A stretch of DNA of 64,000 bases from Mangrovibacterium diazotrophicum (GTDB taxonomy: Bacteria > Bacteroidota > Bacteroidia > Bacteroidales > Prolixibacteraceae). A program made the position numbers and the translations under genes. Where the stretch lies: positions 3,645,320 to 3,709,319 of the forward strand of contig NZ_RAPN01000001.1 of assembly GCF_003610535.1 (NCBI RefSeq), in the 5' to 3' direction. The notes below the pieces were generated by a model. The model saw only the letters and a list, made by a program, of their open reading frames with translations, did no database searches and was not told the origin of the DNA. Below are positions 1 to 64,000 of this stretch, piece by piece (positions within the stretch are counted from its first letter, which is position 1; each line of letters opens with the position of its first letter).

Positions 1-2
1 TA

Positions 3-578
3 CCAGACCAACCCAACATGCCAAAACTTGGTCTTGTGGGCGGGTTCCAGTTGAGCAACTTTCACAGCACGGAGATCGGAGAGCCCAATGTGCAGGGAGG
101 TTTTCATTTTGGACTTACTTACAACCTACCCATTTCTGAACGAATTTCATTTGAGCCGCAACTGATTTATTCGAAAAAAGGCGGACAAATAGATTACGCG
201 CAGGTCGCCTACTTTTACTACTATACTGGAACATTACGCTACAGGCTTCACTACCTCGAAACACCCATTCTTTTTAACATTCATGCCAATAAAAGATTGG
301 ACTTTGTAATTGGAGGATATACCAGCTACCTGGCCGACGCCACTTTTAGTCTGACTACTCCCGTAGGCTATGGGTACGGCGAACTCAACTATGACGACTT
401 TGAAAAATTTGATTTTGGAATGGTCGGTGGAATCGCGTTTAACTTCCCCTTTAGTAAGATGACCCTGAAATACTCGCATGGACTGCAAGAAGTAGCCAAT
501 GCCAATAGTGCTTACTTGTTTCTTGAAGGTGCACAAAATCAAGTTTTTTCAGTCTCTTTTACCCGGTATTTCAGGTAA
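3..578 (+). CDS. Outer-membrane beta-barrel protein, 5' truncated by window edge
   Basis: The reading frame is open from the window edge; the first ATG in frame is at 18, but there is no signal peptide after it, so the true start most likely lies outside the window. The sequence alternates polar and hydrophobic residues in strand-sized stretches and ends in aromatic-rich FTRYFR, as outer-membrane barrels do. The opening pattern (LGLVGGFQLSNF) and roughly 190 residues fit the small porin-like barrel family common in Bacteroidota (PF13568 type). Such proteins sit in the outer membrane; the substrate cannot be inferred. There is no close operon partner: the next gene begins about 300 bp downstream. 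Confidence 0.75.
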   Translation, partial: PDQPNMPKLGLVGGFQLSNFHSTEIGEPNVQGGFHFGLTYNLPISERISFEPQLIYSKKGGQIDYAQVAYFYYYTGTLRYRLHYLETPILFNIHANKRLDFVIGGYTSYLADATFSLTTPVGYGYGELNYDDFEKFDFGMVGGIAFNFPFSKMTLKYSHGLQEVANANSAYLFLEGAQNQVFSVSFTRYFR

Positions 579-876
579 ATTCAGAAGTGCCGTTTAACGA
601 TTTTTTCGATCTAAACGCAAGTTTTACAATCAGATAAACAATATAACAGAGACAGAAACCACAGCCTATCTGTACAGCGCAGCTTTCAAATTAATTTAGG
701 TGAAATCAGGACAGATTGTACCCTTTTCCTTGAGGCCTGATATCCCTTTGCCGCGAACACGACTTCTCTGGGATTTCGACATGAAACCATCGTATTTTTC
801 AACCGAGTTCCGGCACGAGGATGTCCTCACAACAATACAAGCATGAACGTCAGATAGGCAAAAAAACAAGCAAACA
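579..876. other. Intergenic region with no recognised element
   Basis: About 298 bp between the barrel gene and the TonB receptor gene. I see no exact TAnnTTTG box, no strong hairpin with a T-run and no credible small ORF. The receptor gene presumably has its promoter here, but I cannot place it. Confidence 0.4.
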
Positions 877-3300
877 ATGATCTTGAAAAAAAACACAAGT
901 TTTCTTTTAATGCTGACCACTGCTTTTTTAGGCCTATGGTTCTCACCAGCATCGGGGCAGACGACCAAACACAGCATTCGAGGAATAGTAAATGAAAAAA
1001 GCACAGGGGAAACTTTGCCTTATGCAAGTGTTATGGTAACCGGCACCAGCAATGGAACAACAACCAATGCTGATGGCTATTTTACCTTATTTAACCTCCC
1101 GGAAGGAGGCGTTGAACTGAATGTCCGTTTTTTGGGATACACCAATGCAACCGCCAGCATCACCGAAAGTGACTACGATCAACTCATCATTATTGAAATG
1201 GAACAGGAATCAAAAAATATCGACGAGGTTGTGGTTGCTGCACAGCAAAATATGATGAAAATGTCAGAAAATGTTGGTCAGGTCAGCATCTCGCCGAAGC
1301 AACTCACCTCGTTACCAAGCCTTGGAGAAAAGGATATTTTTCGTTCCATGCAACTGCTCCCTGGTATCAGCGGTACAAACGAGGCGTCGTCCGGCCTCTA
1401 CGTGAGAGGTGGAACTCCCGATCAGAATCTTATTCTATTTGACGGGTTTACCGTTTACCATGTCGATCACTTCTATGGATTCTTCAGCGCATTTAATGCC
1501 AATGCAATCAAGGACGTTCAGCTGTATAAAGGCGGATTCGAGCCGAAATTCGGCGGACGCACATCATCGGTTGTTGAAATAACAGGAAAAACAGGAAACG
1601 AAAATACCTTTAAACTAGGAGCAGAAGTCAGCTCGATCAGCGCGAACGCCTACACCGAGATCCCCTTGGGGGGCAAAGGATCTATTCTTTTTGCAGTCCG
1701 CCGCTCTTATGCGGAAATACTTCAAAGCGGATTATACCAGGACATCTTCGACAGAACCAACAGCGAAACGACTGCACAAACCTATTCCAGCAGTAGATTT
1801 CAGCAGCAGGAAACAGAACCCGTTTTCAGTTTCTACGACATGAACCTGAAAGGGACTTACAAACCTTCGGACAAAGATGTCATCTCATTTTCCTATTATT
1901 CAGGAGCTGATAAGCTTGATAATACAACCGATTTCAATACAGCCACCCGGGGAAGTTCAGGCTCCAGCACAACCGTCGACATCAACACGGCGGACCTAAC
2001 AAACTGGGGAAATCACGGGATGAGCGGGAAATGGGGACGAACCTGGAACAAACGCTTATACAGCAACACTGTAATTTCGCACTCCGAATTTTACAACGAC
2101 CGCGACCGAACAACAAGGACTATTTTGACCCGGGAAGAAACCGACACAACATTGGTCGGACTTATTCAGAATAACGAAGTACTCGATTTCTCAATCCGCC
2201 AGGATTTTGAGTACGAGCTGAATGCGAAGCACAATCTTGCCGCTGGTTTTCACCTGACAGCCAACAACATTTCTTTCGAAAATTCGCTTAACGACACAAC
2301 CCTACTTGATCTGCAAAATAAGGGAAATATTTATGCCACTTATCTCCAGGACAAATGGGACGTCAACAAAACAGTGAACCTTACCTACGGTGTCAGGCTT
2401 AATTACTTCGATATCACCAAAGAATATTATTTCGAACCGCGAATCCAGGCAGTCCTCCATCTTTCTCAACGTATTAAAACAAAAGCAGCCTGGGGAATTT
2501 ATCATCAGTTCATCAACCGAAGTGTGCAGGAAGATATTCAAGAGGGCAGCTATGAAATATGGCTTCTTTCTGACGACGAGTTAATTCCGGTTCAATCGGC
2601 CACTCACTACATCCTTGGAGCTTCCTACGAAGTCGAAAACTGGCTATTCGATGTGGAAGCTTACTATAAAGACCTTAGCGGACTATCCGAACTCAACCCT
2701 CGTGTTGGAAGCAGTGTTGCCAGTTCGGACGATTTGCAGGACATCTACGCAAACTCTTTTTTCGAAGGAACCGGGATCTCGAAAGGAATAGAGTTTCTGT
2801 TACAACGAAAATTTGGGAAATACACAGGCTGGCTGGCTTACACGCTAAGTAAAACAGAACAAGAGTTCAAGGATATTTCCGATCATCCTTTTCCTGCCTT
2901 ACACGACCAAACACACGAAATAAAAATTGTAAACAGTTATAAATGGCGTAAATGGAATTTGGCTGCAACCTGGGTTTATGCCACCGGAAGGCCCTATACC
3001 GCGCCGGCTGGAGGGTATTCACTAACTCTGTTAAATGGCAGCGAGCAATCCTACATCGCCTTGGGTGATAAAAACGGACAACGACTTCCATCCTACCACC
3101 GGCTGGATTTAAGTGCCACATACAATTTCAAAGTAGGTAAAGCTCCGGCTACAATCGGTTGCTCCATTTTCAATTTATATAACAGGTCGAATGTATGGTA
3201 TAAAGAATTTACAATCGATTCTGAAAATGAAATTTACACCGAAACGAATGTCAACTTTATTGGCTTCACCCCCAGCTTGTTTGTCGGCATCGAATTCTAA
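877..3300 (+). CDS. TonB-dependent outer-membrane receptor with CarboxypepD-like N-terminal domain
   Basis: An 807-residue receptor. Residues 1-28 form a signal peptide ending ASGQ. Residues about 33-110 form a carboxypeptidase-D-regulatory-like domain (GIVNEKSTGETLPYASV), followed by a TonB-box-like segment NIDEVVVAA near 114-122. A plug domain follows (LPSLGEKDIFRSMQLLPGIS, then LYVRGGTPDQNLILFDG), and the rest reads as a beta-barrel ending in an aromatic-rich strand. It should import a ligand across the outer membrane using TonB/ExbBD energy. It lacks the STN signalling domain found in the second receptor of this window, so it is probably not itself a sigma-factor trigger. The next gene, 25 bp downstream, encodes a DUF4249 lipoprotein, a frequent partner of this receptor class. 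The ligand is unknown. Confidence 0.88.
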   Translation: MILKKNTSFLLMLTTAFLGLWFSPASGQTTKHSIRGIVNEKSTGETLPYASVMVTGTSNGTTTNADGYFTLFNLPEGGVELNVRFLGYTNATASITESDYDQLIIIEMEQESKNIDEVVVAAQQNMMKMSENVGQVSISPKQLTSLPSLGEKDIFRSMQLLPGISGTNEASSGLYVRGGTPDQNLILFDGFTVYHVDHFYGFFSAFNANAIKDVQLYKGGFEPKFGGRTSSVVEITGKTGNENTFKLGAEVSSISANAYTEIPLGGKGSILFAVRRSYAEILQSGLYQDIFDRTNSETTAQTYSSSRFQQQETEPVFSFYDMNLKGTYKPSDKDVISFSYYSGADKLDNTTDFNTATRGSSGSSTTVDINTADLTNWGNHGMSGKWGRTWNKRLYSNTVISHSEFYNDRDRTTRTILTREETDTTLVGLIQNNEVLDFSIRQDFEYELNAKHNLAAGFHLTANNISFENSLNDTTLLDLQNKGNIYATYLQDKWDVNKTVNLTYGVRLNYFDITKEYYFEPRIQAVLHLSQRIKTKAAWGIYHQFINRSVQEDIQEGSYEIWLLSDDELIPVQSATHYILGASYEVENWLFDVEAYYKDLSGLSELNPRVGSSVASSDDLQDIYANSFFEGTGISKGIEFLLQRKFGKYTGWLAYTLSKTEQEFKDISDHPFPALHDQTHEIKIVNSYKWRKWNLAATWVYATGRPYTAPAGGYSLTLLNGSEQSYIALGDKNGQRLPSYHRLDLSATYNFKVGKAPATIGCSIFNLYNRSNVWYKEFTIDSENEIYTETNVNFIGFTPSLFVGIEF

Positions 3301-3325
3301 ACAAATCTCCCAAAAGCAATAAGCA

Positions 3326-4147
3326 ATGAAAAACAAATTAATTATACCCTTTTTTATTTTCGGCAGTCTCTTCCTTTTTTCGTGTCAGGAAGAAAATGAG
3401 AGCGAGGAAACCGCAAACGACCCGATCGTAGAAGCGTACGTCTACGAAGGAAGTTCGAATATTGATGTGAAACTTTCTGAAATTATTCCATTTCAGGATC
3501 TGAACTCTGAAGATGAAACAATGATCTCAAACGCGGAAGTATCGGTCTCAATAAACGGAAATGAATTTCTGTTAGACGAAAAAAGCGACATGCCTGGACA
3601 CTATACCTATGATGGTTCCGACATGTCAATACAAGCAGGACAAATCATTTCTTTTTATCTGAGATACAATGAAACAGATATAACGGCCAAAACCGAGGTT
3701 CCTGAAAAGCCTCAGGATGTTCAGCTTTCTGAATCCGTAAAGTACATCGAAGAAATTAATAACTTGATAGACCTTGCAAATATAGGCGAATCGTCTGTCG
3801 AGGTTTCCTGGTCTAATCCGGACAACTCTTATTACTATCTCACGGTAAAAAACATTGAAACTGATCCGGAAACAATTGATCCAAACAATTACATTCCTGA
3901 TGTTGATGGCATCAATACGCCTCCCCTACCCACCGATTTCTCTATTTTGTGGCTCAATCAATTAAACGACTATGGCACCTACGAGATCATCGTTTACAAG
4001 GTAAATTCTGAATATGTGGACCTATACAACTCTCGTCAACAGAACTCACAGACCTTAAACGAGCCATTGACCAATATTGAAAACGGGTATGGCATATTTA
4101 CGGCTTTTGCGGCAGACACTGTTTATTTGGAAATACTAAAACCATAG
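3326..4147 (+). CDS. DUF4249-type lipoprotein, partner of the upstream TonB receptor
   Basis: A 273-residue protein with a lipoprotein signal peptide (hydrophobic run, then LFLFSC; the Cys near residue 20 would be lipidated). The mature part begins with an acidic, low-complexity linker rich in Glu and continues as a probable beta-sandwich (YVYEGSSNIDVKLSEIIPFQ). This layout and the position directly behind a TonB-dependent receptor match DUF4249 proteins. Their function is unproven; a surface-exposed accessory of the receptor is the usual inference. It is co-transcribed with the receptor (25-bp gap), and a strong hairpin terminator follows 69 bp after the stop codon. Confidence 0.72.
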   Translation: MKNKLIIPFFIFGSLFLFSCQEENESEETANDPIVEAYVYEGSSNIDVKLSEIIPFQDLNSEDETMISNAEVSVSINGNEFLLDEKSDMPGHYTYDGSDMSIQAGQIISFYLRYNETDITAKTEVPEKPQDVQLSESVKYIEEINNLIDLANIGESSVEVSWSNPDNSYYYLTVKNIETDPETIDPNNYIPDVDGINTPPLPTDFSILWLNQLNDYGTYEIIVYKVNSEYVDLYNSRQQNSQTLNEPLTNIENGYGIFTAFAADTVYLEILKP

Positions 4148-4215
4148 CAATTACAATTAGCTGGAAGTCAAATTTGGCGTCAGCTTTGCAACCCTCGCAA
4201 GCATTTCGTATTCAG

Positions 4216-4258
4216 AAAAAGAGAGTGGAGATCCAGTGATTTTCACTCTCTTTTTTTT
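4216..4258 (+). terminator. Rho-independent terminator after the receptor/DUF4249 pair
   Basis: A 12-bp stem pairs 4216-4227 (AAAAAGAGAGTG) with 4244-4255 (CACTCTCTTTTT) around a 16-nt loop and runs into eight T residues. It closes the two-gene unit before the sigma-factor gene. Confidence 0.85.
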
Positions 4259-4400
4259 GTGCTTTTGATTCCGATTCATCTAACGACGATCACCGGAGTT
4301 GAAACTTCGATAGTTAAGCTTTCTGCTGGATGTAAATTGAAGGTCTCCCCCAAATAGTCTCCGGTGATGGTTGACTTTCCGTTTTTATGAAATATCCTGT

Positions 4401-4408
4401 TATTTTTG
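4401..4408 (+). promoter_or_regulatory. Possible -7 box for the ECF sigma gene
   Basis: TATTTTTG matches the Bacteroidota -7 consensus TAnnTTTG and lies 23 bp before the preferred ATG at 4432. No convincing TTTG -33 element is seen at the right distance, so this stays tentative. If real, the upstream ATG at 4387 could not be used. Confidence 0.35.
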
Positions 4409-4431
4409 TTTTTTTGATCAAGGGGGAGTGC

Positions 4432-4998
4432 ATGAAGAAATTAACAGACGAAGCGATACTAAATCTTTTGAGGCGAGACAAGTCTCAGGGGATTCGCTGT
4501 CTATTCGATAAGTATTATGTCTCCTTAGTGGTTTTCGGCGAACAAATCGTGAAAGATCGCAACCAGAGTGAAGACCTGGTGCAGGAATTCTTTGTTCGTT
4601 TGTGGACGCACGACTACCTGGACAATGTTCAGGCTACCGACCTCCGTTCCTACTTGTTTCGAAGTATCCGCAATTCATCCCTCAGCAGTCTCAAAAAAAA
4701 CGATTCCCTGAAAGAAGCAGTAGATCTTTTGGACATTCAGTTACCGGAAGACAACAATTTTTCAACGAATGACAGAAAAGTTGAATTAGCGCTTCGTGAA
4801 ATAGAAAAATTGCCCGAAAGAACACGAAAAGCTATCCAATTAGTCATGCTGGAACGTAAAAAGTATCAGGAAGTTGCCGACGAAATGGAAATCTCTGTCA
4901 ATACCGTAAAGTATCTACTGAAAGAAGGGACGAAAAAGCTTCGCGATCGCCTTCGAGACTCCGAAATGGAATTATTTTTACTTTTTTTCAGAAAGTGA
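4432..4998 (+). CDS. ECF-type RNA polymerase sigma-70 factor
   Basis: A 188-residue sigma factor. Region 2 is seen around residues 20-55 (FDKYYVSLVVFGEQIVKDRN, then EDLVQEFFVRLW). Region 4 is near the C-terminus, with the helix-turn-helix YQEVADEMEISVNTVKYLL and a basic helix KKLRDRLRD. There is no region 3, as expected of the extracytoplasmic-function class. I prefer ATG 4432 over the in-frame ATG at 4387: AAGGGGGAG sits just before it, the family usually begins near here, and a possible promoter box lies between the two. A FecR-type anti-sigma gene follows 48 bp later and an STN-bearing SusC after that. By analogy with FecI/FecR/FecA it should be released when the receptor binds ligand, and then transcribe the SusC locus. 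Confidence 0.88.
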   Translation: MKKLTDEAILNLLRRDKSQGIRCLFDKYYVSLVVFGEQIVKDRNQSEDLVQEFFVRLWTHDYLDNVQATDLRSYLFRSIRNSSLSSLKKNDSLKEAVDLLDIQLPEDNNFSTNDRKVELALREIEKLPERTRKAIQLVMLERKKYQEVADEMEISVNTVKYLLKEGTKKLRDRLRDSEMELFLLFFRK

Positions 4999-5046
4999 CC
5001 TACCCGTTTTGTCTTTTTGGTAGTCTTTAGAGAAAAGACGATCAGA

Positions 5047-6222
5047 ATGACAAATGTACCCGAGCATATTTTCGACCTCATCATGCAGGATTTTGCAGAA
5101 GGATTGCCTCCTGGAAAATCTGTCGTGTTAAAAGAATGGTTGGAAGAATCTGCTGAAAATAGAATCGCTTGGAATGAACTATTCGATACCTGGCAAGCCG
5201 GAGCTATTGCGGGCTTTCCAGCCAATCAAACCAACGAGGCGTGGTCGAAGATTTCGAACAGTGCCAACACCACCAAAACAAGAAGGCTGAATTGGAAAGC
5301 TCTTTCCGCATCGGTTGCGGTGGCAGCTTCCATCGCTATAATTGTAGGTCTTTGGTTTGCCTTGGGTGGTCGCAACAGCAGCGACGCGCAATGGGCAAAA
5401 CTGAATGAAATGGCAACAATTCCCAGTTCCGTGAAATTGGTTTTGAATTCAGGTGAAGAGGTTTTACTGCAGGATACCGTGGATCATGAGTTGGAATTGG
5501 ACGGAAAACTGGTACACACCAAAAAAGGAGAGGTGTCGTATGTCGATTCTGCAGAGCAAGCTAAAACAGCCATTCCTGTATACCACGAACTGGTGGTACC
5601 TCGGGGAGGAGACTATGTGCTGACCCTTGCCGATGGAACGGTGGTCACAATCAACTCGGATTCTCATTTAAAATTCCCGGTTCTGTTTACCGGCGAAACA
5701 CGCGAGGTTTGGTTAACCGGAGAAGCTTATTTCGAAGTGGAGCACAATCCGGCGAAGCCTTTCATTGTGCATGCGAGTGGCGCTGCCACGCGGGTGTTGG
5801 GAACAGAGTTTAATGTGAAAGCTTACAGAGATGATTCGTTTGAAGAGGTAACCTTGGTAAATGGATCGGTAGAATACAGCGCCGGAGAGAACCAAGTTCG
5901 GTTGAAGCCCGGCTACCAGGTGCATGCCGAGCTGAATTCAACTGATATTTTGAAAGCCCAGCCGGTTGACACGTATATGTATACAGCCTGGAAAGACGGA
6001 ACAATGTATTTCGACGACATCAGTTTGGAGGAATTGATGATCCGCCTGAATCGCTGGTATGATTTTGATTACGAGTTTAAAGATGATGCGTTGAAAGAGC
6101 GCTTGTTCACCGGTGGTGTGAAGAAGAATGACGATTTGCAGAAAATCTTCAGTCTGATTGGAATGGTGAATGATGTATCGTTCTCAATCAAGGATAACCG
6201 AATATTGATGGATAAAAAATAA
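5047..6222 (+). CDS. FecR-family anti-sigma factor
   Basis: A 391-residue inner-membrane anti-sigma factor. The cytoplasmic N-terminus of about 80 residues (EHIFDLIMQDFAEGLP) would hold the sigma factor. One membrane helix follows near residues 82-105 (SASVAVAASIAIIVGLWFAL). The periplasmic FecR domain begins VVPRGGDYVLTLADGT and contains EVWLTGEAYFEVEHNPAKPF. A DUF4974-like domain (YFDDISLEELMIRLNRWYDF) ends the protein; it resembles an STN fold and is thought to meet the receptor's STN domain. The start is ATG 5047; the frame extends to a TTG at 5017, which lacks support. It stands between the sigma factor and SusC, the normal signalling order. Confidence 0.88.
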   Translation: MTNVPEHIFDLIMQDFAEGLPPGKSVVLKEWLEESAENRIAWNELFDTWQAGAIAGFPANQTNEAWSKISNSANTTKTRRLNWKALSASVAVAASIAIIVGLWFALGGRNSSDAQWAKLNEMATIPSSVKLVLNSGEEVLLQDTVDHELELDGKLVHTKKGEVSYVDSAEQAKTAIPVYHELVVPRGGDYVLTLADGTVVTINSDSHLKFPVLFTGETREVWLTGEAYFEVEHNPAKPFIVHASGAATRVLGTEFNVKAYRDDSFEEVTLVNGSVEYSAGENQVRLKPGYQVHAELNSTDILKAQPVDTYMYTAWKDGTMYFDDISLEELMIRLNRWYDFDYEFKDDALKERLFTGGVKKNDDLQKIFSLIGMVNDVSFSIKDNRILMDKK

Positions 6223-6254
6223 AGCAGCCGGGTAGTTGCGATACCTGACTGCTT
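6222..6254 (+). other. Hairpin between fecR and susC
   Basis: AAGCAG at 6222-6227 pairs with CTGCTT at 6249-6254, and GGTA at 6230-6234 pairs with TACC at 6242-6245 inside it, giving an interrupted stem around a short loop. There is no T-run behind it, so it is more likely an attenuator or mRNA-processing structure than a plain terminator. It overlaps the last base of the fecR stop codon. Confidence 0.5.
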
Positions 6255-6261
6255 CGAGTTC

Positions 6262-6287
6262 ACTAATAGTGGGAATATTCCCTTAGT
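6262..6287 (+). promoter_or_regulatory. Second inverted repeat in the susC leader
   Basis: GGGAATATTCCC at 6271-6282 is a perfect 12-bp palindrome, flanked by ACTAA (6262-6266) and TTAGT (6283-6287), which extend the symmetry. It lies 29 bp before the susC ATG. It could be an operator or part of a folded leader. No exact TAnnTTTG box is present in this gap, which fits transcription by the adjacent ECF sigma factor, though that is only inference. Confidence 0.45.
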
Positions 6288-6310
6288 TAAATTGTTTAAT
6301 CCTCAAATGT

Positions 6311-9300
6311 ATGAAAAAATTTCTATGGAGAAGTTATGTCCGACCCGATCGGTGGTTGAGTGGCAGGTTAACCATTCTCGCTTTGCTGACTTTTCTTTGT
6401 GTGAGTCATTCTTTTGCATTGACTTTGAAAGATTTGCAGAAAAAGATAACGGTTAATTTCACGGAGGCTCCTTTAAAAGAAGTCCTGAATGAAGTGCAGC
6501 GACAAAGTGGGATTATTATCATGTACAGCAGCGAAAAGCTGGACGTTTCAAAGAAAGTAACGGTTAACGTGAAGGACGCAGAAGTTCGGGATGTTCTGAC
6601 ACTCGTGTTGGTCGGATCGGGTTTGACCTTCGATGTGGTCGATAGTTACATCCTGATTAAGCCCAGTCCGGTGGAGGAAACCAGGCCCGAAGCCGGTGAA
6701 ATTCAGATTATCGGTCATGTGGGCGACGAAGATGGATTACCACTTCCCGGTGCGACGGTGATTGTGAAAGAAACCCGGGTTGGTGTAACGACCGACGGAA
6801 ACGGCTCTTTCGCCCTTAAAACCCGCCAAGGCGAGACCACGACTTTGCTTTTTTCGTTTGTCGGATTGAAGACGCAGGAAGTCGTGTACAACGGAGTCAA
6901 TCCAGTCAATATTCAATTGAAACGCGACGACAAAATTATCGGCGATGTGGTTGTTACCGGTTATCAAAACCTGGATAAACAGCGCGTTGCAGGAGCTGTG
7001 AGCAAAGTGGAACGCGATGACATGAACTTCAACACCATTAACTCGATAGAACAGGCTTTACAAGGGAAACTTCCTGGGGTTACCGTTCTGAATACTACCG
7101 GTGAAGTTGGAGTTCGCCAACGCACCCGTGTTCGAGGTACTTCAACTTTCATGGGAAACCAGGAACCAATCTGGGTCGTTGATGGAATTATTCAGGAAGA
7201 CCCGCTGCCATTCTCGACCCAAACATTGGATAGCGAAGGTGGAATTTCAGAAGACAATTTCGATTTCATCCGCAACTACGTGGGGAATTCTATTTCGTGG
7301 TTGAATCCGAATGATATCGATGATATTACGGTGTTGAAAGATGCATCGGCAACGGCTATTTATGGTGTGCGTGCGGCCAATGGCGTGATAGTAATTCGCA
7401 CCAAACAAGGTGAAGTTGGCCCATTGTCGGTTTCTTATTCACTCGGGTTGAATGTAGCTGAGCAAGTTACTTACGACAAATTGGAACTCATGAATTCGCG
7501 CGAACGAGTGGCTGTTTCCCGCGAGATTTTTGAACGCGGTTTGGTGGCCAGTTTTACCAATAACAACATTGGTTATGCCGGCGCGCTGCAACAATACCTG
7601 AACAAGGAACTTACTTACGACGAATTTAACGCACAGGTAGCGCGGATGGAATCGGTGAATACCGATTGGTTCAATATTCTGTTTCGCAATCCCTTCAGCC
7701 AGTCTCACCATGTAAGCCTGTCCGGAGGAAATCAGAAAATGCGGATTTATTCGTCCTTAGGATATACCAGCCAGAATGGTACGGCGATTGGAAACGACCA
7801 GAACACCTTGAATGCCAGTATCGGGTTCAACAGCCAGGTGAATGAAAAACTGAATGTTAGCTTTCGTTTAAGTGGTAGTAAATCAGAGACCAATGGGTTC
7901 AATGGCCTGAGTCCATACGAATATGCCAGTACGACAAATCGGGCCATTCCGGCCTACGACGAAGATGGCGAACTGTATTACTACGTGAAAGACAACGGAT
8001 TTCTGTTCAATTACATCAACGAACGGGATCAGTCGGGCAATACTAATACGAGTCAAAGTATCAACTCCAATCTGAATCTTCAGTATAACATTTTGCCGGA
8101 GTTGAAACTGAATGTATTGGGTAGTTATAACATCAGTTCTACAACGGGAGTATCCTATGCAACTGAACGTACGAATTCAATTACCGCTATTCGTGGCTAT
8201 GAATATGGAACCGTTAGCTCTACGGATGATGCTTATGCTCAATCTCGTTTACCCATTGGTGGATTGTACAACGAGGACGACAATAAATCTTCGAACTGGA
8301 ACTTCCGGTCGACGCTTTCATACGACAAAGTTTTTAATCAAAAACATGCGTTGACAACCATGATCGGTTTCGAAATGCAAAGTGCGAAGTACGATGGTTA
8401 TGCATCAACGGTATACGGTTATTTGCATGATCGCGGAAAGTCGTTTGCGAAAGTACCACCAACGATTACTTCTTATGGCTACTCGCTGGAGAATGGATTA
8501 TTGGATGAATTTGATTACACGGTAACTGATAAGCTGACCAACAATGTTGGTTATTACTTGACCTTAAATTACGCCTACGATGGTCGCTATGTGGCCAACT
8601 TCAGTGTGCGTGGTGACGCTTCGAACCGTTTCGGACAATATCCGAATGAAAAATTCAATCCCGTTTGGGCCGGAGGTGCACGTTGGAACGTCAATCGGGA
8701 AAAATGGATGCAGGATGTGCATTGGGTTTCTGGTTTAAGCTTGCGCGGAACGTATGGTTTCCAGCGAAACATGGCAACCGATTTTAGTCCAAGTTTGATC
8801 GTGCGAATCCCGAACACAACGGCAACATCTCAGCTTTACGACGCGAATACGGGAGACTATTTGCTGAACATCAGCAACCTTCCTTATGAAGATTTGCGCT
8901 GGGAAGAAACAACTTCGTACAACATTGGAGCCGATTTCAGCCTCTTCAACAATAAAGTTTATTTCTCGGGCGACTATTACCAAAAGAAAGGGCAGGACAT
9001 GATTACCCTGCTGAGTATTCCGGTAGAGTATGGAATGGAAACCATGCCGGTGAATGGTGGTAGCATGAAGAATAAGGGTTACGAGCTGACGCTTGGTTTT
9101 ACACCTGTTCGTACCGGCAATTTTACCTGGAACCTGAATTTGAGTACTTCGAAAAATAAGAATGAAGTGACCAAAGTGGGTACGCAAAATCCAACCTGGA
9201 AATCAGCAGCTCAAGGCTCTTTGTTTAAAGAAGGTTATGCTGTTTCCTCTTTTTGGGCCTTCAAATCAGATGGTATTGATCCGGAAACCGGCTATCCGAT

Positions 9301-9904
9301 TATCGACTTAACCGTTGCTGAAGGAGAGAATCCGGTCGACAACCCAACTTCTTACATGGAGTATGTCGGAAAATTGGATCCGGATTTCACAGGTTCGTTA
9401 GGGAACACCTTCCGCTATAAGCAACTTTCAATGGTCGCAAGCTTCTACCTGCAACTGGGAGGAAAGAAATTCCTGAGTCCAGCTTATGCGTCATCTGTTA
9501 TGCCAACAGAGTACGAAAACTTGTCGTCGGAATTGAACGACCGCTGGACACCAGAAAATACCAGTGCGACAATCCCCGGTTTACCTGATGCTTACATTGT
9601 TCAGAATCCGGTAACTCTCCCGGGAACAACCAATACGGGCGAGACACTCTACGAAATGTACAACTACAGTACCGACAGAGTTGTAGACGCTTCGAGCTTG
9701 CAGCTGTCGATGCTTACCTTGAATTACAATTTTGGCGATAATATCTGCAAAAAACTGAACTGTCGTTCTGTAACACTTGGTGTATCGGCCTCAAACGTAT
9801 TTACGATTGTGAGCAAAGACTTTCAGGGGCGTGATGCTGAAGTAGCCACAGGTAATCAACCTCGTACACGTTCCTATTCGCTTAATCTGAGTGTCAACTT
9901 TTAA
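6311..9904 (+). CDS. SusC/RagA-family TonB-linked outer-membrane transporter with STN domain
   Basis: A 1,197-residue transporter. Residues 1-36 hold a signal peptide ending SFALT. A secretin/TonB short N-terminal (STN) domain spans about 45-118 (KITVNFTEAPLKEVLNEVQR). A carboxypeptidase-D-like domain covers about 131-205 (GLPLPGATVIVKETRVGVTT). The TonB-box region is IIGDVVVTGYQ near 209-219, and the plug shows the SusC signature pattern VLKDASATAIYGVRAANGVI. The rest is barrel. SusC proteins import large oligomers together with a SusD lid. The STN domain, absent from the first receptor in this window, marks this one as a signal transducer to the FecR protein encoded upstream. Protease genes downstream suggest a peptide substrate, as for RagA, rather than a glycan; that is inference. 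Confidence 0.93.
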   Translation: MKKFLWRSYVRPDRWLSGRLTILALLTFLCVSHSFALTLKDLQKKITVNFTEAPLKEVLNEVQRQSGIIIMYSSEKLDVSKKVTVNVKDAEVRDVLTLVLVGSGLTFDVVDSYILIKPSPVEETRPEAGEIQIIGHVGDEDGLPLPGATVIVKETRVGVTTDGNGSFALKTRQGETTTLLFSFVGLKTQEVVYNGVNPVNIQLKRDDKIIGDVVVTGYQNLDKQRVAGAVSKVERDDMNFNTINSIEQALQGKLPGVTVLNTTGEVGVRQRTRVRGTSTFMGNQEPIWVVDGIIQEDPLPFSTQTLDSEGGISEDNFDFIRNYVGNSISWLNPNDIDDITVLKDASATAIYGVRAANGVIVIRTKQGEVGPLSVSYSLGLNVAEQVTYDKLELMNSRERVAVSREIFERGLVASFTNNNIGYAGALQQYLNKELTYDEFNAQVARMESVNTDWFNILFRNPFSQSHHVSLSGGNQKMRIYSSLGYTSQNGTAIGNDQNTLNASIGFNSQVNEKLNVSFRLSGSKSETNGFNGLSPYEYASTTNRAIPAYDEDGELYYYVKDNGFLFNYINERDQSGNTNTSQSINSNLNLQYNILPELKLNVLGSYNISSTTGVSYATERTNSITAIRGYEYGTVSSTDDAYAQSRLPIGGLYNEDDNKSSNWNFRSTLSYDKVFNQKHALTTMIGFEMQSAKYDGYASTVYGYLHDRGKSFAKVPPTITSYGYSLENGLLDEFDYTVTDKLTNNVGYYLTLNYAYDGRYVANFSVRGDASNRFGQYPNEKFNPVWAGGARWNVNREKWMQDVHWVSGLSLRGTYGFQRNMATDFSPSLIVRIPNTTATSQLYDANTGDYLLNISNLPYEDLRWEETTSYNIGADFSLFNNKVYFSGDYYQKKGQDMITLLSIPVEYGMETMPVNGGSMKNKGYELTLGFTPVRTGNFTWNLNLSTSKNKNEVTKVGTQNPTWKSAAQGSLFKEGYAVSSFWAFKSDGIDPETGYPIIDLTVAEGENPVDNPTSYMEYVGKLDPDFTGSLGNTFRYKQLSMVASFYLQLGGKKFLSPAYASSVMPTEYENLSSELNDRWTPENTSATIPGLPDAYIVQNPVTLPGTTNTGETLYEMYNYSTDRVVDASSLQLSMLTLNYNFGDNICKKLNCRSVTLGVSASNVFTIVSKDFQGRDAEVATGNQPRTRSYSLNLSVNF

Positions 9905-11397
9905 TGCAATTCAAAATGAAATTTCTAAAACCGACCATATATACGCTGGGGCTGTTGAGCATGGTGTTTTTGACCTCCTGCAGCAGCTTTCTGGAAGAAA
10001 CCAGCCAGGACGAATTGATTCCGTCGAGCCTGGAGGACCTGCAGTCCACCATGTATGCCGAAGCCTATCCGTATAATTTCAGTTCAGATATGTTTCTGAA
10101 CCTTTTAACGGATGAGCTGGTATGCCAGGGGTTAAACAACGATTATTACGTAACTCAATATTCCAACGGAACAGCCATGTTCCAGTTTGACAAGGCGATG
10201 TTTGATGGCGACTATGCAATCCCGTCAGATGCCAATTCCTGGAAGAATTACTACGAAAAAATAATGGGCTGTAACGTAGTGCTGGATTATCTGCCTTTTG
10301 TATCCGGCTCTGAATCGGAGAAGAATGCGGTAAAAGGGCAAGCTCAGTTCCTGAGAGGATTCTACTATTTGCGTCTGGCAATGATCTATTGTCAGCTGTA
10401 TAATGCTGAAGGCGTAAATCCAGAGCAGGCGTTGGGTGTTCCACTGGTATTGACCATGGATGTGACAGATGATTTTCCGGTGCGTGCCAGCCTGAAAGAT
10501 ACCTATGCACAAATTGAAAGTGATTTGACGGAGTCCATCGCACTTCTGCGTGATAATTACGATGCGCCCTCAGCACACCGGGTAAGCTACCTGGCCGCTG
10601 AAGCCATGTTGAGCCGCATGTATTTGTACATGGGCCGCGATGAAGATTGGCAAAAGGTGGTTGATTATTCAACTGATGTACTAGCTGAAAAACCGACCTT
10701 GACGTACTTGAGCTCATTCAGTGCCGCATTTCACAACAAAGGTATCTATGACCTGGATGTGAGCGAGGAACCAATTTGGGTTTATGGCGTGGCTACTACA
10801 GCCAACAACGATTATTTACCCACACAACTTCAGTGGGGCAGTGTACCTCCTTACACTGTATCGTCAGAATTGAGCACTTTGTATGACGCCAATGATTTGC
10901 GCCTGTCCTCGTATTTCTACAGCGTGAATTACAACGGTGTTGACTATAATTTGAGACCGAACAAAATAGGGATGTATCAATCAAATTACGGCGATTGGGG
11001 GATCCGAAATGCCGAGGTGTATCTGAATCGCGCTGAAGCTTATGCTCGCTTGTACAAGGCGGGTGGCAGCTCTGATAATTTAGCCAATGCGCTCGCAGAT
11101 TTGAATTACCTGCGCCAAACGCGTTATGCCACTGGTACGTATGAGGATGTTGACATGAATGATGCCGACGCATTACTGGCTTTTTGCCTGGAGGAGCGTC
11201 GCCGCGAGTTGTGTCTGGAAAACAGTTTGCGCTGGTTTGATATTAAGCGTCTGAGCTTGTCAGTAACGCATACTTACATGGACGCAGCCGGGGTTTCTTC
11301 GGACTATACGCTGGACTCGGGCGACCCGCTCTACGCGTTGCCTATTCCGTACGATGCGATTAACCGAAACTACAAGTTGGAGCAAAATCCACGCTAG
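9904..11397 (+). CDS. SusD/RagB-family surface lipoprotein
   Basis: A 497-residue protein with a lipoprotein signal peptide (LLSMVFLTSC, lipidated Cys near residue 26). SusD features include a TPR-like helical N-terminal half (QAQFLRGFYYLRLAMIYCQL) and the C-terminal pattern LAFCLEERRRELCLENSLRWFDIKRL. It should form the hinged lid over the SusC barrel and present substrate to it. Its ATG overlaps the susC stop by one base (TAATG), implying translational coupling; a second in-frame ATG at 9916 is the alternative start. The lid's binding residues cannot be read from sequence alone, so the ligand is unknown. Confidence 0.92.
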   Translation: MQFKMKFLKPTIYTLGLLSMVFLTSCSSFLEETSQDELIPSSLEDLQSTMYAEAYPYNFSSDMFLNLLTDELVCQGLNNDYYVTQYSNGTAMFQFDKAMFDGDYAIPSDANSWKNYYEKIMGCNVVLDYLPFVSGSESEKNAVKGQAQFLRGFYYLRLAMIYCQLYNAEGVNPEQALGVPLVLTMDVTDDFPVRASLKDTYAQIESDLTESIALLRDNYDAPSAHRVSYLAAEAMLSRMYLYMGRDEDWQKVVDYSTDVLAEKPTLTYLSSFSAAFHNKGIYDLDVSEEPIWVYGVATTANNDYLPTQLQWGSVPPYTVSSELSTLYDANDLRLSSYFYSVNYNGVDYNLRPNKIGMYQSNYGDWGIRNAEVYLNRAEAYARLYKAGGSSDNLANALADLNYLRQTRYATGTYEDVDMNDADALLAFCLEERRRELCLENSLRWFDIKRLSLSVTHTYMDAAGVSSDYTLDSGDPLYALPIPYDAINRNYKLEQNPR

Positions 11398-11429
11398 AGC
11401 ATGTTTTCAACCACAAAAAATGACGTAAA

Positions 11430-12386
11430 ATGAAAATTAAAAATCTATATACCATTCTTGCTGCGGGCTTGCTTTTGTTTTCAGCATGCGTTAAAGAAGA
11501 AGGCGAATTGGAACCTTCGGGCATAGAAGATGGTTACACGGTGCCTCAGGGAACCAACGATTTCGATGCAACCATTGTCGATTATTACAATCGATTTGGA
11601 TCATGTTTGTTGTATGAATTTACAGAGAAGGATGTTTACTGGACGCCATCGAAATGGCAAAACGGAACGCCGACTTCAGAAGATCAAGACGGAGTAACCG
11701 GGCTGTATGTTACGATGCCCGATCTGGACTATATAGCTCCGCAACTGGACTTGCTGGATAAAACCTGGTTTAGTTTGTACAACGACCAGTTTTTGAAGGA
11801 ATTTTTACCGGTTAAAATTATGCTTTGCGATACGGTAGCCTATTGTGATTACGACTGGTCAACCTGGCCGGCTACGATTGCACCAACACTCCAGTATGCC
11901 TATTACAATTACGACAACATTAGTGTTGGCTATGCCAATGAAGCTGTTTTAAACATGACTTCTTACGATACGCTTACTTTTGCCCGTGCCGTTAACCGCG
12001 CTTTTATCGAGAGTATGGCGGGTCGTGATAAGCTTGAGCCAACAACGGTGTTTGTTGCATCAACCAGTTATGCGAATGTTTCGACCTTGTATAACAATAC
12101 TGACATTTGGGGAGTGGGAGTTTTCCAGCCTTACTATCAGGCTTCTCCCGAGAATGACTGGCAGAACTTCGTTTTGATGATGGTCTTATATTCGGAGGAT
12201 TATTTAAATCGTGAGGTGAGTTACGTTAGCGAATGGGACTGGGAAGAAACAAGCTGGGAAGGCATCTTCACCAGCCAGAAAGATGTGAACGGAATGATGA
12301 AGAAGCGTTACGACATTGTTCGTAACTACTACATCGACAACTACGGAATCGATCTGCAAGAGATCGGTAATACAATCGGGCAGTAG
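11430..12386 (+). CDS. Lipoprotein of unknown function in the SusCD-protease locus
   Basis: A 318-residue protein with a clear lipobox (LLLFSAC, Cys near residue 20), so probably outer-membrane anchored like SusD. The mature part starts with an acidic linker and is rich in Tyr, Trp and Asp (YNRFGSCLLYEFTEKDVYW). Its general look recalls the putative zinc-binding metallopeptidase lipoproteins that often follow susD in Bacteroidota. However, no HExxH is present and the segment expected to hold it reads FARAVNRAFIESMAG, so I do not assign a peptidase. It lies 32 bp after susD in the same operon. A surface ligand-binding accessory of the SusCD pair is a reasonable guess. Confidence 0.6.
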   Translation: MKIKNLYTILAAGLLLFSACVKEEGELEPSGIEDGYTVPQGTNDFDATIVDYYNRFGSCLLYEFTEKDVYWTPSKWQNGTPTSEDQDGVTGLYVTMPDLDYIAPQLDLLDKTWFSLYNDQFLKEFLPVKIMLCDTVAYCDYDWSTWPATIAPTLQYAYYNYDNISVGYANEAVLNMTSYDTLTFARAVNRAFIESMAGRDKLEPTTVFVASTSYANVSTLYNNTDIWGVGVFQPYYQASPENDWQNFVLMMVLYSEDYLNREVSYVSEWDWEETSWEGIFTSQKDVNGMMKKRYDIVRNYYIDNYGIDLQEIGNTIGQ

Positions 12387-12426
12387 CCACTTGTCCTGAA
12401 ATTCAAAAGCAGAAATTAGATACAAT

Positions 12427-12454
12427 AGTTTCGGTGCCATCGGGCGCCGAAACT
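12427..12454 (+). other. Strong intra-operon hairpin before the metalloprotease gene
   Basis: AGTTTCGGTGCC (12427-12438) pairs over 12 positions, one of them G-T, with GGCGCCGAAACT (12443-12454) around the tetraloop ATCG. No T-run follows; the next ATG is 13 bp away. It is therefore unlikely to be a full terminator. Candidate roles are protection of the upstream SusCD transcript end, partial attenuation of the protease genes, or control of ribosome access at 12468. Confidence 0.6.
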
Positions 12455-12467
12455 TCATAAAATTACC

Positions 12468-14864
12468 ATGAAAAACACGTTTACACTTTGTTTTTTGATG
12501 TGGTTGGGGCTTTCATTTGCCCATGCTGAATCATCGGCAAAGGCTGATAGTTTGTTGAGCATTAGTGAATTTGTGACGAACGCAGCTATAGCCGATAGTG
12601 GGTTTGTCAACTACTATCAAATCAAGGAACGACATTATTTAGAAATACCGGACCGGGTTTTGGGCAGAGATATTCTGTCGACCATTACCATTCTGAAAGG
12701 AGCTCAGCAGAATACCCGTCGGATGGATAAGCGCTTTGGCTACGGAGGAGACTCCATGAACAACAACCTGGTTCGTTTTACCAGGCATGAAAATACGCTT
12801 GATTTGGTGAGCCCGGATATCAAATACACCGAGAGTGGAGATGCCTTATTTGCTGATTTCTATAAAAGCCTGTTGGAACCGATCATTCATTCGTTTGAAA
12901 TAACAGCTCGCTCCGATAGTTCAAGCTTAATCGATATTACCGATTATTACGAGGGAGACTCTGAGTTATTTGGCTTAGCAGGCGCGCAAGTATCGCTGGA
13001 TCTGGGGGGCTATTTGCAGCAGGAATCCTATTCTGTGCAGGTGAAAAGTTTTCCGGAGAATATCAATTTCAGGTCCATCCGTTGCTACGCTGCTGCGAAC
13101 CCCAAACAAAGCACCTACGGAAAGTTGCAATGGGAAGTTGGTGCATCCTGGTTCTTACTACCTGAAAAACCCTTGAAGATTCGTTTGGCCGACAAGCGTG
13201 TTGGCTATTTTACCTCATCAATGCGTGGGCAGGTTCACAATGTTGATGAAAATGAAATTTTCCCGATCGTGAATCGCTGGCGCATGGAGCCAAAGCCGGA
13301 AGACGTTCAAAAGTATTTGGACGGAGAATTAGTTGAGCCTGCGAAACCGATCATCTTTTACATTGACAAAACAATGCCGGAATACCTGGTTGAAGGTATT
13401 CGCGAGGCAATTGAAGCCTGGCAAAAACCTTTTGAAAAATTGGGTTTTAAGAATGCCATATTGGCTCGGGTGGAACCTAGCGAAGCTGAAGATCCCGACT
13501 TCTCGGTTGAGGATGCACGCTACAGCTACATTTCTTATAAAGCATCACCCATCCCCAATGCCTACGGACCATCGATTGTCGACCCAAGATCGGGCGAAAT
13601 TATTTGTTCGCATGTGGCTGTTTTCCACTCGGTGATGGATTTAATCCAGATGTGGTATTTCGCCATGTGCAGTCCTTCTGATCCGGCCGCCCGAATTTAC
13701 CCCTTGGAGCATAATGTCATGTCCAAGCTGGTGAATACCGTGGTGAAGCACGAGGTTGGCCACACGCTGGGGCTTCGGCACAACTTTATGGGAAGTACTT
13801 ACTACCCGGTTGACAGCCTGCGCAGCAACAGCTTTATTGCTCACAATGGTTTGGGAACGTCTATTATGGACTATGAACGTTTCAACTATGTGGCGCAACC
13901 CGAAGACAAAGTAACACAGGAAAACCTGTTTCCACGAATTGGTGTGTACGACGATTTTGCTATCGACTGGGGTTACCGCTATTTCCCCGATTCGTTGACT
14001 GCCGTGCAGGAGTCAGTCCTGCTAAAACAATGGGTAGCCGAAGAACTGGAAAGAGGGGGGCGTGACTATGTGGAAGAGTCAACAAAATCAGATCCAAGAG
14101 TACAGGCTGAGGACTGCGGCGATGACGTGGTTTATGCCAGCGAACTGGGGATGAAAAACCTGCAATACATTATGAAGCATTTGCAGGAATGGACCAATGA
14201 ACAGGGCACGGAAGACTATGTTTTGCTCAAGCGCCGTTTCTATTATGTCCTCCATCAATACGAAGCTTATGTGGGTCACGTCATGCAGTTGATTGGTGGT
14301 TACTACACCGAGGATTGCAGTTGTGGGGCAACAAACAATCATAGCTACCATGCGGTATCGGCGGAAACACAGCAAAAAGCCATCGATTTTCTAACGACCT
14401 ATTATTTGCAGGAGCCGGAGTGGTTGCTTAATGCCTCTTTTATTGACAAAGTTGATTTCGATTTTGATGATCGGATCCAGAATCCGGCTTTCATGCGGAT
14501 GGGGCAGCTCATGGTCAGCAATATGAACTATTCCATCAGCGAGTCTATCGATCCAACTTCGGCAACTTACGCCTATTTCTTACAAAAATTGTATGGAGGG
14601 CTGTTTCCCGAAGGAAAGCAAACACAGGCAGTTTCTGCGTACAGCCGAATGATGCAGCGCACTTTCCTGACTCAATTAACCATTAATCTGGAGAATCAGG
14701 CTGTGATCCCATATAATGTTTTGCAGGGAATGAAACAGACCATCGACAGCTTGAAAGCTTACGCTGAGAAAGGCGCCAGCTCTGATGATGACCTGACCAG
14801 CGTGCACTACCGCTCAATTTTGAATTTTATTAAAGTCTGGGAAACCGGCTCACAAAAGCTATAG
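12468..14864 (+). CDS. Secreted zinc-dependent metalloprotease (DUF5117/DUF4953 type)
   Basis: A 798-residue protein with a signal peptide ending near residue 20 (LSFAHAES). The N-terminal half resembles DUF5117 (HYLEIPDRVLGRDILSTITI). The catalytic part carries the metzincin motif HEVGHTLGLRH at residues 428-438: His428, His432 and His438 as zinc ligands and Glu429 as general base. The later segment SIMDY fits the Met-turn. The C-terminal part is helical and matches the DUF4953 layout. Export is expected, and the product should act in the periplasm or at the surface. It follows a strong hairpin and precedes a non-catalytic paralogue by three bases. The natural substrate is unknown; a SusCD setting suggests it trims imported or captured polypeptides. 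Confidence 0.85.
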   Translation: MKNTFTLCFLMWLGLSFAHAESSAKADSLLSISEFVTNAAIADSGFVNYYQIKERHYLEIPDRVLGRDILSTITILKGAQQNTRRMDKRFGYGGDSMNNNLVRFTRHENTLDLVSPDIKYTESGDALFADFYKSLLEPIIHSFEITARSDSSSLIDITDYYEGDSELFGLAGAQVSLDLGGYLQQESYSVQVKSFPENINFRSIRCYAAANPKQSTYGKLQWEVGASWFLLPEKPLKIRLADKRVGYFTSSMRGQVHNVDENEIFPIVNRWRMEPKPEDVQKYLDGELVEPAKPIIFYIDKTMPEYLVEGIREAIEAWQKPFEKLGFKNAILARVEPSEAEDPDFSVEDARYSYISYKASPIPNAYGPSIVDPRSGEIICSHVAVFHSVMDLIQMWYFAMCSPSDPAARIYPLEHNVMSKLVNTVVKHEVGHTLGLRHNFMGSTYYPVDSLRSNSFIAHNGLGTSIMDYERFNYVAQPEDKVTQENLFPRIGVYDDFAIDWGYRYFPDSLTAVQESVLLKQWVAEELERGGRDYVEESTKSDPRVQAEDCGDDVVYASELGMKNLQYIMKHLQEWTNEQGTEDYVLLKRRFYYVLHQYEAYVGHVMQLIGGYYTEDCSCGATNNHSYHAVSAETQQKAIDFLTTYYLQEPEWLLNASFIDKVDFDFDDRIQNPAFMRMGQLMVSNMNYSISESIDPTSATYAYFLQKLYGGLFPEGKQTQAVSAYSRMMQRTFLTQLTINLENQAVIPYNVLQGMKQTIDSLKAYAEKGASSDDDLTSVHYRSILNFIKVWETGSQKL

Positions 14865-14867
14865 GCT

Positions 14868-17216
14868 ATGAATCGTTCAGATAAAAACAAGCACATGAAA
14901 ATATTAATTGCACTTTCCATTTTAGTCGGGCTGACCTTTGCCGGGTACCACGCCGAAGCTCAGGCCAAGCAGGAGCCAAAGACCTTCGATCAGTTTTACG
15001 ACGCCAAAACAATGACTGTCGAGAAAGCTTATTTCCTTGTTTATCAGTCGGGCGACAACTACTACCTGGAAATTCCGGAAGAGGCTTTTGGGAAAGACAT
15101 CCTCATTACAACCCAGGTTGTTGGTGGTTATTCAAACTATGTTTCTCCCCAGTCGGGACTTATCCAGATCAAAAAAGGGCGTAATAACAGCCTCGATCTG
15201 TTTCAAAATAAATCAACGACTTTTGCAGCCGACTCTGCTGATTTCTGTATGACTGCAGCCATTCAGAATTCGGGATTGGTACCGGTATATCGTAATTTCC
15301 CGATCGTAGCAGAAGGGAAGGAAGGCAAATCAGTTATTATTGATTTGACACAAGAGTTGAATAGTCCGCAGGGAATTTTCAATGTAAGCGATATGAGCTC
15401 GTTAAGCAGTCCCGATCCTTCCCGTTCACGGGTTGAGGGCTTTAGATCGATCGAAAATGGCGTTGTATTCTCGGCCCTGCGCACACAAAGTCAGTTTTTA
15501 CCAAACTCAGAGAGTGGCGAACGCAGCAACCAAATCTCCACCTTTCGGATTGAAATGCTCATTCAACGGATACCGGATCATTCGGTTGCGATGAAAAAGG
15601 ATCACCCGGCTTATGGATTCAACAGTGTTGAGCGCGTTGAATACGACACCCGGAATTACCGGGCAAACATTGAAAACTATATCAAGCGTTGGAATTTAGC
15701 GGCTTCAACTGAGAATCAAAAGTTGCAAGCGAAGGGCATTGCCGTTGAACCGGAACTGCCGATTGAGGTCTGGATTGATCCGATCACACCGGCACCTTTT
15801 GTGGAATCGGTAAAGTCTGCCCTGAAGCAGTGGGACGCAGCTTTTGAAAAAGCAGGATGGAAGAATGTTTTTCGCTATACGAATGAAGGTACCCTGAGCT
15901 ACAAAAAACTCATGTTTTCATGGGGGCATGCATACAGCGGAATTGTCAAATCTGTGATTGATGACCCGGTTAGCGGTGAAATTCTGGCAGCGCGGATCAG
16001 TCTTTTGGATGAATCGGCTAAGGACATGCAGATCAATTATTTTTTGTGGTGCGGCCTGACTGATGAGCGTTTGGAGACGGAATTGCAATCCTTGGAACTT
16101 CGGGAGCAAATCTTGACTTCTCATTTGGCTGGTGTCATTGGCTCGGTGTTGGGATTAAAGGAAAATTATCCCGCTTGCACGGCTTTCACACCAAAACAAG
16201 TTCGCAATACCGAGTGGTTAAAGCAATGGGGACCAACAGCCACAGTAGTTGGTGCAAAAATGGTGGATTACCTCGTTCAGCCGGAAGATAAAATCGCGCC
16301 GGAACTGCTGTTGCCCAAGGTGTCGTTGTACGATGTTGAAGCGATAGCTTATGCTTATGGCAATCGCACTGAATCGCCTTCGATGAAAGCGTGTTACTAT
16401 GCCGAAAATGATAAACTGGATCCTATGTCGCAACCCTTGTTCTTATCTAATGATCTCTTGGAAGCAAGCGAGTTGGGATTAAATAACCTGGAACGCATCT
16501 ATCCGCAAATACCTGAACGGGTAGCTAATTGGCCGGCAGCACAAAGCGGCCCCGAAATGGTTTCAAAGTTGGCGGGTCAAGCCTTTTCGATTTACCAGTT
16601 CTTTATCAACCAAATGGCGATGTATGTTGGTGGTCGCACCAAGCGCACCGTTATTCGTGGCGAAAATGAAACCCCTTTGGTCTATGTGCCGAAAGCCAAG
16701 CAGGAAGCTGCCTTGGCAGCGCTGGAACAATATGTGTTCAGCGGAGCACCTGCCTGGTTCTCGAATGAAGAGATCAACCGCGTATTTCCGGTCGATCAAA
16801 GCAAATTCGCGGTAGACATGGCCAATGGCGTCATGCGGAATCTGTTGCGTAAAGAGGTGATCAACTCGTTGGCCGAGGCCGAGAGTGCTTATGGTGACAC
16901 GGTTTTCACTTGTTCTGATCTGTTTGCCTATTTTGATCGCGTCATCTTTGCCAATTACAATCCGGCTGTTTCTCAAACACAGGTGCAGTTAAGTATTCAG
17001 TTGCAGTTTGCAGTCAACCTCATTCAGGCGGCTAGCGAAAACAATATCACCGGCGGATTATCCGATTCTTCGGCTATGCTTAACTTGTACCTGATTCATG
17101 TGCGTGATGAGATTCAGAAACTACAGGATCATAAGAAGACTGATGCTCGCGTAAAGGAGAATTGTTCGTTAATTCTTTTGAAAATGAATCGCGAGTTTTT
17201 CAATAAAACGGTTTAA
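14868..17216 (+). CDS. Pseudo-metalloprotease paralogue with a destroyed zinc site
   Basis: A 782-residue homologue of the preceding protease, sharing its architecture: exported N-terminus, YYLEIPEEAFGKDILI region, and the downstream block MVDYLVQPEDKIAPELLLPKV, which matches MDYERFNYVAQPEDKVTQEN in its neighbour. The segment aligned with HEVGHTLGLRH reads GVIGSVLGLKE (residues 422-432). All three zinc-binding His positions (Gly422, Ser426, Glu432) and the catalytic Glu (Val423) are replaced, while LGL and the Met-turn methionine remain. It should therefore fold but not hydrolyse peptide bonds. ATG 14868 is possible, but the signal peptide looks best from ATG 14895 (MKILIALSILVGLTFAG). The intact, frameshift-free reading frame argues for a kept function, such as a partner, binder or inhibitor. 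Confidence 0.82.
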   Translation: MNRSDKNKHMKILIALSILVGLTFAGYHAEAQAKQEPKTFDQFYDAKTMTVEKAYFLVYQSGDNYYLEIPEEAFGKDILITTQVVGGYSNYVSPQSGLIQIKKGRNNSLDLFQNKSTTFAADSADFCMTAAIQNSGLVPVYRNFPIVAEGKEGKSVIIDLTQELNSPQGIFNVSDMSSLSSPDPSRSRVEGFRSIENGVVFSALRTQSQFLPNSESGERSNQISTFRIEMLIQRIPDHSVAMKKDHPAYGFNSVERVEYDTRNYRANIENYIKRWNLAASTENQKLQAKGIAVEPELPIEVWIDPITPAPFVESVKSALKQWDAAFEKAGWKNVFRYTNEGTLSYKKLMFSWGHAYSGIVKSVIDDPVSGEILAARISLLDESAKDMQINYFLWCGLTDERLETELQSLELREQILTSHLAGVIGSVLGLKENYPACTAFTPKQVRNTEWLKQWGPTATVVGAKMVDYLVQPEDKIAPELLLPKVSLYDVEAIAYAYGNRTESPSMKACYYAENDKLDPMSQPLFLSNDLLEASELGLNNLERIYPQIPERVANWPAAQSGPEMVSKLAGQAFSIYQFFINQMAMYVGGRTKRTVIRGENETPLVYVPKAKQEAALAALEQYVFSGAPAWFSNEEINRVFPVDQSKFAVDMANGVMRNLLRKEVINSLAEAESAYGDTVFTCSDLFAYFDRVIFANYNPAVSQTQVQLSIQLQFAVNLIQAASENNITGGLSDSSAMLNLYLIHVRDEIQKLQDHKKTDARVKENCSLILLKMNREFFNKTV

Positions 17217-17230
17217 AAGCTAATCAAACC

Positions 17231-20200
17231 ATGAATGATTTTTTCATTACTAAAATAGTCTTGGTTCTCCTGCTGGCGCTCTTCGGAGTGCAGGTAGTTG
17301 AGGCGCAAAACCGGGAAGTCAATTTTCAGCACAGCACGCTGGATGAGGCTTTGCAGCAGGCGCGCGAACAAGATAAGCTGATTTTTATCGATTGCTATAC
17401 GAGTTGGTGTGGCCCCTGTAAGATGATGGCCAAAACAGTATTTACCCTCGATTCGGTGGCGGATTTTGTCAACCAGTCTTTTATTCCGCTGAAGCTGGAT
17501 ATGGAAGTGGGTGAAGGACCTGAGGTTGGGAAACGATATGCCGTTCAGGCTTACCCTACTTATTTGTTCCTGAATGGCAAAGGCGAACTCATCTACAAGT
17601 TTGTAGGCGGTATGAAAGGTGATCGCTTTATCGACAGTGCCCGGGTGGCGCTTGAGCCTGCCAACCGCTTTCGCCTGATGAATGAGCGATATGCCAGTGG
17701 AAATTACGATGACGCCTTTATGCGTGATTTCATTCGCCTGAAGTTTAAAGTGAGCGAGTTTGAAGAAGCGGTTAGCCTGGCCGATCAGTATTTTAATAAA
17801 CTGTCGCCTGATGAGCGCGCTTTACCTGAAAACTGGATGTTGTTTGGCGAAAGCTCTTTCAGCAGCCGCATTGCCTATTCCAATAGTCGAAATTTGAATT
17901 ACCTGGTTGAACATTGGGCCTACTTTAAAGGGCAGGTAGACGATTCGCTGCTTTACGGACGTATTTCCGACAACTTTGTTCAGATTACCGCCAACACATT
18001 CAATGGTCGTTATTTCCGCGATAATGGTCGCAACTGTGCTGACTTCGATGCCTTTAAAATACGAATCAAACGGGTAGAAGGATTAGTCGATAGACCCGCC
18101 TTGCTGGTGTTGATGGATGTGGCCAAAGCCGTATGTGTCAGCGATACTGCATTGGCTTTGCAATTGCTCACAGACCATGTCTCCGATTTCAGTGCGGCCA
18201 ATCAAAAAGCCTTATTCGATTTTTTCGGCTTTTATTTGAATGCAGATCAAATCCGAACCCATGTAGTTTACGAGTTGATGCGGCGAATTGTCCTGTGCAA
18301 TCGCAATCCAAACCTGGTAGGTTTGATGAAATATTACATGAATGACGCTGACCCGAATGTGGAACGCTATGACGTGCCGAACCTGGAAAACAAGATCGGT
18401 TCCACGACCATAATTCCATTCTTCCATCCCGAAAAGCAGGTTTGTTACTTTGGCTGGACGGAGCCCGGAGGCAAAAGCGAATTTAAAAGTTATGAAGCGG
18501 GGAAGGGTACTCGTTCAATCTATAACAAAATGATCATTGACTCGCTACTTCTCGCTGAGGGTATCGACACTTCCTGGGTGTCACTTTATCCTTCATTTGA
18601 TGAGCAGGGCTTGGTCGCCAGTTTCACCGCCGGGGGGCAACGGTTTGCTTATGATTCTGAACGGAAATCCATTGAGAAAATTCCGGAAAAGCAATTTCCT
18701 CCAGTCCTCTGGGGCTTGTCACCTGATAAAAAGTTTGAACTGTTTGAGCAAAATTACAATCTCTTCTCCAGAAACCTGGGCGATTCGAGTATCGTTCAGC
18801 TCACCAATGACGGTGAAGCTAAAGCGGCCTACCAGCTTTCTGAAGTAAAATGGATTTCAGACTCTAAATTCGTCATATCAAAGAATGACACCCGCGGAGT
18901 TCGGCAAATGAGTGTAATCAACTCAACTACTCAGCCTTACCCAACTACCATCAATTACGATTTTCAACTGCCTGGGGATCAAACGATCGATCGTACGGAA
19001 GTTTATATCGGCGATGTGGCTAAGGGCGAAATTCAGCAGGTTGATGTGGAACGTTGGGAAGGGCAGCAGCTTTACCCCGTTCGAGCTGATGAGGTCAATG
19101 ATCGCTTCTATTTTATGCGGATAAAACGAACACGGAAAGAAATTGAACTTTGCTACATCGACCGCAGCGGGGAGTGCAAGGGATTGGTTCATGAAGTTTG
19201 CGAGCCGGTTTTCAACGAGATGAAGTTTGCCTGCAAAATCCTGAATAAGGGAGAGGATATCCTGTTTTGGTCGGATCGGACCGGATGGGGCCATTATTAT
19301 CGCTACGATAAAGATGGAAAGTTAAAAAACAGCCTGGGTACCGGAAATTGGACCGCCGGACGAATTGCCGGATTTGATCAAAAAACACAGCAGGTTTTCT
19401 ATTCTTGCTATGAGCGGGAGAAAGGCATCAATCCGAATTATAAGTTGCTATATCGCGTTGACCTGGATGGTAAAAATGCCAAACTGCTGACGCCCGAGAA
19501 TGCCGATCACAATGTGTTTGTAAATATCTCTGGCAATATGCTCATCGACAACTATTCGCGTATTGATACGGCTCCGAGAATTATAGCCCGAACTTGCTCC
19601 GGCAATCTGTTGGATACCGTTGCAACACCTGACATTCAACCGCTTTTAGACTACGGTTGGAAATTCCCCGAGCAGTTTACGGTAAAGGCTGCTGATGGAA
19701 AGACCGATTTATATGGAATCATATGGAAGCCCTTTGATTTTGACCCGAATGAAAAATACCCGGTTGTGTCGCAGGTTTATCCAGGCCCATTCACCGAAAC
19801 GGTGTGGACTAATTTTACCGTGCTGGATCGGTATAACAACACAGCTCTGGCACAGCGTGGAGTCATCGTGGTTTGTATGGGGCATCGGGGATCAGCTCCA
19901 CACCGGGGCAAGGCGTATTCTTCCTACGGGCATGGAAATTTACGCGATTACCCGATAGCCGATGATAAATACGGACTGGAGCAATTAGCTCGTCGCTACA
20001 ACTTTATTGATTCAACCCGCGTGGGGATTGTTGGGCATTCCGGAGGTGCTTTAATGTCGGTTGTAGCGATGTGTACCTATCCCGATTTTTATAAAGTAGC
20101 TGTGGCGTCGTCCGGTAACTACGATAACTACATCTACCACCGGAACTGGGGCGAATATTACCAGGGAATAGGTGAGGATAACAGCTTCTCGGTAAAAACT

Positions 20201-20446
20201 GCCATGGAGCTTGCTCTAAATTTAAAAGGTAAGCTGTTGCTGGCCACTGGCGAATCGGATATCAATGTGAATCCGGCAAACACCTATCGAATGGTGGATG
20301 CGCTGATTAAAGCGGAAAAAGATTTTGACTTGCTGGTGTTGCCCGGGCAAGGGCACCATTTTGAAGGCCCCTATAAAACGTATTTTGAAAATCGGAAACG
20401 TGATTACTTTACGAAATACCTGATTAATCGACATTCGGGTAATTAA
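17231..20446 (+). CDS. Thioredoxin-like domain fused to an S9 (DPP-IV-like) serine peptidase
   Basis: A 1,071-residue exported protein. Residues 1-26 form a signal peptide (QVVEAQ). A thioredoxin fold follows, with the active site WCGPC at 59-63 (Cys60 and Cys63) and a cis-Pro-like YPTYLFL further on. After a helical linker, roughly residues 400-830 resemble the beta-propeller of DPP-IV peptidases. The alpha/beta-hydrolase domain closes the chain: nucleophile Ser937 in GHSGG, Asp1010 in GESDINV and His1042 or His1043 in GQGHHFEG. The predicted activity is exo- or oligopeptidase action on short peptides, with disulfide reduction or exchange by the N-terminal domain. It is the last gene of the locus, 14 bp behind the pseudoprotease, and is followed by a terminator. 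Confidence 0.85.
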   Translation: MNDFFITKIVLVLLLALFGVQVVEAQNREVNFQHSTLDEALQQAREQDKLIFIDCYTSWCGPCKMMAKTVFTLDSVADFVNQSFIPLKLDMEVGEGPEVGKRYAVQAYPTYLFLNGKGELIYKFVGGMKGDRFIDSARVALEPANRFRLMNERYASGNYDDAFMRDFIRLKFKVSEFEEAVSLADQYFNKLSPDERALPENWMLFGESSFSSRIAYSNSRNLNYLVEHWAYFKGQVDDSLLYGRISDNFVQITANTFNGRYFRDNGRNCADFDAFKIRIKRVEGLVDRPALLVLMDVAKAVCVSDTALALQLLTDHVSDFSAANQKALFDFFGFYLNADQIRTHVVYELMRRIVLCNRNPNLVGLMKYYMNDADPNVERYDVPNLENKIGSTTIIPFFHPEKQVCYFGWTEPGGKSEFKSYEAGKGTRSIYNKMIIDSLLLAEGIDTSWVSLYPSFDEQGLVASFTAGGQRFAYDSERKSIEKIPEKQFPPVLWGLSPDKKFELFEQNYNLFSRNLGDSSIVQLTNDGEAKAAYQLSEVKWISDSKFVISKNDTRGVRQMSVINSTTQPYPTTINYDFQLPGDQTIDRTEVYIGDVAKGEIQQVDVERWEGQQLYPVRADEVNDRFYFMRIKRTRKEIELCYIDRSGECKGLVHEVCEPVFNEMKFACKILNKGEDILFWSDRTGWGHYYRYDKDGKLKNSLGTGNWTAGRIAGFDQKTQQVFYSCYEREKGINPNYKLLYRVDLDGKNAKLLTPENADHNVFVNISGNMLIDNYSRIDTAPRIIARTCSGNLLDTVATPDIQPLLDYGWKFPEQFTVKAADGKTDLYGIIWKPFDFDPNEKYPVVSQVYPGPFTETVWTNFTVLDRYNNTALAQRGVIVVCMGHRGSAPHRGKAYSSYGHGNLRDYPIADDKYGLEQLARRYNFIDSTRVGIVGHSGGALMSVVAMCTYPDFYKVAVASSGNYDNYIYHRNWGEYYQGIGEDNSFSVKTAMELALNLKGKLLLATGESDINVNPANTYRMVDALIKAEKDFDLLVLPGQGHHFEGPYKTYFENRKRDYFTKYLINRHSGN

Positions 20447-20494
20447 ACAGTAACTCCCTTCTTTTCCCCCAAAGAAGAATGTCGATATTTTTCC

Positions 20495-20525
20495 AAAGCT
20501 GACTTATTCACAAATCAGCTTTTTT
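20495..20525 (+). terminator. Terminator ending the SusCD-protease locus
   Basis: AAAGCTGA (20495-20502) pairs with TCAGCTTT (20515-20522) around a 12-nt loop and continues into T residues. It lies 49 bp after the peptidase stop codon. Confidence 0.7.
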
Positions 20526-20540
20526 CATGTAATGGCCGTC

Positions 20541-20586
20541 AAAAAATAAGCGCGCAGATCATTTGGTCTGTGCGCTTATTTTTCGT
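20541..20586. terminator. Bidirectional terminator between convergent genes
   Basis: A 14-bp stem (AATAAGCGCGCAGA against TCTGTGCGCTTATT, one G-T pair) is flanked by an A-run on the left and a T-run on the right. It can therefore stop transcription from both the peptidase gene and the minus-strand DUF4861 gene. Confidence 0.85.
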
Positions 20587-20598
20587 TTTATGTCTGGG

Positions 20599-21888
20599 TT
20601 ATTGGATACTGACATCAACTTTGGCAGAAAGCTGCTGAACCAGGTTTTCAACATAGCTCTTCCAGTAGTCGTGATTTTTGAAGCGGTCGTCGCTCAATTC
20701 CCAGCCGGCTGCTGCGTAATAGGTAACCGGCTTATCATTTTCAACTTTCAGCTTAGCCAGGAAACTGTTTGTCAGCTTACCTGTTTGGGGAGCCTCGGTA
20801 TAACCTTCGTAAATCGAACGTGGCACAATAATGGCGAGGCCCAACCACCAACCGCGGTTATAGGTTTGCATATCATGTGTCAATAACACCATCCAATCAT
20901 CGTTCACGGCGATCTCTTCCAGCGGATTCTGGTTGTTGATATTTACTAAACCAACGACTAAGGTTTCGTCACCATGCAGTTTTGAGAACTTCACTGTGTT
21001 TTGATAGGCGTAAATACCCGGCCAGATAACGGTTCTTTCGTCAACATTGTAGCTGCGGTCCAGAGGGTGCCAGTTTTCGTAATGGTAATCCATAATTGAC
21101 TTGACCGGGCCTTCGTCTACAATATTGAAGGTCGTTTTCTCTACATTATTAATTGAGTCGGTTACCAACACGCCAAGTCTAACCAGGCTGTCGCCGATCA
21201 TCAGCGAGTAGCCACCAAGTCCAACCGAGTTACCTACCGCTAAAATATCGCGACCCCAATCGGCCATCACGTGGTAATTGTCTTCCACTTCACCGTTGGC
21301 GTTGATGCCAACATTCTCGGGCGAAATAAAAGAGGCTCTTTTACCGAACAGATCCTGAGCATTGCGCCCATCGAAATAGTGGCGGAAACCAATTTTGTCG
21401 TTTTCCCACGAAGGGCCGTCGGTTTGGTAGGCCTGGTAGCCGATGCTCTTTGGAAGTTGGTTAGCCAACAGGACCTCGCTGGTTGCGGGTTGAACCGGTG
21501 TATCAGCAGAGCTGCGTTTCCCGAAGCGGGCGCTGGTACGCACGGTGTATTCCGGTTTCTCATTGACCCAGGTTAGCGAGTATGTTTCATCGCCACCGGC
21601 CATTAAGTCGGCAACAAAAAACACCTCGTCCCATTTTTGATCGCCATCCAGGTCATTCAACTGAGATGCAATTGTATCTCCCGTCGAGGCGATGATCAAT
21701 GGATAGACTTCCCCTTCAGTGATGTTGGGGAGCTGTGTGCGTTCAATCGCAATTGCTTTGTCGGTCAGGTTTACCGATGAAGTGTTCGAAAGCTCGATGC
21801 TTGTTGCTTGCGGAGCGGTTTGGCATTGGCAGAATACTAATGTACAAAGCACGGCGCTCCCGAGCGTAGTAAATGGATTTCGTATCAT
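20599..21888 (-). CDS. DUF4861-family lipoprotein
   Basis: A 429-residue exported protein whose signal peptide ends in a lipobox-like LVFCQC near residue 23. The body resembles DUF4861 (GDTIASQLNDLDGDQKWDEVFFVADL, cited here only in part; the DLDGDQKWDE stretch is the clearest match). DUF4861 proteins often sit in polysaccharide-utilisation loci for uronic-acid polymers, and carbohydrate-active roles have been suggested; I make no enzyme call. Here it stands alone, convergent with the protease locus and divergent from rplM. A TAACTTTG box and a 22-bp perfect palindrome upstream suggest its own regulated promoter. Confidence 0.68.
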   Translation of the reverse strand: MIRNPFTTLGSAVLCTLVFCQCQTAPQATSIELSNTSSVNLTDKAIAIERTQLPNITEGEVYPLIIASTGDTIASQLNDLDGDQKWDEVFFVADLMAGGDETYSLTWVNEKPEYTVRTSARFGKRSSADTPVQPATSEVLLANQLPKSIGYQAYQTDGPSWENDKIGFRHYFDGRNAQDLFGKRASFISPENVGINANGEVEDNYHVMADWGRDILAVGNSVGLGGYSLMIGDSLVRLGVLVTDSINNVEKTTFNIVDEGPVKSIMDYHYENWHPLDRSYNVDERTVIWPGIYAYQNTVKFSKLHGDETLVVGLVNINNQNPLEEIAVNDDWMVLLTHDMQTYNRGWWLGLAIIVPRSIYEGYTEAPQTGKLTNSFLAKLKVENDKPVTYYAAAGWELSDDRFKNHDYWKSYVENLVQQLSAKVDVSIQ

Positions 21889-21979
21889 ATCGTAAATATA
21901 TAAGATTGTTTATGGCGTAGTGTTTTCGTTTTCACTCACTTTTGTCGGATTCGTCAAATCCGATTGACTAGTGAAATGT

Positions 21980-21987
21980 CAAAGTTA
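21980..21987 (-). promoter_or_regulatory. -7 box for the DUF4861 gene
   Basis: Read on the minus strand the sequence is TAACTTTG, an exact TAnnTTTG match 92 bp before the ATG. A good -33 TTTG is not visible, which would fit an activator-dependent promoter. Confidence 0.5.
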
Positions 21988-22024
21988 AAGGATAATAGAC
22001 AGGATGCATCATCGAATTTCTTAA

Positions 22025-22046
22025 AAATTGCAATCGATTGCAATTT
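22025..22046. promoter_or_regulatory. 22-bp perfect palindrome, candidate operator
   Basis: The half-site AAATTGCAATC is followed at once by its exact reverse complement, with CG at the centre. Even-length palindromes with a central CG are typical of LacI-family regulator sites. It lies about 38 bp upstream of the DUF4861 -7 box and 162 bp before the rplM -7 box, so the DUF4861 gene is the likelier target. No LacI-type gene is present in the window. Confidence 0.6.
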
Positions 22047-22184
22047 ATTTCCGGCTCAGTCTTCAATTTGAATTTTTACAAAAAGGAGTATGGCACTTTG
22101 CCACTCGCTTCCTTGCCGAAACGATTTCAGCCATTAATTCCTATAAATCTTTGTGTTAAAATTTTATTTCACCGAGTTCTACCA

Positions 22185-22215
22185 CTTGTTATTTCAAAAA
22201 AAAGAAATACTTTTG
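22185..22215 (+). promoter_or_regulatory. Promoter for rplM-rpsI (and probably rpsB-tsf)
   Basis: TACTTTTG at 22208-22215 is an exact -7 box, and CTTG at 22185-22188 provides a TTG -33 element 22 bp upstream. Transcription would begin near 22222, leaving a leader of about 157 nt before the rplM GTG. Confidence 0.6.
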
Positions 22216-22254
22216 CAGTCCCGATTATTGTCCGTACTTGCAGTTCTTATAATT

Positions 22255-22378
22255 GATTGAAAATGTTGATGATAGAAAAGTTATTAACGAGCCCGATGTT
22301 GATAACCGGGAAATCAGCAACAGATTGAGATGTAAGTTTTTGCAACTTTTAGTGTTTAATTTAAAAAAATTAGAGCAA
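22255..22378 (+). promoter_or_regulatory. Possible ribosomal-protein leader RNA ahead of rplM
   Basis: The untranslated leader contains CCCG paired with CGGG around an 11-nt loop (about 22293-22311) and AAGTT paired with AACTT just downstream (about 22335-22349). A structured L13 leader, bound by L13 for feedback control, has been proposed for Bacteroidia. I cannot confirm that this sequence matches that consensus. Confidence 0.35.
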
Positions 22379-22837
22379 GTGGATACTTTATCTTACAAAA
22401 CCGTATCGGCCAACAGTGCCACGGTAAACAAAGAATGGGTTGTTGTTGATGCAACCGGCATGCCGCTGGGTCGTTTGGCCAGTGCTGTAGCCAAGTTGTT
22501 GCGTGGAAAACACAAACCCAATTTTACTCCTCACGTAGATTGTGGAGACAATGTAATTGTTATCAACGCTGAAAAAGTGAAGCTGACTGGTAACAAGTTA
22601 GATGACAAAATTTATCTGCGCTACACTGGTTATCCAGGTGGTCAACGCAGCCAAACTCCGGCTGAAATCATGAAAAAATATCCGGAGCGTTTGGTTGAAA
22701 AAGCAGTAAAAGGTATGTTGCCTAAAAATCGTCTGGGACGTGCTATTTATGGTAACATGAAAGTGTATGTCGGCGCTGAGCACAAACAAGAAGCTCAAAA
22801 CCCGAAAGTTATTGATTTGAATACAATTAAATTGTAA
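22379..22837 (+). CDS. rplM: Ribosomal protein L13 (uL13), GTG start
   Basis: A 152-residue large-subunit protein. The conserved core is clear ([54 protein letters not shown]). Family members in Bacteroidota begin MDTLSYKT; here the matching codons are GTG-GAT-ACT, so I place the start at GTG 22379. The longer open frame reaching back to 22253 begins at a TTG and its extra 42 residues look like leader sequence, not protein. rpsI follows after two bases, so the pair is translationally linked. Confidence 0.95.
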
Positions 22838-22839
22838 CC

Positions 22840-23226
22840 ATGGAAGTAGTAAACACCTTAGGACGTAGAAAGACAGCCGTTGCCCGCGTTTATGTAAGTG
22901 AGGGTAAAGGTAACATCACCATTAACAACCGGGAGTTAAACGAATACTTCCCAAATGGTACTCTTCAGTACATCGTGAAGCAACCTCTGAACTTGTTAGG
23001 CGTTGCTGAGCAGTACGACATTAAAGTAAACCTTGACGGTGGTGGTATCAAAGGACAAGCGGAAGCTGTTCGTTTGGGTATTGCCCGTGCAATGGTTGAA
23101 ATTAATCCTGAATACAAGCCAGAATTGAAACATGCAGGCTTCATGACTCGTGATCCACGCGAAGTGGAACGTAAAAAACCGGGTCAACCAAAAGCTCGCA
23201 AACGCTTCCAGTTCTCAAAACGTTAA
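22840..23226 (+). CDS. rpsI: Ribosomal protein S9 (uS9)
   Basis: A 128-residue small-subunit protein with the usual core ([51 protein letters not shown]) and the invariant basic tail ending FSKR, which reaches towards the P-site tRNA. Full length for the family. It is co-transcribed with rplM. Confidence 0.97.
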
Positions 23227-23337
23227 TATATTATTTACAACGAATAACTGTGGATCTGAAACCATTGAGACTCCCCGGCACAGACGAGGGACTACTCAGC
23301 GGTTGCTTTTCAACATTTTATTTCAAAAGTTAAAAAG
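23227..23337 (+). other. 111-nt spacer/leader before rpsB
   Basis: This spacer is longer than the others in the cluster and contains a GC-rich patch (about 23265-23312) where TCCC and GGGA can pair. It may be an untranslated control element for rpsB-tsf, but the folding signal is weak. I see no exact -7 box or terminator in it. Confidence 0.3.
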
Positions 23338-24171
23338 ATGCCAAGAACAAATTTTCAAGAATTATTGGATGCAGGTGTACACTTTGGTCACCTGAAAAGA
23401 AAGTGGAATCCAAACATGGCTCCATTCATTTTTATGGAGAAAAACGGTATCCACATCATCGATCTGCAAAAAACTGTAGTGAAGATCGATGAAGCTGCTG
23501 CTGCCATCAAACAAATTGCCAAATCGGGACGCAAAATCTTATTTGTGGCTACAAAAAAACAAGCAAAAGAGCTTGTTGCTGAAGCTGTTGGCAATGTGAA
23601 CATGCCTTACGTTGTAGAACGCTGGCCTGGTGGTATGTTGACAAACTTCCCAACTATCCGCAAAGCGGTTAAGAAAATGATCTCTATCGACAAAATGATG
23701 AAAGATAGCAGTTGGGATAACTTATCAAAACGCGAAAAGTTGCAAATCACTCGTCAACGTGCGAAACTGGATAAAGTATTGGGTTCAATTGCTGACCTGA
23801 CTCGTCTTCCAGCTGCTCTGTTCGTAGTTGACGTATTGAAAGAAAAAATCGCTGTACGTGAAGCTCAAAAATTGGGTATCCCTGTATTTGCGATGGTTGA
23901 TACAAACTCTGATCCTGAAGGAATCGATTTCGTAATTCCTGCGAACGACGATGCTTCTCAATCAATCCGCCTGGTAACTCGCATCATGTGCGAAGCTATC
24001 GCTGAAGGTTTGAGCGAACGCAAAGTTGAACGTGAGAAAGAAGGCGACGAAGCTGCTCCTAAAAAAGCAAAAGCTGACAAAAAAGAAGCTGCTAAAGCTG
24101 CTGTTGCTGCTGACGACGATGAAGACGACGTAGACGTTGATCTGGATGACGAAGATGATTCAGAAGAATAA
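23338..24171 (+). CDS. rpsB: Ribosomal protein S2 (uS2) with long charged tail
   Basis: A 277-residue small-subunit protein. The core is canonical (DAGVHFGHLKRKWNPNMAPF, WPGGMLTNFPTI, VDTNSDPEGIDFVIPANDDA). The conserved domain ends near residue 230. The last 45 residues or so form a two-part low-complexity tail, first rich in Lys and Ala, then almost entirely Asp and Glu. Bacteroidota S2 proteins often carry extensions here; this region is probably disordered. tsf follows after 33 bp, the usual partner order. Confidence 0.96.
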   Translation: MPRTNFQELLDAGVHFGHLKRKWNPNMAPFIFMEKNGIHIIDLQKTVVKIDEAAAAIKQIAKSGRKILFVATKKQAKELVAEAVGNVNMPYVVERWPGGMLTNFPTIRKAVKKMISIDKMMKDSSWDNLSKREKLQITRQRAKLDKVLGSIADLTRLPAALFVVDVLKEKIAVREAQKLGIPVFAMVDTNSDPEGIDFVIPANDDASQSIRLVTRIMCEAIAEGLSERKVEREKEGDEAAPKKAKADKKEAAKAAVAADDDEDDVDVDLDDEDDSEE

Positions 24172-24204
24172 TTGCTCATTATAAAATAAAAAAACAAGAA
24201 AGAT

Positions 24205-25032
24205 ATGGCAATTTCTGCTGCAGATGTAATGAAGTTGCGTAAAGCAACCGGCGCTGGTATGATGGACTGTAAAAATGCCTTAACAGAGGCAGAAGGTGAC
24301 TTCAACCGCGCTGTAGAAATTATCCGTGAAAGAGGTAAACTGGTAGCTAGCAAACGTTCTGACCGTGAGGCTTCAGAAGGTGCTACTTTGGCTAAAACTA
24401 GTGCCGATGGCAAATTTGGTGCAATCGTTGTGGTAAACTGCGAAACTGACTTCGTTGCTAAAAACGAAGGTTTCGTTGCGTTGACTCAAAGTTTCCTGGA
24501 TGTTGCTGTTGAAAACAAGCCAGCTGACCTTGACGCTCTGAAAGCGTTAACTCTGGATGGTCGTACCCTTGCAGATCACGTTACTGAACAAACCGGTGTT
24601 ATCGGTGAAAAAATCGATTTGTCTTACTACGGATGCATCAATGCTGCTTCTGTTGTTGCTTACATTCACCCGGGTAACCAATTGGCTACTTTGGTTGGTT
24701 TCAACCAAGAGAATGTTGACACACAAGTTGCTAAAGACGTAGCTATGCAAGTAGCTGCAATGAATCCGGTAGCTGTTGACAAAGATTTCGTTTCTCAGGA
24801 AGTTATCGAGAAAGAATTGGAAATCGCTAAAGAAAAATTCCGTCAGGAAGGTAAACCAGAAGCAATGTTGGATAAAATTGCTCAAGGTGCGTTGACTAAA
24901 TTCTTCAAAGAAAACACCTTGTTGAACCAAGCTTTTGTAAAAGACAACAAAGTATCTGTTCAAGAATACTTGAATTCTTCAAGCAAAGGTTTGACTGCAA
25001 CCGGTTTCATCCGTTTCACATTAGGTGAATAA
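24205..25032 (+). CDS. tsf: Translation elongation factor Ts
   Basis: A 275-residue guanine-nucleotide exchange factor for EF-Tu. The N-terminal module (VMKLRKATGAGMMDCKNALT), the TDFVAKNEGF motif that meets EF-Tu, and the core YIHPGNQLATLVGF are intact. Full length. It is the last gene of the rplM-rpsI-rpsB-tsf run and is followed by a strong terminator. pyrH and frr, its neighbours in many bacteria, lie 15 kb away on the other strand. Confidence 0.97.
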   Translation: MAISAADVMKLRKATGAGMMDCKNALTEAEGDFNRAVEIIRERGKLVASKRSDREASEGATLAKTSADGKFGAIVVVNCETDFVAKNEGFVALTQSFLDVAVENKPADLDALKALTLDGRTLADHVTEQTGVIGEKIDLSYYGCINAASVVAYIHPGNQLATLVGFNQENVDTQVAKDVAMQVAAMNPVAVDKDFVSQEVIEKELEIAKEKFRQEGKPEAMLDKIAQGALTKFFKENTLLNQAFVKDNKVSVQEYLNSSSKGLTATGFIRFTLGE

Positions 25033-25055
25033 ATAGCAAACTACGATAAAGTTTG

Positions 25056-25092
25056 AAAGGGCTTTCGGCACTCGCCGGAGGCCCTTTTCTTT
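25056..25092 (+). terminator. Terminator after tsf
   Basis: AAAGGGC (25056-25062) pairs with GCCCTTT (25081-25086 region), with an inner CGGC/GCCG helix, and runs into a T-rich stretch. It lies 23 bp after the tsf stop codon. Confidence 0.85.
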
Positions 25093-25184
25093 TGGCTTGG
25101 CTACCGATTTTTGACTATCTTTAAAGCCGCTACCGGTTCTGCCGGTTTCTACTAACTACTACATAAAACTAAACTACTGAACAG

Positions 25185-27323
25185 ATGAAAAAAGTCTTTC
25201 TTCTGGCGGGATGGTGCTGCATTCTCCTTTTTTGTGGACAGTGTGTTACAGGCCAATCCCGACAAATGGAGTACCTCGATCGTGGCCTTCTGGCTATTAA
25301 GACAACCAACGCCGTATTTGTAAGTTGGCGTTCCCTTGGAACCGACGGTTCAACAGTTACCTTTAATCTTTATCGAAACAACCAGCTGATCAACGAGAGT
25401 CCGCTCAGCTTGACCAATTTTACAGACACTTCGGGGTCACAGGCGGATAGTTACGTGCTCAAAGTACTGGTTGACGGCGAAGAAGTTTCAGGAATGGAAT
25501 CGCAGCCGGTAACTCCTTGGGCGCAACAGTATCTCACCATTGCTTTGGATCAGCCGGCGGGTGGCACGACTCCTGACGATGTTACTTATACTTATTTGCC
25601 CAACGATTGCAGTGTTGGCGACTTGGATGGCGATGGACAATATGAAATTGTACTGAAATGGGATCCGACCAACTCAAAAGACAATTCGCAATCGGGTTAC
25701 ACTGGTAATGTTTTTATCGATGCTTATGAATTAGATGGCACCAAGCTATGGCGGATTGATTTGGGCCGGAATATTCGCGCAGGAGCACACTATACGCAGT
25801 TTATGGTGTACGATTTGGATGGCGACGGAAGGGCAGAGTTGGTTTGTAAAACAGCTCCTGGAACAGTCGATGGAAAAGGAAATGCGGTGATAATGGGCTC
25901 CGATGATTCTTCAGCTGACTATCGTACCAGCAGTGGAACAATTTTGTCTGGTCCGGAATATCTTACCTTATTTGATGGATTGACCGGAGCGGAACTAAAT
26001 ACAGTTGCCTATGACCCGCCACGTCATCCCACGAAACTGAATCCCACGACTTCGGAATTGAAAGCGATTTGGGGCGATAATTACGGAAACCGTCAGGATC
26101 GGTTCCTGGCCTGTGTTGCCTATCTGGACGGCACCAAGCCAAGCGTGGTCATGGGGCGCGGTTATTACACCCGTTCCTGTTTAGCTGCTTATGACGTGAA
26201 AGATAAGAAGCTTGTGCAACGCTGGTTTTACGATTCCGGATCTACTTCCGGTATTGGCGCGTACGGACAGGGTAATCATAACCTGAGCGTTGGTGATGTT
26301 GATGTTGACGGTAAGGATGAGATTATTTATGGGTCGTGTGCGTGGGACGACGATGGAAGTTTGTTGTATCGAACGGGTTTGGGACATGGAGATGCGCTGC
26401 ATCTCTCGGATTTGGATCCGGATGAAGATGGATTGGAATTATGGGATGTTCATGAAGAAAAAACGGCTACCTATGGCTACGAGATTCACAATGCCGGAAC
26501 CGGAGGTGTGAAGTGGGGAACGTTTTCAGGGACAGATGTTGGCCGCGGTTTAGCTGCGGATATCGATCCGAATCATCGTGGATTTGAGATGTGGAGTACG
26601 GCAAGTTCAAATGTTTATTCATGCAAAGGTGAAGTTGTTTCAACAAGTCGTCCGTCGGTTAATTTCCGAGTTTATTGGGATGGCGATTTACAGGATGAGT
26701 TGTTGGATGGAACTAAGCTCGATAAATGGAAAACAACTGGTGGTACGGACCGTCTTTTCACCTTTTACAATTATTCTAACGCTAAAGAAATCAACAGTAC
26801 AAAAGCGAATCCTTGCCTGAGTGCCGATATTTTGGGCGATTGGCGAGAAGAGGTTGTCTACTACAACAGCTCCAATGGCAGCGAGCTTGTTTTATTTTCG
26901 ACTGTTATTCCGACTGACTACAAATTGTATACGCCAATGCATGACCCCGTTTACCGGATGGGGATAGCCTGGCAGAATGTTGCCTACAACCAGCCTCCGC
27001 ATTTGGGCTTCTACATTGGTGATGGGTTGACAAGTATTCCGACGCCATCAATTTATACGCCTCAATATAGTATTACAACAAGCTCTAAGCTAATTAAGTC
27101 TGCAGATACCAGGGTTTACAAAGTGAATGACAAAATCAGGATTGAGTCAGACGATGAGATTGATGCCGTATCAGTTGTTAATATGAAAGGGCAGACTATT
27201 TTCAGCGATTGTGCCGTAAAGGGTAAAACCTACGAATTCTCCATCGCAGCGAATCATTCAATGGTTGTTGTAAAATGGCGCTCCAAAGACCGTGTTTTTA
27301 CGAACAAAATACTGAACTTTTAG
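25185..27323 (+). CDS. Secreted rhamnogalacturonan lyase (PL11 type) with T9SS sorting domain
   Basis: A 712-residue exported enzyme. After a signal peptide (about 1-24) the protein opens with MEYLDRGLLAIKTTNAVFVS, typical of family-11 polysaccharide lyases that cleave the rhamnogalacturonan-I backbone of pectin by beta-elimination. Repeated calcium-binding-like Asp-rich turns (GDLDGDGQYEIV, YDLDGDGRAELV, DVDVDGKDEII) fit the eight-bladed propeller of this family. The last 80 residues or so (VVNMKGQTIF, final KILNF) look like a type-A T9SS C-terminal sorting domain, implying export across the outer membrane. The gene stands alone between two terminators, with only a near-match promoter box (TATCTTTA, 25116-25123). 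It is far from any other pectin gene. Confidence 0.85.
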   Translation: MKKVFLLAGWCCILLFCGQCVTGQSRQMEYLDRGLLAIKTTNAVFVSWRSLGTDGSTVTFNLYRNNQLINESPLSLTNFTDTSGSQADSYVLKVLVDGEEVSGMESQPVTPWAQQYLTIALDQPAGGTTPDDVTYTYLPNDCSVGDLDGDGQYEIVLKWDPTNSKDNSQSGYTGNVFIDAYELDGTKLWRIDLGRNIRAGAHYTQFMVYDLDGDGRAELVCKTAPGTVDGKGNAVIMGSDDSSADYRTSSGTILSGPEYLTLFDGLTGAELNTVAYDPPRHPTKLNPTTSELKAIWGDNYGNRQDRFLACVAYLDGTKPSVVMGRGYYTRSCLAAYDVKDKKLVQRWFYDSGSTSGIGAYGQGNHNLSVGDVDVDGKDEIIYGSCAWDDDGSLLYRTGLGHGDALHLSDLDPDEDGLELWDVHEEKTATYGYEIHNAGTGGVKWGTFSGTDVGRGLAADIDPNHRGFEMWSTASSNVYSCKGEVVSTSRPSVNFRVYWDGDLQDELLDGTKLDKWKTTGGTDRLFTFYNYSNAKEINSTKANPCLSADILGDWREEVVYYNSSNGSELVLFSTVIPTDYKLYTPMHDPVYRMGIAWQNVAYNQPPHLGFYIGDGLTSIPTPSIYTPQYSITTSSKLIKSADTRVYKVNDKIRIESDDEIDAVSVVNMKGQTIFSDCAVKGKTYEFSIAANHSMVVVKWRSKDRVFTNKILNF

Positions 27324-27343
27324 CCATTAGGTTAACTGAAAAG

Positions 27344-27379
27344 AAAAAGCCTGTTTTGATCGTCAAAACAGGCTTTTTT
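27344..27379. terminator. Bidirectional terminator between the lyase gene and atpG
   Basis: A perfect 16-bp stem (27344-27359 with 27363-27378) has a 3-nt loop, an A-run at its left foot and a T-run at its right. It serves both the plus-strand lyase gene and the minus-strand atp operon. Confidence 0.92.
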
Positions 27380-27395
27380 ATGCGGTTTATTGTAA

Positions 27396-28274
27396 TTATC
27401 CGTTCAAGGCATTGGCACCGTTGGTAACCTCCAGAATCTCGTTGGTAATTGCCGCCTGACGTGCTTTATTGAATGTCAGCGTCAGTTCTTTGATGAGTTC
27501 CGAAGCATTGTCGGTGGCTTTGTGCATGGCAGTCATTCGGGCGCCGTGTTCAGCCGCATTCGAGTCCAATAGTGCTTTGAAGAACTGGATTTTCAATGAT
27601 CTTGGAATGAGGTCATTGACAATCTCGGCCATGCTGGGCTCGTAAATGAAGTTTGTGTTGACATTTTTGAGGTCGCTGTCTTCTTCCTGAACAGGTAAGA
27701 ATTGTTCGACCGTACAATTCTGCACAGCCGCATTCTTGAATTCGTTGTATACCAGTTCAATCCGATCGTGATGTCCCGACTCGAAATCATCCATCAGGTT
27801 TTGAGCCAATACAGATGCGTGTTCAAAAGTCAACGAATCGAATACATGGTTCGCTTGTCCTGAAATAGGCATTTTACGCGATTTCAGATATTTTTCACCC
27901 TGCTTTCCAACCACAAGGAAACTGACTTTGCCGGCCTGAAGTTGTCGGTAATATTTGGTTTGAGCCAAATCTACCGCAGTCTTCGAGATCGATGAGTTGA
28001 ATGCTCCACACAAGCCGCGATTCGATGTGATCAGCACGATCAGTACTTTTTCCGGCGTGCGTTGCTCTGTGAAAACTGACTCAACCGAGTCGTCCAGGAG
28101 TGTGCTTATCGTTTGTAAAATGTGGTGCAGTTTATCAGCGTACGGGCGAATCTGAAGAATCGCATCCTGTGCTTTCTTCAGCTTAGCTGCCGATACCATT
28201 TTCATGGCACTGGTTACCTGTCGGGTTGTTTTAACCGATGATATTCGGGTTCGTATTTCTTTTAAACTAGCCAT
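27396..28274 (-). CDS. atpG: ATP synthase F1 gamma subunit
   Basis: A 292-residue central-stalk subunit. The conserved N-terminal helix (MASLKEIRTRISSVKTTRQV), the ITSNRGLCGAFNS motif and the C-terminal helix (RMTAMHKATDNASELI, then NKARQAAITNEI) are all present. It is the rotor shaft coupling the c-ring to the catalytic head. It is the last gene of the operon, 45 bp after atpA, and ends just before a strong terminator. Confidence 0.97.
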   Translation of the reverse strand: MASLKEIRTRISSVKTTRQVTSAMKMVSAAKLKKAQDAILQIRPYADKLHHILQTISTLLDDSVESVFTEQRTPEKVLIVLITSNRGLCGAFNSSISKTAVDLAQTKYYRQLQAGKVSFLVVGKQGEKYLKSRKMPISGQANHVFDSLTFEHASVLAQNLMDDFESGHHDRIELVYNEFKNAAVQNCTVEQFLPVQEEDSDLKNVNTNFIYEPSMAEIVNDLIPRSLKIQFFKALLDSNAAEHGARMTAMHKATDNASELIKELTLTFNKARQAAITNEILEVTNGANALNG

Positions 28275-28319
28275 TTCGGTAATTTATGCTTCCGTGGGGA
28301 CATGCCCCAATCCAATCAA

Positions 28320-29897
28320 TTATTTAAAACGGGCGGCAACTTCCGCTGCTGCTTTCTCAATGTTGGCAATACCACTGTCTGTCAAATTCCCGTCGCGGAG
28401 CTCGTTCAGGGTCGGACGATATTGCATTTCCATCAATTCAAGGAATCCTTTTTCGAATTCTTTCACTTTCGCGATTGGCACGCTGCGAAGCAATTCTTTG
28501 GTACCGCAATAAATAATAGCGATTTGATGCTCAACTTTCATTGGCATATATTGTCCCTGTTTCAGGATCTCAACGTTCTTACGACCTTTATCCAATACAC
28601 GCATGGTAGCCGCATCCAGGTCTGAACCGAATTTCGAGAAGGCTTCCAATTCGCGGAACTGGGCCTGATCAAGCTTCAGGGTACCGGCAATTTTTTTCAT
28701 TGCTTTCACCTGGGCGTTACCCCCTACACGAGATACCGAGATACCTACGTTGATCGCCGGGCGAACACCTGAGTTGAAGAGGTTCGATTCCAGGAAAATC
28801 TGACCATCGGTAATTGAAATTACGTTGGTTGGAATGTAGGCAGAAACGTCGCTGGCCTGCGTTTCAATGATCGGAAGTGCAGTTAACGAGCCGCCACCTT
28901 TCACTTTGCCTTTCAACGATTCTGGCAGGTCGTTCATGTTTGCTGCGATCTCATCCGAGTCGATGATTTTTGCTGCACGTTCCAACAGGCGGGAGTGCAG
29001 GTAGAAAACGTCACCCGGATATGCTTCACGACCCGGTGGACGACGAAGTAACAAGGAAACCTCACGATACGAAACAGCTTGTTTCGACAGGTCATCGTAA
29101 ATGATCAGTGCATCGCGACCCGTATCACGGAAATATTCGCCAATAGCAGCTCCTGCATAAGGTGCGTAGAATTGCAACGCTGCCGGATCAGATGCGGTAG
29201 CCGAAACGATTACCGTATAATCCATTGCACCGTGTTTTTCCAAAGTTGATGCAATGTTGGCAACAGTAGAACCTTTTTGTCCCACGGCTACATAGATACA
29301 ATATACTGGTTTGCCTTTTTCGAAGTTTTCGCGTTGATTGATGATGGTGTCAATTGCCACGGCTGTTTTACCAGTTTGGCGGTCACCAATAATCAACTCA
29401 CGCTGTCCACGGCCGATTGGAATCATCGCGTCGATTGCTTTGATACCTGTTTGCAAAGGTTGCTTTACCGGTTGACGGAAAATAACCCCCGGAGCTTTAC
29501 GTTCCAGTGGCATTTCGAATTTTTCGCCTGCAATAGCGCCCTTACCGTCCAGCGGAGCACCAATTGTATTGATTACACGACCCAAAACGCCGTCGCCAAC
29601 CTCGATAGAGGCAATTTGCTGCAAACGTTTAACGGTGTCACCTTCTTTAATTTTTTCTGAAGGACCGAGTAATACGGCACCCACGTTATCTTCTTCCAGG
29701 TTCAGCACAATTCCTTTAATCCCGCTGTCGAATTCAATCATTTCGTTCGATTCAACGTTGGATAAACCGTAAATACGGGCAATTCCATCACCCACAGTTA
29801 GGACTGTACCAACCTCTTCCAGTTCGGCTTCCGACTTGAATCCTTCCAGTTGTTGTTTAAGTATCGCAGATACTTCAGCAGGTTTTATATCAGCCAT
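28320..29897 (-). CDS. atpA: ATP synthase F1 alpha subunit
   Basis: A 525-residue non-catalytic nucleotide-binding subunit of F1. The P-loop GDRQTGKT is at residues 171-178, followed by the family block [12 protein letters not shown] and the [20 protein letters not shown] signature. Full length. The catalytic beta subunit gene (atpD) is not in this operon, so alpha must assemble with a product encoded elsewhere. Confidence 0.98.
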
Positions 29898-29912
29898 GGT
29901 TATCTTGTTTTT

Positions 29913-30461
29913 CTATTTGATTTCGGATTGTAATAATTTCTCTTTTACTCTGCGCAATTGACTCGCGATGCTGGCATCCAGCTGCTGGTCTTCGATACGG
30001 AGGACAAAACCGCCGATCAAATTCTCGTCAACCTGTTTGCTCAGTTCTATCTGGACTTGGAGTTCGGTTTCCAGTTTCGATTTAATTTTTGCAATAATCG
30101 CAGGATCCAACTCGACAGCTGTCGTTAACAAAGCCGATTTCACTCCTTGCTCCTGGCGATAAAGGCCTAAAAAGTTACGGCATATCCCCGCGATATGAGA
30201 TTCGCGTTTGTTCGTGGTAATCAGTTCCAGGAAATTAAGCGTCAGTGCGTCGATGCTTTTGGCGAAGATGGCTTTGATCAGCTTGATTTTTTGGGACGTT
30301 TTTACGACCGGGCTTTCCAACAAAAGCCTGAATTCCGCACTGTCCTTGCACAAACCGGAAATAAGCTCAATGTCTTTTTTAAGCGCATCGAGTTTATTTT
30401 TCTCTTTGGCAAGGCTGAAGAAGGCTTTGGCGTAACGGACTGTGATTTTACTTTGATCCAT
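29913..30461 (-). CDS. atpH: ATP synthase F1 delta subunit (OSCP)
   Basis: A 182-residue peripheral-stalk protein linking the b subunits to the top of the F1 head. The helical N-terminal domain (TVRYAKAFFSLAKEKNKLDA) and C-terminal part (QVDENLIGGFVLRIEDQQLDASI) match the OSCP/delta family. It lies 4 bp after atpF and 15 bp before atpA. Confidence 0.95.
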   Translation of the reverse strand: MDQSKITVRYAKAFFSLAKEKNKLDALKKDIELISGLCKDSAEFRLLLESPVVKTSQKIKLIKAIFAKSIDALTLNFLELITTNKRESHIAGICRNFLGLYRQEQGVKSALLTTAVELDPAIIAKIKSKLETELQVQIELSKQVDENLIGGFVLRIEDQQLDASIASQLRRVKEKLLQSEIK

Positions 30462-30465
30462 ACCC

Positions 30466-30960
30466 TTAGTTCATTTTCAGATCTTTAAGCAGGCTGTTTA
30501 CCAATTCTTCCTGATCCTTTTGTGCTTTAACTTCTTTTTGAATGATTTTCTCGGCAACCAGAACCGAAAGCTCAACCACTTGTTTCTTCATCTCGTTAAT
30601 CGCTGCCGTTTTTTCGGCCTCGATTTGCACCCGAGCTGATTCAATGATTTTTTTGCCTTCTACCTGGGCTTGCGTCTTTGCTTCAGAAAGCAGTTTATCT
30701 TTCAGGTCACGAGCTTCTTTCAGAATAACTTCTTTCTCTTTGCGGGCTTCAGCAATAATCTGTTCCTGGTCTGCTTTAAGGTTTTCAACTTCCTGCTTTG
30801 CTCTGTCGGCAGAAGAAAGTGCGTCTGCAATTGTATTCTCGCGGTCTTTCAGACTGGCGAGGATTGGTTTCCATGCAAATTTTTTCAGGATGATCAGCGT
30901 AATCGCGAAGATGATGAGCATCCAAAAGATGGTACCTATATCGGGCGTAACAAATGACAT
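30466..30960 (-). CDS. atpF: ATP synthase F0 b subunit
   Basis: A 164-residue protein with one membrane helix near residues 8-26 (IGTIFWMLIIFAITLIIL) and a long charged helix (KAKQ-, KAD-, EARKE-rich) that forms the peripheral stalk as a dimer. Length and pattern are normal for subunit b. It is separated from atpE by a long hairpin and followed after 4 bp by atpH. Confidence 0.95.
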   Translation of the reverse strand: MSFVTPDIGTIFWMLIIFAITLIILKKFAWKPILASLKDRENTIADALSSADRAKQEVENLKADQEQIIAEARKEKEVILKEARDLKDKLLSEAKTQAQVEGKKIIESARVQIEAEKTAAINEMKKQVVELSVLVAEKIIQKEVKAQKDQEELVNSLLKDLKMN

Positions 30961-30979
30961 AAAATTTCGATTTTAAAGC

Positions 30980-31018
30980 GGCAGTCGAGGCTTCCGGCAA
31001 CCCCGGAAGCTGACAGCC
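30980..31018 (-). other. Extended hairpin between atpE and atpF
   Basis: GCTTCCGG (30990-30997) pairs with CCGGAAGC (31003-31010) around a 5-nt loop. Below it, GTC (30984-30986) pairs with GAC (31012-31014) and GGC (30980-30982) with GCC (31016-31018). No T-run follows on the transcribed strand, so this is not a simple terminator. It may stabilise the atpE transcript end or partly attenuate the downstream genes, since c-ring subunits are needed in excess. Confidence 0.6.
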
Positions 31019-31031
31019 TGATGAAAAATTT

Positions 31032-31301
<270 letters not shown>

Positions 31302-31323
31302 CTAAAAATTTATGTTTGAGTAA

Positions 31324-32448
31324 TCAATGATGTTCTGATGTTGCCATTCCGAAATACAAGGCTGAAAGTAAGGTAAATACATATGCCTGTATGAACGAAA
31401 CCAATACGTCGAGTAATAAAATGAAAACCGAGAAGGCGATGGATAACGGGCTAACCAAGCCACCGGCCACCGGGCCTTTCAGGTTTGCAAAAATGAAAAT
31501 CAAGCTTACAAATACGGTCACAATCATGTGGCCGGCCATCATATTCGCGAACAAACGGACCATCAATACGAAGGGCTTCGTAAAGACTCCGGTAAGTTCG
31601 ACGATTGGCATTAAGGGAAGCGGGTATTTCAACCACCAAGGTACATCGGGGTTGTAAATCTCTTTCCAATAATGTTTATTGGCGTTAATCGTTGTAATCA
31701 CGAATGTGAACAGTGCCAAAACCATGGTCACTGCAATGTTTCCCGTAACGTTTGCACCGAATGGGAAAATCGGGATTAGTCCCAGAAAGTTGTTAATCAG
31801 GATGAAGAAAAACAAAGTCAGCAGGAACGGGAGGAATTTTTCACTTTTATCTTTCCCGATTGCCGGAATAGCCACTTCATCGCGAATGAACAGGATGATG
31901 GGTTCTACCAGGTTTTGTAGCCCTTTAGGAGCTTCGCCCGACCGCTTTTTCGCCGCTTTGGCTACATTCAGAAAAACCAGCAGAATAACGATGACACTGA
32001 CGAAAATTCCAATAACAGCTTTCGTCATGGATAAATCGAGCGGAAGCCCAATGACTTCGCCTTGCTGGTTCAGCTCAACGATTTTTCCTTCATTTTCCCC
32101 TTCGTGTTCAATCCTGAAATTTCGGTAGGTCTCGGTTCCGTGGTGGAACTTTGACGATGAAAATACGTTTAGTCCGGAGTTGTGACTATACAATATAATT
32201 GGAAGGGGGATACTGACGTGTGTATGTCCATAGGTTAAAATGTGCCACTCGAAGGAGTCGGAAACGTGTTCCATTACAAATTTACCCGCGTTAAATTCGC
32301 TCGAGTGCGCCTCTTCGCCGGTCTCATGTGACCCATTTTCTTCAGCATAAACGTTAGTGGAAACAAGACCTAATACGAAGATAACTGCTAGTAAGACAAA
32401 TCGTTTGGTCGTGTTTAGTGGCGATGATTCAAGATTTACCATGGTCAT
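31324..32448 (-). CDS. atpB: ATP synthase F0 a subunit with signal peptide and long N-terminal domain
   Basis: A 374-residue protein counted from ATG 32448; the frame also runs up to a TTG at 32463. A signal-peptide-like segment (KRFVLLAVIFVLGLVSTNVYA) is followed by about 110 hydrophilic residues rich in His and Glu. The conserved five- to six-helix core comes next, with the essential arginine in MVRLFANMMAGHMIV and the C-terminal helix SFIQAYVFTLLSALYFGMA. The long exported N-terminal region is common in Bacteroidota a subunits. It forms the ion half-channels against the c-ring. Confidence 0.93.
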   Translation of the reverse strand: MTMVNLESSPLNTTKRFVLLAVIFVLGLVSTNVYAEENGSHETGEEAHSSEFNAGKFVMEHVSDSFEWHILTYGHTHVSIPLPIILYSHNSGLNVFSSSKFHHGTETYRNFRIEHEGENEGKIVELNQQGEVIGLPLDLSMTKAVIGIFVSVIVILLVFLNVAKAAKKRSGEAPKGLQNLVEPIILFIRDEVAIPAIGKDKSEKFLPFLLTLFFFILINNFLGLIPIFPFGANVTGNIAVTMVLALFTFVITTINANKHYWKEIYNPDVPWWLKYPLPLMPIVELTGVFTKPFVLMVRLFANMMAGHMIVTVFVSLIFIFANLKGPVAGGLVSPLSIAFSVFILLLDVLVSFIQAYVFTLLSALYFGMATSEHH

Positions 32449-32503
32449 GTCTAGTCTTTTCAAAAGGAGCCTCCAAATTAATAAATTTAATCAGAAGTAT
32501 CCA

Positions 32504-32878
32504 TTATTTTTTTCGTTTTACGATGCGTGTTACTTCGATCACTTCCAGGACGGAGAAACACACATAAACAATAAAAAAGCTTATCAGAAATTCCAGCGCA
32601 TAGTCCCGGTAAAACCAAAGGTAGGCAAGCACGGCAATAAAATAGATAAACATTTTTATCATGTTCAGCCCTAAAAAATAGGGGTTGAACTTCTTCACGT
32701 TTTTTTCCGCGATTTGTAACAACTTATAGTGTATAAAGTTTGTGATCACGAAAAGAAAACATACAATTATTATAAAAAGGGGAATGTGGGTGTTCGGATA
32801 GACGTGGAGGGATAGGAAATACTCAATTAAAATGAGTAGGATTGAAAGTGTTAAGGTTTTGATGATAAAGCTTTTCAT
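32504..32878 (-). CDS. Small membrane protein of the atp operon
   Basis: A 124-residue hydrophobic protein with four predicted membrane segments (about 6-24, 32-48, 70-86 and 94-112) and a Lys/Arg-rich end, RIVKRKK. I recognise no domain. The position, 9 bp after atpZ and ahead of atpB, is where other bacteria place AtpI-type proteins that help assemble the c-ring or supply Mg2+. An AtpI-like role is inference from place and topology only. Confidence 0.7.
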   Translation of the reverse strand: MKSFIIKTLTLSILLILIEYFLSLHVYPNTHIPLFIIIVCFLFVITNFIHYKLLQIAEKNVKKFNPYFLGLNMIKMFIYFIAVLAYLWFYRDYALEFLISFFIVYVCFSVLEVIEVTRIVKRKK

Positions 32879-32887
32879 GTTCGTTAG

Positions 32888-33103
32888 TTAGTGCTTGTTA
32901 AGGAAATTCTTTATGGCATGAAATATAGCGCCAATTACGGAGAAAATCATCAAAATTAAAGTAAAGACCGGACTCGTATTCAGCCAGTCATCTATTTTAA
33001 TGCCTGCAAACACCCCCAATCCCATGATAACAATCATTTCGAACGCCAGGCTCGAATATTTTACAAAGTCCTTGCTATTTTTCGGTGGTTTTAAGTTTTT
33101 CAT
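32888..33103 (-). CDS. AtpZ/AtpI-family protein
   Basis: A 71-residue protein with two membrane segments: SLAFEMIVIMGLGVFAGIKI, then FTLILMIFSVIGAIFHAI. The segment GVFAGIKIDDWL with a second helix is the signature of the AtpZ (F0F1-ATPase assembly or Mg/Ca-transport) family. Its start overlaps the end of the bactofilin gene by 29 bp, which implies co-translation. It probably aids assembly of the F0 sector. Confidence 0.85.
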   Translation of the reverse strand: MKNLKPPKNSKDFVKYSSLAFEMIVIMGLGVFAGIKIDDWLNTSPVFTLILMIFSVIGAIFHAIKNFLNKH

Positions 33104-33455
33104 GAATCACTTGATTTCCCATCATGCAGTTTCCGGTGAAAACAGATCCGGGTTCTATGCTCAGCTTGTCAGTGGTAATCTCGCCCTGTACCGTCGAAGT
33201 TGATTTCAAAGTGATCAGTTGCTCGATCTTCATTTTACCCTTCACATGGCCGGCAACTTCACAATTTTTACAAACGATCTCGCCTGTTACTTTTCCTGTA
33301 TCGCCGACGACTACCCGCCCATTGCTGGAAATGTTGCCGTTCAGCTCTCCATCGATGCGAATATCGCCTTCCGATTTAATATCTCCTGTAATAACAGTTC
33401 CTTTTCCGATCAGGTTGATTACTTGTGTGTTAACTTCGTTGTACGTCTTTGCCAT
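33075..33455 (-). CDS. Bactofilin (polymer-forming cytoskeletal protein)
   Basis: A 126-residue protein with the repeated short strands of a right-handed beta-helix (GDIKSEGDIRIDGELNGNIS, KGKMKIEQLITLKS). Such proteins polymerise without nucleotide into filaments that position cell-wall or envelope enzymes. Full length for the family. It is the first gene of the atp transcript: a -7 box lies upstream and its end overlaps atpZ. Confidence 0.9.
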   Translation of the reverse strand: MAKTYNEVNTQVINLIGKGTVITGDIKSEGDIRIDGELNGNISSNGRVVVGDTGKVTGEIVCKNCEVAGHVKGKMKIEQLITLKSTSTVQGEITTDKLSIEPGSVFTGNCMMGNQVIHEKLKTTEK

Positions 33456-33478
33456 CTCTTTCTTTTTTTAAGCGTGAC

Positions 33479-33486
33479 CAAATATA
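33479..33486 (-). promoter_or_regulatory. -7 box for the bactofilin-atp operon
   Basis: On the minus strand the sequence is TATATTTG, an exact match 23 bp before the bactofilin ATG. The expected -33 region falls inside the hairpin at 33489-33522 and only matches as TTTA. Confidence 0.6.
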
Positions 33487-33488
33487 AT

Positions 33489-33522
33489 AAAGGTTTCATT
33501 CTTTCTAAAGAACGAAACCTTT
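33489..33522 (-). terminator. Terminator after the MaoC-like gene
   Basis: AAAGGTTTC (33489-33497) pairs with GAAACCTTT (33514-33522), with an inner TTCTTT/AAAGAA helix. The A/T-rich sequence beyond on the minus strand is suited to release. It overlaps the promoter region of the next operon. Confidence 0.65.
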
Positions 33523-33571
33523 CTATTTTGGGTATGTCGAGTGTAAAAGAATTACGCCGAAAAGGCGAATT

Positions 33572-34039
33572 TTATTTATTGAAGTGATACAAGAATGTTG
33601 CTTCGCCTTCGAAAGCGGGTTTTTTGTTTCCTTCAATCTCCATAGATACCTTCAACTGTACTTTGCTGATACCACGCAGGTTTGCAATCGATTTCAACCA
33701 AACGTGGGTACGGATACGGCTGTTTACCAATACCGGTTGTCCGAATTTGAAATTGTCAATTCCGTAATTAACCAGCATGCTGAAATTTTCAACCTGCACC
33801 ACTTGTTCCCACATAATTGGTAACAAAGACAGGGTAAGGTAGCCGTGTGCGATAGTTGTACCAAAGGCACCTTCTTTTTTTGCCCGCTCAGGGTCGGTGT
33901 GAATCCATTGGTAATCGAGTGTTGCGTCGGCGAATTTGTTAATTTGCTCTTGCGTCACCGTGTGATATTCGGATACACCAAGCTTTTCACCCAGGTGCTT
34001 CTCGAAATCTTCGTGACTCGTAATCAAAAGTCGACTCAT
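33572..34039 (-). CDS. MaoC-like hotdog-fold hydratase
   Basis: A 155-residue protein with the MaoC/R-hydratase pattern: FADATLDYQWIHTDPERAK, then FGTTIAHGYLTLSLLP. The Asp and His in the DYQWIHTD segment are the usual catalytic dyad of (R)-specific enoyl-CoA hydratases. Single-domain length is normal. The gene follows fabH by 22 bp on the same strand, suggesting a role with acyl-thioesters, but the substrate is not shown. Confidence 0.88.
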   Translation of the reverse strand: MSRLLITSHEDFEKHLGEKLGVSEYHTVTQEQINKFADATLDYQWIHTDPERAKKEGAFGTTIAHGYLTLSLLPIMWEQVVQVENFSMLVNYGIDNFKFGQPVLVNSRIRTHVWLKSIANLRGISKVQLKVSMEIEGNKKPAFEGEATFLYHFNK

Positions 34040-34061
34040 TTTAATATGTTTTCAAATTAGT

Positions 34062-35057
34062 TTACGAATTATAAGCCCATTTCAGGTAGACGGAACCCCA
34101 GGTGAAACCTGCACCGAAAGCTGCCAGGATGATATTGTCTCCTTTTTTCAACTGTTTCTCGTAGTCGAAGAGACAAAGTGGAATTGTGGCAGCAGTCGTG
34201 TTACCGTACTTTTCGATGTTGATCATCACTTGCTCGCGGTTAATTTTCATTCGGCGGGCAACAGCATCAATAATGCGCATGTTGGCTTGGTGTGGAACCA
34301 GCCAAGCCAGGTTTTCAGGCGTGATGTTGTTTTTGTCCATTATTTCAACAGCAACATCGGCCATACGAGAAACGGCATACTTAAATACGGTTTGTCCGTC
34401 CTGGTGCACGAAGTGTTCGCGGTTTTCAACCGTTTCGACAGATGCAGGTCTTTTCGAACCGCCGGCCTTCATGTGCAGGTAGTGGCGTCCTTTTCCATCT
34501 GTATAATTGATGTGATCCATTACGCCAATTTCCTCAGTCGTCGGTTCGAGCAACACAGCGGCTGCACCGTCACCAAACAGCGGGCAGGTAGTACGGTCGG
34601 TGTAATCGGTGATGGCACTCATCATATCGGCGCCGATAATAATCACTTTTTTATACTTTCCGGTTTCGATGAAACTGGCACCGGTCGTCAATGCAAACAC
34701 AAAGCCGGAGCAGGCTGCACTGATATCGTAGCTCCACGCGTTGTGAAGCCCTGCTTTTCGACAGATAATGTTGGCTGTTGCTGGGAATGGCCGGTCAGGT
34801 GTGATCGTAGCACAGATCACTAAATCAATTTCTTCGGGAGCTGTTTTTGTTTTTTCAAGCAGTTGTTTCACCGCTTCGACTCCCATATCTGAAGTTGCTT
34901 TGCCGCGTTCCTTGTAAATTCTTCTCTCCTTGATCCCGATTCGCTGCATGATCCACTCGTCGGAGGTGTCGACCATCGTGCTGATTTCTTCATTCGTCAG
35001 CCTGTAGTCAGGCAAAAATGCACCAATACCAGTTATTGCTGCATGAATTTTTCCCAT
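34062..35057 (-). CDS. fabH: Beta-ketoacyl-ACP synthase III
   Basis: A 331-residue enzyme that starts fatty-acid synthesis by condensing an acyl-CoA with malonyl-ACP. The catalytic triad is intact: Cys116 in [11 protein letters not shown], His256 in PHQANMRI and Asn286 in [12 protein letters not shown]. Full length. In this group it usually follows DUF177 and rpmF, as here, but a terminator hairpin separates it from rpmF, so it probably has its own promoter, which I cannot locate. No plsX lies between. Confidence 0.96.
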
Positions 35058-35252
35058 AATTCAAAAATTTTAACAGTAATCCAAAATCACAACAAATTGG
35101 ATTTTAGGATATAATAACAAGATTTCTGTGTTAAAAAAAGAGGTCGAAAGATAGAATGAAAAAATTGAAGCGCAAAGAAAAAACGCGCAAAATGAGGAGC
35201 TAAGTCGTTTTAAAACAATTAATTAAAACGTTCGAAAATTTCAGTTTTGGGA

Positions 35253-35284
35253 TAAAAAAAGATCAGAAGAAATTTCTTCTGATC
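35253..35284 (-). terminator. Terminator after rpmF
   Basis: A perfect 24-bp palindrome at 35261-35284 (half-site GATCAGAAGAAA) is followed on the minus strand by seven T residues. It lies 13 bp after the rpmF stop codon and isolates fabH from the rpmF unit. Confidence 0.88.
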
Positions 35285-35297
35285 ATCTTATAGAGAA

Positions 35298-35483
35298 TTA
35301 AACAGTTACGTTTTTCTCAATTGCAAGCTTTCCACGGTAGTAACCGCATTCGCCACAAACAGTGTGGTATTTTACAGTTGCTCCACAGTTTGAGCAAGTT
35401 GCTAAAGTTGCAATTGCAGCATGGTGATGAGATCTTCTTTTATCTCTTCTTGCTTTTGATGTTTTGTGCTTTGGATGTGCCAT
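35298..35483 (-). CDS. rpmF: Ribosomal protein L32 (bL32)
   Basis: A 61-residue protein starting MAHPKHKTSKARRDKRRSHH. It keeps the four-cysteine zinc ribbon: two pairs, CSNC and CGEC, about 13 residues apart. Full length. It follows the DUF177 gene after 11 bp and ends before a strong terminator. Confidence 0.97.
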   Translation of the reverse strand: MAHPKHKTSKARRDKRRSHHHAAIATLATCSNCGATVKYHTVCGECGYYRGKLAIEKNVTV

Positions 35484-35494
35484 TTTCTAATTCT

Positions 35495-36031
35495 TTATTC
35501 GTTTCCTAATAATTTTTTCAAATCGTCCCATCTCGAGTCGGTTTCTTCTTCCGGCTTTTCCTGGGTGTGAGTCAGGTTTTTTAGTTTCTGCAGCATTTCC
35601 GGGTTGCATAGACTTTTACCGTCTTTGCCTTTCGGGTGAACCTGCCTAATCGGAATCGCTAAAATGATGAAATCGTAGATCATTTGCGCTACGTTGACCT
35701 GATGATCATTGACATTTACCCAAATCACATCGTCACCATCTTCGAAATCGTCTTCACCATACTTGATGAAAACCTTGTTTTCGCTTTCTACGGGTTGGTC
35801 GTAAAGCTCCAAGCATCTATCGCATTGGATTTTAACTGTTCCGCTAACATGAAACCAAAGAACCATTAATGAACTCTGTTTTTCGAGAACGACTTTTGCC
35901 TGAATGTCTCCATCGTCGGCTATTCCACCGTCAAAATGGTCGAAAAACTTCTTATTAATCTGAAAGTCAAACTCATGTGTTCCAAGAGCGAGACCCTTAA
36001 AGGCGATATTATAAGCTGATATTCCGGCCAT
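35495..36031 (-). CDS. DUF177 (YceD-like) protein
   Basis: A 178-residue protein of the family normally encoded just before rpmF and linked to 23S rRNA or large-subunit maturation. It shows the signature Cys pair and spacing CDRCLELYDQPVE and the downstream acidic segment FIKYGEDDFEDGDDVIWVN. The position directly upstream of rpmF supports the call more than the sequence alone. Confidence 0.87.
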   Translation of the reverse strand: MAGISAYNIAFKGLALGTHEFDFQINKKFFDHFDGGIADDGDIQAKVVLEKQSSLMVLWFHVSGTVKIQCDRCLELYDQPVESENKVFIKYGEDDFEDGDDVIWVNVNDHQVNVAQMIYDFIILAIPIRQVHPKGKDGKSLCNPEMLQKLKNLTHTQEKPEEETDSRWDDLKKLLGNE

Positions 36032-36050
36032 TGCTTCGAAAAAAGTTTTG

Positions 36051-36058
36051 CAAAAGTA
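36051..36058 (-). promoter_or_regulatory. -7 box for DUF177-rpmF
   Basis: TACTTTTG on the minus strand, an exact match 19 bp before the DUF177 ATG. Confidence 0.5.
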
Positions 36059-36145
36059 TAAAAAATATAGAAACGAAGAAAATTATCTGATTTTTTTAAC
36101 ACAGAAAAGCGAAACAGTTTTGATCGCTATTCAATGATCAGTATT

Positions 36146-37339
36146 TCAGTTGATTATGGATTTTGTTTTCTGTTGAAAAAAATCAGCCTTTTTGAGGATG
36201 ATTCGGAAGGTTGTTCCCTTGCCGATTTCTGATTGCTTAATAAAGATCTTTCCCTGGTGATAATTCTCGATGATTCGTTTGGCGAGAGAAAGTCCCAGGC
36301 CCCATCCTCTTTTCTTCGTTGTAAAGCCGGGATCAAATATGGTTTTAAATTGAGACTTTGGAATTCCTTTGCCGTTATCGCGAATGTCGAAATAGATTTG
36401 ATTGTCCTCTTCCCGGAGCAAAAGCGTTATTTTGCCCGAATTTCCCATCGCATCGATGGCATTCTTGCAGAGGTTTTCAATAACCCAGCTCAACAGTGCG
36501 GCATTGTGCGGTGTAATATAGGATCGGTCTGCGGGGAACTGCATGTCATATTGTACTTTTTGCGAGGTGCGGCTTTGTAGATAGGTGACTGTAGATACAA
36601 TCGTTTTACGCAGATCGTCAATTTTCAATTCCGGTTTCGAGCCGATCTTTGAGAATCGTTCTGTTATTTTTTCCAACCGAAGAATGTCTTTCTCGAATTC
36701 ATCAATGAGTTTTTCGTCGATATCCTGTGTCTTAAGTAACTCTACCCAAGCCATTAATGACGAAATCGGGGTTCCCAATTGGTGAGCCGTTTCCTTAGAC
36801 ATACCCACCCAAACCTGGTTTTGTTCTGCCTTGCGCGATGAGTTGATGGTGAAATAGACGATAGTGACAAACAGTCCAATAACTGCGATCTGGATAAGCG
36901 GAAAATATTTTAGATTCTGTAGGGTCTTTGAGTCCCGGTAATAGATGTATTGAACCTCATGCTCGGAAATGACAATCTTGATGGGAGGACGGTCGTGCAT
37001 CATTTTGGCCAGTTCGCGCTGTAATACCTGGTCTTTTCGTTTTTCGGAATACTCAATATTAGCGGCAGAAATGATATTCTGAATGCTGTCGGTCCAGATA
37101 ATCGGGATGCCGGTGTTGCCCTCGAGTATGCTGACCAGAAATGACATGTTATCGTCCGGATCTTCAACGGGGGCGGTTAAACGTCGCGTTGCTTCGGCCC
37201 ACATGGCGACACTTTTATGCTCTTCTTCTGCCATTTTGCGCGCAAGCCAATTGGTGTATTGAAATGACGCAGCACCGATAATGATCGCGATCAGTATCAG
37301 CAAAAATTTCCAGCGACGTTTTTTTAGATAGGACTCCAA
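36146..37339 (-). CDS. Membrane sensor histidine kinase, TTG start
   Basis: A 397-residue kinase. Two membrane helices (about 11-26 and 147-166) flank a periplasmic sensor of about 120 residues with no recognised fold. There is no HAMP domain. The phosphoacceptor is His186 in KETAHQLGTPISSL, and the ATPase part has the N box NLCKNAIDAM, DNGKGIP and GWGLGLSLAKRI. An in-frame TAA lies eight codons before the first residue and there is no ATG before the first helix, so TTG 37339 is the probable start. No response regulator is encoded nearby, so it is an orphan; the signal it senses is unknown. Confidence 0.85.
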   Translation of the reverse strand: MESYLKKRRWKFLLILIAIIIGAASFQYTNWLARKMAEEEHKSVAMWAEATRRLTAPVEDPDDNMSFLVSILEGNTGIPIIWTDSIQNIISAANIEYSEKRKDQVLQRELAKMMHDRPPIKIVISEHEVQYIYYRDSKTLQNLKYFPLIQIAVIGLFVTIVYFTINSSRKAEQNQVWVGMSKETAHQLGTPISSLMAWVELLKTQDIDEKLIDEFEKDILRLEKITERFSKIGSKPELKIDDLRKTIVSTVTYLQSRTSQKVQYDMQFPADRSYITPHNAALLSWVIENLCKNAIDAMGNSGKITLLLREEDNQIYFDIRDNGKGIPKSQFKTIFDPGFTTKKRGWGLGLSLAKRIIENYHQGKIFIKQSEIGKGTTFRIILKKADFFQQKTKSIIN

Positions 37340-37463
37340 GTTGAATGTTCTGTTACTTGTTTACCAACGGATAAAACGACCAGCGAAACTGAAATCCCGC
37401 ATTTTTGTCTGGTCATTAGAGCGAAAACGGAAAACCAGTTAAAATAGTATGATCAAAATACAA

Positions 37464-39368
37464 TTATCCTTGCAGCAAATCAAGTGTTGTCTGGATGATG
37501 CTCTTTTGGTCGAAGCCGCACTCGCGTATCAGTTCATCAGGTGTGCCATGTTCTATAAAACGATCGGGAACTCCAAGACGCACAATTTTTGATGTGTATT
37601 GGTGGTCGGCCATGAACTCTAGCACCGCCGAACCGAACCCGCCCTGAATTGTGCCGTCCTCGATCGTGATGACTTTCGTGAACTTTTTGAATATCTGATG
37701 CAGAAGCTTTTCGTCCAGTGGCTTTACAAAACGCATGTCGTAGTGAGCAACCGAGTGTCCGTCCTTCGTGAGTGATTTCACTGCGCGGGAAGCCTGTATT
37801 CCGGTTGTTCCGAAGGTTAAAATGGCCAAATCGTTACCTTCTGTGATAACCCGGCCTGTTCCGACAGGAATGCTTTCGAACGGTTGTCTCCAGTCAACCT
37901 GGCAACCACAACCTCTCGGGTAGCGAATTGAGAATGGACCCATATTTTCCTGCTGAGCGGTGTACATCAGGTTGCGCAATTCAATTTCATCCATTGGAGC
38001 CGATACAATCATGTTCGGAATGTGACGCATGTATGCAATATCGAAGACTCCATGGTGAGTGGGGCCGTCTGCTCCAACCAGACCTCCACGGTCGAGACAG
38101 AAAACAACGTTCAGGTTTTGGATAGCAACGTCGTGTATAATTTGGTCGTACGAGCGCTGCATGAAGGTGGAGTAGATATTACAAAACGGTACCATGCCGC
38201 GGATTGCCATCCCGGCTGAAAAAGTTACTGCATGAGGTTCGGCAATACCAACGTCGAAAGCACGATCCGGCATTTTCTCCATCATGATATTCAGTGAACT
38301 TCCGGTTGGCATTGCTGGAGTAACGCCGACAATCTTGTCGTTCTTCTCAGCCAGTTCAAGTAGTGTGTTTCCAAATACGTTCTGGAATTTTGGCGGTTTG
38401 TTCATTGCGCATTCGCAATCAAGAAGCTCGCCCGTCACTTTATTGAATTTGCCGGGAGCGTGGAACTCTGTTTGATTCAGCTCAGCCTGTTTGAAACCTT
38501 TTCCTTTTTTGGTCAGCACATGCAACAGTTTCGGGCCGGGAATATCGCGGAGATCCTGTAATACTTTTGTGAGGTATTTTATATCATGGCCATCAATCGG
38601 CCCGAAATAGCGAATGCCGAGGCTTTCAAAAAGATTGGATTCTTTCAGAAGTGCCGATTTCAGCGCGCCTTCGGTTTTTTGTACCAGTCGGCGGGCTTTT
38701 GGTCCAAAGCCGTTCAGTTTGCCCAAGCCATCCCAAACTTCTTGTTTCAGGCGATTGTATGATTTCGACCGGGAGATATTCAGTAAGTAATTGCTAACGC
38801 CACCAACGTTCGGGTCGATCGCCATGTTGTTGTCATTCAGGATGATTAGTACGTCTGAATTGTTGACGGCGGCATTGTTTAAGCCTTCAAAAGCCATTCC
38901 TCCGGTCATGGAACCATCGCCGATAACAGCAACGATTTTACGCTGTTCGTCTTTTTGTATCGAAGCAGCGACGGCCATTCCCAGCGAAGCGGAAATGGAT
39001 GTGCTGGCATGGCCAACACCAAAAGTATCGTATTCGCTTTCACTTGGTTTGGGGAATCCACTTAATCCATGGTATTTCCGGTTTGTGTGGAATTGATCCC
39101 GGCGTCCGGTCAATATTTTGTGACTGTAGGCCTGGTGCCCGACATCCCAAACTAAAAGATCGTAGGGTGTATTGTAGATATAATGCAGCGCAACGGTGAG
39201 CTCAACAACGCCAAGGCTCGCGCCAAAGTGCCCCGGATTAGTGGACACCTCGTCGATAATGAATTGTCTAAGTTCCTCACAAACAACTGGTAGATCTTCT
39301 GGCCGTAATTTTCTTAAATCTTCGGGGCTGTTGATCTTACTTAGCAGTGTACCTGCATTTCCTTCCAT
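37464..39368 (-). CDS. dxs: 1-deoxy-D-xylulose-5-phosphate synthase
   Basis: A 634-residue thiamine-diphosphate enzyme that joins pyruvate and glyceraldehyde-3-phosphate in the first step of the MEP isoprenoid pathway. The cofactor motif [17 protein letters not shown] is present, as are the family blocks [17 protein letters not shown] and [19 protein letters not shown] start it at ATG 39368 ([10 protein letters not shown]); the frame extends to a TTG at 39389, but that would overlap the promoter -7 box. Its product feeds quinone and undecaprenyl synthesis. Confidence 0.96.
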
Positions 39369-39386
39369 GTAGCCAAAATTAGAGCT

Positions 39387-39414
39387 CAAATATACAATTT
39401 ATCGTTTATGCAAC
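39387..39414 (-). promoter_or_regulatory. Promoter of dxs
   Basis: On the minus strand TATATTTG (39387-39394) follows a TTG element (39411-39413) by the expected distance, 19 bp start to start. A second partial box, TAATTTTG, lies at 39374-39381. This sets the dxs start at 39368. Confidence 0.7.
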
Positions 39415-39479
39415 CACTTTGAAATGTCAGTAATGCGGTATTGTAAACTTGAGTGATGTCAATAACGAAAATAAAAGGG

Positions 39480-40262
39480 TCAGATTTTCAGGATTCCACG
39501 TTCCCGGTTTTGGAAGGTGACCAATTCTTCAAATCCGATTGATTTCAGCAAATCCACAGCGGTTTCGAAGTGACGGCCGATTTGATCGACACGATGAGCA
39601 TCTGAGGTGAGGGTCATCGGAATGTGGTGGTGGTAACATCTTTCGACGATGGATGGCGCCGGTGTGAATTCTTTGCACGGGCGATCCATTCCGCCGGTAT
39701 TGAGTTCGACCACCATGTTGTTCTCCTTGATGACTTTTAATGTCTTCTCAATCAGTTCGGTTTGGTCGCTCTCCGGGTAAACCCGGAACTTTTTAATAAT
39801 ATCGAGGTGGCCAATAATGTCGAATAGACCTGAAGACGCGGCTTTTTGTATGAGATCAAAATACATTTCGTACAGGCGGTCGTTGGTCCATTTTCCGTAG
39901 AGTGATTTGTCGGTGTCGAAATTCCAATTGCCAATGAAATGAACTGAGCCGATAATGTAGTCGAGTGGGAGCGAGCGGATAGCGTGGCTGATCTCTTCCT
40001 CCATCCCTTCGAGATAATCGACTTCAATCCCGAATTTGACGCTGATTTTATCCTGATAGCGTTCCCGCAGAATCTCGATTCGCTCAGCCATCACTGGGAT
40101 GTCAACTTCCGATATCGCCCAATCGACTGGTTTGAGACAGAGGTGATCGGTGAATCCAATTTCGTCTAGTCCAATAGCAATGGCTGCTTGTATCATTTCT
40201 TCGTGGCTGTTCTTCCCGTCCGATAGCACCGTGTGCATATGGTAATCTGTCATTCCGATCAT
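39480..40262 (-). CDS. PHP-domain phosphatase (histidinol-phosphatase-like)
   Basis: A 260-residue metal-dependent phosphoesterase. The four PHP motifs are visible: DYHMHTVLSDG near the N-terminus, a Glu in GIEVDYLEGME, the HLDIIKKF segment and the C-terminal TLTSDAHRVDQIG. The nearest named relative is the HisK/HisJ type of histidinol-phosphate phosphatase, but other PHP phosphatases look alike and no his genes are nearby. The substrate call is therefore moderate. It is transcribed in the same direction as dxs. Confidence 0.75.
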   Translation of the reverse strand: MIGMTDYHMHTVLSDGKNSHEEMIQAAIAIGLDEIGFTDHLCLKPVDWAISEVDIPVMAERIEILRERYQDKISVKFGIEVDYLEGMEEEISHAIRSLPLDYIIGSVHFIGNWNFDTDKSLYGKWTNDRLYEMYFDLIQKAASSGLFDIIGHLDIIKKFRVYPESDQTELIEKTLKVIKENNMVVELNTGGMDRPCKEFTPAPSIVERCYHHHIPMTLTSDAHRVDQIGRHFETAVDLLKSIGFEELVTFQNRERGILKI

Positions 40263-40351
40263 AGTCGTACATTGATAAATTTTCGGTATCCGTAAAATTA
40301 GTCAATGGAAATTCAAAAATGAAATATTATTTGGGGCTGAAAAGTAGGGAC

Positions 40352-40379
40352 AAAAAAAGGCAGCTTCAACAAGCTGCCT
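40352..40379 (-). terminator. Terminator after frr
   Basis: AGGCAGCTT (40358-40366) pairs with AAGCTGCCT (40371-40379) around CAAC, with seven T residues following on the minus strand. It lies about 54 bp past the frr stop codon. Confidence 0.88.
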
Positions 40380-40432
40380 CAAAGCCATGAAAACAATTAA
40401 ACAATGTTCAGAAAACAGAAAACTAGAAACAA

Positions 40433-40996
40433 TTATATTGTAAAAATCTCTTTTGTCTTTTTCTCCAACAAGGTATCAACTTTTTTCGAAAAATCATTGG
40501 TCATATCCTGAACTTGTGCTTCAGCATCTTTTTCCATGTCTTCCGATAACCCGTCCTTCATTAACTTCTTTAACGCATCGTTCGAATCTTTTCGTGCTGA
40601 GCGGATGCTGACTTTTGCATTTTCGCCTTCTGCACTGGCTTGTTTCGATAACGATTTTCTTCGTTCTTCAGTAAGTGCCGGAACGCTGATGCGAATAATT
40701 TCGCCGTTGTTCTCGGGGTTGAACCCTAAATTAGCGTTGATGATTGCTTTTTCGATGGCAGAAATTGTTTGTTTCTCCCAAGGTTGAATCGCAATCGTTC
40801 TCGCGTCCGGAGTGTTGATGTTTGCAACTTGTTGTAGCGGAGTCATACTTCCGTAATAATCAACAGTAACACCATCAAGCATCCGGGTCGACGCTTTTCC
40901 TGCACGGATATGAACTAATTCTTTCTCTAAATGGTCGATGGCAGATTCCATCTTTTCTCTACATAAATCTAATATCAGTTCTACTTCGTCTTCCAT
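40433..40996 (-). CDS. frr: Ribosome recycling factor
   Basis: A 187-residue factor that splits post-termination ribosomes with EF-G. It shows the family blocks LVHIRAGKASTRMLDGV, YYGSMTPLQQVANINTPDAR and EERRKSLSKQA, and is full length. It lies 109 bp downstream of pyrH but has its own -7 box in that gap. Confidence 0.97.
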   Translation of the reverse strand: MEDEVELILDLCREKMESAIDHLEKELVHIRAGKASTRMLDGVTVDYYGSMTPLQQVANINTPDARTIAIQPWEKQTISAIEKAIINANLGFNPENNGEIIRISVPALTEERRKSLSKQASAEGENAKVSIRSARKDSNDALKKLMKDGLSEDMEKDAEAQVQDMTNDFSKKVDTLLEKKTKEIFTI

Positions 40997-41034
40997 AAAA
41001 ATAATATGGTCAGTTCATCTTTTTGTGCTGACAG

Positions 41035-41042
41035 CAAATATA
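41035..41042 (-). promoter_or_regulatory. -7 box for frr
   Basis: TATATTTG on the minus strand, an exact match 38 bp before the frr ATG, within the pyrH-frr gap. Confidence 0.5.
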
Positions 41043-41104
41043 GAAAAATTTAAAGAATATTAAAATTCGTGAAAATTTTTAATCAAAAAATGCGCAGCTG
41101 ATTA

Positions 41105-41815
41105 TTATAAATGGACTAAAGTCCCAATGTTTTCGCCGGTTATAACTTTTTTCAGATTTCCGACAATGTCCATATTGAACACAACAATTGGCAAATTATT
41201 TTCTTTGCACATGGTTGTCGCCGTCAAATCCATCACCTTCAAACCACGATTATAGATTTCGTCGAAGGAAATTTTGTCGAATTTTTCTGCTTTCGGATCT
41301 TTCTCCGGATCGGCGGTGTAAATTCCGTCAACACGGGTTCCTTTCAACATCACATCGGCTTCAATTTCAATTCCGCGAAGCGATGATCCGGTGTCGGTTG
41401 TAAAGTAAGGATTACCTGTTCCCGCCGAGAAAATTGCAACTTCTCCTTTTTCGAGGGTCTCAATTGCTTTGTCTTTCGAGTAAAACTCGCCAACTGGTTC
41501 CATACGAATAGCAGTCAATACCCGCGATTTTACACCAAGAGCCGTTAAGGCTGAGTTTAGTGCCAGGCTGTTAATAACTGTTGCCAACATTCCCATTTGG
41601 TCGCCTTTAACCCGGTCGAAACCGTTGGCCGCACCACTAAGGCCTCTGAAAATGTTTCCTCCACCAATGACAATGCCAACCTGCACTCCCAAATCGGTGA
41701 TTTCTTTAATTTGTTCGGCGTACTCGGTCAACCGTTTTTGGTCGATCCCATATTCTTGCTGTCCCATTAAAGACTCGCCACTAAGCTTTAGAAGTACTCT
41801 TTTATATGCTGTCAT
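41105..41815 (-). CDS. pyrH: UMP kinase
   Basis: A 236-residue amino-acid-kinase-fold enzyme that phosphorylates UMP to UDP. The start MTAYKRVLLKLSGESLMG, the glycine-rich GIVIGGGNIFRG, and GTGNPYFTTDTGSSLRGIEI are diagnostic. It precedes frr as in many bacteria. UDP feeds the nucleotide-sugar pathways of the nearby glycan cluster, though only as general supply. Confidence 0.97.
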   Translation of the reverse strand: MTAYKRVLLKLSGESLMGQQEYGIDQKRLTEYAEQIKEITDLGVQVGIVIGGGNIFRGLSGAANGFDRVKGDQMGMLATVINSLALNSALTALGVKSRVLTAIRMEPVGEFYSKDKAIETLEKGEVAIFSAGTGNPYFTTDTGSSLRGIEIEADVMLKGTRVDGIYTADPEKDPKAEKFDKISFDEIYNRGLKVMDLTATTMCKENNLPIVVFNMDIVGNLKKVITGENIGTLVHL

Positions 41816-41829
41816 TGTTGTTTGTTTTA

Positions 41830-41837
41830 GGCAAAAG
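41830..41837 (-). promoter_or_regulatory. -7 box for pyrH
   Basis: TACTTTTG on the minus strand, an exact match 14 bp before the pyrH ATG, implying a very short leader. Confidence 0.45.
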
Positions 41838-41995
41838 TAGGAAAATTAGAAAAAGTGATTGACCGGCTTTTGTAACTTTTCGGTCACAATTTACCTTCTT
41901 TTTACGCTTATCCTAAAAGCATTTCATTATTTGAGGGCATCAATTTTCGTTTCGTAATTAATTATTACTTTTACAGCCGCTGATTTTCAATAGCT

Positions 41996-42256
41996 ATGAT
42001 ATTAAACGCGATCTTGTTTTTAGTTGGTTTTTTGCGCACACTGTTTTTTGTTGTGGTTTTTTATTACCTGTTTAAATTTTTGATCCGGCTACTGGCGCCT
42101 TTGTTTGGTTACCAGGCTGTGAATAAGAACCAGCAAAGCAGAGCACAACGGGCGGATCGCCGTGAAGGCGACGTTCGGGTTGACAATGCGCAATACCAGC
42201 AATCCCATATTCGTAAAGATCAAGGTGAATACGTAGACTTTGAAGAGATCGATTGA
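41996..42256 (+). CDS. Small membrane protein, DUF4834 type
   Basis: An 86-residue protein with one hydrophobic N-terminal stretch (about residues 2-33, LFLVGFLRTLFFVVVFYYLF) and a polar, Gln- and Arg-rich cytoplasmic or exposed tail ending DQGEYVDFEEID. This layout matches DUF4834, a small Bacteroidota family of unknown role. It lies 66 bp before glyS and is probably co-transcribed with it. Confidence 0.72.
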   Translation: MILNAILFLVGFLRTLFFVVVFYYLFKFLIRLLAPLFGYQAVNKNQQSRAQRADRREGDVRVDNAQYQQSHIRKDQGEYVDFEEID

Positions 42257-42322
42257 TGATATATTATATATAGAGAGAAGACCAAAAATTAATTTTCAAC
42301 AGCAAATAACGCATTAGATAGT

Positions 42323-43876
42323 ATGGCTCAGGAAGATATTTTTAAAAAGCTGGTTGCCCACTGCAAGGAATACGGCTATGTATTCCAGTCGAGTGAGATT
42401 TATGACGGACTTGGAGCAGTTTACGATTACGGGCAAAATGGTGTAGAACTAAAGAATAACATCAAAAAATACTGGTGGGATAGCATGGTGCTTCTGCACG
42501 AAAATGTGGTTGGTATTGATTCCGCCATTTTTATGCACCCGACCATTTGGAAAGCCTCGGGCCACGTTGATGCGTTTAATGACCCGTTGATTGATAACAA
42601 AGATTCCAAAAAACGTTACCGCGCCGATGTTTTGATCGAAGAACAATTGGCAAAGTACGAGGAGAAAATGAATAAAGAAGTCGAAAAGGCTGCCAAGAAG
42701 TTTGGCGATTCTTTCGACGAAGCCCAGTTTCGTGCAACCAACCAGCGAGTGTTGGCGAACCGGGAAAAATGGGATCAATTGCACCAGCGTTTTTCCGACG
42801 CGTTGAATGCATCTGATTTGGCCGAACTGAAGCAAATCATCGAGGACGAAGGTATTGTTTGCCCGATTAGCGGTAGCCGCAACTGGACGGATGTGCGCCA
42901 GTTCAACCTGATGTTCTCAACCGAAATGGGATCGACGGCTGATGGTGCATTGAAAGTTTACCTGCGCCCGGAGACGGCACAGGGGATTTTCGTGAACTAC
43001 CTGAATGTGCAAAAAACCGGCCGTATGAAAATTCCATTTGGTATTGCGCAAATCGGTAAAGCGTTCCGTAACGAGATTGTTGCCCGTCAGTTTATTTTCC
43101 GTATGCGTGAGTTCGAGCAAATGGAAATGCAGTTCTTCGTAAAACCCGGAACAGAGCTGGAGTGGTTCGACCTGTGGAGAGAAACACGTATTAAATGGCA
43201 CCGTGCACTCGGGTTCGGCGATGATAATTATCGTTTCCACGTACACGAAAAATTGGCGCACTACGCCAATGCTGCGGTTGATGTTGAGTTTAAATTCCCG
43301 TTTGGTTTCAAGGAAGTTGAAGGAATTCACTCGCGTACTGATTTTGACTTGTCGCAACACCAAAAATATTCAGGTAAGAAGATTCAGTATTTCGATCCGG
43401 AATTAGGTGAATCGTATGTGCCTTATGTGGTAGAAACTTCAATCGGTGTTGACCGGATGTTCCTGCAGGTGGTTTCAGCTTCATATCACGAAGAGGAAGT
43501 TGAGTCATCAAACGGGCAAAAAGATACCCGTGTTGTGATGAAGTTGCCTCCTGTACTGGCACCTGTAAAATTAGCTGTAATGCCATTGGTGAAAAAGGAT
43601 GGTCTGCCTGAAAAAGCGCGTGAAATTATCGATGATCTGAAGTTCGATTTCAATTGCCAATACGATGAAAAAGACAGTATTGGTAAGCGTTATCGTCGTC
43701 AGGATGCAATTGGTACGCCTTTCTGTGTAACAGTTGATCACCAGTCGCTGGAAGATCAGACGGTGACCATTCGTTACCGCGACACTATGGAACAAGATCG
43801 TGTTGCTATTGCTGATCTGAAAAACATTATTGCAGACGAGGTAAGCTTTAAGAAGCTTTTTGCTAAGCTGAAATAG
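42323..43876 (+). CDS. glyS: Glycyl-tRNA synthetase (single-chain class II)
   Basis: A 517-residue enzyme charging tRNA-Gly, of the alpha2 (eukaryote-like) type rather than the alpha2beta2 bacterial type. The start HCKEYGYVFQSSEIYDGLGA, the class-II motif 2 region AFRNEIVARQFIFRMREFEQ and motif 3 near ETSIGVDRMFL are intact. An anticodon-binding domain ends the protein. Full length. It is followed by a terminator. The symbol glyS is used for this form in many genomes, glyQS in others. Confidence 0.95.
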   Translation: MAQEDIFKKLVAHCKEYGYVFQSSEIYDGLGAVYDYGQNGVELKNNIKKYWWDSMVLLHENVVGIDSAIFMHPTIWKASGHVDAFNDPLIDNKDSKKRYRADVLIEEQLAKYEEKMNKEVEKAAKKFGDSFDEAQFRATNQRVLANREKWDQLHQRFSDALNASDLAELKQIIEDEGIVCPISGSRNWTDVRQFNLMFSTEMGSTADGALKVYLRPETAQGIFVNYLNVQKTGRMKIPFGIAQIGKAFRNEIVARQFIFRMREFEQMEMQFFVKPGTELEWFDLWRETRIKWHRALGFGDDNYRFHVHEKLAHYANAAVDVEFKFPFGFKEVEGIHSRTDFDLSQHQKYSGKKIQYFDPELGESYVPYVVETSIGVDRMFLQVVSASYHEEEVESSNGQKDTRVVMKLPPVLAPVKLAVMPLVKKDGLPEKAREIIDDLKFDFNCQYDEKDSIGKRYRRQDAIGTPFCVTVDHQSLEDQTVTIRYRDTMEQDRVAIADLKNIIADEVSFKKLFAKLK

Positions 43877-43901
43877 TTTTAACAAACATAGATATTGAAA
43901 G

Positions 43902-43925
43902 AAGCTCCTTTTGGGAGCTTTTTTT
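43902..43925 (+). terminator. Terminator after glyS
   Basis: AAGCTCC (43902-43908) pairs with GGAGCTT (43914-43920) around a short loop and runs into seven T residues, 25 bp after the stop codon. Confidence 0.85.
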
Positions 43926-43946
43926 ATGCCCGATAGTGAAGATTGG

Positions 43947-43961
43947 CTTTCAAATTGAAAG
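43947..43961. repeat. Palindrome CTTTCAAATTGAAAG, copy 1
   Basis: The 7-nt arms CTTTCAA and TTGAAAG are exact reverse complements around a single A. The identical 15 bp recur at 44192-44206. The pair looks like twin binding sites for a dimeric regulator. Confidence 0.65.
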
Positions 43962-44117
43962 TATAAATATTGCAGATAGCGAATTTGATTGAGAATGAAG
44001 CTATTTTTAGATTATAATTTGGCTTGAAATGTTTGTAATACACACTTAATTAGATTGTTATCCTTTGTTATTTTATAATTGTGCTGTAGAGCATATGAGT
44101 TTTTGTTTGAAAGGTCT

Positions 44118-44137
44118 TTGCATGTTCTTGCATGTTT
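44118..44137 (+). repeat. Tandem 10-bp direct repeat
   Basis: TTGCATGTTC is followed immediately by TTGCATGTTT, nine of ten bases identical, between the two palindromes. Confidence 0.5.
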
Positions 44138-44190
44138 TCGTGTCGTTAGAGTTTGTTTTTATGAATAAAACTGCAAAAAGTAGAATTTTT

Positions 44191-44207
44191 ACTTTCAAAT
44201 TGAAAGT
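44191..44207. repeat. Palindrome CTTTCAAATTGAAAG, copy 2
   Basis: The same 15 bp as copy 1, here extended by A and T to 17 symmetric bases. It lies about 62 bp upstream of the -7 box at 44269, a typical activator distance. Confidence 0.65.
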
Positions 44208-44268
44208 AGTCTGTTTTTAACAAAAAAGAAACATGCGTTTTGTCATCTTTCCAGAGTTTGTCAGCATA

Positions 44269-44276
44269 TACTTTTG
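44269..44276 (+). promoter_or_regulatory. -7 box for the small exported protein gene
   Basis: TACTTTTG is an exact match, 35 bp before ATG 44312. A clear TTTG at the -33 distance is missing, which again would fit activation from the upstream palindromes. It also rules out the longer frame starting at 44240. Confidence 0.55.
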
Positions 44277-44311
44277 CTACCGTTATCATAACCATTTTTA
44301 AAATCGATGAC

Positions 44312-44785
44312 ATGAAAATTAAACAAATTTTATCAAGCTTAATTCTTGTTGTTCTCTTAGCTGTAACAACAAATTTATACGCTTCGTCTTTCGAAGCTTT
44401 CAACGACAATTACAAAATCTCTTCAGAGGAAATCGCCATTCCAAGCAAGGATGTGGCGAAATGCTGGAGCATTGTTTACGGCGAGTCCAATCGTCCGGTA
44501 AAAGTAACTTTGAAACAAACTAAAAACGGTGATGAATATATCGTTCGTTCGGGTTATTTCGAAGTGAAGTATGTAAACGGTGCCAAAGGATTTGGTGTTC
44601 GCGAAGTGAGAGGTGCTGATCAAAAAGTGCCAACTGACTTAAACTACAAAGTATTGAATTCTGTGAGCTTAAATAGTCAAAAAGTTATTAGTGGTTCAAA
44701 AGTGGCCGATGACCAGGTATTGGAAATGATCGCCAGCTTTTTGCCTGAACTGATTAACGACGAATTTAAAACGATACTGAATTAA
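44312..44785 (+). CDS. Small exported protein of unknown function
   Basis: A 157-residue protein with a clear Sec signal peptide (MKIKQILSSLILVVLLAVTTNLYA) and no lipobox, so probably periplasmic or released. The mature 133 residues carry one Cys, many Lys and Ser, and alternating strands (VKVTLKQTKNGDEYIVRSGY). I recognise no domain or motif. I prefer ATG 44312 because the signal peptide begins there and the promoter box lies between it and the TTG-type upstream extension. It stands alone: terminator before (glyS), terminator after, and a dedicated regulatory region. That pattern suggests a conditionally expressed product. Confidence 0.72.
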   Translation: MKIKQILSSLILVVLLAVTTNLYASSFEAFNDNYKISSEEIAIPSKDVAKCWSIVYGESNRPVKVTLKQTKNGDEYIVRSGYFEVKYVNGAKGFGVREVRGADQKVPTDLNYKVLNSVSLNSQKVISGSKVADDQVLEMIASFLPELINDEFKTILN

Positions 44786-44819
44786 TAATTTTAATAATTC
44801 AAAACAGCACAATCATTAG

Positions 44820-44846
44820 CCGTCACGCCCCCACGTGACGGTTTTT
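44820..44846 (+). terminator. Terminator after the small exported protein gene
   Basis: CCGTCACG (44820-44827) pairs with CGTGACGG (44834-44841) around a C-rich loop and runs into TTTTT. Confidence 0.85.
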
Positions 44847-44857
44847 GTTTTTTATAA

Positions 44858-45784
44858 CTATTTCGAAAGTAGCGGGTGGTGTTCTGTGGCCGTGGCGCGC
44901 TGCGCAAGCGAGTTACGGATTTCGTGCGTTAAAAGGATGCTTGTTTTGGCATCCCGTGGTTTAAAGCCAGAGCCATCCAGTATGCTGCGGTAGCTGAGCG
45001 TGTGGAGGTCCGTAAATCCTTCACTGAATTCAAACTCCTCGTTATTAATCACCAGAGAACGGTAAGTTCTTTTTCCCAGTTGTTTTATAGGATTTGGGAT
45101 GTCGTTGTAATCGAGACTGAGGTACCAACGCACATTGGCTTTTTTCAATTGCAGGGTTCCTGCTGCTTTATCTCTTTCATTTAAATGAACCTGGCTTTTT
45201 TCAACGCCACCAAAAATCCATAAAAGCATATCGAAGAAGTGAATTCCGATGTTGCAAACAAGTCCGCCTGATTTCAGGTCATCGCCTTTCCAGCTTTCAA
45301 AGTACCATTTTCCCCTGGAGGTAATGTAAGTCAGGTCGATGTCGAAGATCTTATCTTGCGGGCCGTTGTCAACTTTCCTTTTTAACGCTACGATCGCCGG
45401 GTGCAAGCGGAGCTGAAGGATGTTGTAAACTGTTTTGCCACTTTGCTCCTGCGCTTTTTCAATGGCTTCGAGCTCGCCGGGGTTCAGTACCATCGGTTTT
45501 TCGCAAATCACGTCGGTGTCGGCGTGCAAAGCTGTTTGAATGTGCATAGCGTGCAGGTAATTGGGACTGCAGATGCTGGTAATATCAACCCTGTGGTCGA
45601 TGATGTATTGTTCAAATTGGCAGAAGTCGGTGAAAAATTCGGTGTCCGGGAAATACTGGTCCAGTCTTCCAACTACGTCAAAGGGGTCGGTTGCTGCGAT
45701 CAGGCGGTTTCCGGTTTCACGGATGGCTTTTAAGTGTCGTTCGGCGACAAATCCTGCCGCACCAATGAGGGCGAAGTTTTTCAT
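44858..45784 (-). CDS. wbpB: Gfo/Idh/MocA oxidoreductase, UDP-GlcNAcA 3-dehydrogenase type
   Basis: A 308-residue NAD-dependent enzyme. The Rossmann start MKNFALIGAAGFVAERHLKA and ICEKPMVLNPGE (the conserved EKP) place it in the Gfo/Idh/MocA superfamily, and the specific form matches WbpB/WlbA. That enzyme oxidises C3 of UDP-N-acetylglucosaminuronate to the 3-keto sugar, which WbpE then aminates. The neighbouring wbpA-, wbpD- and wbpE-type genes make this assignment strong. It is the last gene of the four-gene run in transcription order. Confidence 0.88.
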   Translation of the reverse strand: MKNFALIGAAGFVAERHLKAIRETGNRLIAATDPFDVVGRLDQYFPDTEFFTDFCQFEQYIIDHRVDITSICSPNYLHAMHIQTALHADTDVICEKPMVLNPGELEAIEKAQEQSGKTVYNILQLRLHPAIVALKRKVDNGPQDKIFDIDLTYITSRGKWYFESWKGDDLKSGGLVCNIGIHFFDMLLWIFGGVEKSQVHLNERDKAAGTLQLKKANVRWYLSLDYNDIPNPIKQLGKRTYRSLVINNEEFEFSEGFTDLHTLSYRSILDGSGFKPRDAKTSILLTHEIRNSLAQRATATEHHPLLSK

Positions 45785-45864
45785 ATTCGATATCTCTGTT
45801 GTCTCGCCGCAAAGGCGGAGAGAAGTATTTTATCTAAATTGAACGTCGGGTTTGGCGGTTCGTG

Positions 45865-47175
45865 TTAGAGTTTGTATACTTTTTCTGAAGGTTCTTTGAT
45901 TGCGTTCCTCAAATCTACAATCAACCGTGAGTTATTCAAAATAAAAGTTGGATTGAATACATCATGATTGGTGCTGATGACCACGCAATCGGCATTTTGT
46001 AATAGTTTTTCAGTGAGGTCTTCCGATTTTAGCGTGTCGCTGCCCGGCGTTTCAAGCTCCGGAACGAATGGGTCATGATAACTAACCAATCCCCCTTTCT
46101 GTCGAACTTCCTCTATGATTTTCAACGCTGGCGATTCGCGGTAGTCGTCGATATTTGCTTTGTAAGCGACGCCCAGAAAAAGGATTCGGCTTCCGTTGAT
46201 TGCTTTTTGGTGACTGTTTAGGGCGGAAGTAATCTTGATCGTCATCCGGTGGGCCATCATATTATTAATGTGTCCGGCGGTATTGATCATGCTGAGGTCG
46301 AAGCCAAATTTCTTCGCAATGTATTCCAGGTAGAAGGGGTCGAGCGGAATGCAGTGACCGCCAATTCCGGGGCCGGGGTAAAAAGCCTGAAATCCGTAAG
46401 GCTTGGTTTTGGCCGCTTCAATCACCTCCCAGATGTCGATTTCCATCTTTCCGCAGAGCAAGGCCAACTCATTAATCAGGCTGATGTTGACCAGGCGGTA
46501 GGTGTTTTCCAGGATCTTCACCATTTCGGCAACTTTTGGCGAACTCACGGGGTGAACTTCGTCAATGATTTTTTGGTAGAGTGCCTGGCCGATTTCCAGG
46601 CCTTCGTTGGTAAGGGCGCCAATTACTTTAGGTGTATTCCGGGTTTGGTATTCTGAGTTGCCTGGATCAACGCGTTCTGGCGAAAAGGCCAGCCAGAAAT
46701 CCTCGCCGTGTTTGAACCCGGATTGGCTCTCGAGTATTGGGCGCACAAAATCTTCGGTTGTTGTTGGGTAGGTTGTGCTTTCCAGGCAAATGAATGTCCC
46801 TGGCTTCATGTTCGCCGCAATCGCTTCGCAGGCATGTTGAATGAAGCTCATGTCGGGTTTTCGGAATTGGTCCAGCGGCGTGGGAACACAAATGAAAATA
46901 ACATCGAAAGTTGATAGTTGGGAGAAGTCGCTGCTGGCTTTTAGTCTTCCGCTGGACACAAGTTCTTTGAATTGCGTGCAGTCGAGGTCGCGAAGGTAGT
47001 TTTCTCCGGCATTCACTTGGCTGATTCGTTTCTCCGACGTTTCAAACCCTGTGACCGACAAACCTTCCGCAGCAAAAGCAAAAGCCAGTCGCAGGCCAAT
47101 TTCGCCCAGCCCGATTACGGCAATTTGCTCTACGGAGGCTTCTATCTTTTGTATTATGAGATCTTTCGGATTCAT
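45865..47175 (-). CDS. wbpA: UDP-N-acetylglucosamine 6-dehydrogenase
   Basis: A 436-residue UDP-sugar dehydrogenase that oxidises C6 of UDP-GlcNAc in two steps to the uronate. The NAD site reads [23 protein letters not shown] is intact, and the catalytic Cys275 lies in [17 protein letters not shown]. Among such enzymes the form and gene context fit WbpA rather than the ManNAc or glucose enzymes. Its ATG overlaps the stop of the upstream wbpD gene by four bases (ATGA), indicating coupled translation. It performs the first step of the pathway encoded here. Confidence 0.88.
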
Positions 47176-47738
47176 TTTTGTTCGACCAATTCACCATTAA
47201 CAACTGTGTATTGCTCGCCTGTTTCGGGGCAGCGAAGCGATTCGTCCAGTGTTATGCCAACCCGGCTTACCCAACCAATTTGCATAGCAGGGGCGCCTAC
47301 CACGAGGGCATGGGCTTTTATATCTTTTGTAACGACAGCTCCCGCTCCGATCATGGCGTACTCGCCAATTGTAGTTCCGCAAATAATCGTCGCATTGGCG
47401 CCGATTGTTGCTCCCCGTTTTACCGTTGTAGGCTTGTACTCGTCTTTGCGTTCAATGAAAGCACGCGGATTTTTCACGTTGGTGAAAACACAGCTGGGTC
47501 CGCAAAAAACTTCGTCTTCCAAAACAACGGAATCGTAGATGCTAACATTGTTCTGGATTTTTACGCCGTTGCCAATCCGCACCTTGCCGCCAACAAATAC
47601 ATTTTGGCCCAGGGTGCAGTCTCTCCCGATTTGGGCGCCCGGCATCACATGGCAAAAATGCCAGATCTTGGTGTTGGTGCCGATGTGTGCACCCTCGTCG
47701 ATGCAAGCCGACGGGTGCGCGTAGAAATTAGCTTTCAT
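47172..47738 (-). CDS. wbpD: UDP-3-amino-GlcNAcA N-acetyltransferase (hexapeptide type)
   Basis: A 188-residue left-handed beta-helix acetyltransferase with many hexapeptide turns ([35 protein letters not shown]). WbpD/WlbB enzymes acetylate the 3-amino group of UDP-2-acetamido-3-amino-2,3-dideoxyglucuronate using acetyl-CoA. Full length. It overlaps wbpA by four bases and wbpE by eleven, so the three are tightly coupled. Its place directly after the aminotransferase fits the fourth and last enzymatic step. Confidence 0.9.
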
Positions 47739-48828
47739 GTTCCATGAATTCTTTCAGTGATTGTGCAATGTATTGAATTTCTTCGATCGACAAAAACGCG
47801 TGCATCGGTAGCGAAAGGACTGCCTCGGAAAGTAACGATGCAACCTCAAAGCTTTCGCCAGGTGCGACAATATCTGCAAAAGCATCCTGCATTGGAAGCG
47901 GCAGTGGGTAGTGAATCGTTGTTGGAATTCCTTTCGCCGCCAAATATTCTTTCGCTTGGTCGCGGTTGCCCAGTCCTACGGTGAATTGTGCCCAGGAACT
48001 TTCGCGTCTGTTAACAACTTCGGGCAGGAAGATTCCTTCGGGAAGCAAGGTTTTGTAAGTCGCAGCAACTTGCCCGCGCGCTTGAAGTTCGTCATCCAGG
48101 TGCTTCAACTTGACACGAAGGATGGCTGCCTGAATGGTGTCGAGCCGGGAGTTTAGGCCAACAAGTTGATGGTAGTAACGGGAGGTTTGCCCGTGCGATT
48201 TCAGCACCCGAAGTTTTTCGGCCAGCACATCGTTGTTGGTAAAAATGGCACCGCCATCGCCATAGCAGCCCAGCGGTTTTGCCGGGAAAAAGCTGGTAAT
48301 TGCAAGGTCGGTGAGCGAACCAGATTTGTCACCTTTATAGGTTGCTCCAAACGATTGCGCCCCGTCTTCGATGGTCCACAGGCCGTGTTTGGCTGCTAAT
48401 TCTTTGATGGGATCAAAATCTGCACACTGCCCAAATAGAGACACGCCGATGATTGCTTTGGTCCGGGTGGTTATCTTTCCTTCGAGCTTTTCAATGTCGA
48501 TATTGAAGTCCAGCGGCGAGACATCGACAAATACAGGTGTCGCCGAGAGCAAACGCGTCATACTTGCCGGTGAGATGAAACTGAAGGCCGGGCAAATAAT
48601 TTCTTCGCCGGGCTGCAGATCCAGCGCCATCAAACACAACAACAAAGCATCTGTTCCCGAGGCGCAGCTGATCGCATGTTTCACTCCTACATATTCTGCC
48701 AGCTCTTGCTCCAGCAAGCCGACTTCTTCGCCATTAATGAATTGCGAGGAACGCAAAACCTTCTGAATTGCTTCATCAATTTCAGATTGGTAAGCGGTGT
48801 ATTGTCGTTGCAGGTCGTTGAATTGCAT
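47728..48828 (-). CDS. wbpE: PLP-dependent sugar aminotransferase
   Basis: A 366-residue DegT/DnrJ/EryC1/StrS-type enzyme. The PLP lysine is Lys184 in [16 protein letters not shown]. Other cofactor contacts are seen in [12 protein letters not shown] and [13 protein letters not shown]. It transfers an amino group to C3 of the 3-keto sugar made by WbpB; WbpE enzymes use glutamate. It is the first gene of the wbp run and overlaps wbpD by eleven bases. No exact -7 box is found in the 163-bp gap shared with the divergent glycosyltransferase gene. Confidence 0.92.
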
Positions 48829-48967
48829 GTTGTCAAAGTCAATAGAGCTGGTTCATAATTCAAACTTCAAAATAGCTGAAATTATTTCGGTTTCGCGGGA
48901 AATAACGATAAAAAGTGAATGGGAAGAACTTCGGCCGGCTTTTCTGTCTAAAACTCGTGAACAGTAT

Positions 48968-48975
48968 TATTTTTG
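48968..48975 (+). promoter_or_regulatory. -7 box for the glycosyltransferase run
   Basis: TATTTTTG is an exact match, 16 bp before ATG 48992. TTTC at 48941 is a weak -33 candidate. Confidence 0.5.
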
Positions 48976-48991
48976 TTGTTGAAAAATTTCG

Positions 48992-50281
48992 ATGAATAAA
49001 AAAGCACTCATTATCACGTATTATTGGCCGCCGTCGGGAGGGGGAGGTGTGCAACGCTGGCTGAAGTTCGCCAAATACCTGCCCCAGTTTGGCTGGCAGC
49101 CCATTGTGGTATCGCCTGAAAACCCCGATTATCCGACAGTTGACCAGAGTTTACTGAAGGATATTCCCGCCGGTATCGAGGAAATAAAAATCCCGATTTG
49201 GGAGCCCTACAAGTTGTTTAAAGTGCTTAGCGGGAAAAAAAAGCAGGAAAAGGTCAATACCGGAATTCTACAAAATGAAGGCAAAAAGTCGGCCGTATTG
49301 CGACTGGCGCTTTGGTTAAGAGGAAATCTGCTGATTCCTGATCCTCGCGTGTTTTGGGTGCGCCCCGCTTTTCAGGAACTAAAAAAACGAATTGAAATAC
49401 TGAAGCCCGATGTGATTATTACCACCGGGCCGCCCCACAGTGTTCATCTTATTGGGTTGAAGCTGCACCGCAAGTTTGGTGTGAAATGGATTGCCGATTT
49501 TCGCGATCCGTGGAGTACGATTGATTACCTGGACTGGTTTAAACCGTCGGCATTGGCTAAAAACCGTCAGCGCAGCCTCGAGAAACGAGTCCTTACCGAG
49601 GCATCGTCAGTTTTAACGGTGAGTGAAAATTGGGCCGATGAACTTCGGCAACTGGGAGCCCACAGCGTGCGAGTGATTACGAATGGTTTCGATGAGGCCG
49701 ACTTTCAGCAAAAGGAGCCAGTCTCATCATCCGGTGATTTTGTGTTGCTGCATGCCGGAATTATCACTTCGTTTCGCAACCCATCTGGTTTGTGGAAAGC
49801 ACTGGATCAGCTTTGCCAGAATGACGATGTGATTGCATCCCGGTTTCGCCTGCGACTGATCGGCAATGTGGATGAGCAGGTGAAAAAAGAAATTTCAGCC
49901 TTGAGTGTGCTATCTCAGCGAACAGAATTTGTAGGCTACTTGTCGCACGATAAAGTGATCGGGGAATACCGAAAGGCATCCATGCTGTTGCTTTTGATGA
50001 ACCAGTCGCACAACGCCGCGGGCCACATTCCCGGTAAATTTTTTGAATATTTGGCCGCCGGGAAACCGGTTCTTGGACTGGGAGATAGAAATGGTGATGT
50101 TGCGCGGATCTTGGAGGAAACAAAGGCCGGGCGGGTTTTTGCCAGCGGTGAAATGGGAAAAGTAAGGTCGTTTATTGAAATGAGTGAAGCAGATCCAAAG
50201 TCGATTCGTTCCGATAATGCCGCACGCTTTACAAGGCGGCAATTAAGCAGCGATTTGGCAAAGCTGTTGGATTCGCTTTAA
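48992..50281 (+). CDS. Family-4-like glycosyltransferase
   Basis: A 429-residue GT-B enzyme. The N-terminal domain opens ITYYWPPSGGGGVQRWLKFA, a glycine-rich acceptor-side loop typical of GT4 proteins. The C-terminal donor domain shows VITNGFDEADF and the late HIPGKFFEYLAAGKPVLGL, whose Glu in the FEYLA segment fits the EX7E-type donor site. It should add one sugar to a lipid-linked glycan on the cytoplasmic membrane. Donor and acceptor are unknown. It is divergent from the wbp genes and followed after 37 bp by a second transferase. Confidence 0.87.
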   Translation: MNKKALIITYYWPPSGGGGVQRWLKFAKYLPQFGWQPIVVSPENPDYPTVDQSLLKDIPAGIEEIKIPIWEPYKLFKVLSGKKKQEKVNTGILQNEGKKSAVLRLALWLRGNLLIPDPRVFWVRPAFQELKKRIEILKPDVIITTGPPHSVHLIGLKLHRKFGVKWIADFRDPWSTIDYLDWFKPSALAKNRQRSLEKRVLTEASSVLTVSENWADELRQLGAHSVRVITNGFDEADFQQKEPVSSSGDFVLLHAGIITSFRNPSGLWKALDQLCQNDDVIASRFRLRLIGNVDEQVKKEISALSVLSQRTEFVGYLSHDKVIGEYRKASMLLLLMNQSHNAAGHIPGKFFEYLAAGKPVLGLGDRNGDVARILEETKAGRVFASGEMGKVRSFIEMSEADPKSIRSDNAARFTRRQLSSDLAKLLDSL

Positions 50282-50318
50282 ATTCCCCTAATTTTGATTC
50301 TGTAACCCGTGGGTCATT

Positions 50319-51443
50319 ATGAATATCCTGTTTATTACGCAACTTTTTCCGGCTAACGACGAGGCCGTTCGTTACACTTCATCTGCTTTGCGGGAGTTTG
50401 TTACCTGTTGGGGAAACAGCGGCCATCAGGTGCAAGTTATTCGTCCTTATTTTTCGTACGAGAAAGAGCCATTTCCGCAGGAAGCAACTTTTAAGATTGG
50501 GGCGAATGTTGACGTAGAATTTATTCGACCCGTACGGATTCCTTTACTGAAGCTGAACTATTACAGCAACAACCGAATACTGAATAAGCTGCGGTTTAAG
50601 CCTGATGTTGTGATCTGTCATCTTTATAACTCGTATTTTACCTTTCACCGGTTGGCTCAAACGCTCGGCGTTCCTTTGGTGATTGGTATTCATATGTCTG
50701 ATATTAAAATCTCGCACAATCGGTTCCACCATTGGCATCAACAAAGGATATACGCAAAGGCATCGGCTTTTGCTTGTCGGTCATTGGGCTATCAACGTTT
50801 ATTTAACAAGCAGTTTCAGGGCTTTGAGTCTAAAACTTTTGTTGCGTTGTCCGGTCTGCCGGATCATTTTTTCACAACGGTTCACAGGCGGGAGCAGCAC
50901 CGGGAGTTGAAAGTCATCACTGTAAGCTGGCTGATTAAGCGGAAGCAAGTGGCGCAGGTTTTAAAGGCTTTGGCTCTTTTGCCCAAAGCAATTGAGTGGA
51001 CCTACAGTGTGATTGGTACCGGTGAGGAAGAGCAGCGGTTAAGGGCGATTTGCGGGGAACTTGGTTTGCAAACTAAAGTTAGCTTTTTAGGCCAGCTCTC
51101 GCGGACCGAAGTTTTGGCCGAGTTGCAGCAAGCCGACTTGTTTGTGTTGCCGTCGGTTAACGAGACGCTTGGTTTGGTTTACCTGGAGGCTATGGCGAGT
51201 GGTTGTATCGCCATCGGTTCAAAGGGTGAAGGTATTGATGGCCTGATTGTGGACGGGGAGAACGGTTTCCTGTGCGATCCGTCCAGTATTGATTCCATTG
51301 CCGAGAAGATTAAGCTCGTGGCCGATATGGATGAGGGCCATCGGAACGAGATTAGGGTGAAGGCAACGGAAACACTGGCTGAATTTACAATCGGGAAAAA
51401 ATCGGAAGAGTATTTGGAACACGTAAAAAAAGCAATCTCATGA
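50319..51443 (+). CDS. Glycosyltransferase family 4
   Basis: A 374-residue GT-B enzyme. The donor-domain hallmarks are clear: VISWLIKRK-like start (VITVSWLIKRKQVAQVLKAL), SVIGTGEEEQRLR, VSFLGQL and the EX7E motif in NETLGLVYLEAMASG (Glu to Glu, retaining mechanism). The N-terminal half binds the acceptor. Its last four bases (ATGA) overlap the start of the fucosyltransferase gene, so the two act in one assembly line. Confidence 0.9.
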   Translation: MNILFITQLFPANDEAVRYTSSALREFVTCWGNSGHQVQVIRPYFSYEKEPFPQEATFKIGANVDVEFIRPVRIPLLKLNYYSNNRILNKLRFKPDVVICHLYNSYFTFHRLAQTLGVPLVIGIHMSDIKISHNRFHHWHQQRIYAKASAFACRSLGYQRLFNKQFQGFESKTFVALSGLPDHFFTTVHRREQHRELKVITVSWLIKRKQVAQVLKALALLPKAIEWTYSVIGTGEEEQRLRAICGELGLQTKVSFLGQLSRTEVLAELQQADLFVLPSVNETLGLVYLEAMASGCIAIGSKGEGIDGLIVDGENGFLCDPSSIDSIAEKIKLVADMDEGHRNEIRVKATETLAEFTIGKKSEEYLEHVKKAIS

Positions 51444-52294
51444 TAATTATCCGGATGCGTAGCGGTTTGGGCAATCAAATGTTTCAATATGCCTTTTTTA
51501 AGCAAATGCAACAATGGCATGGAAATGAAAAGGTAAAGTTGGATATTTCGACCTACCATTGGAATGTTCATAATGGTCTGGAGCTGGATCGGGTTTTTGG
51601 AATCGACCTGGAGGCCGACAGTGTTCCGGCTTCGGTTTCACGATCGTTTGCCGACGTTGGCTATCGTTTTCAAGATCGCTTGTTGCGGCGCCTGAGGGGA
51701 ATAAAGCACCGCTCTTACCGTTTTTGGGAGAATGTATCGTTCGAAGAGTACAGAACGATGGATGACGTTTATCTTGAAGGGTTTTGGAATAATGAGCAGT
51801 TCTTTGCGGGGGTTAAAGATGAAATTCGTGCCACCTATTGTTATCGGGGAGCTTTGTCTGCAGCAGATCAGCAGTTAATTCAGGAAATGAAGGACAAGCA
51901 GTCGGTGGCCATTCACGTGAGGAGGGGAGATTATAAAAAATACCCGAAGAAGTTTCCAATGTGTACGCCGGATTACTACAAACAAGCGATTGAACGGGTA
52001 CAGCGGGAAGCCGAAAATAGCTCGTTGAGTTGCTTTGTTTTTTCAGATGATTTGGATTGGTGCAAGCAAGAGCTAACTTTTCTGCCTGACGTTACTTTTG
52101 TGGACAATCCGAATCCGCTTCATGCGAGTAAAGACATGTATTTGATGAGTTGTTGTAAACACAATGTCATTGCCAACAGTACTTTTTCCTGGTGGGGCGC
52201 CTGGCTGAATTTGAATCCAGATAAACGTGTAATTTACCCGGAAAGCGCTTTGCTGACTTTTGAGTTTATGCCGGAGGGCTGGCAGAAACTGTAA
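51440..52294 (+). CDS. Alpha-1,2-fucosyltransferase-like enzyme (GT11)
   Basis: A 284-residue GT11 protein. It opens with RMRSGLGNQMFQYAFF, and the donor-binding HVRRGDYKKYP motif (HxRRxDY) is near residue 155. The C-terminal NSTFSWWGAWL block completes the signature. GT11 enzymes transfer L-fucose from GDP-fucose, usually in alpha-1,2 linkage to galactose. GDP-fucose synthesis genes are not in the window. It ends only 15 bp from the end of the convergent glycosyltransferase gene, with no terminator in between. Confidence 0.93.
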   Translation: MIIIRMRSGLGNQMFQYAFFKQMQQWHGNEKVKLDISTYHWNVHNGLELDRVFGIDLEADSVPASVSRSFADVGYRFQDRLLRRLRGIKHRSYRFWENVSFEEYRTMDDVYLEGFWNNEQFFAGVKDEIRATYCYRGALSAADQQLIQEMKDKQSVAIHVRRGDYKKYPKKFPMCTPDYYKQAIERVQREAENSSLSCFVFSDDLDWCKQELTFLPDVTFVDNPNPLHASKDMYLMSCCKHNVIANSTFSWWGAWLNLNPDKRVIYPESALLTFEFMPEGWQKL

Positions 52295-52309
52295 GGGTAT
52301 CTCATCTTT

Positions 52310-53146
52310 TTAATTCGAAAAAAGCCGAACAATTGTACACTTCAGGTATCGTTTCCAGATAACGTAATTTGTGTATTTGGGTAATGAGGTTAGCGCTTGT
52401 TTTGTGCTGGTTATTTGCAAGCCAAATTGATTGAGGTTTTGGGGGCGGAGAACGGGAAGTCCCCTGTGAAAACTGTTTCGAACGTTCTGTTGGTGAATAA
52501 CCTGTATCCAATAGGGTTTTTCCAGGGCGAAAGCTGCGAGCTTGTTTTTGTGACTGAGCTCTTTGACTAGGCCAAACTGCAGTCCATCCCAGTGCGAGTG
52601 TTCTTTTTTGAAAATTCCGGTGAGCTCTCTGTTGGTTTGTTCAACAATACTCATGAAGGGAGAGCCGGGGTAAAAATAATGAGATAGTTTGTTGTTTTGG
52701 GTGTTTAGTGTGTAGCCCGAGGCTAACGAAATCATAAACTGATTTTGAGGCTTGAACAGTCTTTGAATGGTCGCGATCGCGTCCTGGTGCAGACAGTCGT
52801 CATTATCGCAACGTGTTTCTATAATCCATTCTTTCTCCTTGGCAAGTTCTTTCAGGTCTCGGCGATAACGGCTGATGAATTCCTCGTGTCCATCTGCTTT
52901 ATAAACGTGAATAAAATCCAGTTGCTTTAATCGTTCAAGAAACGGGTTGAACTCGGATGGCGTATCTACATCAAAATAAATTAACCATTTGAAATTTTTA
53001 GTTGTCTGGTTCATGAACGACGGAAGACAATATTCCTGAAACAGTTTTACTCGCTCTCGTGTCCAGTTTGTCCATTTGTGTTCTGATTGCATGGACAGTG
53101 GAAATCGTTTGAGGTTAAATTGAGTAATCACAAAATGTGCGAACAT
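52310..53146 (-). CDS. Putative glycosyltransferase (Rhamno_transf-like)
   Basis: A 278-residue protein whose start (HFVITQFNLKRF) and core (NFKWLIYFDVDTPSEF, then RCDNDDCLHQDAI) match the small family annotated as putative rhamnosyl transferase (PF11316). DNDD could serve as the metal- and donor-binding DxD-like motif of a GT-A fold. The sugar is not established. It is visibly A+T-richer than the neighbouring plus-strand transferases. It lies 31 bp downstream of the flippase gene in the same direction. Confidence 0.8.
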   Translation of the reverse strand: MFAHFVITQFNLKRFPLSMQSEHKWTNWTRERVKLFQEYCLPSFMNQTTKNFKWLIYFDVDTPSEFNPFLERLKQLDFIHVYKADGHEEFISRYRRDLKELAKEKEWIIETRCDNDDCLHQDAIATIQRLFKPQNQFMISLASGYTLNTQNNKLSHYFYPGSPFMSIVEQTNRELTGIFKKEHSHWDGLQFGLVKELSHKNKLAAFALEKPYWIQVIHQQNVRNSFHRGLPVLRPQNLNQFGLQITSTKQALTSLPKYTNYVIWKRYLKCTIVRLFSN

Positions 53147-53177
53147 CTTAACTTGTTTTTGTCGAAAACGACTTAGG

Positions 53178-54668
53178 TTATTTTTTATTAATTGATGATT
53201 TTATTCGTTGTACCTGAGCCCTGATAATAGACTGTATGTCGGGAGATGCTGGCACGACCGCTAAAAATACAAAACTTACGAGGCTTATTATGGCTCCCCG
53301 GATAATGATGTCGATGATTAGGCTGAATTGAGGAATCAGCGAGACGACAAAGTATAATCCAACATAAAAAGCAGCTACAGCTACGAAATACAGGTTGAAG
53401 GGTTGTAGCTGGAATTGTTTGAGTAAGTAGAAATACCGCATCAGGTTGTATAAAAACAGCGCTCCGCAAATGGCGATAGCTGCGCCAACAATGCCACCAA
53501 TGGGGATGAGCAGGTAAAGAAGTACGATCACAAACAGCAGCAAGAACAGCAGGAAGTACATTGCCGCCCGGTATTTGGCAGAATAGCTTAAAACATGTCC
53601 GTTAGCTCCGGTCATCATGTCGAATAAATAGCCGATTCCGATAAAAAAGATCACCCATTTTGATTCGGCGTAGTCCGGTCCAAGGATGTCGAGGATGTTG
53701 CCGATATTGGCCCAAATTCCCAGGAAAAGAAAGCCTCCGATAATGAATTGATTGATGCAGCTTTTGTAATAGATTTCTTTGATCTTTTGCCGGTCGTTGT
53801 TGGCCCAGGCATCCGCAATTAATGTTCCCGATATCTTAAGCAACGGCCTGGAAGGAATGATGACAAGGGTCCCAAAATAAAAGGCAATGGTGTACACTCC
53901 GGTGTTACTGAGGTCAAGCATTTGATTGATCACGATCTTGTCGATATTGAAAACAATCATGGAGCCCAATCCTGTAATGATTGAAAATACAGCTACGTCG
54001 ATTATCTCTCGTCGGAATTTCGGGGTTAAAAAATCCCGATCGAGTGTGAAACGAATTTCGCCACGAGCACTCAATATAGCTGTCAATGCGATTGCTTTTA
54101 CACAGACGATAGCTGCGAAAGAAAATATTAACTGTGCCAGAGTTAGCCACCCGAGTGCGAACGCAACGGTAATGCCAAACAGGAGGAATCGTTGCAGGAA
54201 TTCTTGTAGGAATATTCCGGAAAAAGAATCGTAAAGCACTTTGTTGTAGGTGTCAAGTTGTACAAAGATCATCGTGCAGATACTTAACGGAACCAAAAGG
54301 TAGACATAGTCGGCAAACAGTTTGGAGCTCTCAATATTGCTTTTAATTAGCCAGGGCGAAAACAGAAAGAAGAATGTCAGGAAAAGTATTAAGCCGAGTG
54401 CGAAAAATATAAGGCTGACAGTCAGGAATCCATGGTGTCCCGTTTCTTTGTCTCTAAAATGAGGGAATAGCCTGGCTGTGACTCCTTGCATGCCTAAAAG
54501 GCTGAATTGCCCGAACAGTGTTGAATACGAAATGAGTAGTCCAAATAATCCGACAATGTCGGTGGTGAGGTAGTTGGGATACAAATAAGAGGTTGTCACA
54601 AAGCCAATAATTACACCGATATAGGACCAGATGCTGCCTTTGATTGATTGCTTTATGATAATCCCCAT
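53178..54668 (-). CDS. Wzx-like polysaccharide flippase
   Basis: A 496-residue membrane protein with about 12 to 14 hydrophobic segments across its whole length and the N-terminal pattern IIIKQSIKGSIWSYIGVIIG typical of the polysaccharide-export branch of the MOP flippase superfamily. It should move undecaprenyl-linked glycan units to the periplasmic face. No Wzy-type polymerase or initiating sugar-phosphate transferase is present in the window, so those steps must be encoded elsewhere. The gene is A+T-rich like its downstream neighbour. Confidence 0.88.
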   Translation of the reverse strand: MGIIIKQSIKGSIWSYIGVIIGFVTTSYLYPNYLTTDIVGLFGLLISYSTLFGQFSLLGMQGVTARLFPHFRDKETGHHGFLTVSLIFFALGLILFLTFFFLFSPWLIKSNIESSKLFADYVYLLVPLSICTMIFVQLDTYNKVLYDSFSGIFLQEFLQRFLLFGITVAFALGWLTLAQLIFSFAAIVCVKAIALTAILSARGEIRFTLDRDFLTPKFRREIIDVAVFSIITGLGSMIVFNIDKIVINQMLDLSNTGVYTIAFYFGTLVIIPSRPLLKISGTLIADAWANNDRQKIKEIYYKSCINQFIIGGFLFLGIWANIGNILDILGPDYAESKWVIFFIGIGYLFDMMTGANGHVLSYSAKYRAAMYFLLFLLLFVIVLLYLLIPIGGIVGAAIAICGALFLYNLMRYFYLLKQFQLQPFNLYFVAVAAFYVGLYFVVSLIPQFSLIIDIIIRGAIISLVSFVFLAVVPASPDIQSIIRAQVQRIKSSINKK

Positions 54669-54695
54669 TTTTCTCGGTTTCCGTAATTATTTACT

Positions 54696-54703
54696 TATTT
54701 TTG
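54696..54703 (+). promoter_or_regulatory. -7 box for the YfhO-like gene
   Basis: TATTTTTG is an exact match, 36 bp before ATG 54740 in the divergent gap. Confidence 0.5.
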
Positions 54704-54739
54704 CTTCAACTCAAAAAATTGAAATCCATTCATTGAACT

Positions 54740-57247
54740 ATGGCAAAGATAAAAGGCAATCGCAATTTATTCGTCACAATCGGAATTATTCTCTTTTTCA
54801 TCGTCCTGTCCTTTGTTTATTACTCGCCCCAGTTAGAAGGGAAGAAGCTTTTGGCTTCTGATAACGTTAATTTCAAAGGGATGGCCAAGGAGATTGGCGA
54901 CTACCGGGCTGAAACGGGTGAAGAAGCGCTCTGGACGAATAGCATGTTTGGCGGTATGCCTGCCTATCTGATTTCGACGCGATACGGAGGAGAGTTGTTA
55001 GCGAAAGTGCAATCAGCTTTCTTGTCAGTCGTACCTCGCCCAGCCGGTTACCTGGCGTTGGGTTTCATTTGCTTTTTTGTGATGTGCCTGTTGTTGGGTG
55101 TCAACGCGTGGATCGCGATGGTTGGCGGGTTGATGTACGGCATGGCAACCTATTTCTTTGTGCTGATCGAATCGGGACATTACACCAAAGTGCACACGTT
55201 GATGTACATGCCTTTGGTTGTTGGAGGAGTAATTAGTGCCTTCCGGAACAAACCATACTGGGGGGCTCTGGTAACCGGCTTGGGACTCTCGTGGATGCTG
55301 AGCGCTAACCATCCTCAGATGACTTATTATGCCGCAATCATGGTGTTGATTATCGGCATTGCTTATTTGGTTGATGCGATTCGCGAGAAAACGGTTCCTG
55401 CTTTTTTAAAGTCGACCGGCTTGTTGTTGGTTGCACTCATTCTGGCTGTTGGAACCAATTTCGGAAGATTAGCTACGGTGTACGAATATGGCAAATATTC
55501 AACCCGTGGAAAGTCGGAATTGAAAGTTGATGAGCAAAATCAAACACAAGGCCTCGATAAAGACTATATACTGGAATACAGCTATGATTTCGGTGAAGCG
55601 ATGACCGCTTTTATTCCTCGTTTCAAGGGAGGTGGCATGAGCGAACCATTGGGTGAAAACTCAGAGGTTTATTCATTCTTCGAGAAAAATCAAGGGAAAG
55701 CAGCTGCCAAGAAAGTTACTGAAGCACTGCCGCTTTACTGGGGGAGTCAGCCAATTTCTGCGGCTCCGTTTTACTATGGCGCAGTCGTGTTTTTCCTGTT
55801 TGTGCTGGGGCTTTTCATTGTGAAAGGAAAAGACAAGTGGTGGATTCTCGCGGTATTCATTGTGTCACTCTTGTTGTCCCTTGGGAAGAACTTTGGCGCA
55901 TTAAGTCATTTTATGATCGACTATTTTCCCGGCTATAACAAGTTCAGGGATGTCAAGAATATCATCGTCATTCAACATTTCGCCATGGTATTGATGTCTG
56001 TTTTGGCAGTTCGCGAATTATTCAGGAATCAAACCGAAAAGAAAGAGCTGATGAAATCGCTGAAATATACCTGGTTCATCCTCGGTGGACTGACCCTGCT
56101 TTTCGTTTTGGTGCCAGGCTTGGCCGGCGATTTCAGAGGGCCGTCGGATGCCCGTTTTGCGCAGGCCGGTTGGCCGCAACAACTGTTGCAAGCGCTGATG
56201 GACGACCGCCGCTCAATTTTGCGGGTTGATGCGTTTAAAGCTTTTGTCTTTGTTACGCTTTCTGCCGGTGTTGTCTGGCTGTATATTCAGAAAAAAATTA
56301 AAGTATCCTACGCTGTCGCTTTATGGGCATTGTTGGTGTTGGTCGATCTTTGGCCGATTGACAAGAAATACATGAGCAACGATAGCTTTGTATCCAAGTC
56401 GAAAGTTGAAAAACCTTACACGGCGAGCAAGGCAGACCAAGCAATCTTGGCAGATACCGATCCTGATTTCCGCGTGCTGAATTTGACAGTGAGCCCGTTT
56501 CAGGATGCGTCAACTTCCTACTTTCATAAATCGCTTGGTGGCTATCATGGTGCCAAAATGGAGCGATACCAGGAATTGTTCGATCATGAATTGTATCCTG
56601 AAATTCGCCTGTTAATTGGTGGATTCCAGCAGCCAAATACCCTCGATTCTGTTTTGAATTCGTTGAGCGTGATCAATATGCTGAATACGCGCTATGTGAT
56701 TTATGATCCAAATAGTGAGCCGTTGGAGAATCCGGACGCGCTGGGCAATGCCTGGTTTGTGAACGACTTTAAGACGGTTGCCAATGCCAATGAGGAAATG
56801 GATGCCTTGAAAAGTTTCGATGCTTCTGAAGAAGCCATTGTTGACGAACGTTTTGCGGAACAATTGAAAGACGTGAAACTGGGAACTGGTCACAATTCGC
56901 AAATTCGGCTGGAAGAGTATCGCCCCAATTATTTGAAATATTCAGCGAGTGTTTCCGGTGGAACGGCGCTGGCTGTTTTCTCCGAGATTTATTACCCGAA
57001 AGGTTGGGATGCCTTTATCGACGGGAAAAAGGTTGACTATATGCGGGTCAATTACGTGTTGCGCGCGTTGGCAGTTCCGGAAGGAAGGCATGAGATTGAG
57101 TTCAAGTTTGAACCGTCATCATATTTCATAGGCAATAAAATCTCGCTGGCGAGTTCGTTAATTTTGCTTTTGGCAGCGGCAGGACTTATTTTTATGGAGT
57201 GGAAAAAGAGAGCAAAACATGAAGAAGAAGCGTCCGACAAAGCTTAG
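54740..57247 (+). CDS. YfhO-family membrane protein
   Basis: An 835-residue integral membrane protein. The N-terminal two thirds contain about 12 hydrophobic segments; the conserved early motif AETGEEALWTNSMFGGMPAY lies in the first extracytoplasmic loop. About 250 mostly soluble residues follow, and one last helix (NKISLASSLILLLAAAGLIF) precedes a charged tail. YfhO proteins resemble GT-C glycosyltransferases and are linked to sugar modification of envelope polymers in Gram-positive species. In this group the role is unproven. Its end overlaps the ftsX start by 29 bp, so the two are translated together. Confidence 0.85.
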   Translation: MAKIKGNRNLFVTIGIILFFIVLSFVYYSPQLEGKKLLASDNVNFKGMAKEIGDYRAETGEEALWTNSMFGGMPAYLISTRYGGELLAKVQSAFLSVVPRPAGYLALGFICFFVMCLLLGVNAWIAMVGGLMYGMATYFFVLIESGHYTKVHTLMYMPLVVGGVISAFRNKPYWGALVTGLGLSWMLSANHPQMTYYAAIMVLIIGIAYLVDAIREKTVPAFLKSTGLLLVALILAVGTNFGRLATVYEYGKYSTRGKSELKVDEQNQTQGLDKDYILEYSYDFGEAMTAFIPRFKGGGMSEPLGENSEVYSFFEKNQGKAAAKKVTEALPLYWGSQPISAAPFYYGAVVFFLFVLGLFIVKGKDKWWILAVFIVSLLLSLGKNFGALSHFMIDYFPGYNKFRDVKNIIVIQHFAMVLMSVLAVRELFRNQTEKKELMKSLKYTWFILGGLTLLFVLVPGLAGDFRGPSDARFAQAGWPQQLLQALMDDRRSILRVDAFKAFVFVTLSAGVVWLYIQKKIKVSYAVALWALLVLVDLWPIDKKYMSNDSFVSKSKVEKPYTASKADQAILADTDPDFRVLNLTVSPFQDASTSYFHKSLGGYHGAKMERYQELFDHELYPEIRLLIGGFQQPNTLDSVLNSLSVINMLNTRYVIYDPNSEPLENPDALGNAWFVNDFKTVANANEEMDALKSFDASEEAIVDERFAEQLKDVKLGTGHNSQIRLEEYRPNYLKYSASVSGGTALAVFSEIYYPKGWDAFIDGKKVDYMRVNYVLRALAVPEGRHEIEFKFEPSSYFIGNKISLASSLILLLAAAGLIFMEWKKRAKHEEEASDKA

Positions 57248-58097
57248 GCGGCGATTATTTCGCTCGTACATAACCGCAACTATCAGCATAACCCTGGTTT
57301 TATTTTTGGTTGGGCTGATGTCGTTACTGGTACAGAACGCCGGCCGACTATCCGATTATGTGCGCGAACATGTTGGTTTTACCCTCGTGTTGCAGGATGA
57401 TGTTCGCGACGTTGAGGTCCTTCGTTTGCAGAAAATGCTGAGCGCCACACCCTATGTGAAATCCACAGAATACATCAATAAAGAAGATGCGGCAGTAACG
57501 CTGGCGAACGATTTAGGCGAGGACTTTGTCGACTTTTTGGGTTTCAATCCGCTGTTTTCATCATTGGATGTCAAGTTGTACGCTCCGTACATGGACACAG
57601 ACAGTTTGGTGGTTTTGGAAAAGAATTTCCTGCAATATCCGCAGGTTAAAGAAGTTTACTACCAGCGCGATTTGGTTCGGGTAATCAACAACAATGTTCG
57701 TCGCATTAGTTTGTTCCTGATGATATTTGCTCTCCTGTTACTGTTTATCTTTACAGCGCTCATCAATAATACCATTCGGATTTCGATTTACAGCCAGCGT
57801 TTTGTGATCAATACAATGAAACTCGTAGGAGCGACGCGCTCCTTTATTCGAAAGCCATTCCTATGGAAAAGCATTGCTTATGGGCTGATTGGTGGATTAA
57901 TTGCCAATATCACCATCCTTTTGTTAATTTATTCTTATCAGAAAGATTTTAAAGAAATTTTAGATATTCGTCAACTGGACACCGTAGGGCTAACATTTAT
58001 AGTGGTTTTGGTGTTTGGTGTATTAATTTCGGGCTTGTCTACCTATTTTGCCGTCAATAAATTTCTCAGGCTTAAGTTCGATGAATTGTATTATTAG
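57219..58097 (+). CDS. ftsX: Cell-division ABC permease FtsX
   Basis: A 292-residue permease. The first helix is near residues 14-36 (YITATISITLVLFLVGLMSL), followed by an extracytoplasmic domain to about residue 165 (LSATPYVKSTEYINKEDAAV) and three C-terminal helices. The segment INTMKLVGATRSFIRKPFLW is typical of FtsX. With FtsE it controls septal wall hydrolases in response to ATP use; ftsE is not in the window, as is common in this group. It overlaps the YfhO gene by 29 bp and precedes the DUF3098 gene. Confidence 0.93.
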   Translation: MKKKRPTKLRRRLFRSYITATISITLVLFLVGLMSLLVQNAGRLSDYVREHVGFTLVLQDDVRDVEVLRLQKMLSATPYVKSTEYINKEDAAVTLANDLGEDFVDFLGFNPLFSSLDVKLYAPYMDTDSLVVLEKNFLQYPQVKEVYYQRDLVRVINNNVRRISLFLMIFALLLLFIFTALINNTIRISIYSQRFVINTMKLVGATRSFIRKPFLWKSIAYGLIGGLIANITILLLIYSYQKDFKEILDIRQLDTVGLTFIVVLVFGVLISGLSTYFAVNKFLRLKFDELYY

Positions 58098-58123
58098 TTA
58101 AATTTGATTATCTGTTGTAAAAC

Positions 58124-58381
58124 ATGAAAACGACAAAAAAAGAACAGGGCGAGGCAAACGGACAGTTTGCATTAGGTAAAGAAAACTATCGATTGTTATT
58201 GATTGGTTTTGCGATCATAGTAGTTGGATTTATTTTGATGGTTGGCGGTAAGAGCGACGATCCTGCTGTTTTCAATCCCGATATTTTCAGTTTCAGACGC
58301 ATCACTTTGGCTCCGGTAGTTGTTCTTTTCGGATTTCTTTTCGAGATCTATGCCATTATGAAAAAGCCCTCGAAACAGTAG
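58124..58381 (+). CDS. DUF3098 small membrane protein
   Basis: An 85-residue protein with two hydrophobic segments: LLLIGFAIIVVGFILMVGG near 25-45 and LAPVVVLFGFLFEIYAIM near 63-80. The linker SDDPAVFNPDIFSFRRIT is the recognisable DUF3098 core. The family is small, nearly confined to Bacteroidota and normally encoded between ftsX and uppP, as here. Function is unknown; the place suggests envelope growth or division. Confidence 0.85.
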   Translation: MKTTKKEQGEANGQFALGKENYRLLLIGFAIIVVGFILMVGGKSDDPAVFNPDIFSFRRITLAPVVVLFGFLFEIYAIMKKPSKQ

Positions 58382-58459
58382 AGATAACAAATCAATAATT
58401 CGGTTCATTTTATTCATCCCTGGGCGTATTCGGATGCGCCTTGATATACCTTTAGTCGC

Positions 58460-59344
58460 ATGAGTTTAATACAAACGATTATAATTGCTATTGTCGAGGG
58501 GCTCACGGAGTTTTTGCCGGTTTCTTCAACCGGACACATGATCATAGCTCAGAATATGCTGGGTGTTCAGAGTACGGAATTCGTTAAAGCTTTTACAGTA
58601 GTCATCCAGCTTGGAGCAATTCTCTCAGTTATTGTGCTTTATTGGGAGCGTTTTTTCAAGGTTAACCCTGGTAAAATCTTTTGCACAACAGAGATGAAAT
58701 CAATGTCATTTGGAGGAAAGATTGTTGCTGCCGTTAAAGGTATCCTATACAAATACGATTTTTATTGGAAGCTGTTGGTCGCGTTTATTCCGGCTGCAGT
58801 CATAGGGCTTATTTTTATCGATCAGATCAACAGCTTACTCGAAAATGTTTTGGTTGTGGCCATCATGCTTGTTATTGGGGGTGTTCTGATGTTATTTGTC
58901 GACCAGATTTTTAAGAAGGTTGATGAAGGCCAGAAAATCACTGAAAAGAAAGCATTCATGATCGGTCTGGCGCAGTGCGTTGCCATGATTCCGGGTGTTT
59001 CGCGCTCGATGGCAACGATCGTTGGCGGAATGAGTCAGCGGTTGACACGGAAAACAGCTGCGGAATTTTCATTTTTTCTGGCCGTGCCAACCATGTGCGC
59101 TGCTACGGCCTATAAACTTCTGGAATTGGCGATGGAGCCCAACGGTTTCGATATTATCAAGGAAAACTTAGTTGTATTGCTTTTGGGCAATGTTGTGGCT
59201 TTTGTAGTGGCCATGTTGGCTATTAAGTTTTTCATTGGTTTCGTTACACGTTACGGTTTTCGAGCATTCGGTTGGTACCGCATTATAGTTGGCGGCATTA
59301 TCATTACCTTGTTGCTTTCCGGTTATAATCTGGAAATGATCTAA
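58460..59344 (+). CDS. uppP: Undecaprenyl-diphosphatase
   Basis: A 294-residue membrane phosphatase that dephosphorylates undecaprenyl diphosphate, restoring the lipid carrier used for peptidoglycan and surface glycans. The active-site motifs are intact: EGLTEFLPVSSTGHM near the N-terminus, and PGVSRSMATIVGGM in the second half. About eight membrane segments; full length. A near-match promoter box, TACCTTTA, lies at 58447-58454. Confidence 0.95.
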   Translation: MSLIQTIIIAIVEGLTEFLPVSSTGHMIIAQNMLGVQSTEFVKAFTVVIQLGAILSVIVLYWERFFKVNPGKIFCTTEMKSMSFGGKIVAAVKGILYKYDFYWKLLVAFIPAAVIGLIFIDQINSLLENVLVVAIMLVIGGVLMLFVDQIFKKVDEGQKITEKKAFMIGLAQCVAMIPGVSRSMATIVGGMSQRLTRKTAAEFSFFLAVPTMCAATAYKLLELAMEPNGFDIIKENLVVLLLGNVVAFVVAMLAIKFFIGFVTRYGFRAFGWYRIIVGGIIITLLLSGYNLEMI

Positions 59345-59474
59345 GCGTCATTCTTTTGTGAATGGGCTCGGTTGATCTGGTTCGAATCGAACCTACCTTC
59401 CTCCTTTTTCCTTCAAAAAGAACAAGAAAGCAGATTTATTTCTTTGCTTATTGGCTGATTGTCGGGTTAATTAC

Positions 59475-59482
59475 TATTTTTG
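59475..59482 (+). promoter_or_regulatory. -7 box for truB
   Basis: TATTTTTG is an exact match, 59 bp before the truB ATG. Confidence 0.5.
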
Positions 59483-59541
59483 CAGGCTGAAAATTCGGCA
59501 GGTCCAAATTTTGTTAATCAGATAATTAAAGCACATCTTTC

Positions 59542-60255
59542 ATGGGCGATACAGCCAGAACATACGATTTTGAAAAGGGCGAAGTTTTGCTTTTTGACAA
59601 AGCGCTCGATTGGACTTCGTTCGATTTGGTTCGAAAGGTTCGTAACCATCTGACTCGTGCAATTGGCGTTAAGAAGCTGAAAGTGGGGCATGCAGGTACG
59701 TTGGATCCGAAAGCTACCGGCTTGATGATCCTCTGCACAGGTAAGGCAACCAAAAGTATTGATAGTATTCAGGCTCAAGTGAAAGAGTATGTTGCAACGA
59801 TCAAATTGGGAGCCACGACGCCTTCTTTTGACCTCGAGTCGGAAGAGGACGCAACTTACCCGACATCACATATCACCCTTCCATTAATCCAGGAAGTACT
59901 TAATGATTTTAAAGGCGAACAGATGCAGGTTCCGCCCATCTTCAGTGCTGTTAAAGTTGATGGCAAGCGTGCATACGAACATGCCCGTAAGGGGGAGGAT
60001 GTGAAGCTGAATGCCAAATTGATTCAACTTTACGAGCTGGAGGTCGTAGAATTCGATGGCACGAATTTGGTGCTTCGTGTGGTTTGCAGCAAGGGCACTT
60101 ATATTCGCGCATTGGCCCGCGATTTGGGGAAAGCGCTGAATTCGGGTGCTTATTTGACGGGTTTGAGACGCACTAAGGTTGGTGATTATCAGATTGGAGA
60201 GGCAATGTCGCTGGAATACTTTCTAGAAAATTTGAATCTTTTTGTAACAAATTAG
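59542..60255 (+). CDS. truB: tRNA pseudouridine-55 synthase
   Basis: A 237-residue enzyme forming pseudouridine 55 in the T-loop of tRNAs. The catalytic Asp lies in GHAGTLDPKATGLMILCTG, and QVPPIFSAVKVDGKRAYEHAR and RVVCSKGTYIRALARDLG follow as usual. The C-terminal PUA-type extension found in some relatives is absent, which is normal for this group. It starts a short run with queA. Confidence 0.96.
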   Translation: MGDTARTYDFEKGEVLLFDKALDWTSFDLVRKVRNHLTRAIGVKKLKVGHAGTLDPKATGLMILCTGKATKSIDSIQAQVKEYVATIKLGATTPSFDLESEEDATYPTSHITLPLIQEVLNDFKGEQMQVPPIFSAVKVDGKRAYEHARKGEDVKLNAKLIQLYELEVVEFDGTNLVLRVVCSKGTYIRALARDLGKALNSGAYLTGLRRTKVGDYQIGEAMSLEYFLENLNLFVTN

Positions 60256-60273
60256 AAAACGCCCCGTATAAGG

Positions 60274-60281
60274 TAGCTTTG
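60274..60281 (+). promoter_or_regulatory. Possible -7 box for queA
   Basis: TAGCTTTG fits TAnnTTTG and lies 70 bp before the queA ATG. No matching -33 element is seen. Confidence 0.3.
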
Positions 60282-60351
60282 AATTGTGGCGAGCTTTTTG
60301 TTGAAATTAGAAGTTGCCGAAAACATTGAAAATATTCAGAAATAGATACGT

Positions 60352-61401
60352 ATGAAGTTATCCAAGTTTAAGTTTAAATTACCGGAAGAACTAATTGCTC
60401 TGCATCCGGCTCAGAATCGCGATGAATCGCGTTTGATGGTTGTTGATCGCAAAACCAAGAAAATTGAGCACAAACTATTTAAGGATGTAACCGATTATTT
60501 CGACGATCAGGATGTGTTGGTGTTTAACGATACCAAAGTATTTCCTGCCCGTTTGTACGGTAATAAAGAGAAAACCGGTGCTGAGATCGAGGTTTTCCTG
60601 CTTCGTGAATTGAATCGCGAGCAACGTCTTTGGGATGTTTTGGTTGATCCGGCACGTAAAATCCGTATCGGTAATAAATTGTATTTCGGCGAAGACGATT
60701 TGTTGGTGGCCGAGGTAATTGATAATACAACTTCTCGCGGAAGAACACTTCGTTTCTTGTTCGACGGGCCTTACGACGAGTTTAAGCAAACATTGTACAG
60801 TTTGGGCGAGACTCCGCTTCCTAAGTTCATTCAACGTCCGGTTCAGCCGGAAGATAAAGATCGTTATCAAACGATTTTTGCGAAGCACGAAGGTGCTGTT
60901 GCTGCTCCAACCGCAGGTTTGCACTTCAGCCGCGAGTTGATGAAACGCTTGGAGATTATTGGTGTCGATTTCAGTTTTGTTACGTTGCATGTTGGTCTTG
61001 GTAACTTCAGAAGTGTGGATGTTGAAGACTTGACCAAGCACAAAATGGACTCAGAGCAGATTTGGATTACTGAAGAAGCCTGCGATGTGGTGAACAAAGC
61101 GAAGACCAACAAGAAAAATGTTTGCGCTGTTGGAACAACCGTGATGCGTACACTTGAAAGTTCGGTTTCAACTCAAGGGTTTTTGAAGCCCTACGAAGGA
61201 TGGACCAATAAATTTATTTTCCCTCCTTACGAGTTTAGTGTGGCCAACCGTATGATTACAAACTTCCATTTGCCGTTGTCAACTTTGATGATGATGGTGG
61301 CTGCTTTTGGCGGTTACGATTTGACAATGGAAGCTTATAAAGAAGCAATCAAAGAGGGTTACCGTTTCGGTACCTACGGTGATGCAATGCTGATTCTTTA
61401 G
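60352..61401 (+). CDS. queA: S-adenosylmethionine:tRNA ribosyltransferase-isomerase
   Basis: A 349-residue enzyme that converts preQ1 in tRNA to epoxyqueuosine using the ribosyl part of SAM. It begins [20 protein letters not shown] and contains [31 protein letters not shown] and [17 protein letters not shown], all diagnostic. Full length. The rest of the queuosine pathway is not in the window. Confidence 0.96.
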
Positions 61402-61423
61402 AATTCAATCTTTCGAAATATTC

Positions 61424-61462
61424 AAGGCTATGCGGTTTTTCCGGATAGCCTTTCTTTTTTTG
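61424..61462 (+). terminator. Terminator after queA
   Basis: AAGGCTAT (61424-61431) pairs with ATAGCCTT (61445-61452), with an inner CGG/CCG helix, and continues into a T-rich run. Confidence 0.85.
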
Positions 61463-61491
61463 CGGCGACTGGTCTGCTTGTCGCGAAATGT

Positions 61492-61499
61492 TATCTTTG
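61492..61499 (+). promoter_or_regulatory. -7 box for rnhA
   Basis: TATCTTTG is an exact match, 15 bp before ATG 61515. It overlaps the longer frame that begins at 61488, which argues for the later start. Confidence 0.55.
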
Positions 61500-61514
61500 C
61501 ACGAAACAACAAAA

Positions 61515-61988
61515 ATGACTACAGGACCCCGCATTACGATATATACCGACGGAGCAGCCAAAGGAAATCCCGGCCCGGGAGGCTATGGTGTTGTGCTGAT
61601 GTCGGGTCAGCACCGGAAGGAAATGTCGGAAGGCTTCGAGCTTACCACGAACAACCGTATGGAGTTGTTGGCAGTTATAATCGCCTTGGAAGCGCTGAAG
61701 GTTCCCAATAGCCAGGTGACGATTTATTCGGATTCAAAATATGTGGTTGATGCCGTTGAAAAGCGATGGGTTTGGGACTGGGTCAAAAAACGTTTCAAGG
61801 GGAAAAAGAATGCCGATCTTTGGCAGCGTTTTTTGAAAATATACGACAGGCACCAGGTTCGTTTTGTATGGGTGAAGGGGCATGCTGATATTCCAGAGAA
61901 TGAACGGTGCGACCAACTCGCCGTTGAGGCTGCTACGGGGCCCGGTCTGAAAAAAGACTTCGGATATTTACAGGCTCAGGATAACTAA
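61515..61988 (+). CDS. rnhA: Ribonuclease HI
   Basis: A 157-residue endonuclease that cuts the RNA strand of RNA-DNA hybrids. The four acidic catalytic residues are visible: Asp in IYTDGAAKGNPGPGGYG, Glu in TTNNRMELLAVI, Asp in YSDSKYVVDAV and Asp in ERCDQLAVEAA, with the VKGHADIPENE handle before the last. Start at ATG 61515 (MTTGPRITIYTDG), since the promoter box lies just before it. Confidence 0.95.
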   Translation: MTTGPRITIYTDGAAKGNPGPGGYGVVLMSGQHRKEMSEGFELTTNNRMELLAVIIALEALKVPNSQVTIYSDSKYVVDAVEKRWVWDWVKKRFKGKKNADLWQRFLKIYDRHQVRFVWVKGHADIPENERCDQLAVEAATGPGLKKDFGYLQAQDN

Positions 61989-62006
61989 ATCCGAATGTTG
62001 GTACCC

Positions 62007-62035
62007 TTTGTCGTGTCAACTAATTTGTACATTTG
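62007..62035 (+). promoter_or_regulatory. Promoter of waaA
   Basis: TTTG at 62007-62010 and TACATTTG at 62028-62035 make one of the best -33/-7 pairs in the window, 21 bp apart start to start. It overlaps the first bases of the longer frame at 62033 and supports the start at 62060. Confidence 0.7.
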
Positions 62036-62059
62036 CTTCCATCAAAAGAATTCGGTTTC

Positions 62060-63295
62060 ATGAATGCACTTTATCAGCTCGGAATATACTTTTACCGATT
62101 GGCGGCCGCTGTCGCATCTCTTTTTAACGAGAAAGCCCGTTACTTTCATCGTGGGCAGAAACAGGTTTTTGGCTATTTGAAGCAAAACTTCCCTGTTGAT
62201 TTTAAGGTTGTTTGGGTGCATTGTGCTTCGTTAGGCGAGTTTGAACAGGGCCGTCCGCTGATTGAAGCGATTAAGAAGCAACATCCGCAATATAAAATTC
62301 TACTTACGTTTTTTTCTCCCTCGGGCTACGAGATCCGTAAAAATTACGATCAGGCTGACTTTGTTTGCTATTTGCCTGTCGATACGACTGGAAACGTCCG
62401 CCGCTTTCTGGATTTAGTCAATCCGCAGATGGCCTTCTTTGTGAAGTATGAGTTTTGGAAGAATTACATGGAGGAGCTTTCCTCTCGAAATATTCCTTTG
62501 TTTTTGGTTTCTGCTATTTTCCGACCCGAGCAGTTGTTTTTCAAATCGGGTGCACGGGCAAATTGGTATCGGAACGTGTTGAAAAGTGTTGCGCACTTCT
62601 TTGTTCAAAACAAGCAATCGGCTGAATTGCTTTCGAAGTTTGGTTTTACGAACTACACGATAACCGGAGATACTCGCTTTGATCGTGTCGCTGAGATTGC
62701 TGCGAACAGAAAAGATTTGCCCATTGTTGAACAATTTAAGGGTGATTCGCAGTTGTTGGTTGTGGGTAGTTCCTGGCAGCCTGACGAAGAATTGCTGGTT
62801 GCTTATTTGGAGCAGAATCCGAACGTCAAGATGGTCTTTGCCCCGCACGAGGTGAAAGAGACGAATGTAAAGCGCTTAATTGGCTTGGTTCCCGTGCAGT
62901 CAGTTCGTTATACACAGGCTGAAAAGACTGATTTGGCAACCGCGCGTGTATTGATCGTTGATTGCATCGGCGTCCTCTCCAGTATTTATCGGTACGCAGA
63001 CGTGGCGTATATTGGTGGCGGCTTCGGTGTTGGTATTCACAACACGCTTGAAGCGGCTATATATAATGTCCCGGTTCTTTTCGGCCCCATTTATCTTCGT
63101 TTCCAGGAAGCTGTTGAATTGGTGCGCCGGGGATTGGCTTTCCCTGTTCAAACTTCGCCTGAAGTTTGCGGGAAGTTGGATGAGCTTTTTGGACAGCCGC
63201 AAACTTTGGTTCAAATTGCCGAAGGTTGCCGCCAATTTATGGATGAAAATGTTGGTGCTACGCAACAGATTCTTGAAAAAGTTTTTAACAATTAA
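62060..63295 (+). CDS. waaA: 3-deoxy-D-manno-octulosonic acid (Kdo) transferase
   Basis: A 411-residue GT-B transferase that adds Kdo from CMP-Kdo to the lipid A precursor at the inner membrane. An N-terminal membrane anchor (MNALYQLGIYFYRLAAAVAS) precedes VHCASLGEFEQGRPLIEAI, which holds the catalytic Glu. The donor domain has GGGFGVGIHNTLEAAIYNVP followed by FGP. Full length. Start at ATG 62060; the TTG-led frame from 62033 overlaps the promoter. This shows that the organism makes Kdo-containing lipopolysaccharide or lipo-oligosaccharide. Confidence 0.94.
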   Translation: MNALYQLGIYFYRLAAAVASLFNEKARYFHRGQKQVFGYLKQNFPVDFKVVWVHCASLGEFEQGRPLIEAIKKQHPQYKILLTFFSPSGYEIRKNYDQADFVCYLPVDTTGNVRRFLDLVNPQMAFFVKYEFWKNYMEELSSRNIPLFLVSAIFRPEQLFFKSGARANWYRNVLKSVAHFFVQNKQSAELLSKFGFTNYTITGDTRFDRVAEIAANRKDLPIVEQFKGDSQLLVVGSSWQPDEELLVAYLEQNPNVKMVFAPHEVKETNVKRLIGLVPVQSVRYTQAEKTDLATARVLIVDCIGVLSSIYRYADVAYIGGGFGVGIHNTLEAAIYNVPVLFGPIYLRFQEAVELVRRGLAFPVQTSPEVCGKLDELFGQPQTLVQIAEGCRQFMDENVGATQQILEKVFNN

Positions 63296-63622
63296 CAAAT
63301 TTCGAAACTTCCCCAAAGGGCATTACGTAGCAGGCGGAATTGTCCCGTAAATGCTTCATTTTCCGTTAACTTTTTCTCAGTTGTGCTTTCCTAAATTTAT
63401 CGTTTTGGTAAACATTTTTTAATTATCAAATATTCAACTAGCAGGTAGTCATCAAATTAACGTATTGAAGTTGATAACTTTCGGTCATTCTCCAAAATAA
63501 AGTATTCCATTTTTTTGACTCGGATATTATCTTGCATGAAGGAAAATTGACGTAAACAAAACTGGTTTCTCTCTTTGTAAACAATCAGTTAATTGCATTA
63601 ACCCTTCTTAATTTTTTGGTGT
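63296..63622 (+). other. 327-bp gap before the ribonucleotide reductase gene
   Basis: I see no gene, tRNA, strong terminator or exact -7 box here. GTAAACA occurs three times (63408-63414, 63552-63558, 63577-63583). No cobalamin-riboswitch landmarks were recognised, although the downstream enzyme uses B12. Confidence 0.4.
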
Positions 63623-64000
63623 ATGGCTTTTAAAAATGCGGTTATAGCGCCTCAAGTGGGCAAGGAGACTTTCTCCCAAGATGAAGCGTTCCAGGAAACG
63701 CTCAAGTATTTTAACGGCGACGATCTGGCTGCTCGCGTATGGGTAAACAAATACGCGTTGAAAGATTCGTTTGGCAATATCTACGAACAAAGTCCGGATG
63801 ATATGCACAAACGTTTGGCGGCGGAAATCGCACGAGTTGAAAAGAAGTATGAAAACCCGATGGGTGAGCAGGAAATTTATCAGTTGTTGAAAGACTTTAA
63901 ATTTATTGTTCCGCAAGGTGGTCCGATGACCGGTATTGGAAATGATTACCAGATTGCCTCCCTTTCTAATTGCTTTGTAGTTGGAAACGAAGGTAACTCT
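63623..64000 (+). CDS. Class II (adenosylcobalamin-dependent) ribonucleotide reductase, 3' truncated
   Basis: The frame is open from ATG 63623 to the window edge (126 codons seen). The protein begins MAFKNAVIAPQVGKETFSQD. It continues DDLAARVWVNKYALKD, the N-terminal pattern of B12-dependent (NrdJ-type) reductases, and reaches PQGGPMTGIGNDYQIASLSN-CFVVG, where the conserved Cys of the SNCFV motif belongs to the active-site redox pair. The enzyme makes deoxyribonucleotides without needing oxygen. Members are usually 700 to 1,000 residues, so most of the gene lies beyond the window. Confidence 0.82.
   Translation, partial: MAFKNAVIAPQVGKETFSQDEAFQETLKYFNGDDLAARVWVNKYALKDSFGNIYEQSPDDMHKRLAAEIARVEKKYENPMGEQEIYQLLKDFKFIVPQGGPMTGIGNDYQIASLSNCFVVGNEGNS

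Follow-up and report, generated by a model that had tools for sequence, protein, structure and literature searches.

An eight-gene cassette of Mangrovibacterium diazotrophicum is, in our judgment, reasonably likely to encode a SusCD importer of oligopeptides that is controlled by a sigma factor and a FecR protein and has its own periplasmic digestion line. Within the 64,000-nucleotide stretch analysed (the window), the open reading frame list and Pfam profiles confirm eight genes at 4432-20446, all on the forward strand: an ECF-type sigma factor (4432-4998; Sigma70_r2/r4_2, with TIGR02985 at 111 bits, under its cut-off of 126), for which an alternative start is possible at 4387; a FecR-type anti-sigma factor (5017-6222; FecR 57.9 and FecR_C 59.7 bits); a SusC/RagA TonB-dependent transporter with an N-terminal STN signalling domain (6311-9904; STN, CarbopepD_reg_2, Plug); a SusD/RagB lid lipoprotein (9904-11397; SusD-like_3 90.6 bits); a second lipoprotein (11430-12386); two met-zincin family proteins of DUF5118-DUF5117-DUF4953 architecture, mp1 (12468-14864) and pmp2 (14868-17216); and Trx-S9, a thioredoxin fused to DPPIV_N and S9 peptidase domains (17231-20446). 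Spacing is operon-like, with a 1-base overlap between susC and susD and gaps of 3 bases between mp1 and pmp2 and 14 bases between pmp2 and trxS9. Terminator-like inverted repeats lie on both sides, one 5' of the cassette between a DUF4249 gene and the sigma gene (4216-4255; 18-nt arms, 89% complementary, 4 nt between) and one 3' of it between trxS9 and a convergent DUF4861 gene (20542-20583; 20-nt arms, 90% complementary, 2 nt between). The Bacteroides-type promoter consensus occurs 3 times in the 64 kb, where 3.6 occurrences are expected, and never within the cassette. A rhamnogalacturonan lyase gene lies nearby, at 25185-27320. The genes and domains listed in the initial annotation hold, as does its statement that no carbohydrate-active enzyme is present (at E up to 0.1 no CAZyme family is hit by any of the eight), but its three peptidase-type proteins become four because the lipoprotein after SusD matches Peptidase_Mx1.

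The cassette is common to some environmental and gut Bacteroidota. Scans of genome contigs for relatives gave none in the first and four in the second. A neighbourhood search in relatives, proposed with the initial annotation, found the full set of eight in identical order at 7 loci, the window counted, and seven of the genes at an eighth, where the sigma gene falls beyond the fetched end; the conserved order spans these 8 loci in three lineages and is more than chance. Divergence along the cassette is uneven: between the close relatives G924 and G926, pS is 0.08-0.12 in fecR, SusC residues 1-280, mp1, pmp2 and trxS9, and 0.67-0.70 in the remainder of SusC, SusD and the lipoprotein, which form a divergent receptor block. 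Such change confined to the outer receptor block is what fast-changing ligands would produce, and together with the sigma/FecR control and the joining of a thiol-reducing domain to a peptidase it lends something to a role more in defence than in nutrition, in which inhibitory or signalling peptides of foreign origin (bacteriocins, protease inhibitors or disulfide-bonded antimicrobial peptides) would be imported to be destroyed. We consider this unlikely, as the hosts come from environmental as well as gut settings and nothing points to an antagonist common to them, and RagAB, an importer of peptide nutrients, is likewise known in several alleles, for which horizontal transfer has been proposed (PMC11817032).

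The receptor carries an STN domain and adjoins FecR and ECF sigma genes by Pfam profile, as expected of a transducer, and sigma and FecR genes are also upstream in the 6 other fully read cassettes. The same sigma/FecR/STN layout is found in ferric-siderophore receptors and, with partners of metallopeptidase fold, could suggest that what is really imported is a metal or cofactor, carried metallophore-like by a peptide or protein and freed by the peptidases, with sigma/FecR sensing metal limitation. This seems a little less likely still: the cassette has no metal-uptake gene, none was recognised among 20 neighbour proteins scanned at the nearest SusC relatives, and 13 of 20 control SusC loci from the M. 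diazotrophicum genome also have FecR upstream, while glycoside hydrolases are common among the neighbours of these control loci (GH92, GH88, GH30, GH43 and others), so that sigma/FecR does not point to metals.

SusC scores 665 bits against TIGR04056 (cut-off 368), beside a SusD_RagB match of 74.4 bits. Its best match among solved structures is 8ypu (376 bits); 8aa4, which we take to be the levan SusC, gives 204 bits and RagA 192 bits. It is about equally similar to glycan transporters and to RagA, and likeness to solved SusC proteins does not tell peptide transporters from glycan ones. The SusC clade has 26 rows, 20 of them linked to thioredoxin, and of the 8 loci with the nearest SusC proteins, the cassette itself excluded, 6 carry thioredoxin/TlpA genes, 1 a met-zincin and 1 is unreadable; the possibility, raised with the initial annotation, that the closest SusC relatives all sit with glycoside hydrolases is not what we see. 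By comparison, none of 20 evenly picked SusC loci of the same genome has a thioredoxin, met-zincin or S9 gene in its downstream run. Glycans are the best-known cargo of SusCD pairs, and this, with the nearby lyase gene, would suit a locus for glycans or glycopeptides that has its glycosidases elsewhere and uses the peptidases to deprotein the glycan, a reading made improbable by the absence of CAZymes from the cassette and from the 20 neighbour proteins scanned at the nearest SusC relatives, when they are common at the control loci. The parts of the cassette are not locked together: thioredoxin is absent at three loci of the clade (L122, L123 and L158) and found next to a SusC that falls outside it (L063), and intact met-zincins adjoin SusC genes outside it (L129, L130, L147 and L150-L154).

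Two proteins of the cassette are predicted to be catalytically dead. The lipoprotein scores 35.0 bits against Peptidase_Mx1 (PF15890; cut-off 25.6) and lacks the HExxH zinc site, which is missing from every one of the 24 post-SusD lipoproteins compared, this one among them; it is the putative second dead metallopeptidase, which the initial annotation overlooked. Its lipid cysteine is directly followed by acidic residues, and it is probably exposed on the cell surface. The other is pmp2, which belongs to the DUF4953 family (PF16313) by score (143 bits, cut-off 24.2) and has GVIGSVLGLKE in place of HExxHxxGxxH, so that the zinc ligands and catalytic Glu are gone, a loss seen across the 18 pmp2-type proteins compared. 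Its neighbour mp1 (306 bits) keeps HEVGHTLGLRH from residue 428, a motif that predicts catalytic activity; no solved structure was found among relatives of DUF4953 proteins. All 18 readable pairs combine an intact mp1 with a dead pmp2, and the motif is intact in all 22 family members whose fetched stretch shows no partner. In a midpoint-rooted quick tree the 20 dead and 21 partner rows form sister clades and, by sequence, catalysis was lost once in the cassette lineage. The two proteins co-diverge (Mantel r 0.948 over 18 loci, with 0 of 2000 permutations as high), which is also expected from common descent of the locus. In the 8 cassettes pmp2 is full length (757-782 aa) and falls in one clade with deep splits, and its dN/dS is 0.16 between G924 and G926. 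Four active/dead pairs lie beside another SusC type (L124, L125, L135, L136), and two further pairs, at L137 (gene order reversed) and at L138 (no SusC/SusD recognised in the stretch), both on long branches of unsure placement, look like independent origins; such recurrence would argue for the dead copy acting as a partner. Given the 18/18 motif pattern, the co-divergence, the full-length clade with deep splits, the low dN/dS, the further pairs and the persistence of post-SusD lipoproteins that uniformly lack HExxH, we reject decay of pmp2 and find it very improbable that pmp2 and the lipoprotein are functionless remnants beside a system of SusCD, mp1 and Trx-S9, even with their zinc sites gone. 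Met-zincins are strongly multiplied in a gut-type family that also has SusC proteins of the thioredoxin- and metallopeptidase-linked group, at 10 to 54 copies per genome in 8 genomes of 2 genera; a search for mobile carriage found only met-zincins of 22-24% identity, on 3 plasmid and 3 phage records.

Trx-S9 combines DPPIV_N (115 bits) and S9 (109 bits) domains, with GHSGG at 935 and the Ser/Asp/His triad in 7/7 orthologues, and a thioredoxin with CGPC at 60-63 whose CxxC (CGPC, CKPC or CPPC) is likewise kept in all 7; the nearest solved relative of the thioredoxin is 2kuc, a putative disulphide-isomerase (117 bits). Thioredoxin and S9 are separate adjoining genes in 7 related loci, and a DsbD_N domain was found in the only 650-aa neighbour scanned there; the M. 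diazotrophicum genome itself has two DsbD_TM matches. With one zinc motif intact, one lost and an S9 protein bearing a CxxC thioredoxin, the endoprotease, non-catalytic partner and disulfide-handling exopeptidase of the initial annotation are supported as predictions. Its "surface system" fits SusC-SusD and the lipoprotein but does not extend to mp1, pmp2 and Trx-S9, which are probably periplasmic because their N-termini, read by eye, are of signal-peptidase-I type with no lipobox and no T9SS tail matches in Pfam at E up to 0.1; we reject surface digestion by these enzymes on the same grounds.

In the oligopeptide import that we favor, an outside ligand would be bound by SusC-SusD and the surface lipoprotein, the dead Mx1 protein acting as a peptide-binding accessory, and TonB-driven import would bring the peptide into the periplasm while the STN domain would pass a signal by way of FecR to the sigma factor. 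There mp1 and its dead paralogue would make endoproteolytic cuts, pmp2 most likely serving as a partner subunit or substrate-holding module, and Trx-S9 would reduce disulfides and trim the products from their N-termini in DPP4 fashion. A bolder generalization, which we offer only tentatively, is that the SusC clade is devoted to reductive peptide utilisation, joining a pseudo-Mx1 surface receptor and import to thioredoxin/TlpA reduction coupled to proteolysis, here by an obligate active/dead metalloprotease heterodimer; it would target disulfide-rich peptides closed to other peptidases, and strains would swap the receptor block to change target. Most SusCD systems are interpreted as importers of glycans; a SusC group tied to thioredoxins and metallopeptidases, not glycosidases, may show how Bacteroidota handle peptides and disulfides, and gives the DUF4953/5117/5118 family a genomic context.

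Neither the cassette nor a met-zincin pseudoprotease pair appears in titles or abstract openings among the literature matches listed, a search with most subscription journals outside its scope, and no paper was found on DUF4953/DUF5117/DUF5118/PF16313, on Mx1/PF15890 or the TIGR04549 product name, or on structures 8YPT/8YPU. RagAB of Porphyromonas gingivalis shares the SusC barrel and SusD lid and serves peptides, whereas peptide import by the cassette is proposed; similarity to RagA is only moderate, and the cassette adds in line sigma/FecR/STN control, the dead Mx1 lipoprotein, the met-zincin/pseudo-met-zincin pair and Trx-S9. The TIGR04549/PF15890 import-associated zinc metallohydrolase lipoproteins (4l7a, Bacteroides caccae) differ from the cassette lipoprotein, which, without HExxH, reaches 20.7 bits where TIGR04549 requires 75. 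M16 peptidases form active/inactive heterodimers, such as the mitochondrial processing peptidase; as in mp1/pmp2, paralogous active and inactive zinc-peptidase partners are kept together, although mp1/pmp2 belong to another family (met-zincin DUF4953) and would form a complex only by prediction. DPP4-type S9 peptidases (PDB 2d5l, "dipeptidyl aminopeptidase IV, putative") have the same DPPIV_N propeller and S9 domain with Ser, Asp and His, to which an N-terminal thioredoxin is fused here. Finally, the levan and dextran utilisomes of B. thetaiotaomicron hold SusCD with further surface lipoproteins on the transporter lip (PMC7618045); SusCD plus an extra lipoprotein is common to both, but the extra lipoprotein of the cassette is a putative dead metallopeptidase in place of a glycan-binding protein or glycosidase, and its enzymes are peptidases.

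The eight genes at 4432-20446, all in one orientation (an ECF-type sigma factor, FecR, STN-SusC, SusD, a lipoprotein, two DUF5118-DUF5117-DUF4953 met-zincins, and a thioredoxin-DPPIV_N-S9 fusion, Trx-S9), form a conserved cassette. They are tightly packed, with susC and susD overlapping and the last three genes 3 and 14 bases apart, and close inverted repeats flank the cassette on both sides. The co-occurrence in relatives proposed in the initial annotation is borne out, in the same order within the genus and across families: gene set and order are identical in one same-genus genome (proteins 53-68% identical) and in one genome of a second family (32-56%), four further genomes of that family have the full order (G922, G924, and G926, of one genus, and G929), and seven of the eight genes are seen in Bacteroidetes bacterium GWF2_40_14, where the sigma position lies beyond the end of the stretch fetched. 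Judged by which genomes match the second met-zincin (pmp2) at roughly 1000 bits or above, distribution is patchy: 2 of 140 genomes in the window's family, 5 of 56 in the second family, 2 of 393 sampled from the order, and solely the window's own among 395 sampled from the phylum.

Genes outside the cassette look unrelated to it. Upstream, a TonB-dependent receptor and the DUF4249 protein encoded after it (877-4147) make up a separate receptor pair; downstream, a convergent gene for a DUF4861 protein (20599-21888; 339 bits) adjoins the cassette, and beyond it ribosomal protein genes were recognized by eye. Genes resembling rpsI, rpsB, and tsf, also by eye, lie near both the window cassette (22253-25032) and a variant cassette (L118, 17622-19784), arranged differently, reflecting either coincidence or a shared insertion site.

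The motif HExxHxxGxxH is present in every orthologue of the first met-zincin (mp1) that was read; in pmp2, the zinc ligands and the catalytic glutamate are gone. All 18 pairs that could be read combine an intact first copy with a dead second one, and the motif is intact in all 22 family members for which the fetched stretch shows no partner. In a tree of 82 proteins, this lineage's 20 dead copies form a single clade, sister to 21 partner rows (a placement that depends on the midpoint root), which argues for one duplication and one loss. Across 18 loci, mp1 and pmp2 distances show a correlation of 0.948 (0 of 2000 permutations as high), a high value also expected from the loci's shared descent, and dN/dS between two close genomes is 0.16 for pmp2 versus 0.08 for mp1. 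We infer that pmp2 acts as a subunit or holds substrate. Two further active/dead tandem DUF4953 pairs (L137, 9209-14517; L138, 8399-13609), one in reversed order and one with no SusC or SusD recognized in the stretch, seem to represent independent losses of catalysis, although their branches are long and their placement is unsure. The mp1-pmp2 pair itself is not confined to the cassette's SusC, being found beside a different SusC type in four loci (L124, L125, L135, L136). DUF4953 met-zincins number 10 to 54 per genome in eight genomes of two genera of the second family (G922-G929), a striking family expansion; by comparison, G104 and G426 have 2 each, the window's genome has 3, and two genomes of the same genus that lack the cassette have 0.

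Thioredoxin and S9 peptidase, fused in the window, are encoded by separate adjoining genes 3' of the metalloproteases in seven related loci, L115-L121 (L117 has a broken pmp2). In L115, L119, and L121, a gene of 645-654 aa is followed by a TlpA-like gene of 178-181 aa, and the L115 pair, when scanned, gave DsbD_N and AhpC-TSA domains. The window's thioredoxin part is 43% identical over 167 residues to the separate L116 thioredoxin, and CxxC and the S9 Ser/Asp/His are retained in 7 of 7. Among solved structures, the S9 part comes closest in sequence to DPP4-type enzymes, and the thioredoxin part to a putative disulphide-isomerase. In a search of the 393 order genomes that scored no more than two candidates in each, the thioredoxin part is covered only in the window and G426 among the matches listed. 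The thioredoxin probably belongs to the same job as the cassette peptidases, and the proteins behind two DsbD_TM matches in the window's genome could be its electron source.

Beyond the cassette, the eight closest SusC loci in 198 sampled order genomes (three scored candidates per genome, E values up to 1e-140) encode SusC proteins 33-38% identical to the cassette's; thioredoxin/TlpA genes accompany six, a met-zincin accompanies one (L158), and one is unreadable (L159). The initial annotation had set its peptide reading against the case that the closest SusC relatives all lie in glycoside-hydrolase loci with known glycan targets; instead, none of 20 neighbor proteins scanned around them is a carbohydrate-active enzyme. 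One of the eight is a second locus of this SusC clade in the window's own genome (L157, C1:1623000-1642900), where SusCD is joined by two M16 peptidases, each with HxxEH, and by three thioredoxin proteins in a row, all with CGPC. Of 61 SusC proteins placed on a FastTree tree, 26 form a clade that contains 20 of 21 thioredoxin-linked proteins and 0 of 21 control rows. Thioredoxin linkage and clade membership do not coincide fully: L063 is thioredoxin-linked outside the clade, and L122, L123, and L158 are members without thioredoxin; L117 was broken, L159 unreadable, and L071 cut. Met-zincins with an intact motif are also found next to SusC proteins that fall outside the clade (L129, L130, L147, L150-L154). 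As a control, 20 other SusC loci were evenly chosen from 56 scored in the window's genome: none has thioredoxin, TlpA, met-zincin, or S9 in its downstream run, and their 51 scanned neighbor proteins gave GH92, GH88, GH30, GH43, GH127, GH97, GH31, and PL8 among the matches listed (25 of 79 families).

Since peptidases are present and carbohydrate-active enzymes absent, the most likely reading of the gene content, which we hold at somewhat better than even, is that the cassette would import oligopeptides when induced and break them down in the periplasm by reductive proteolysis. Similarity of SusC to solved structures does not discriminate substrate class, and we keep glycopeptide use, uptake of peptide-bound metal, and defence against peptides as rivals to this reading.

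Between G924 and G926, FecR, SusC residues 1-280, mp1, pmp2, and Trx-S9 are 97-99% identical (pS 0.08-0.12), whereas the remaining SusC, SusD, and lipoprotein are 67-82% identical (pS 0.67-0.70); in the receptor block, protein identity places G924 nearer G922 than G926, and the rest of the cassette shows the reverse. Between L111 (5679-11692) and L112 (5019-11049), a sharply bounded stretch differs that takes in the greater part of SusC together with SusD and the lipoprotein, both flanks being about 97% identical. The simplest reading would be a past exchange that starts inside the SusC plug, finishes where the lipoprotein gene does, and spares the periplasmic signaling domain and the enzymes. 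This groups the lipoprotein, a Peptidase_Mx1-type protein without HExxH, with SusCD and sets it apart from the enzymes.

A literature search, with most subscription journals outside its reach, listed no publication that deals with this cassette, with its met-zincin pair, or with a thioredoxin-linked clade of SusC. The cassette's parts belong to known families, and RagAB is the closest known kind. The divergent block resembles allele switching of an outer-membrane receptor, and RagAB too is known in alleles (PMC11817032).
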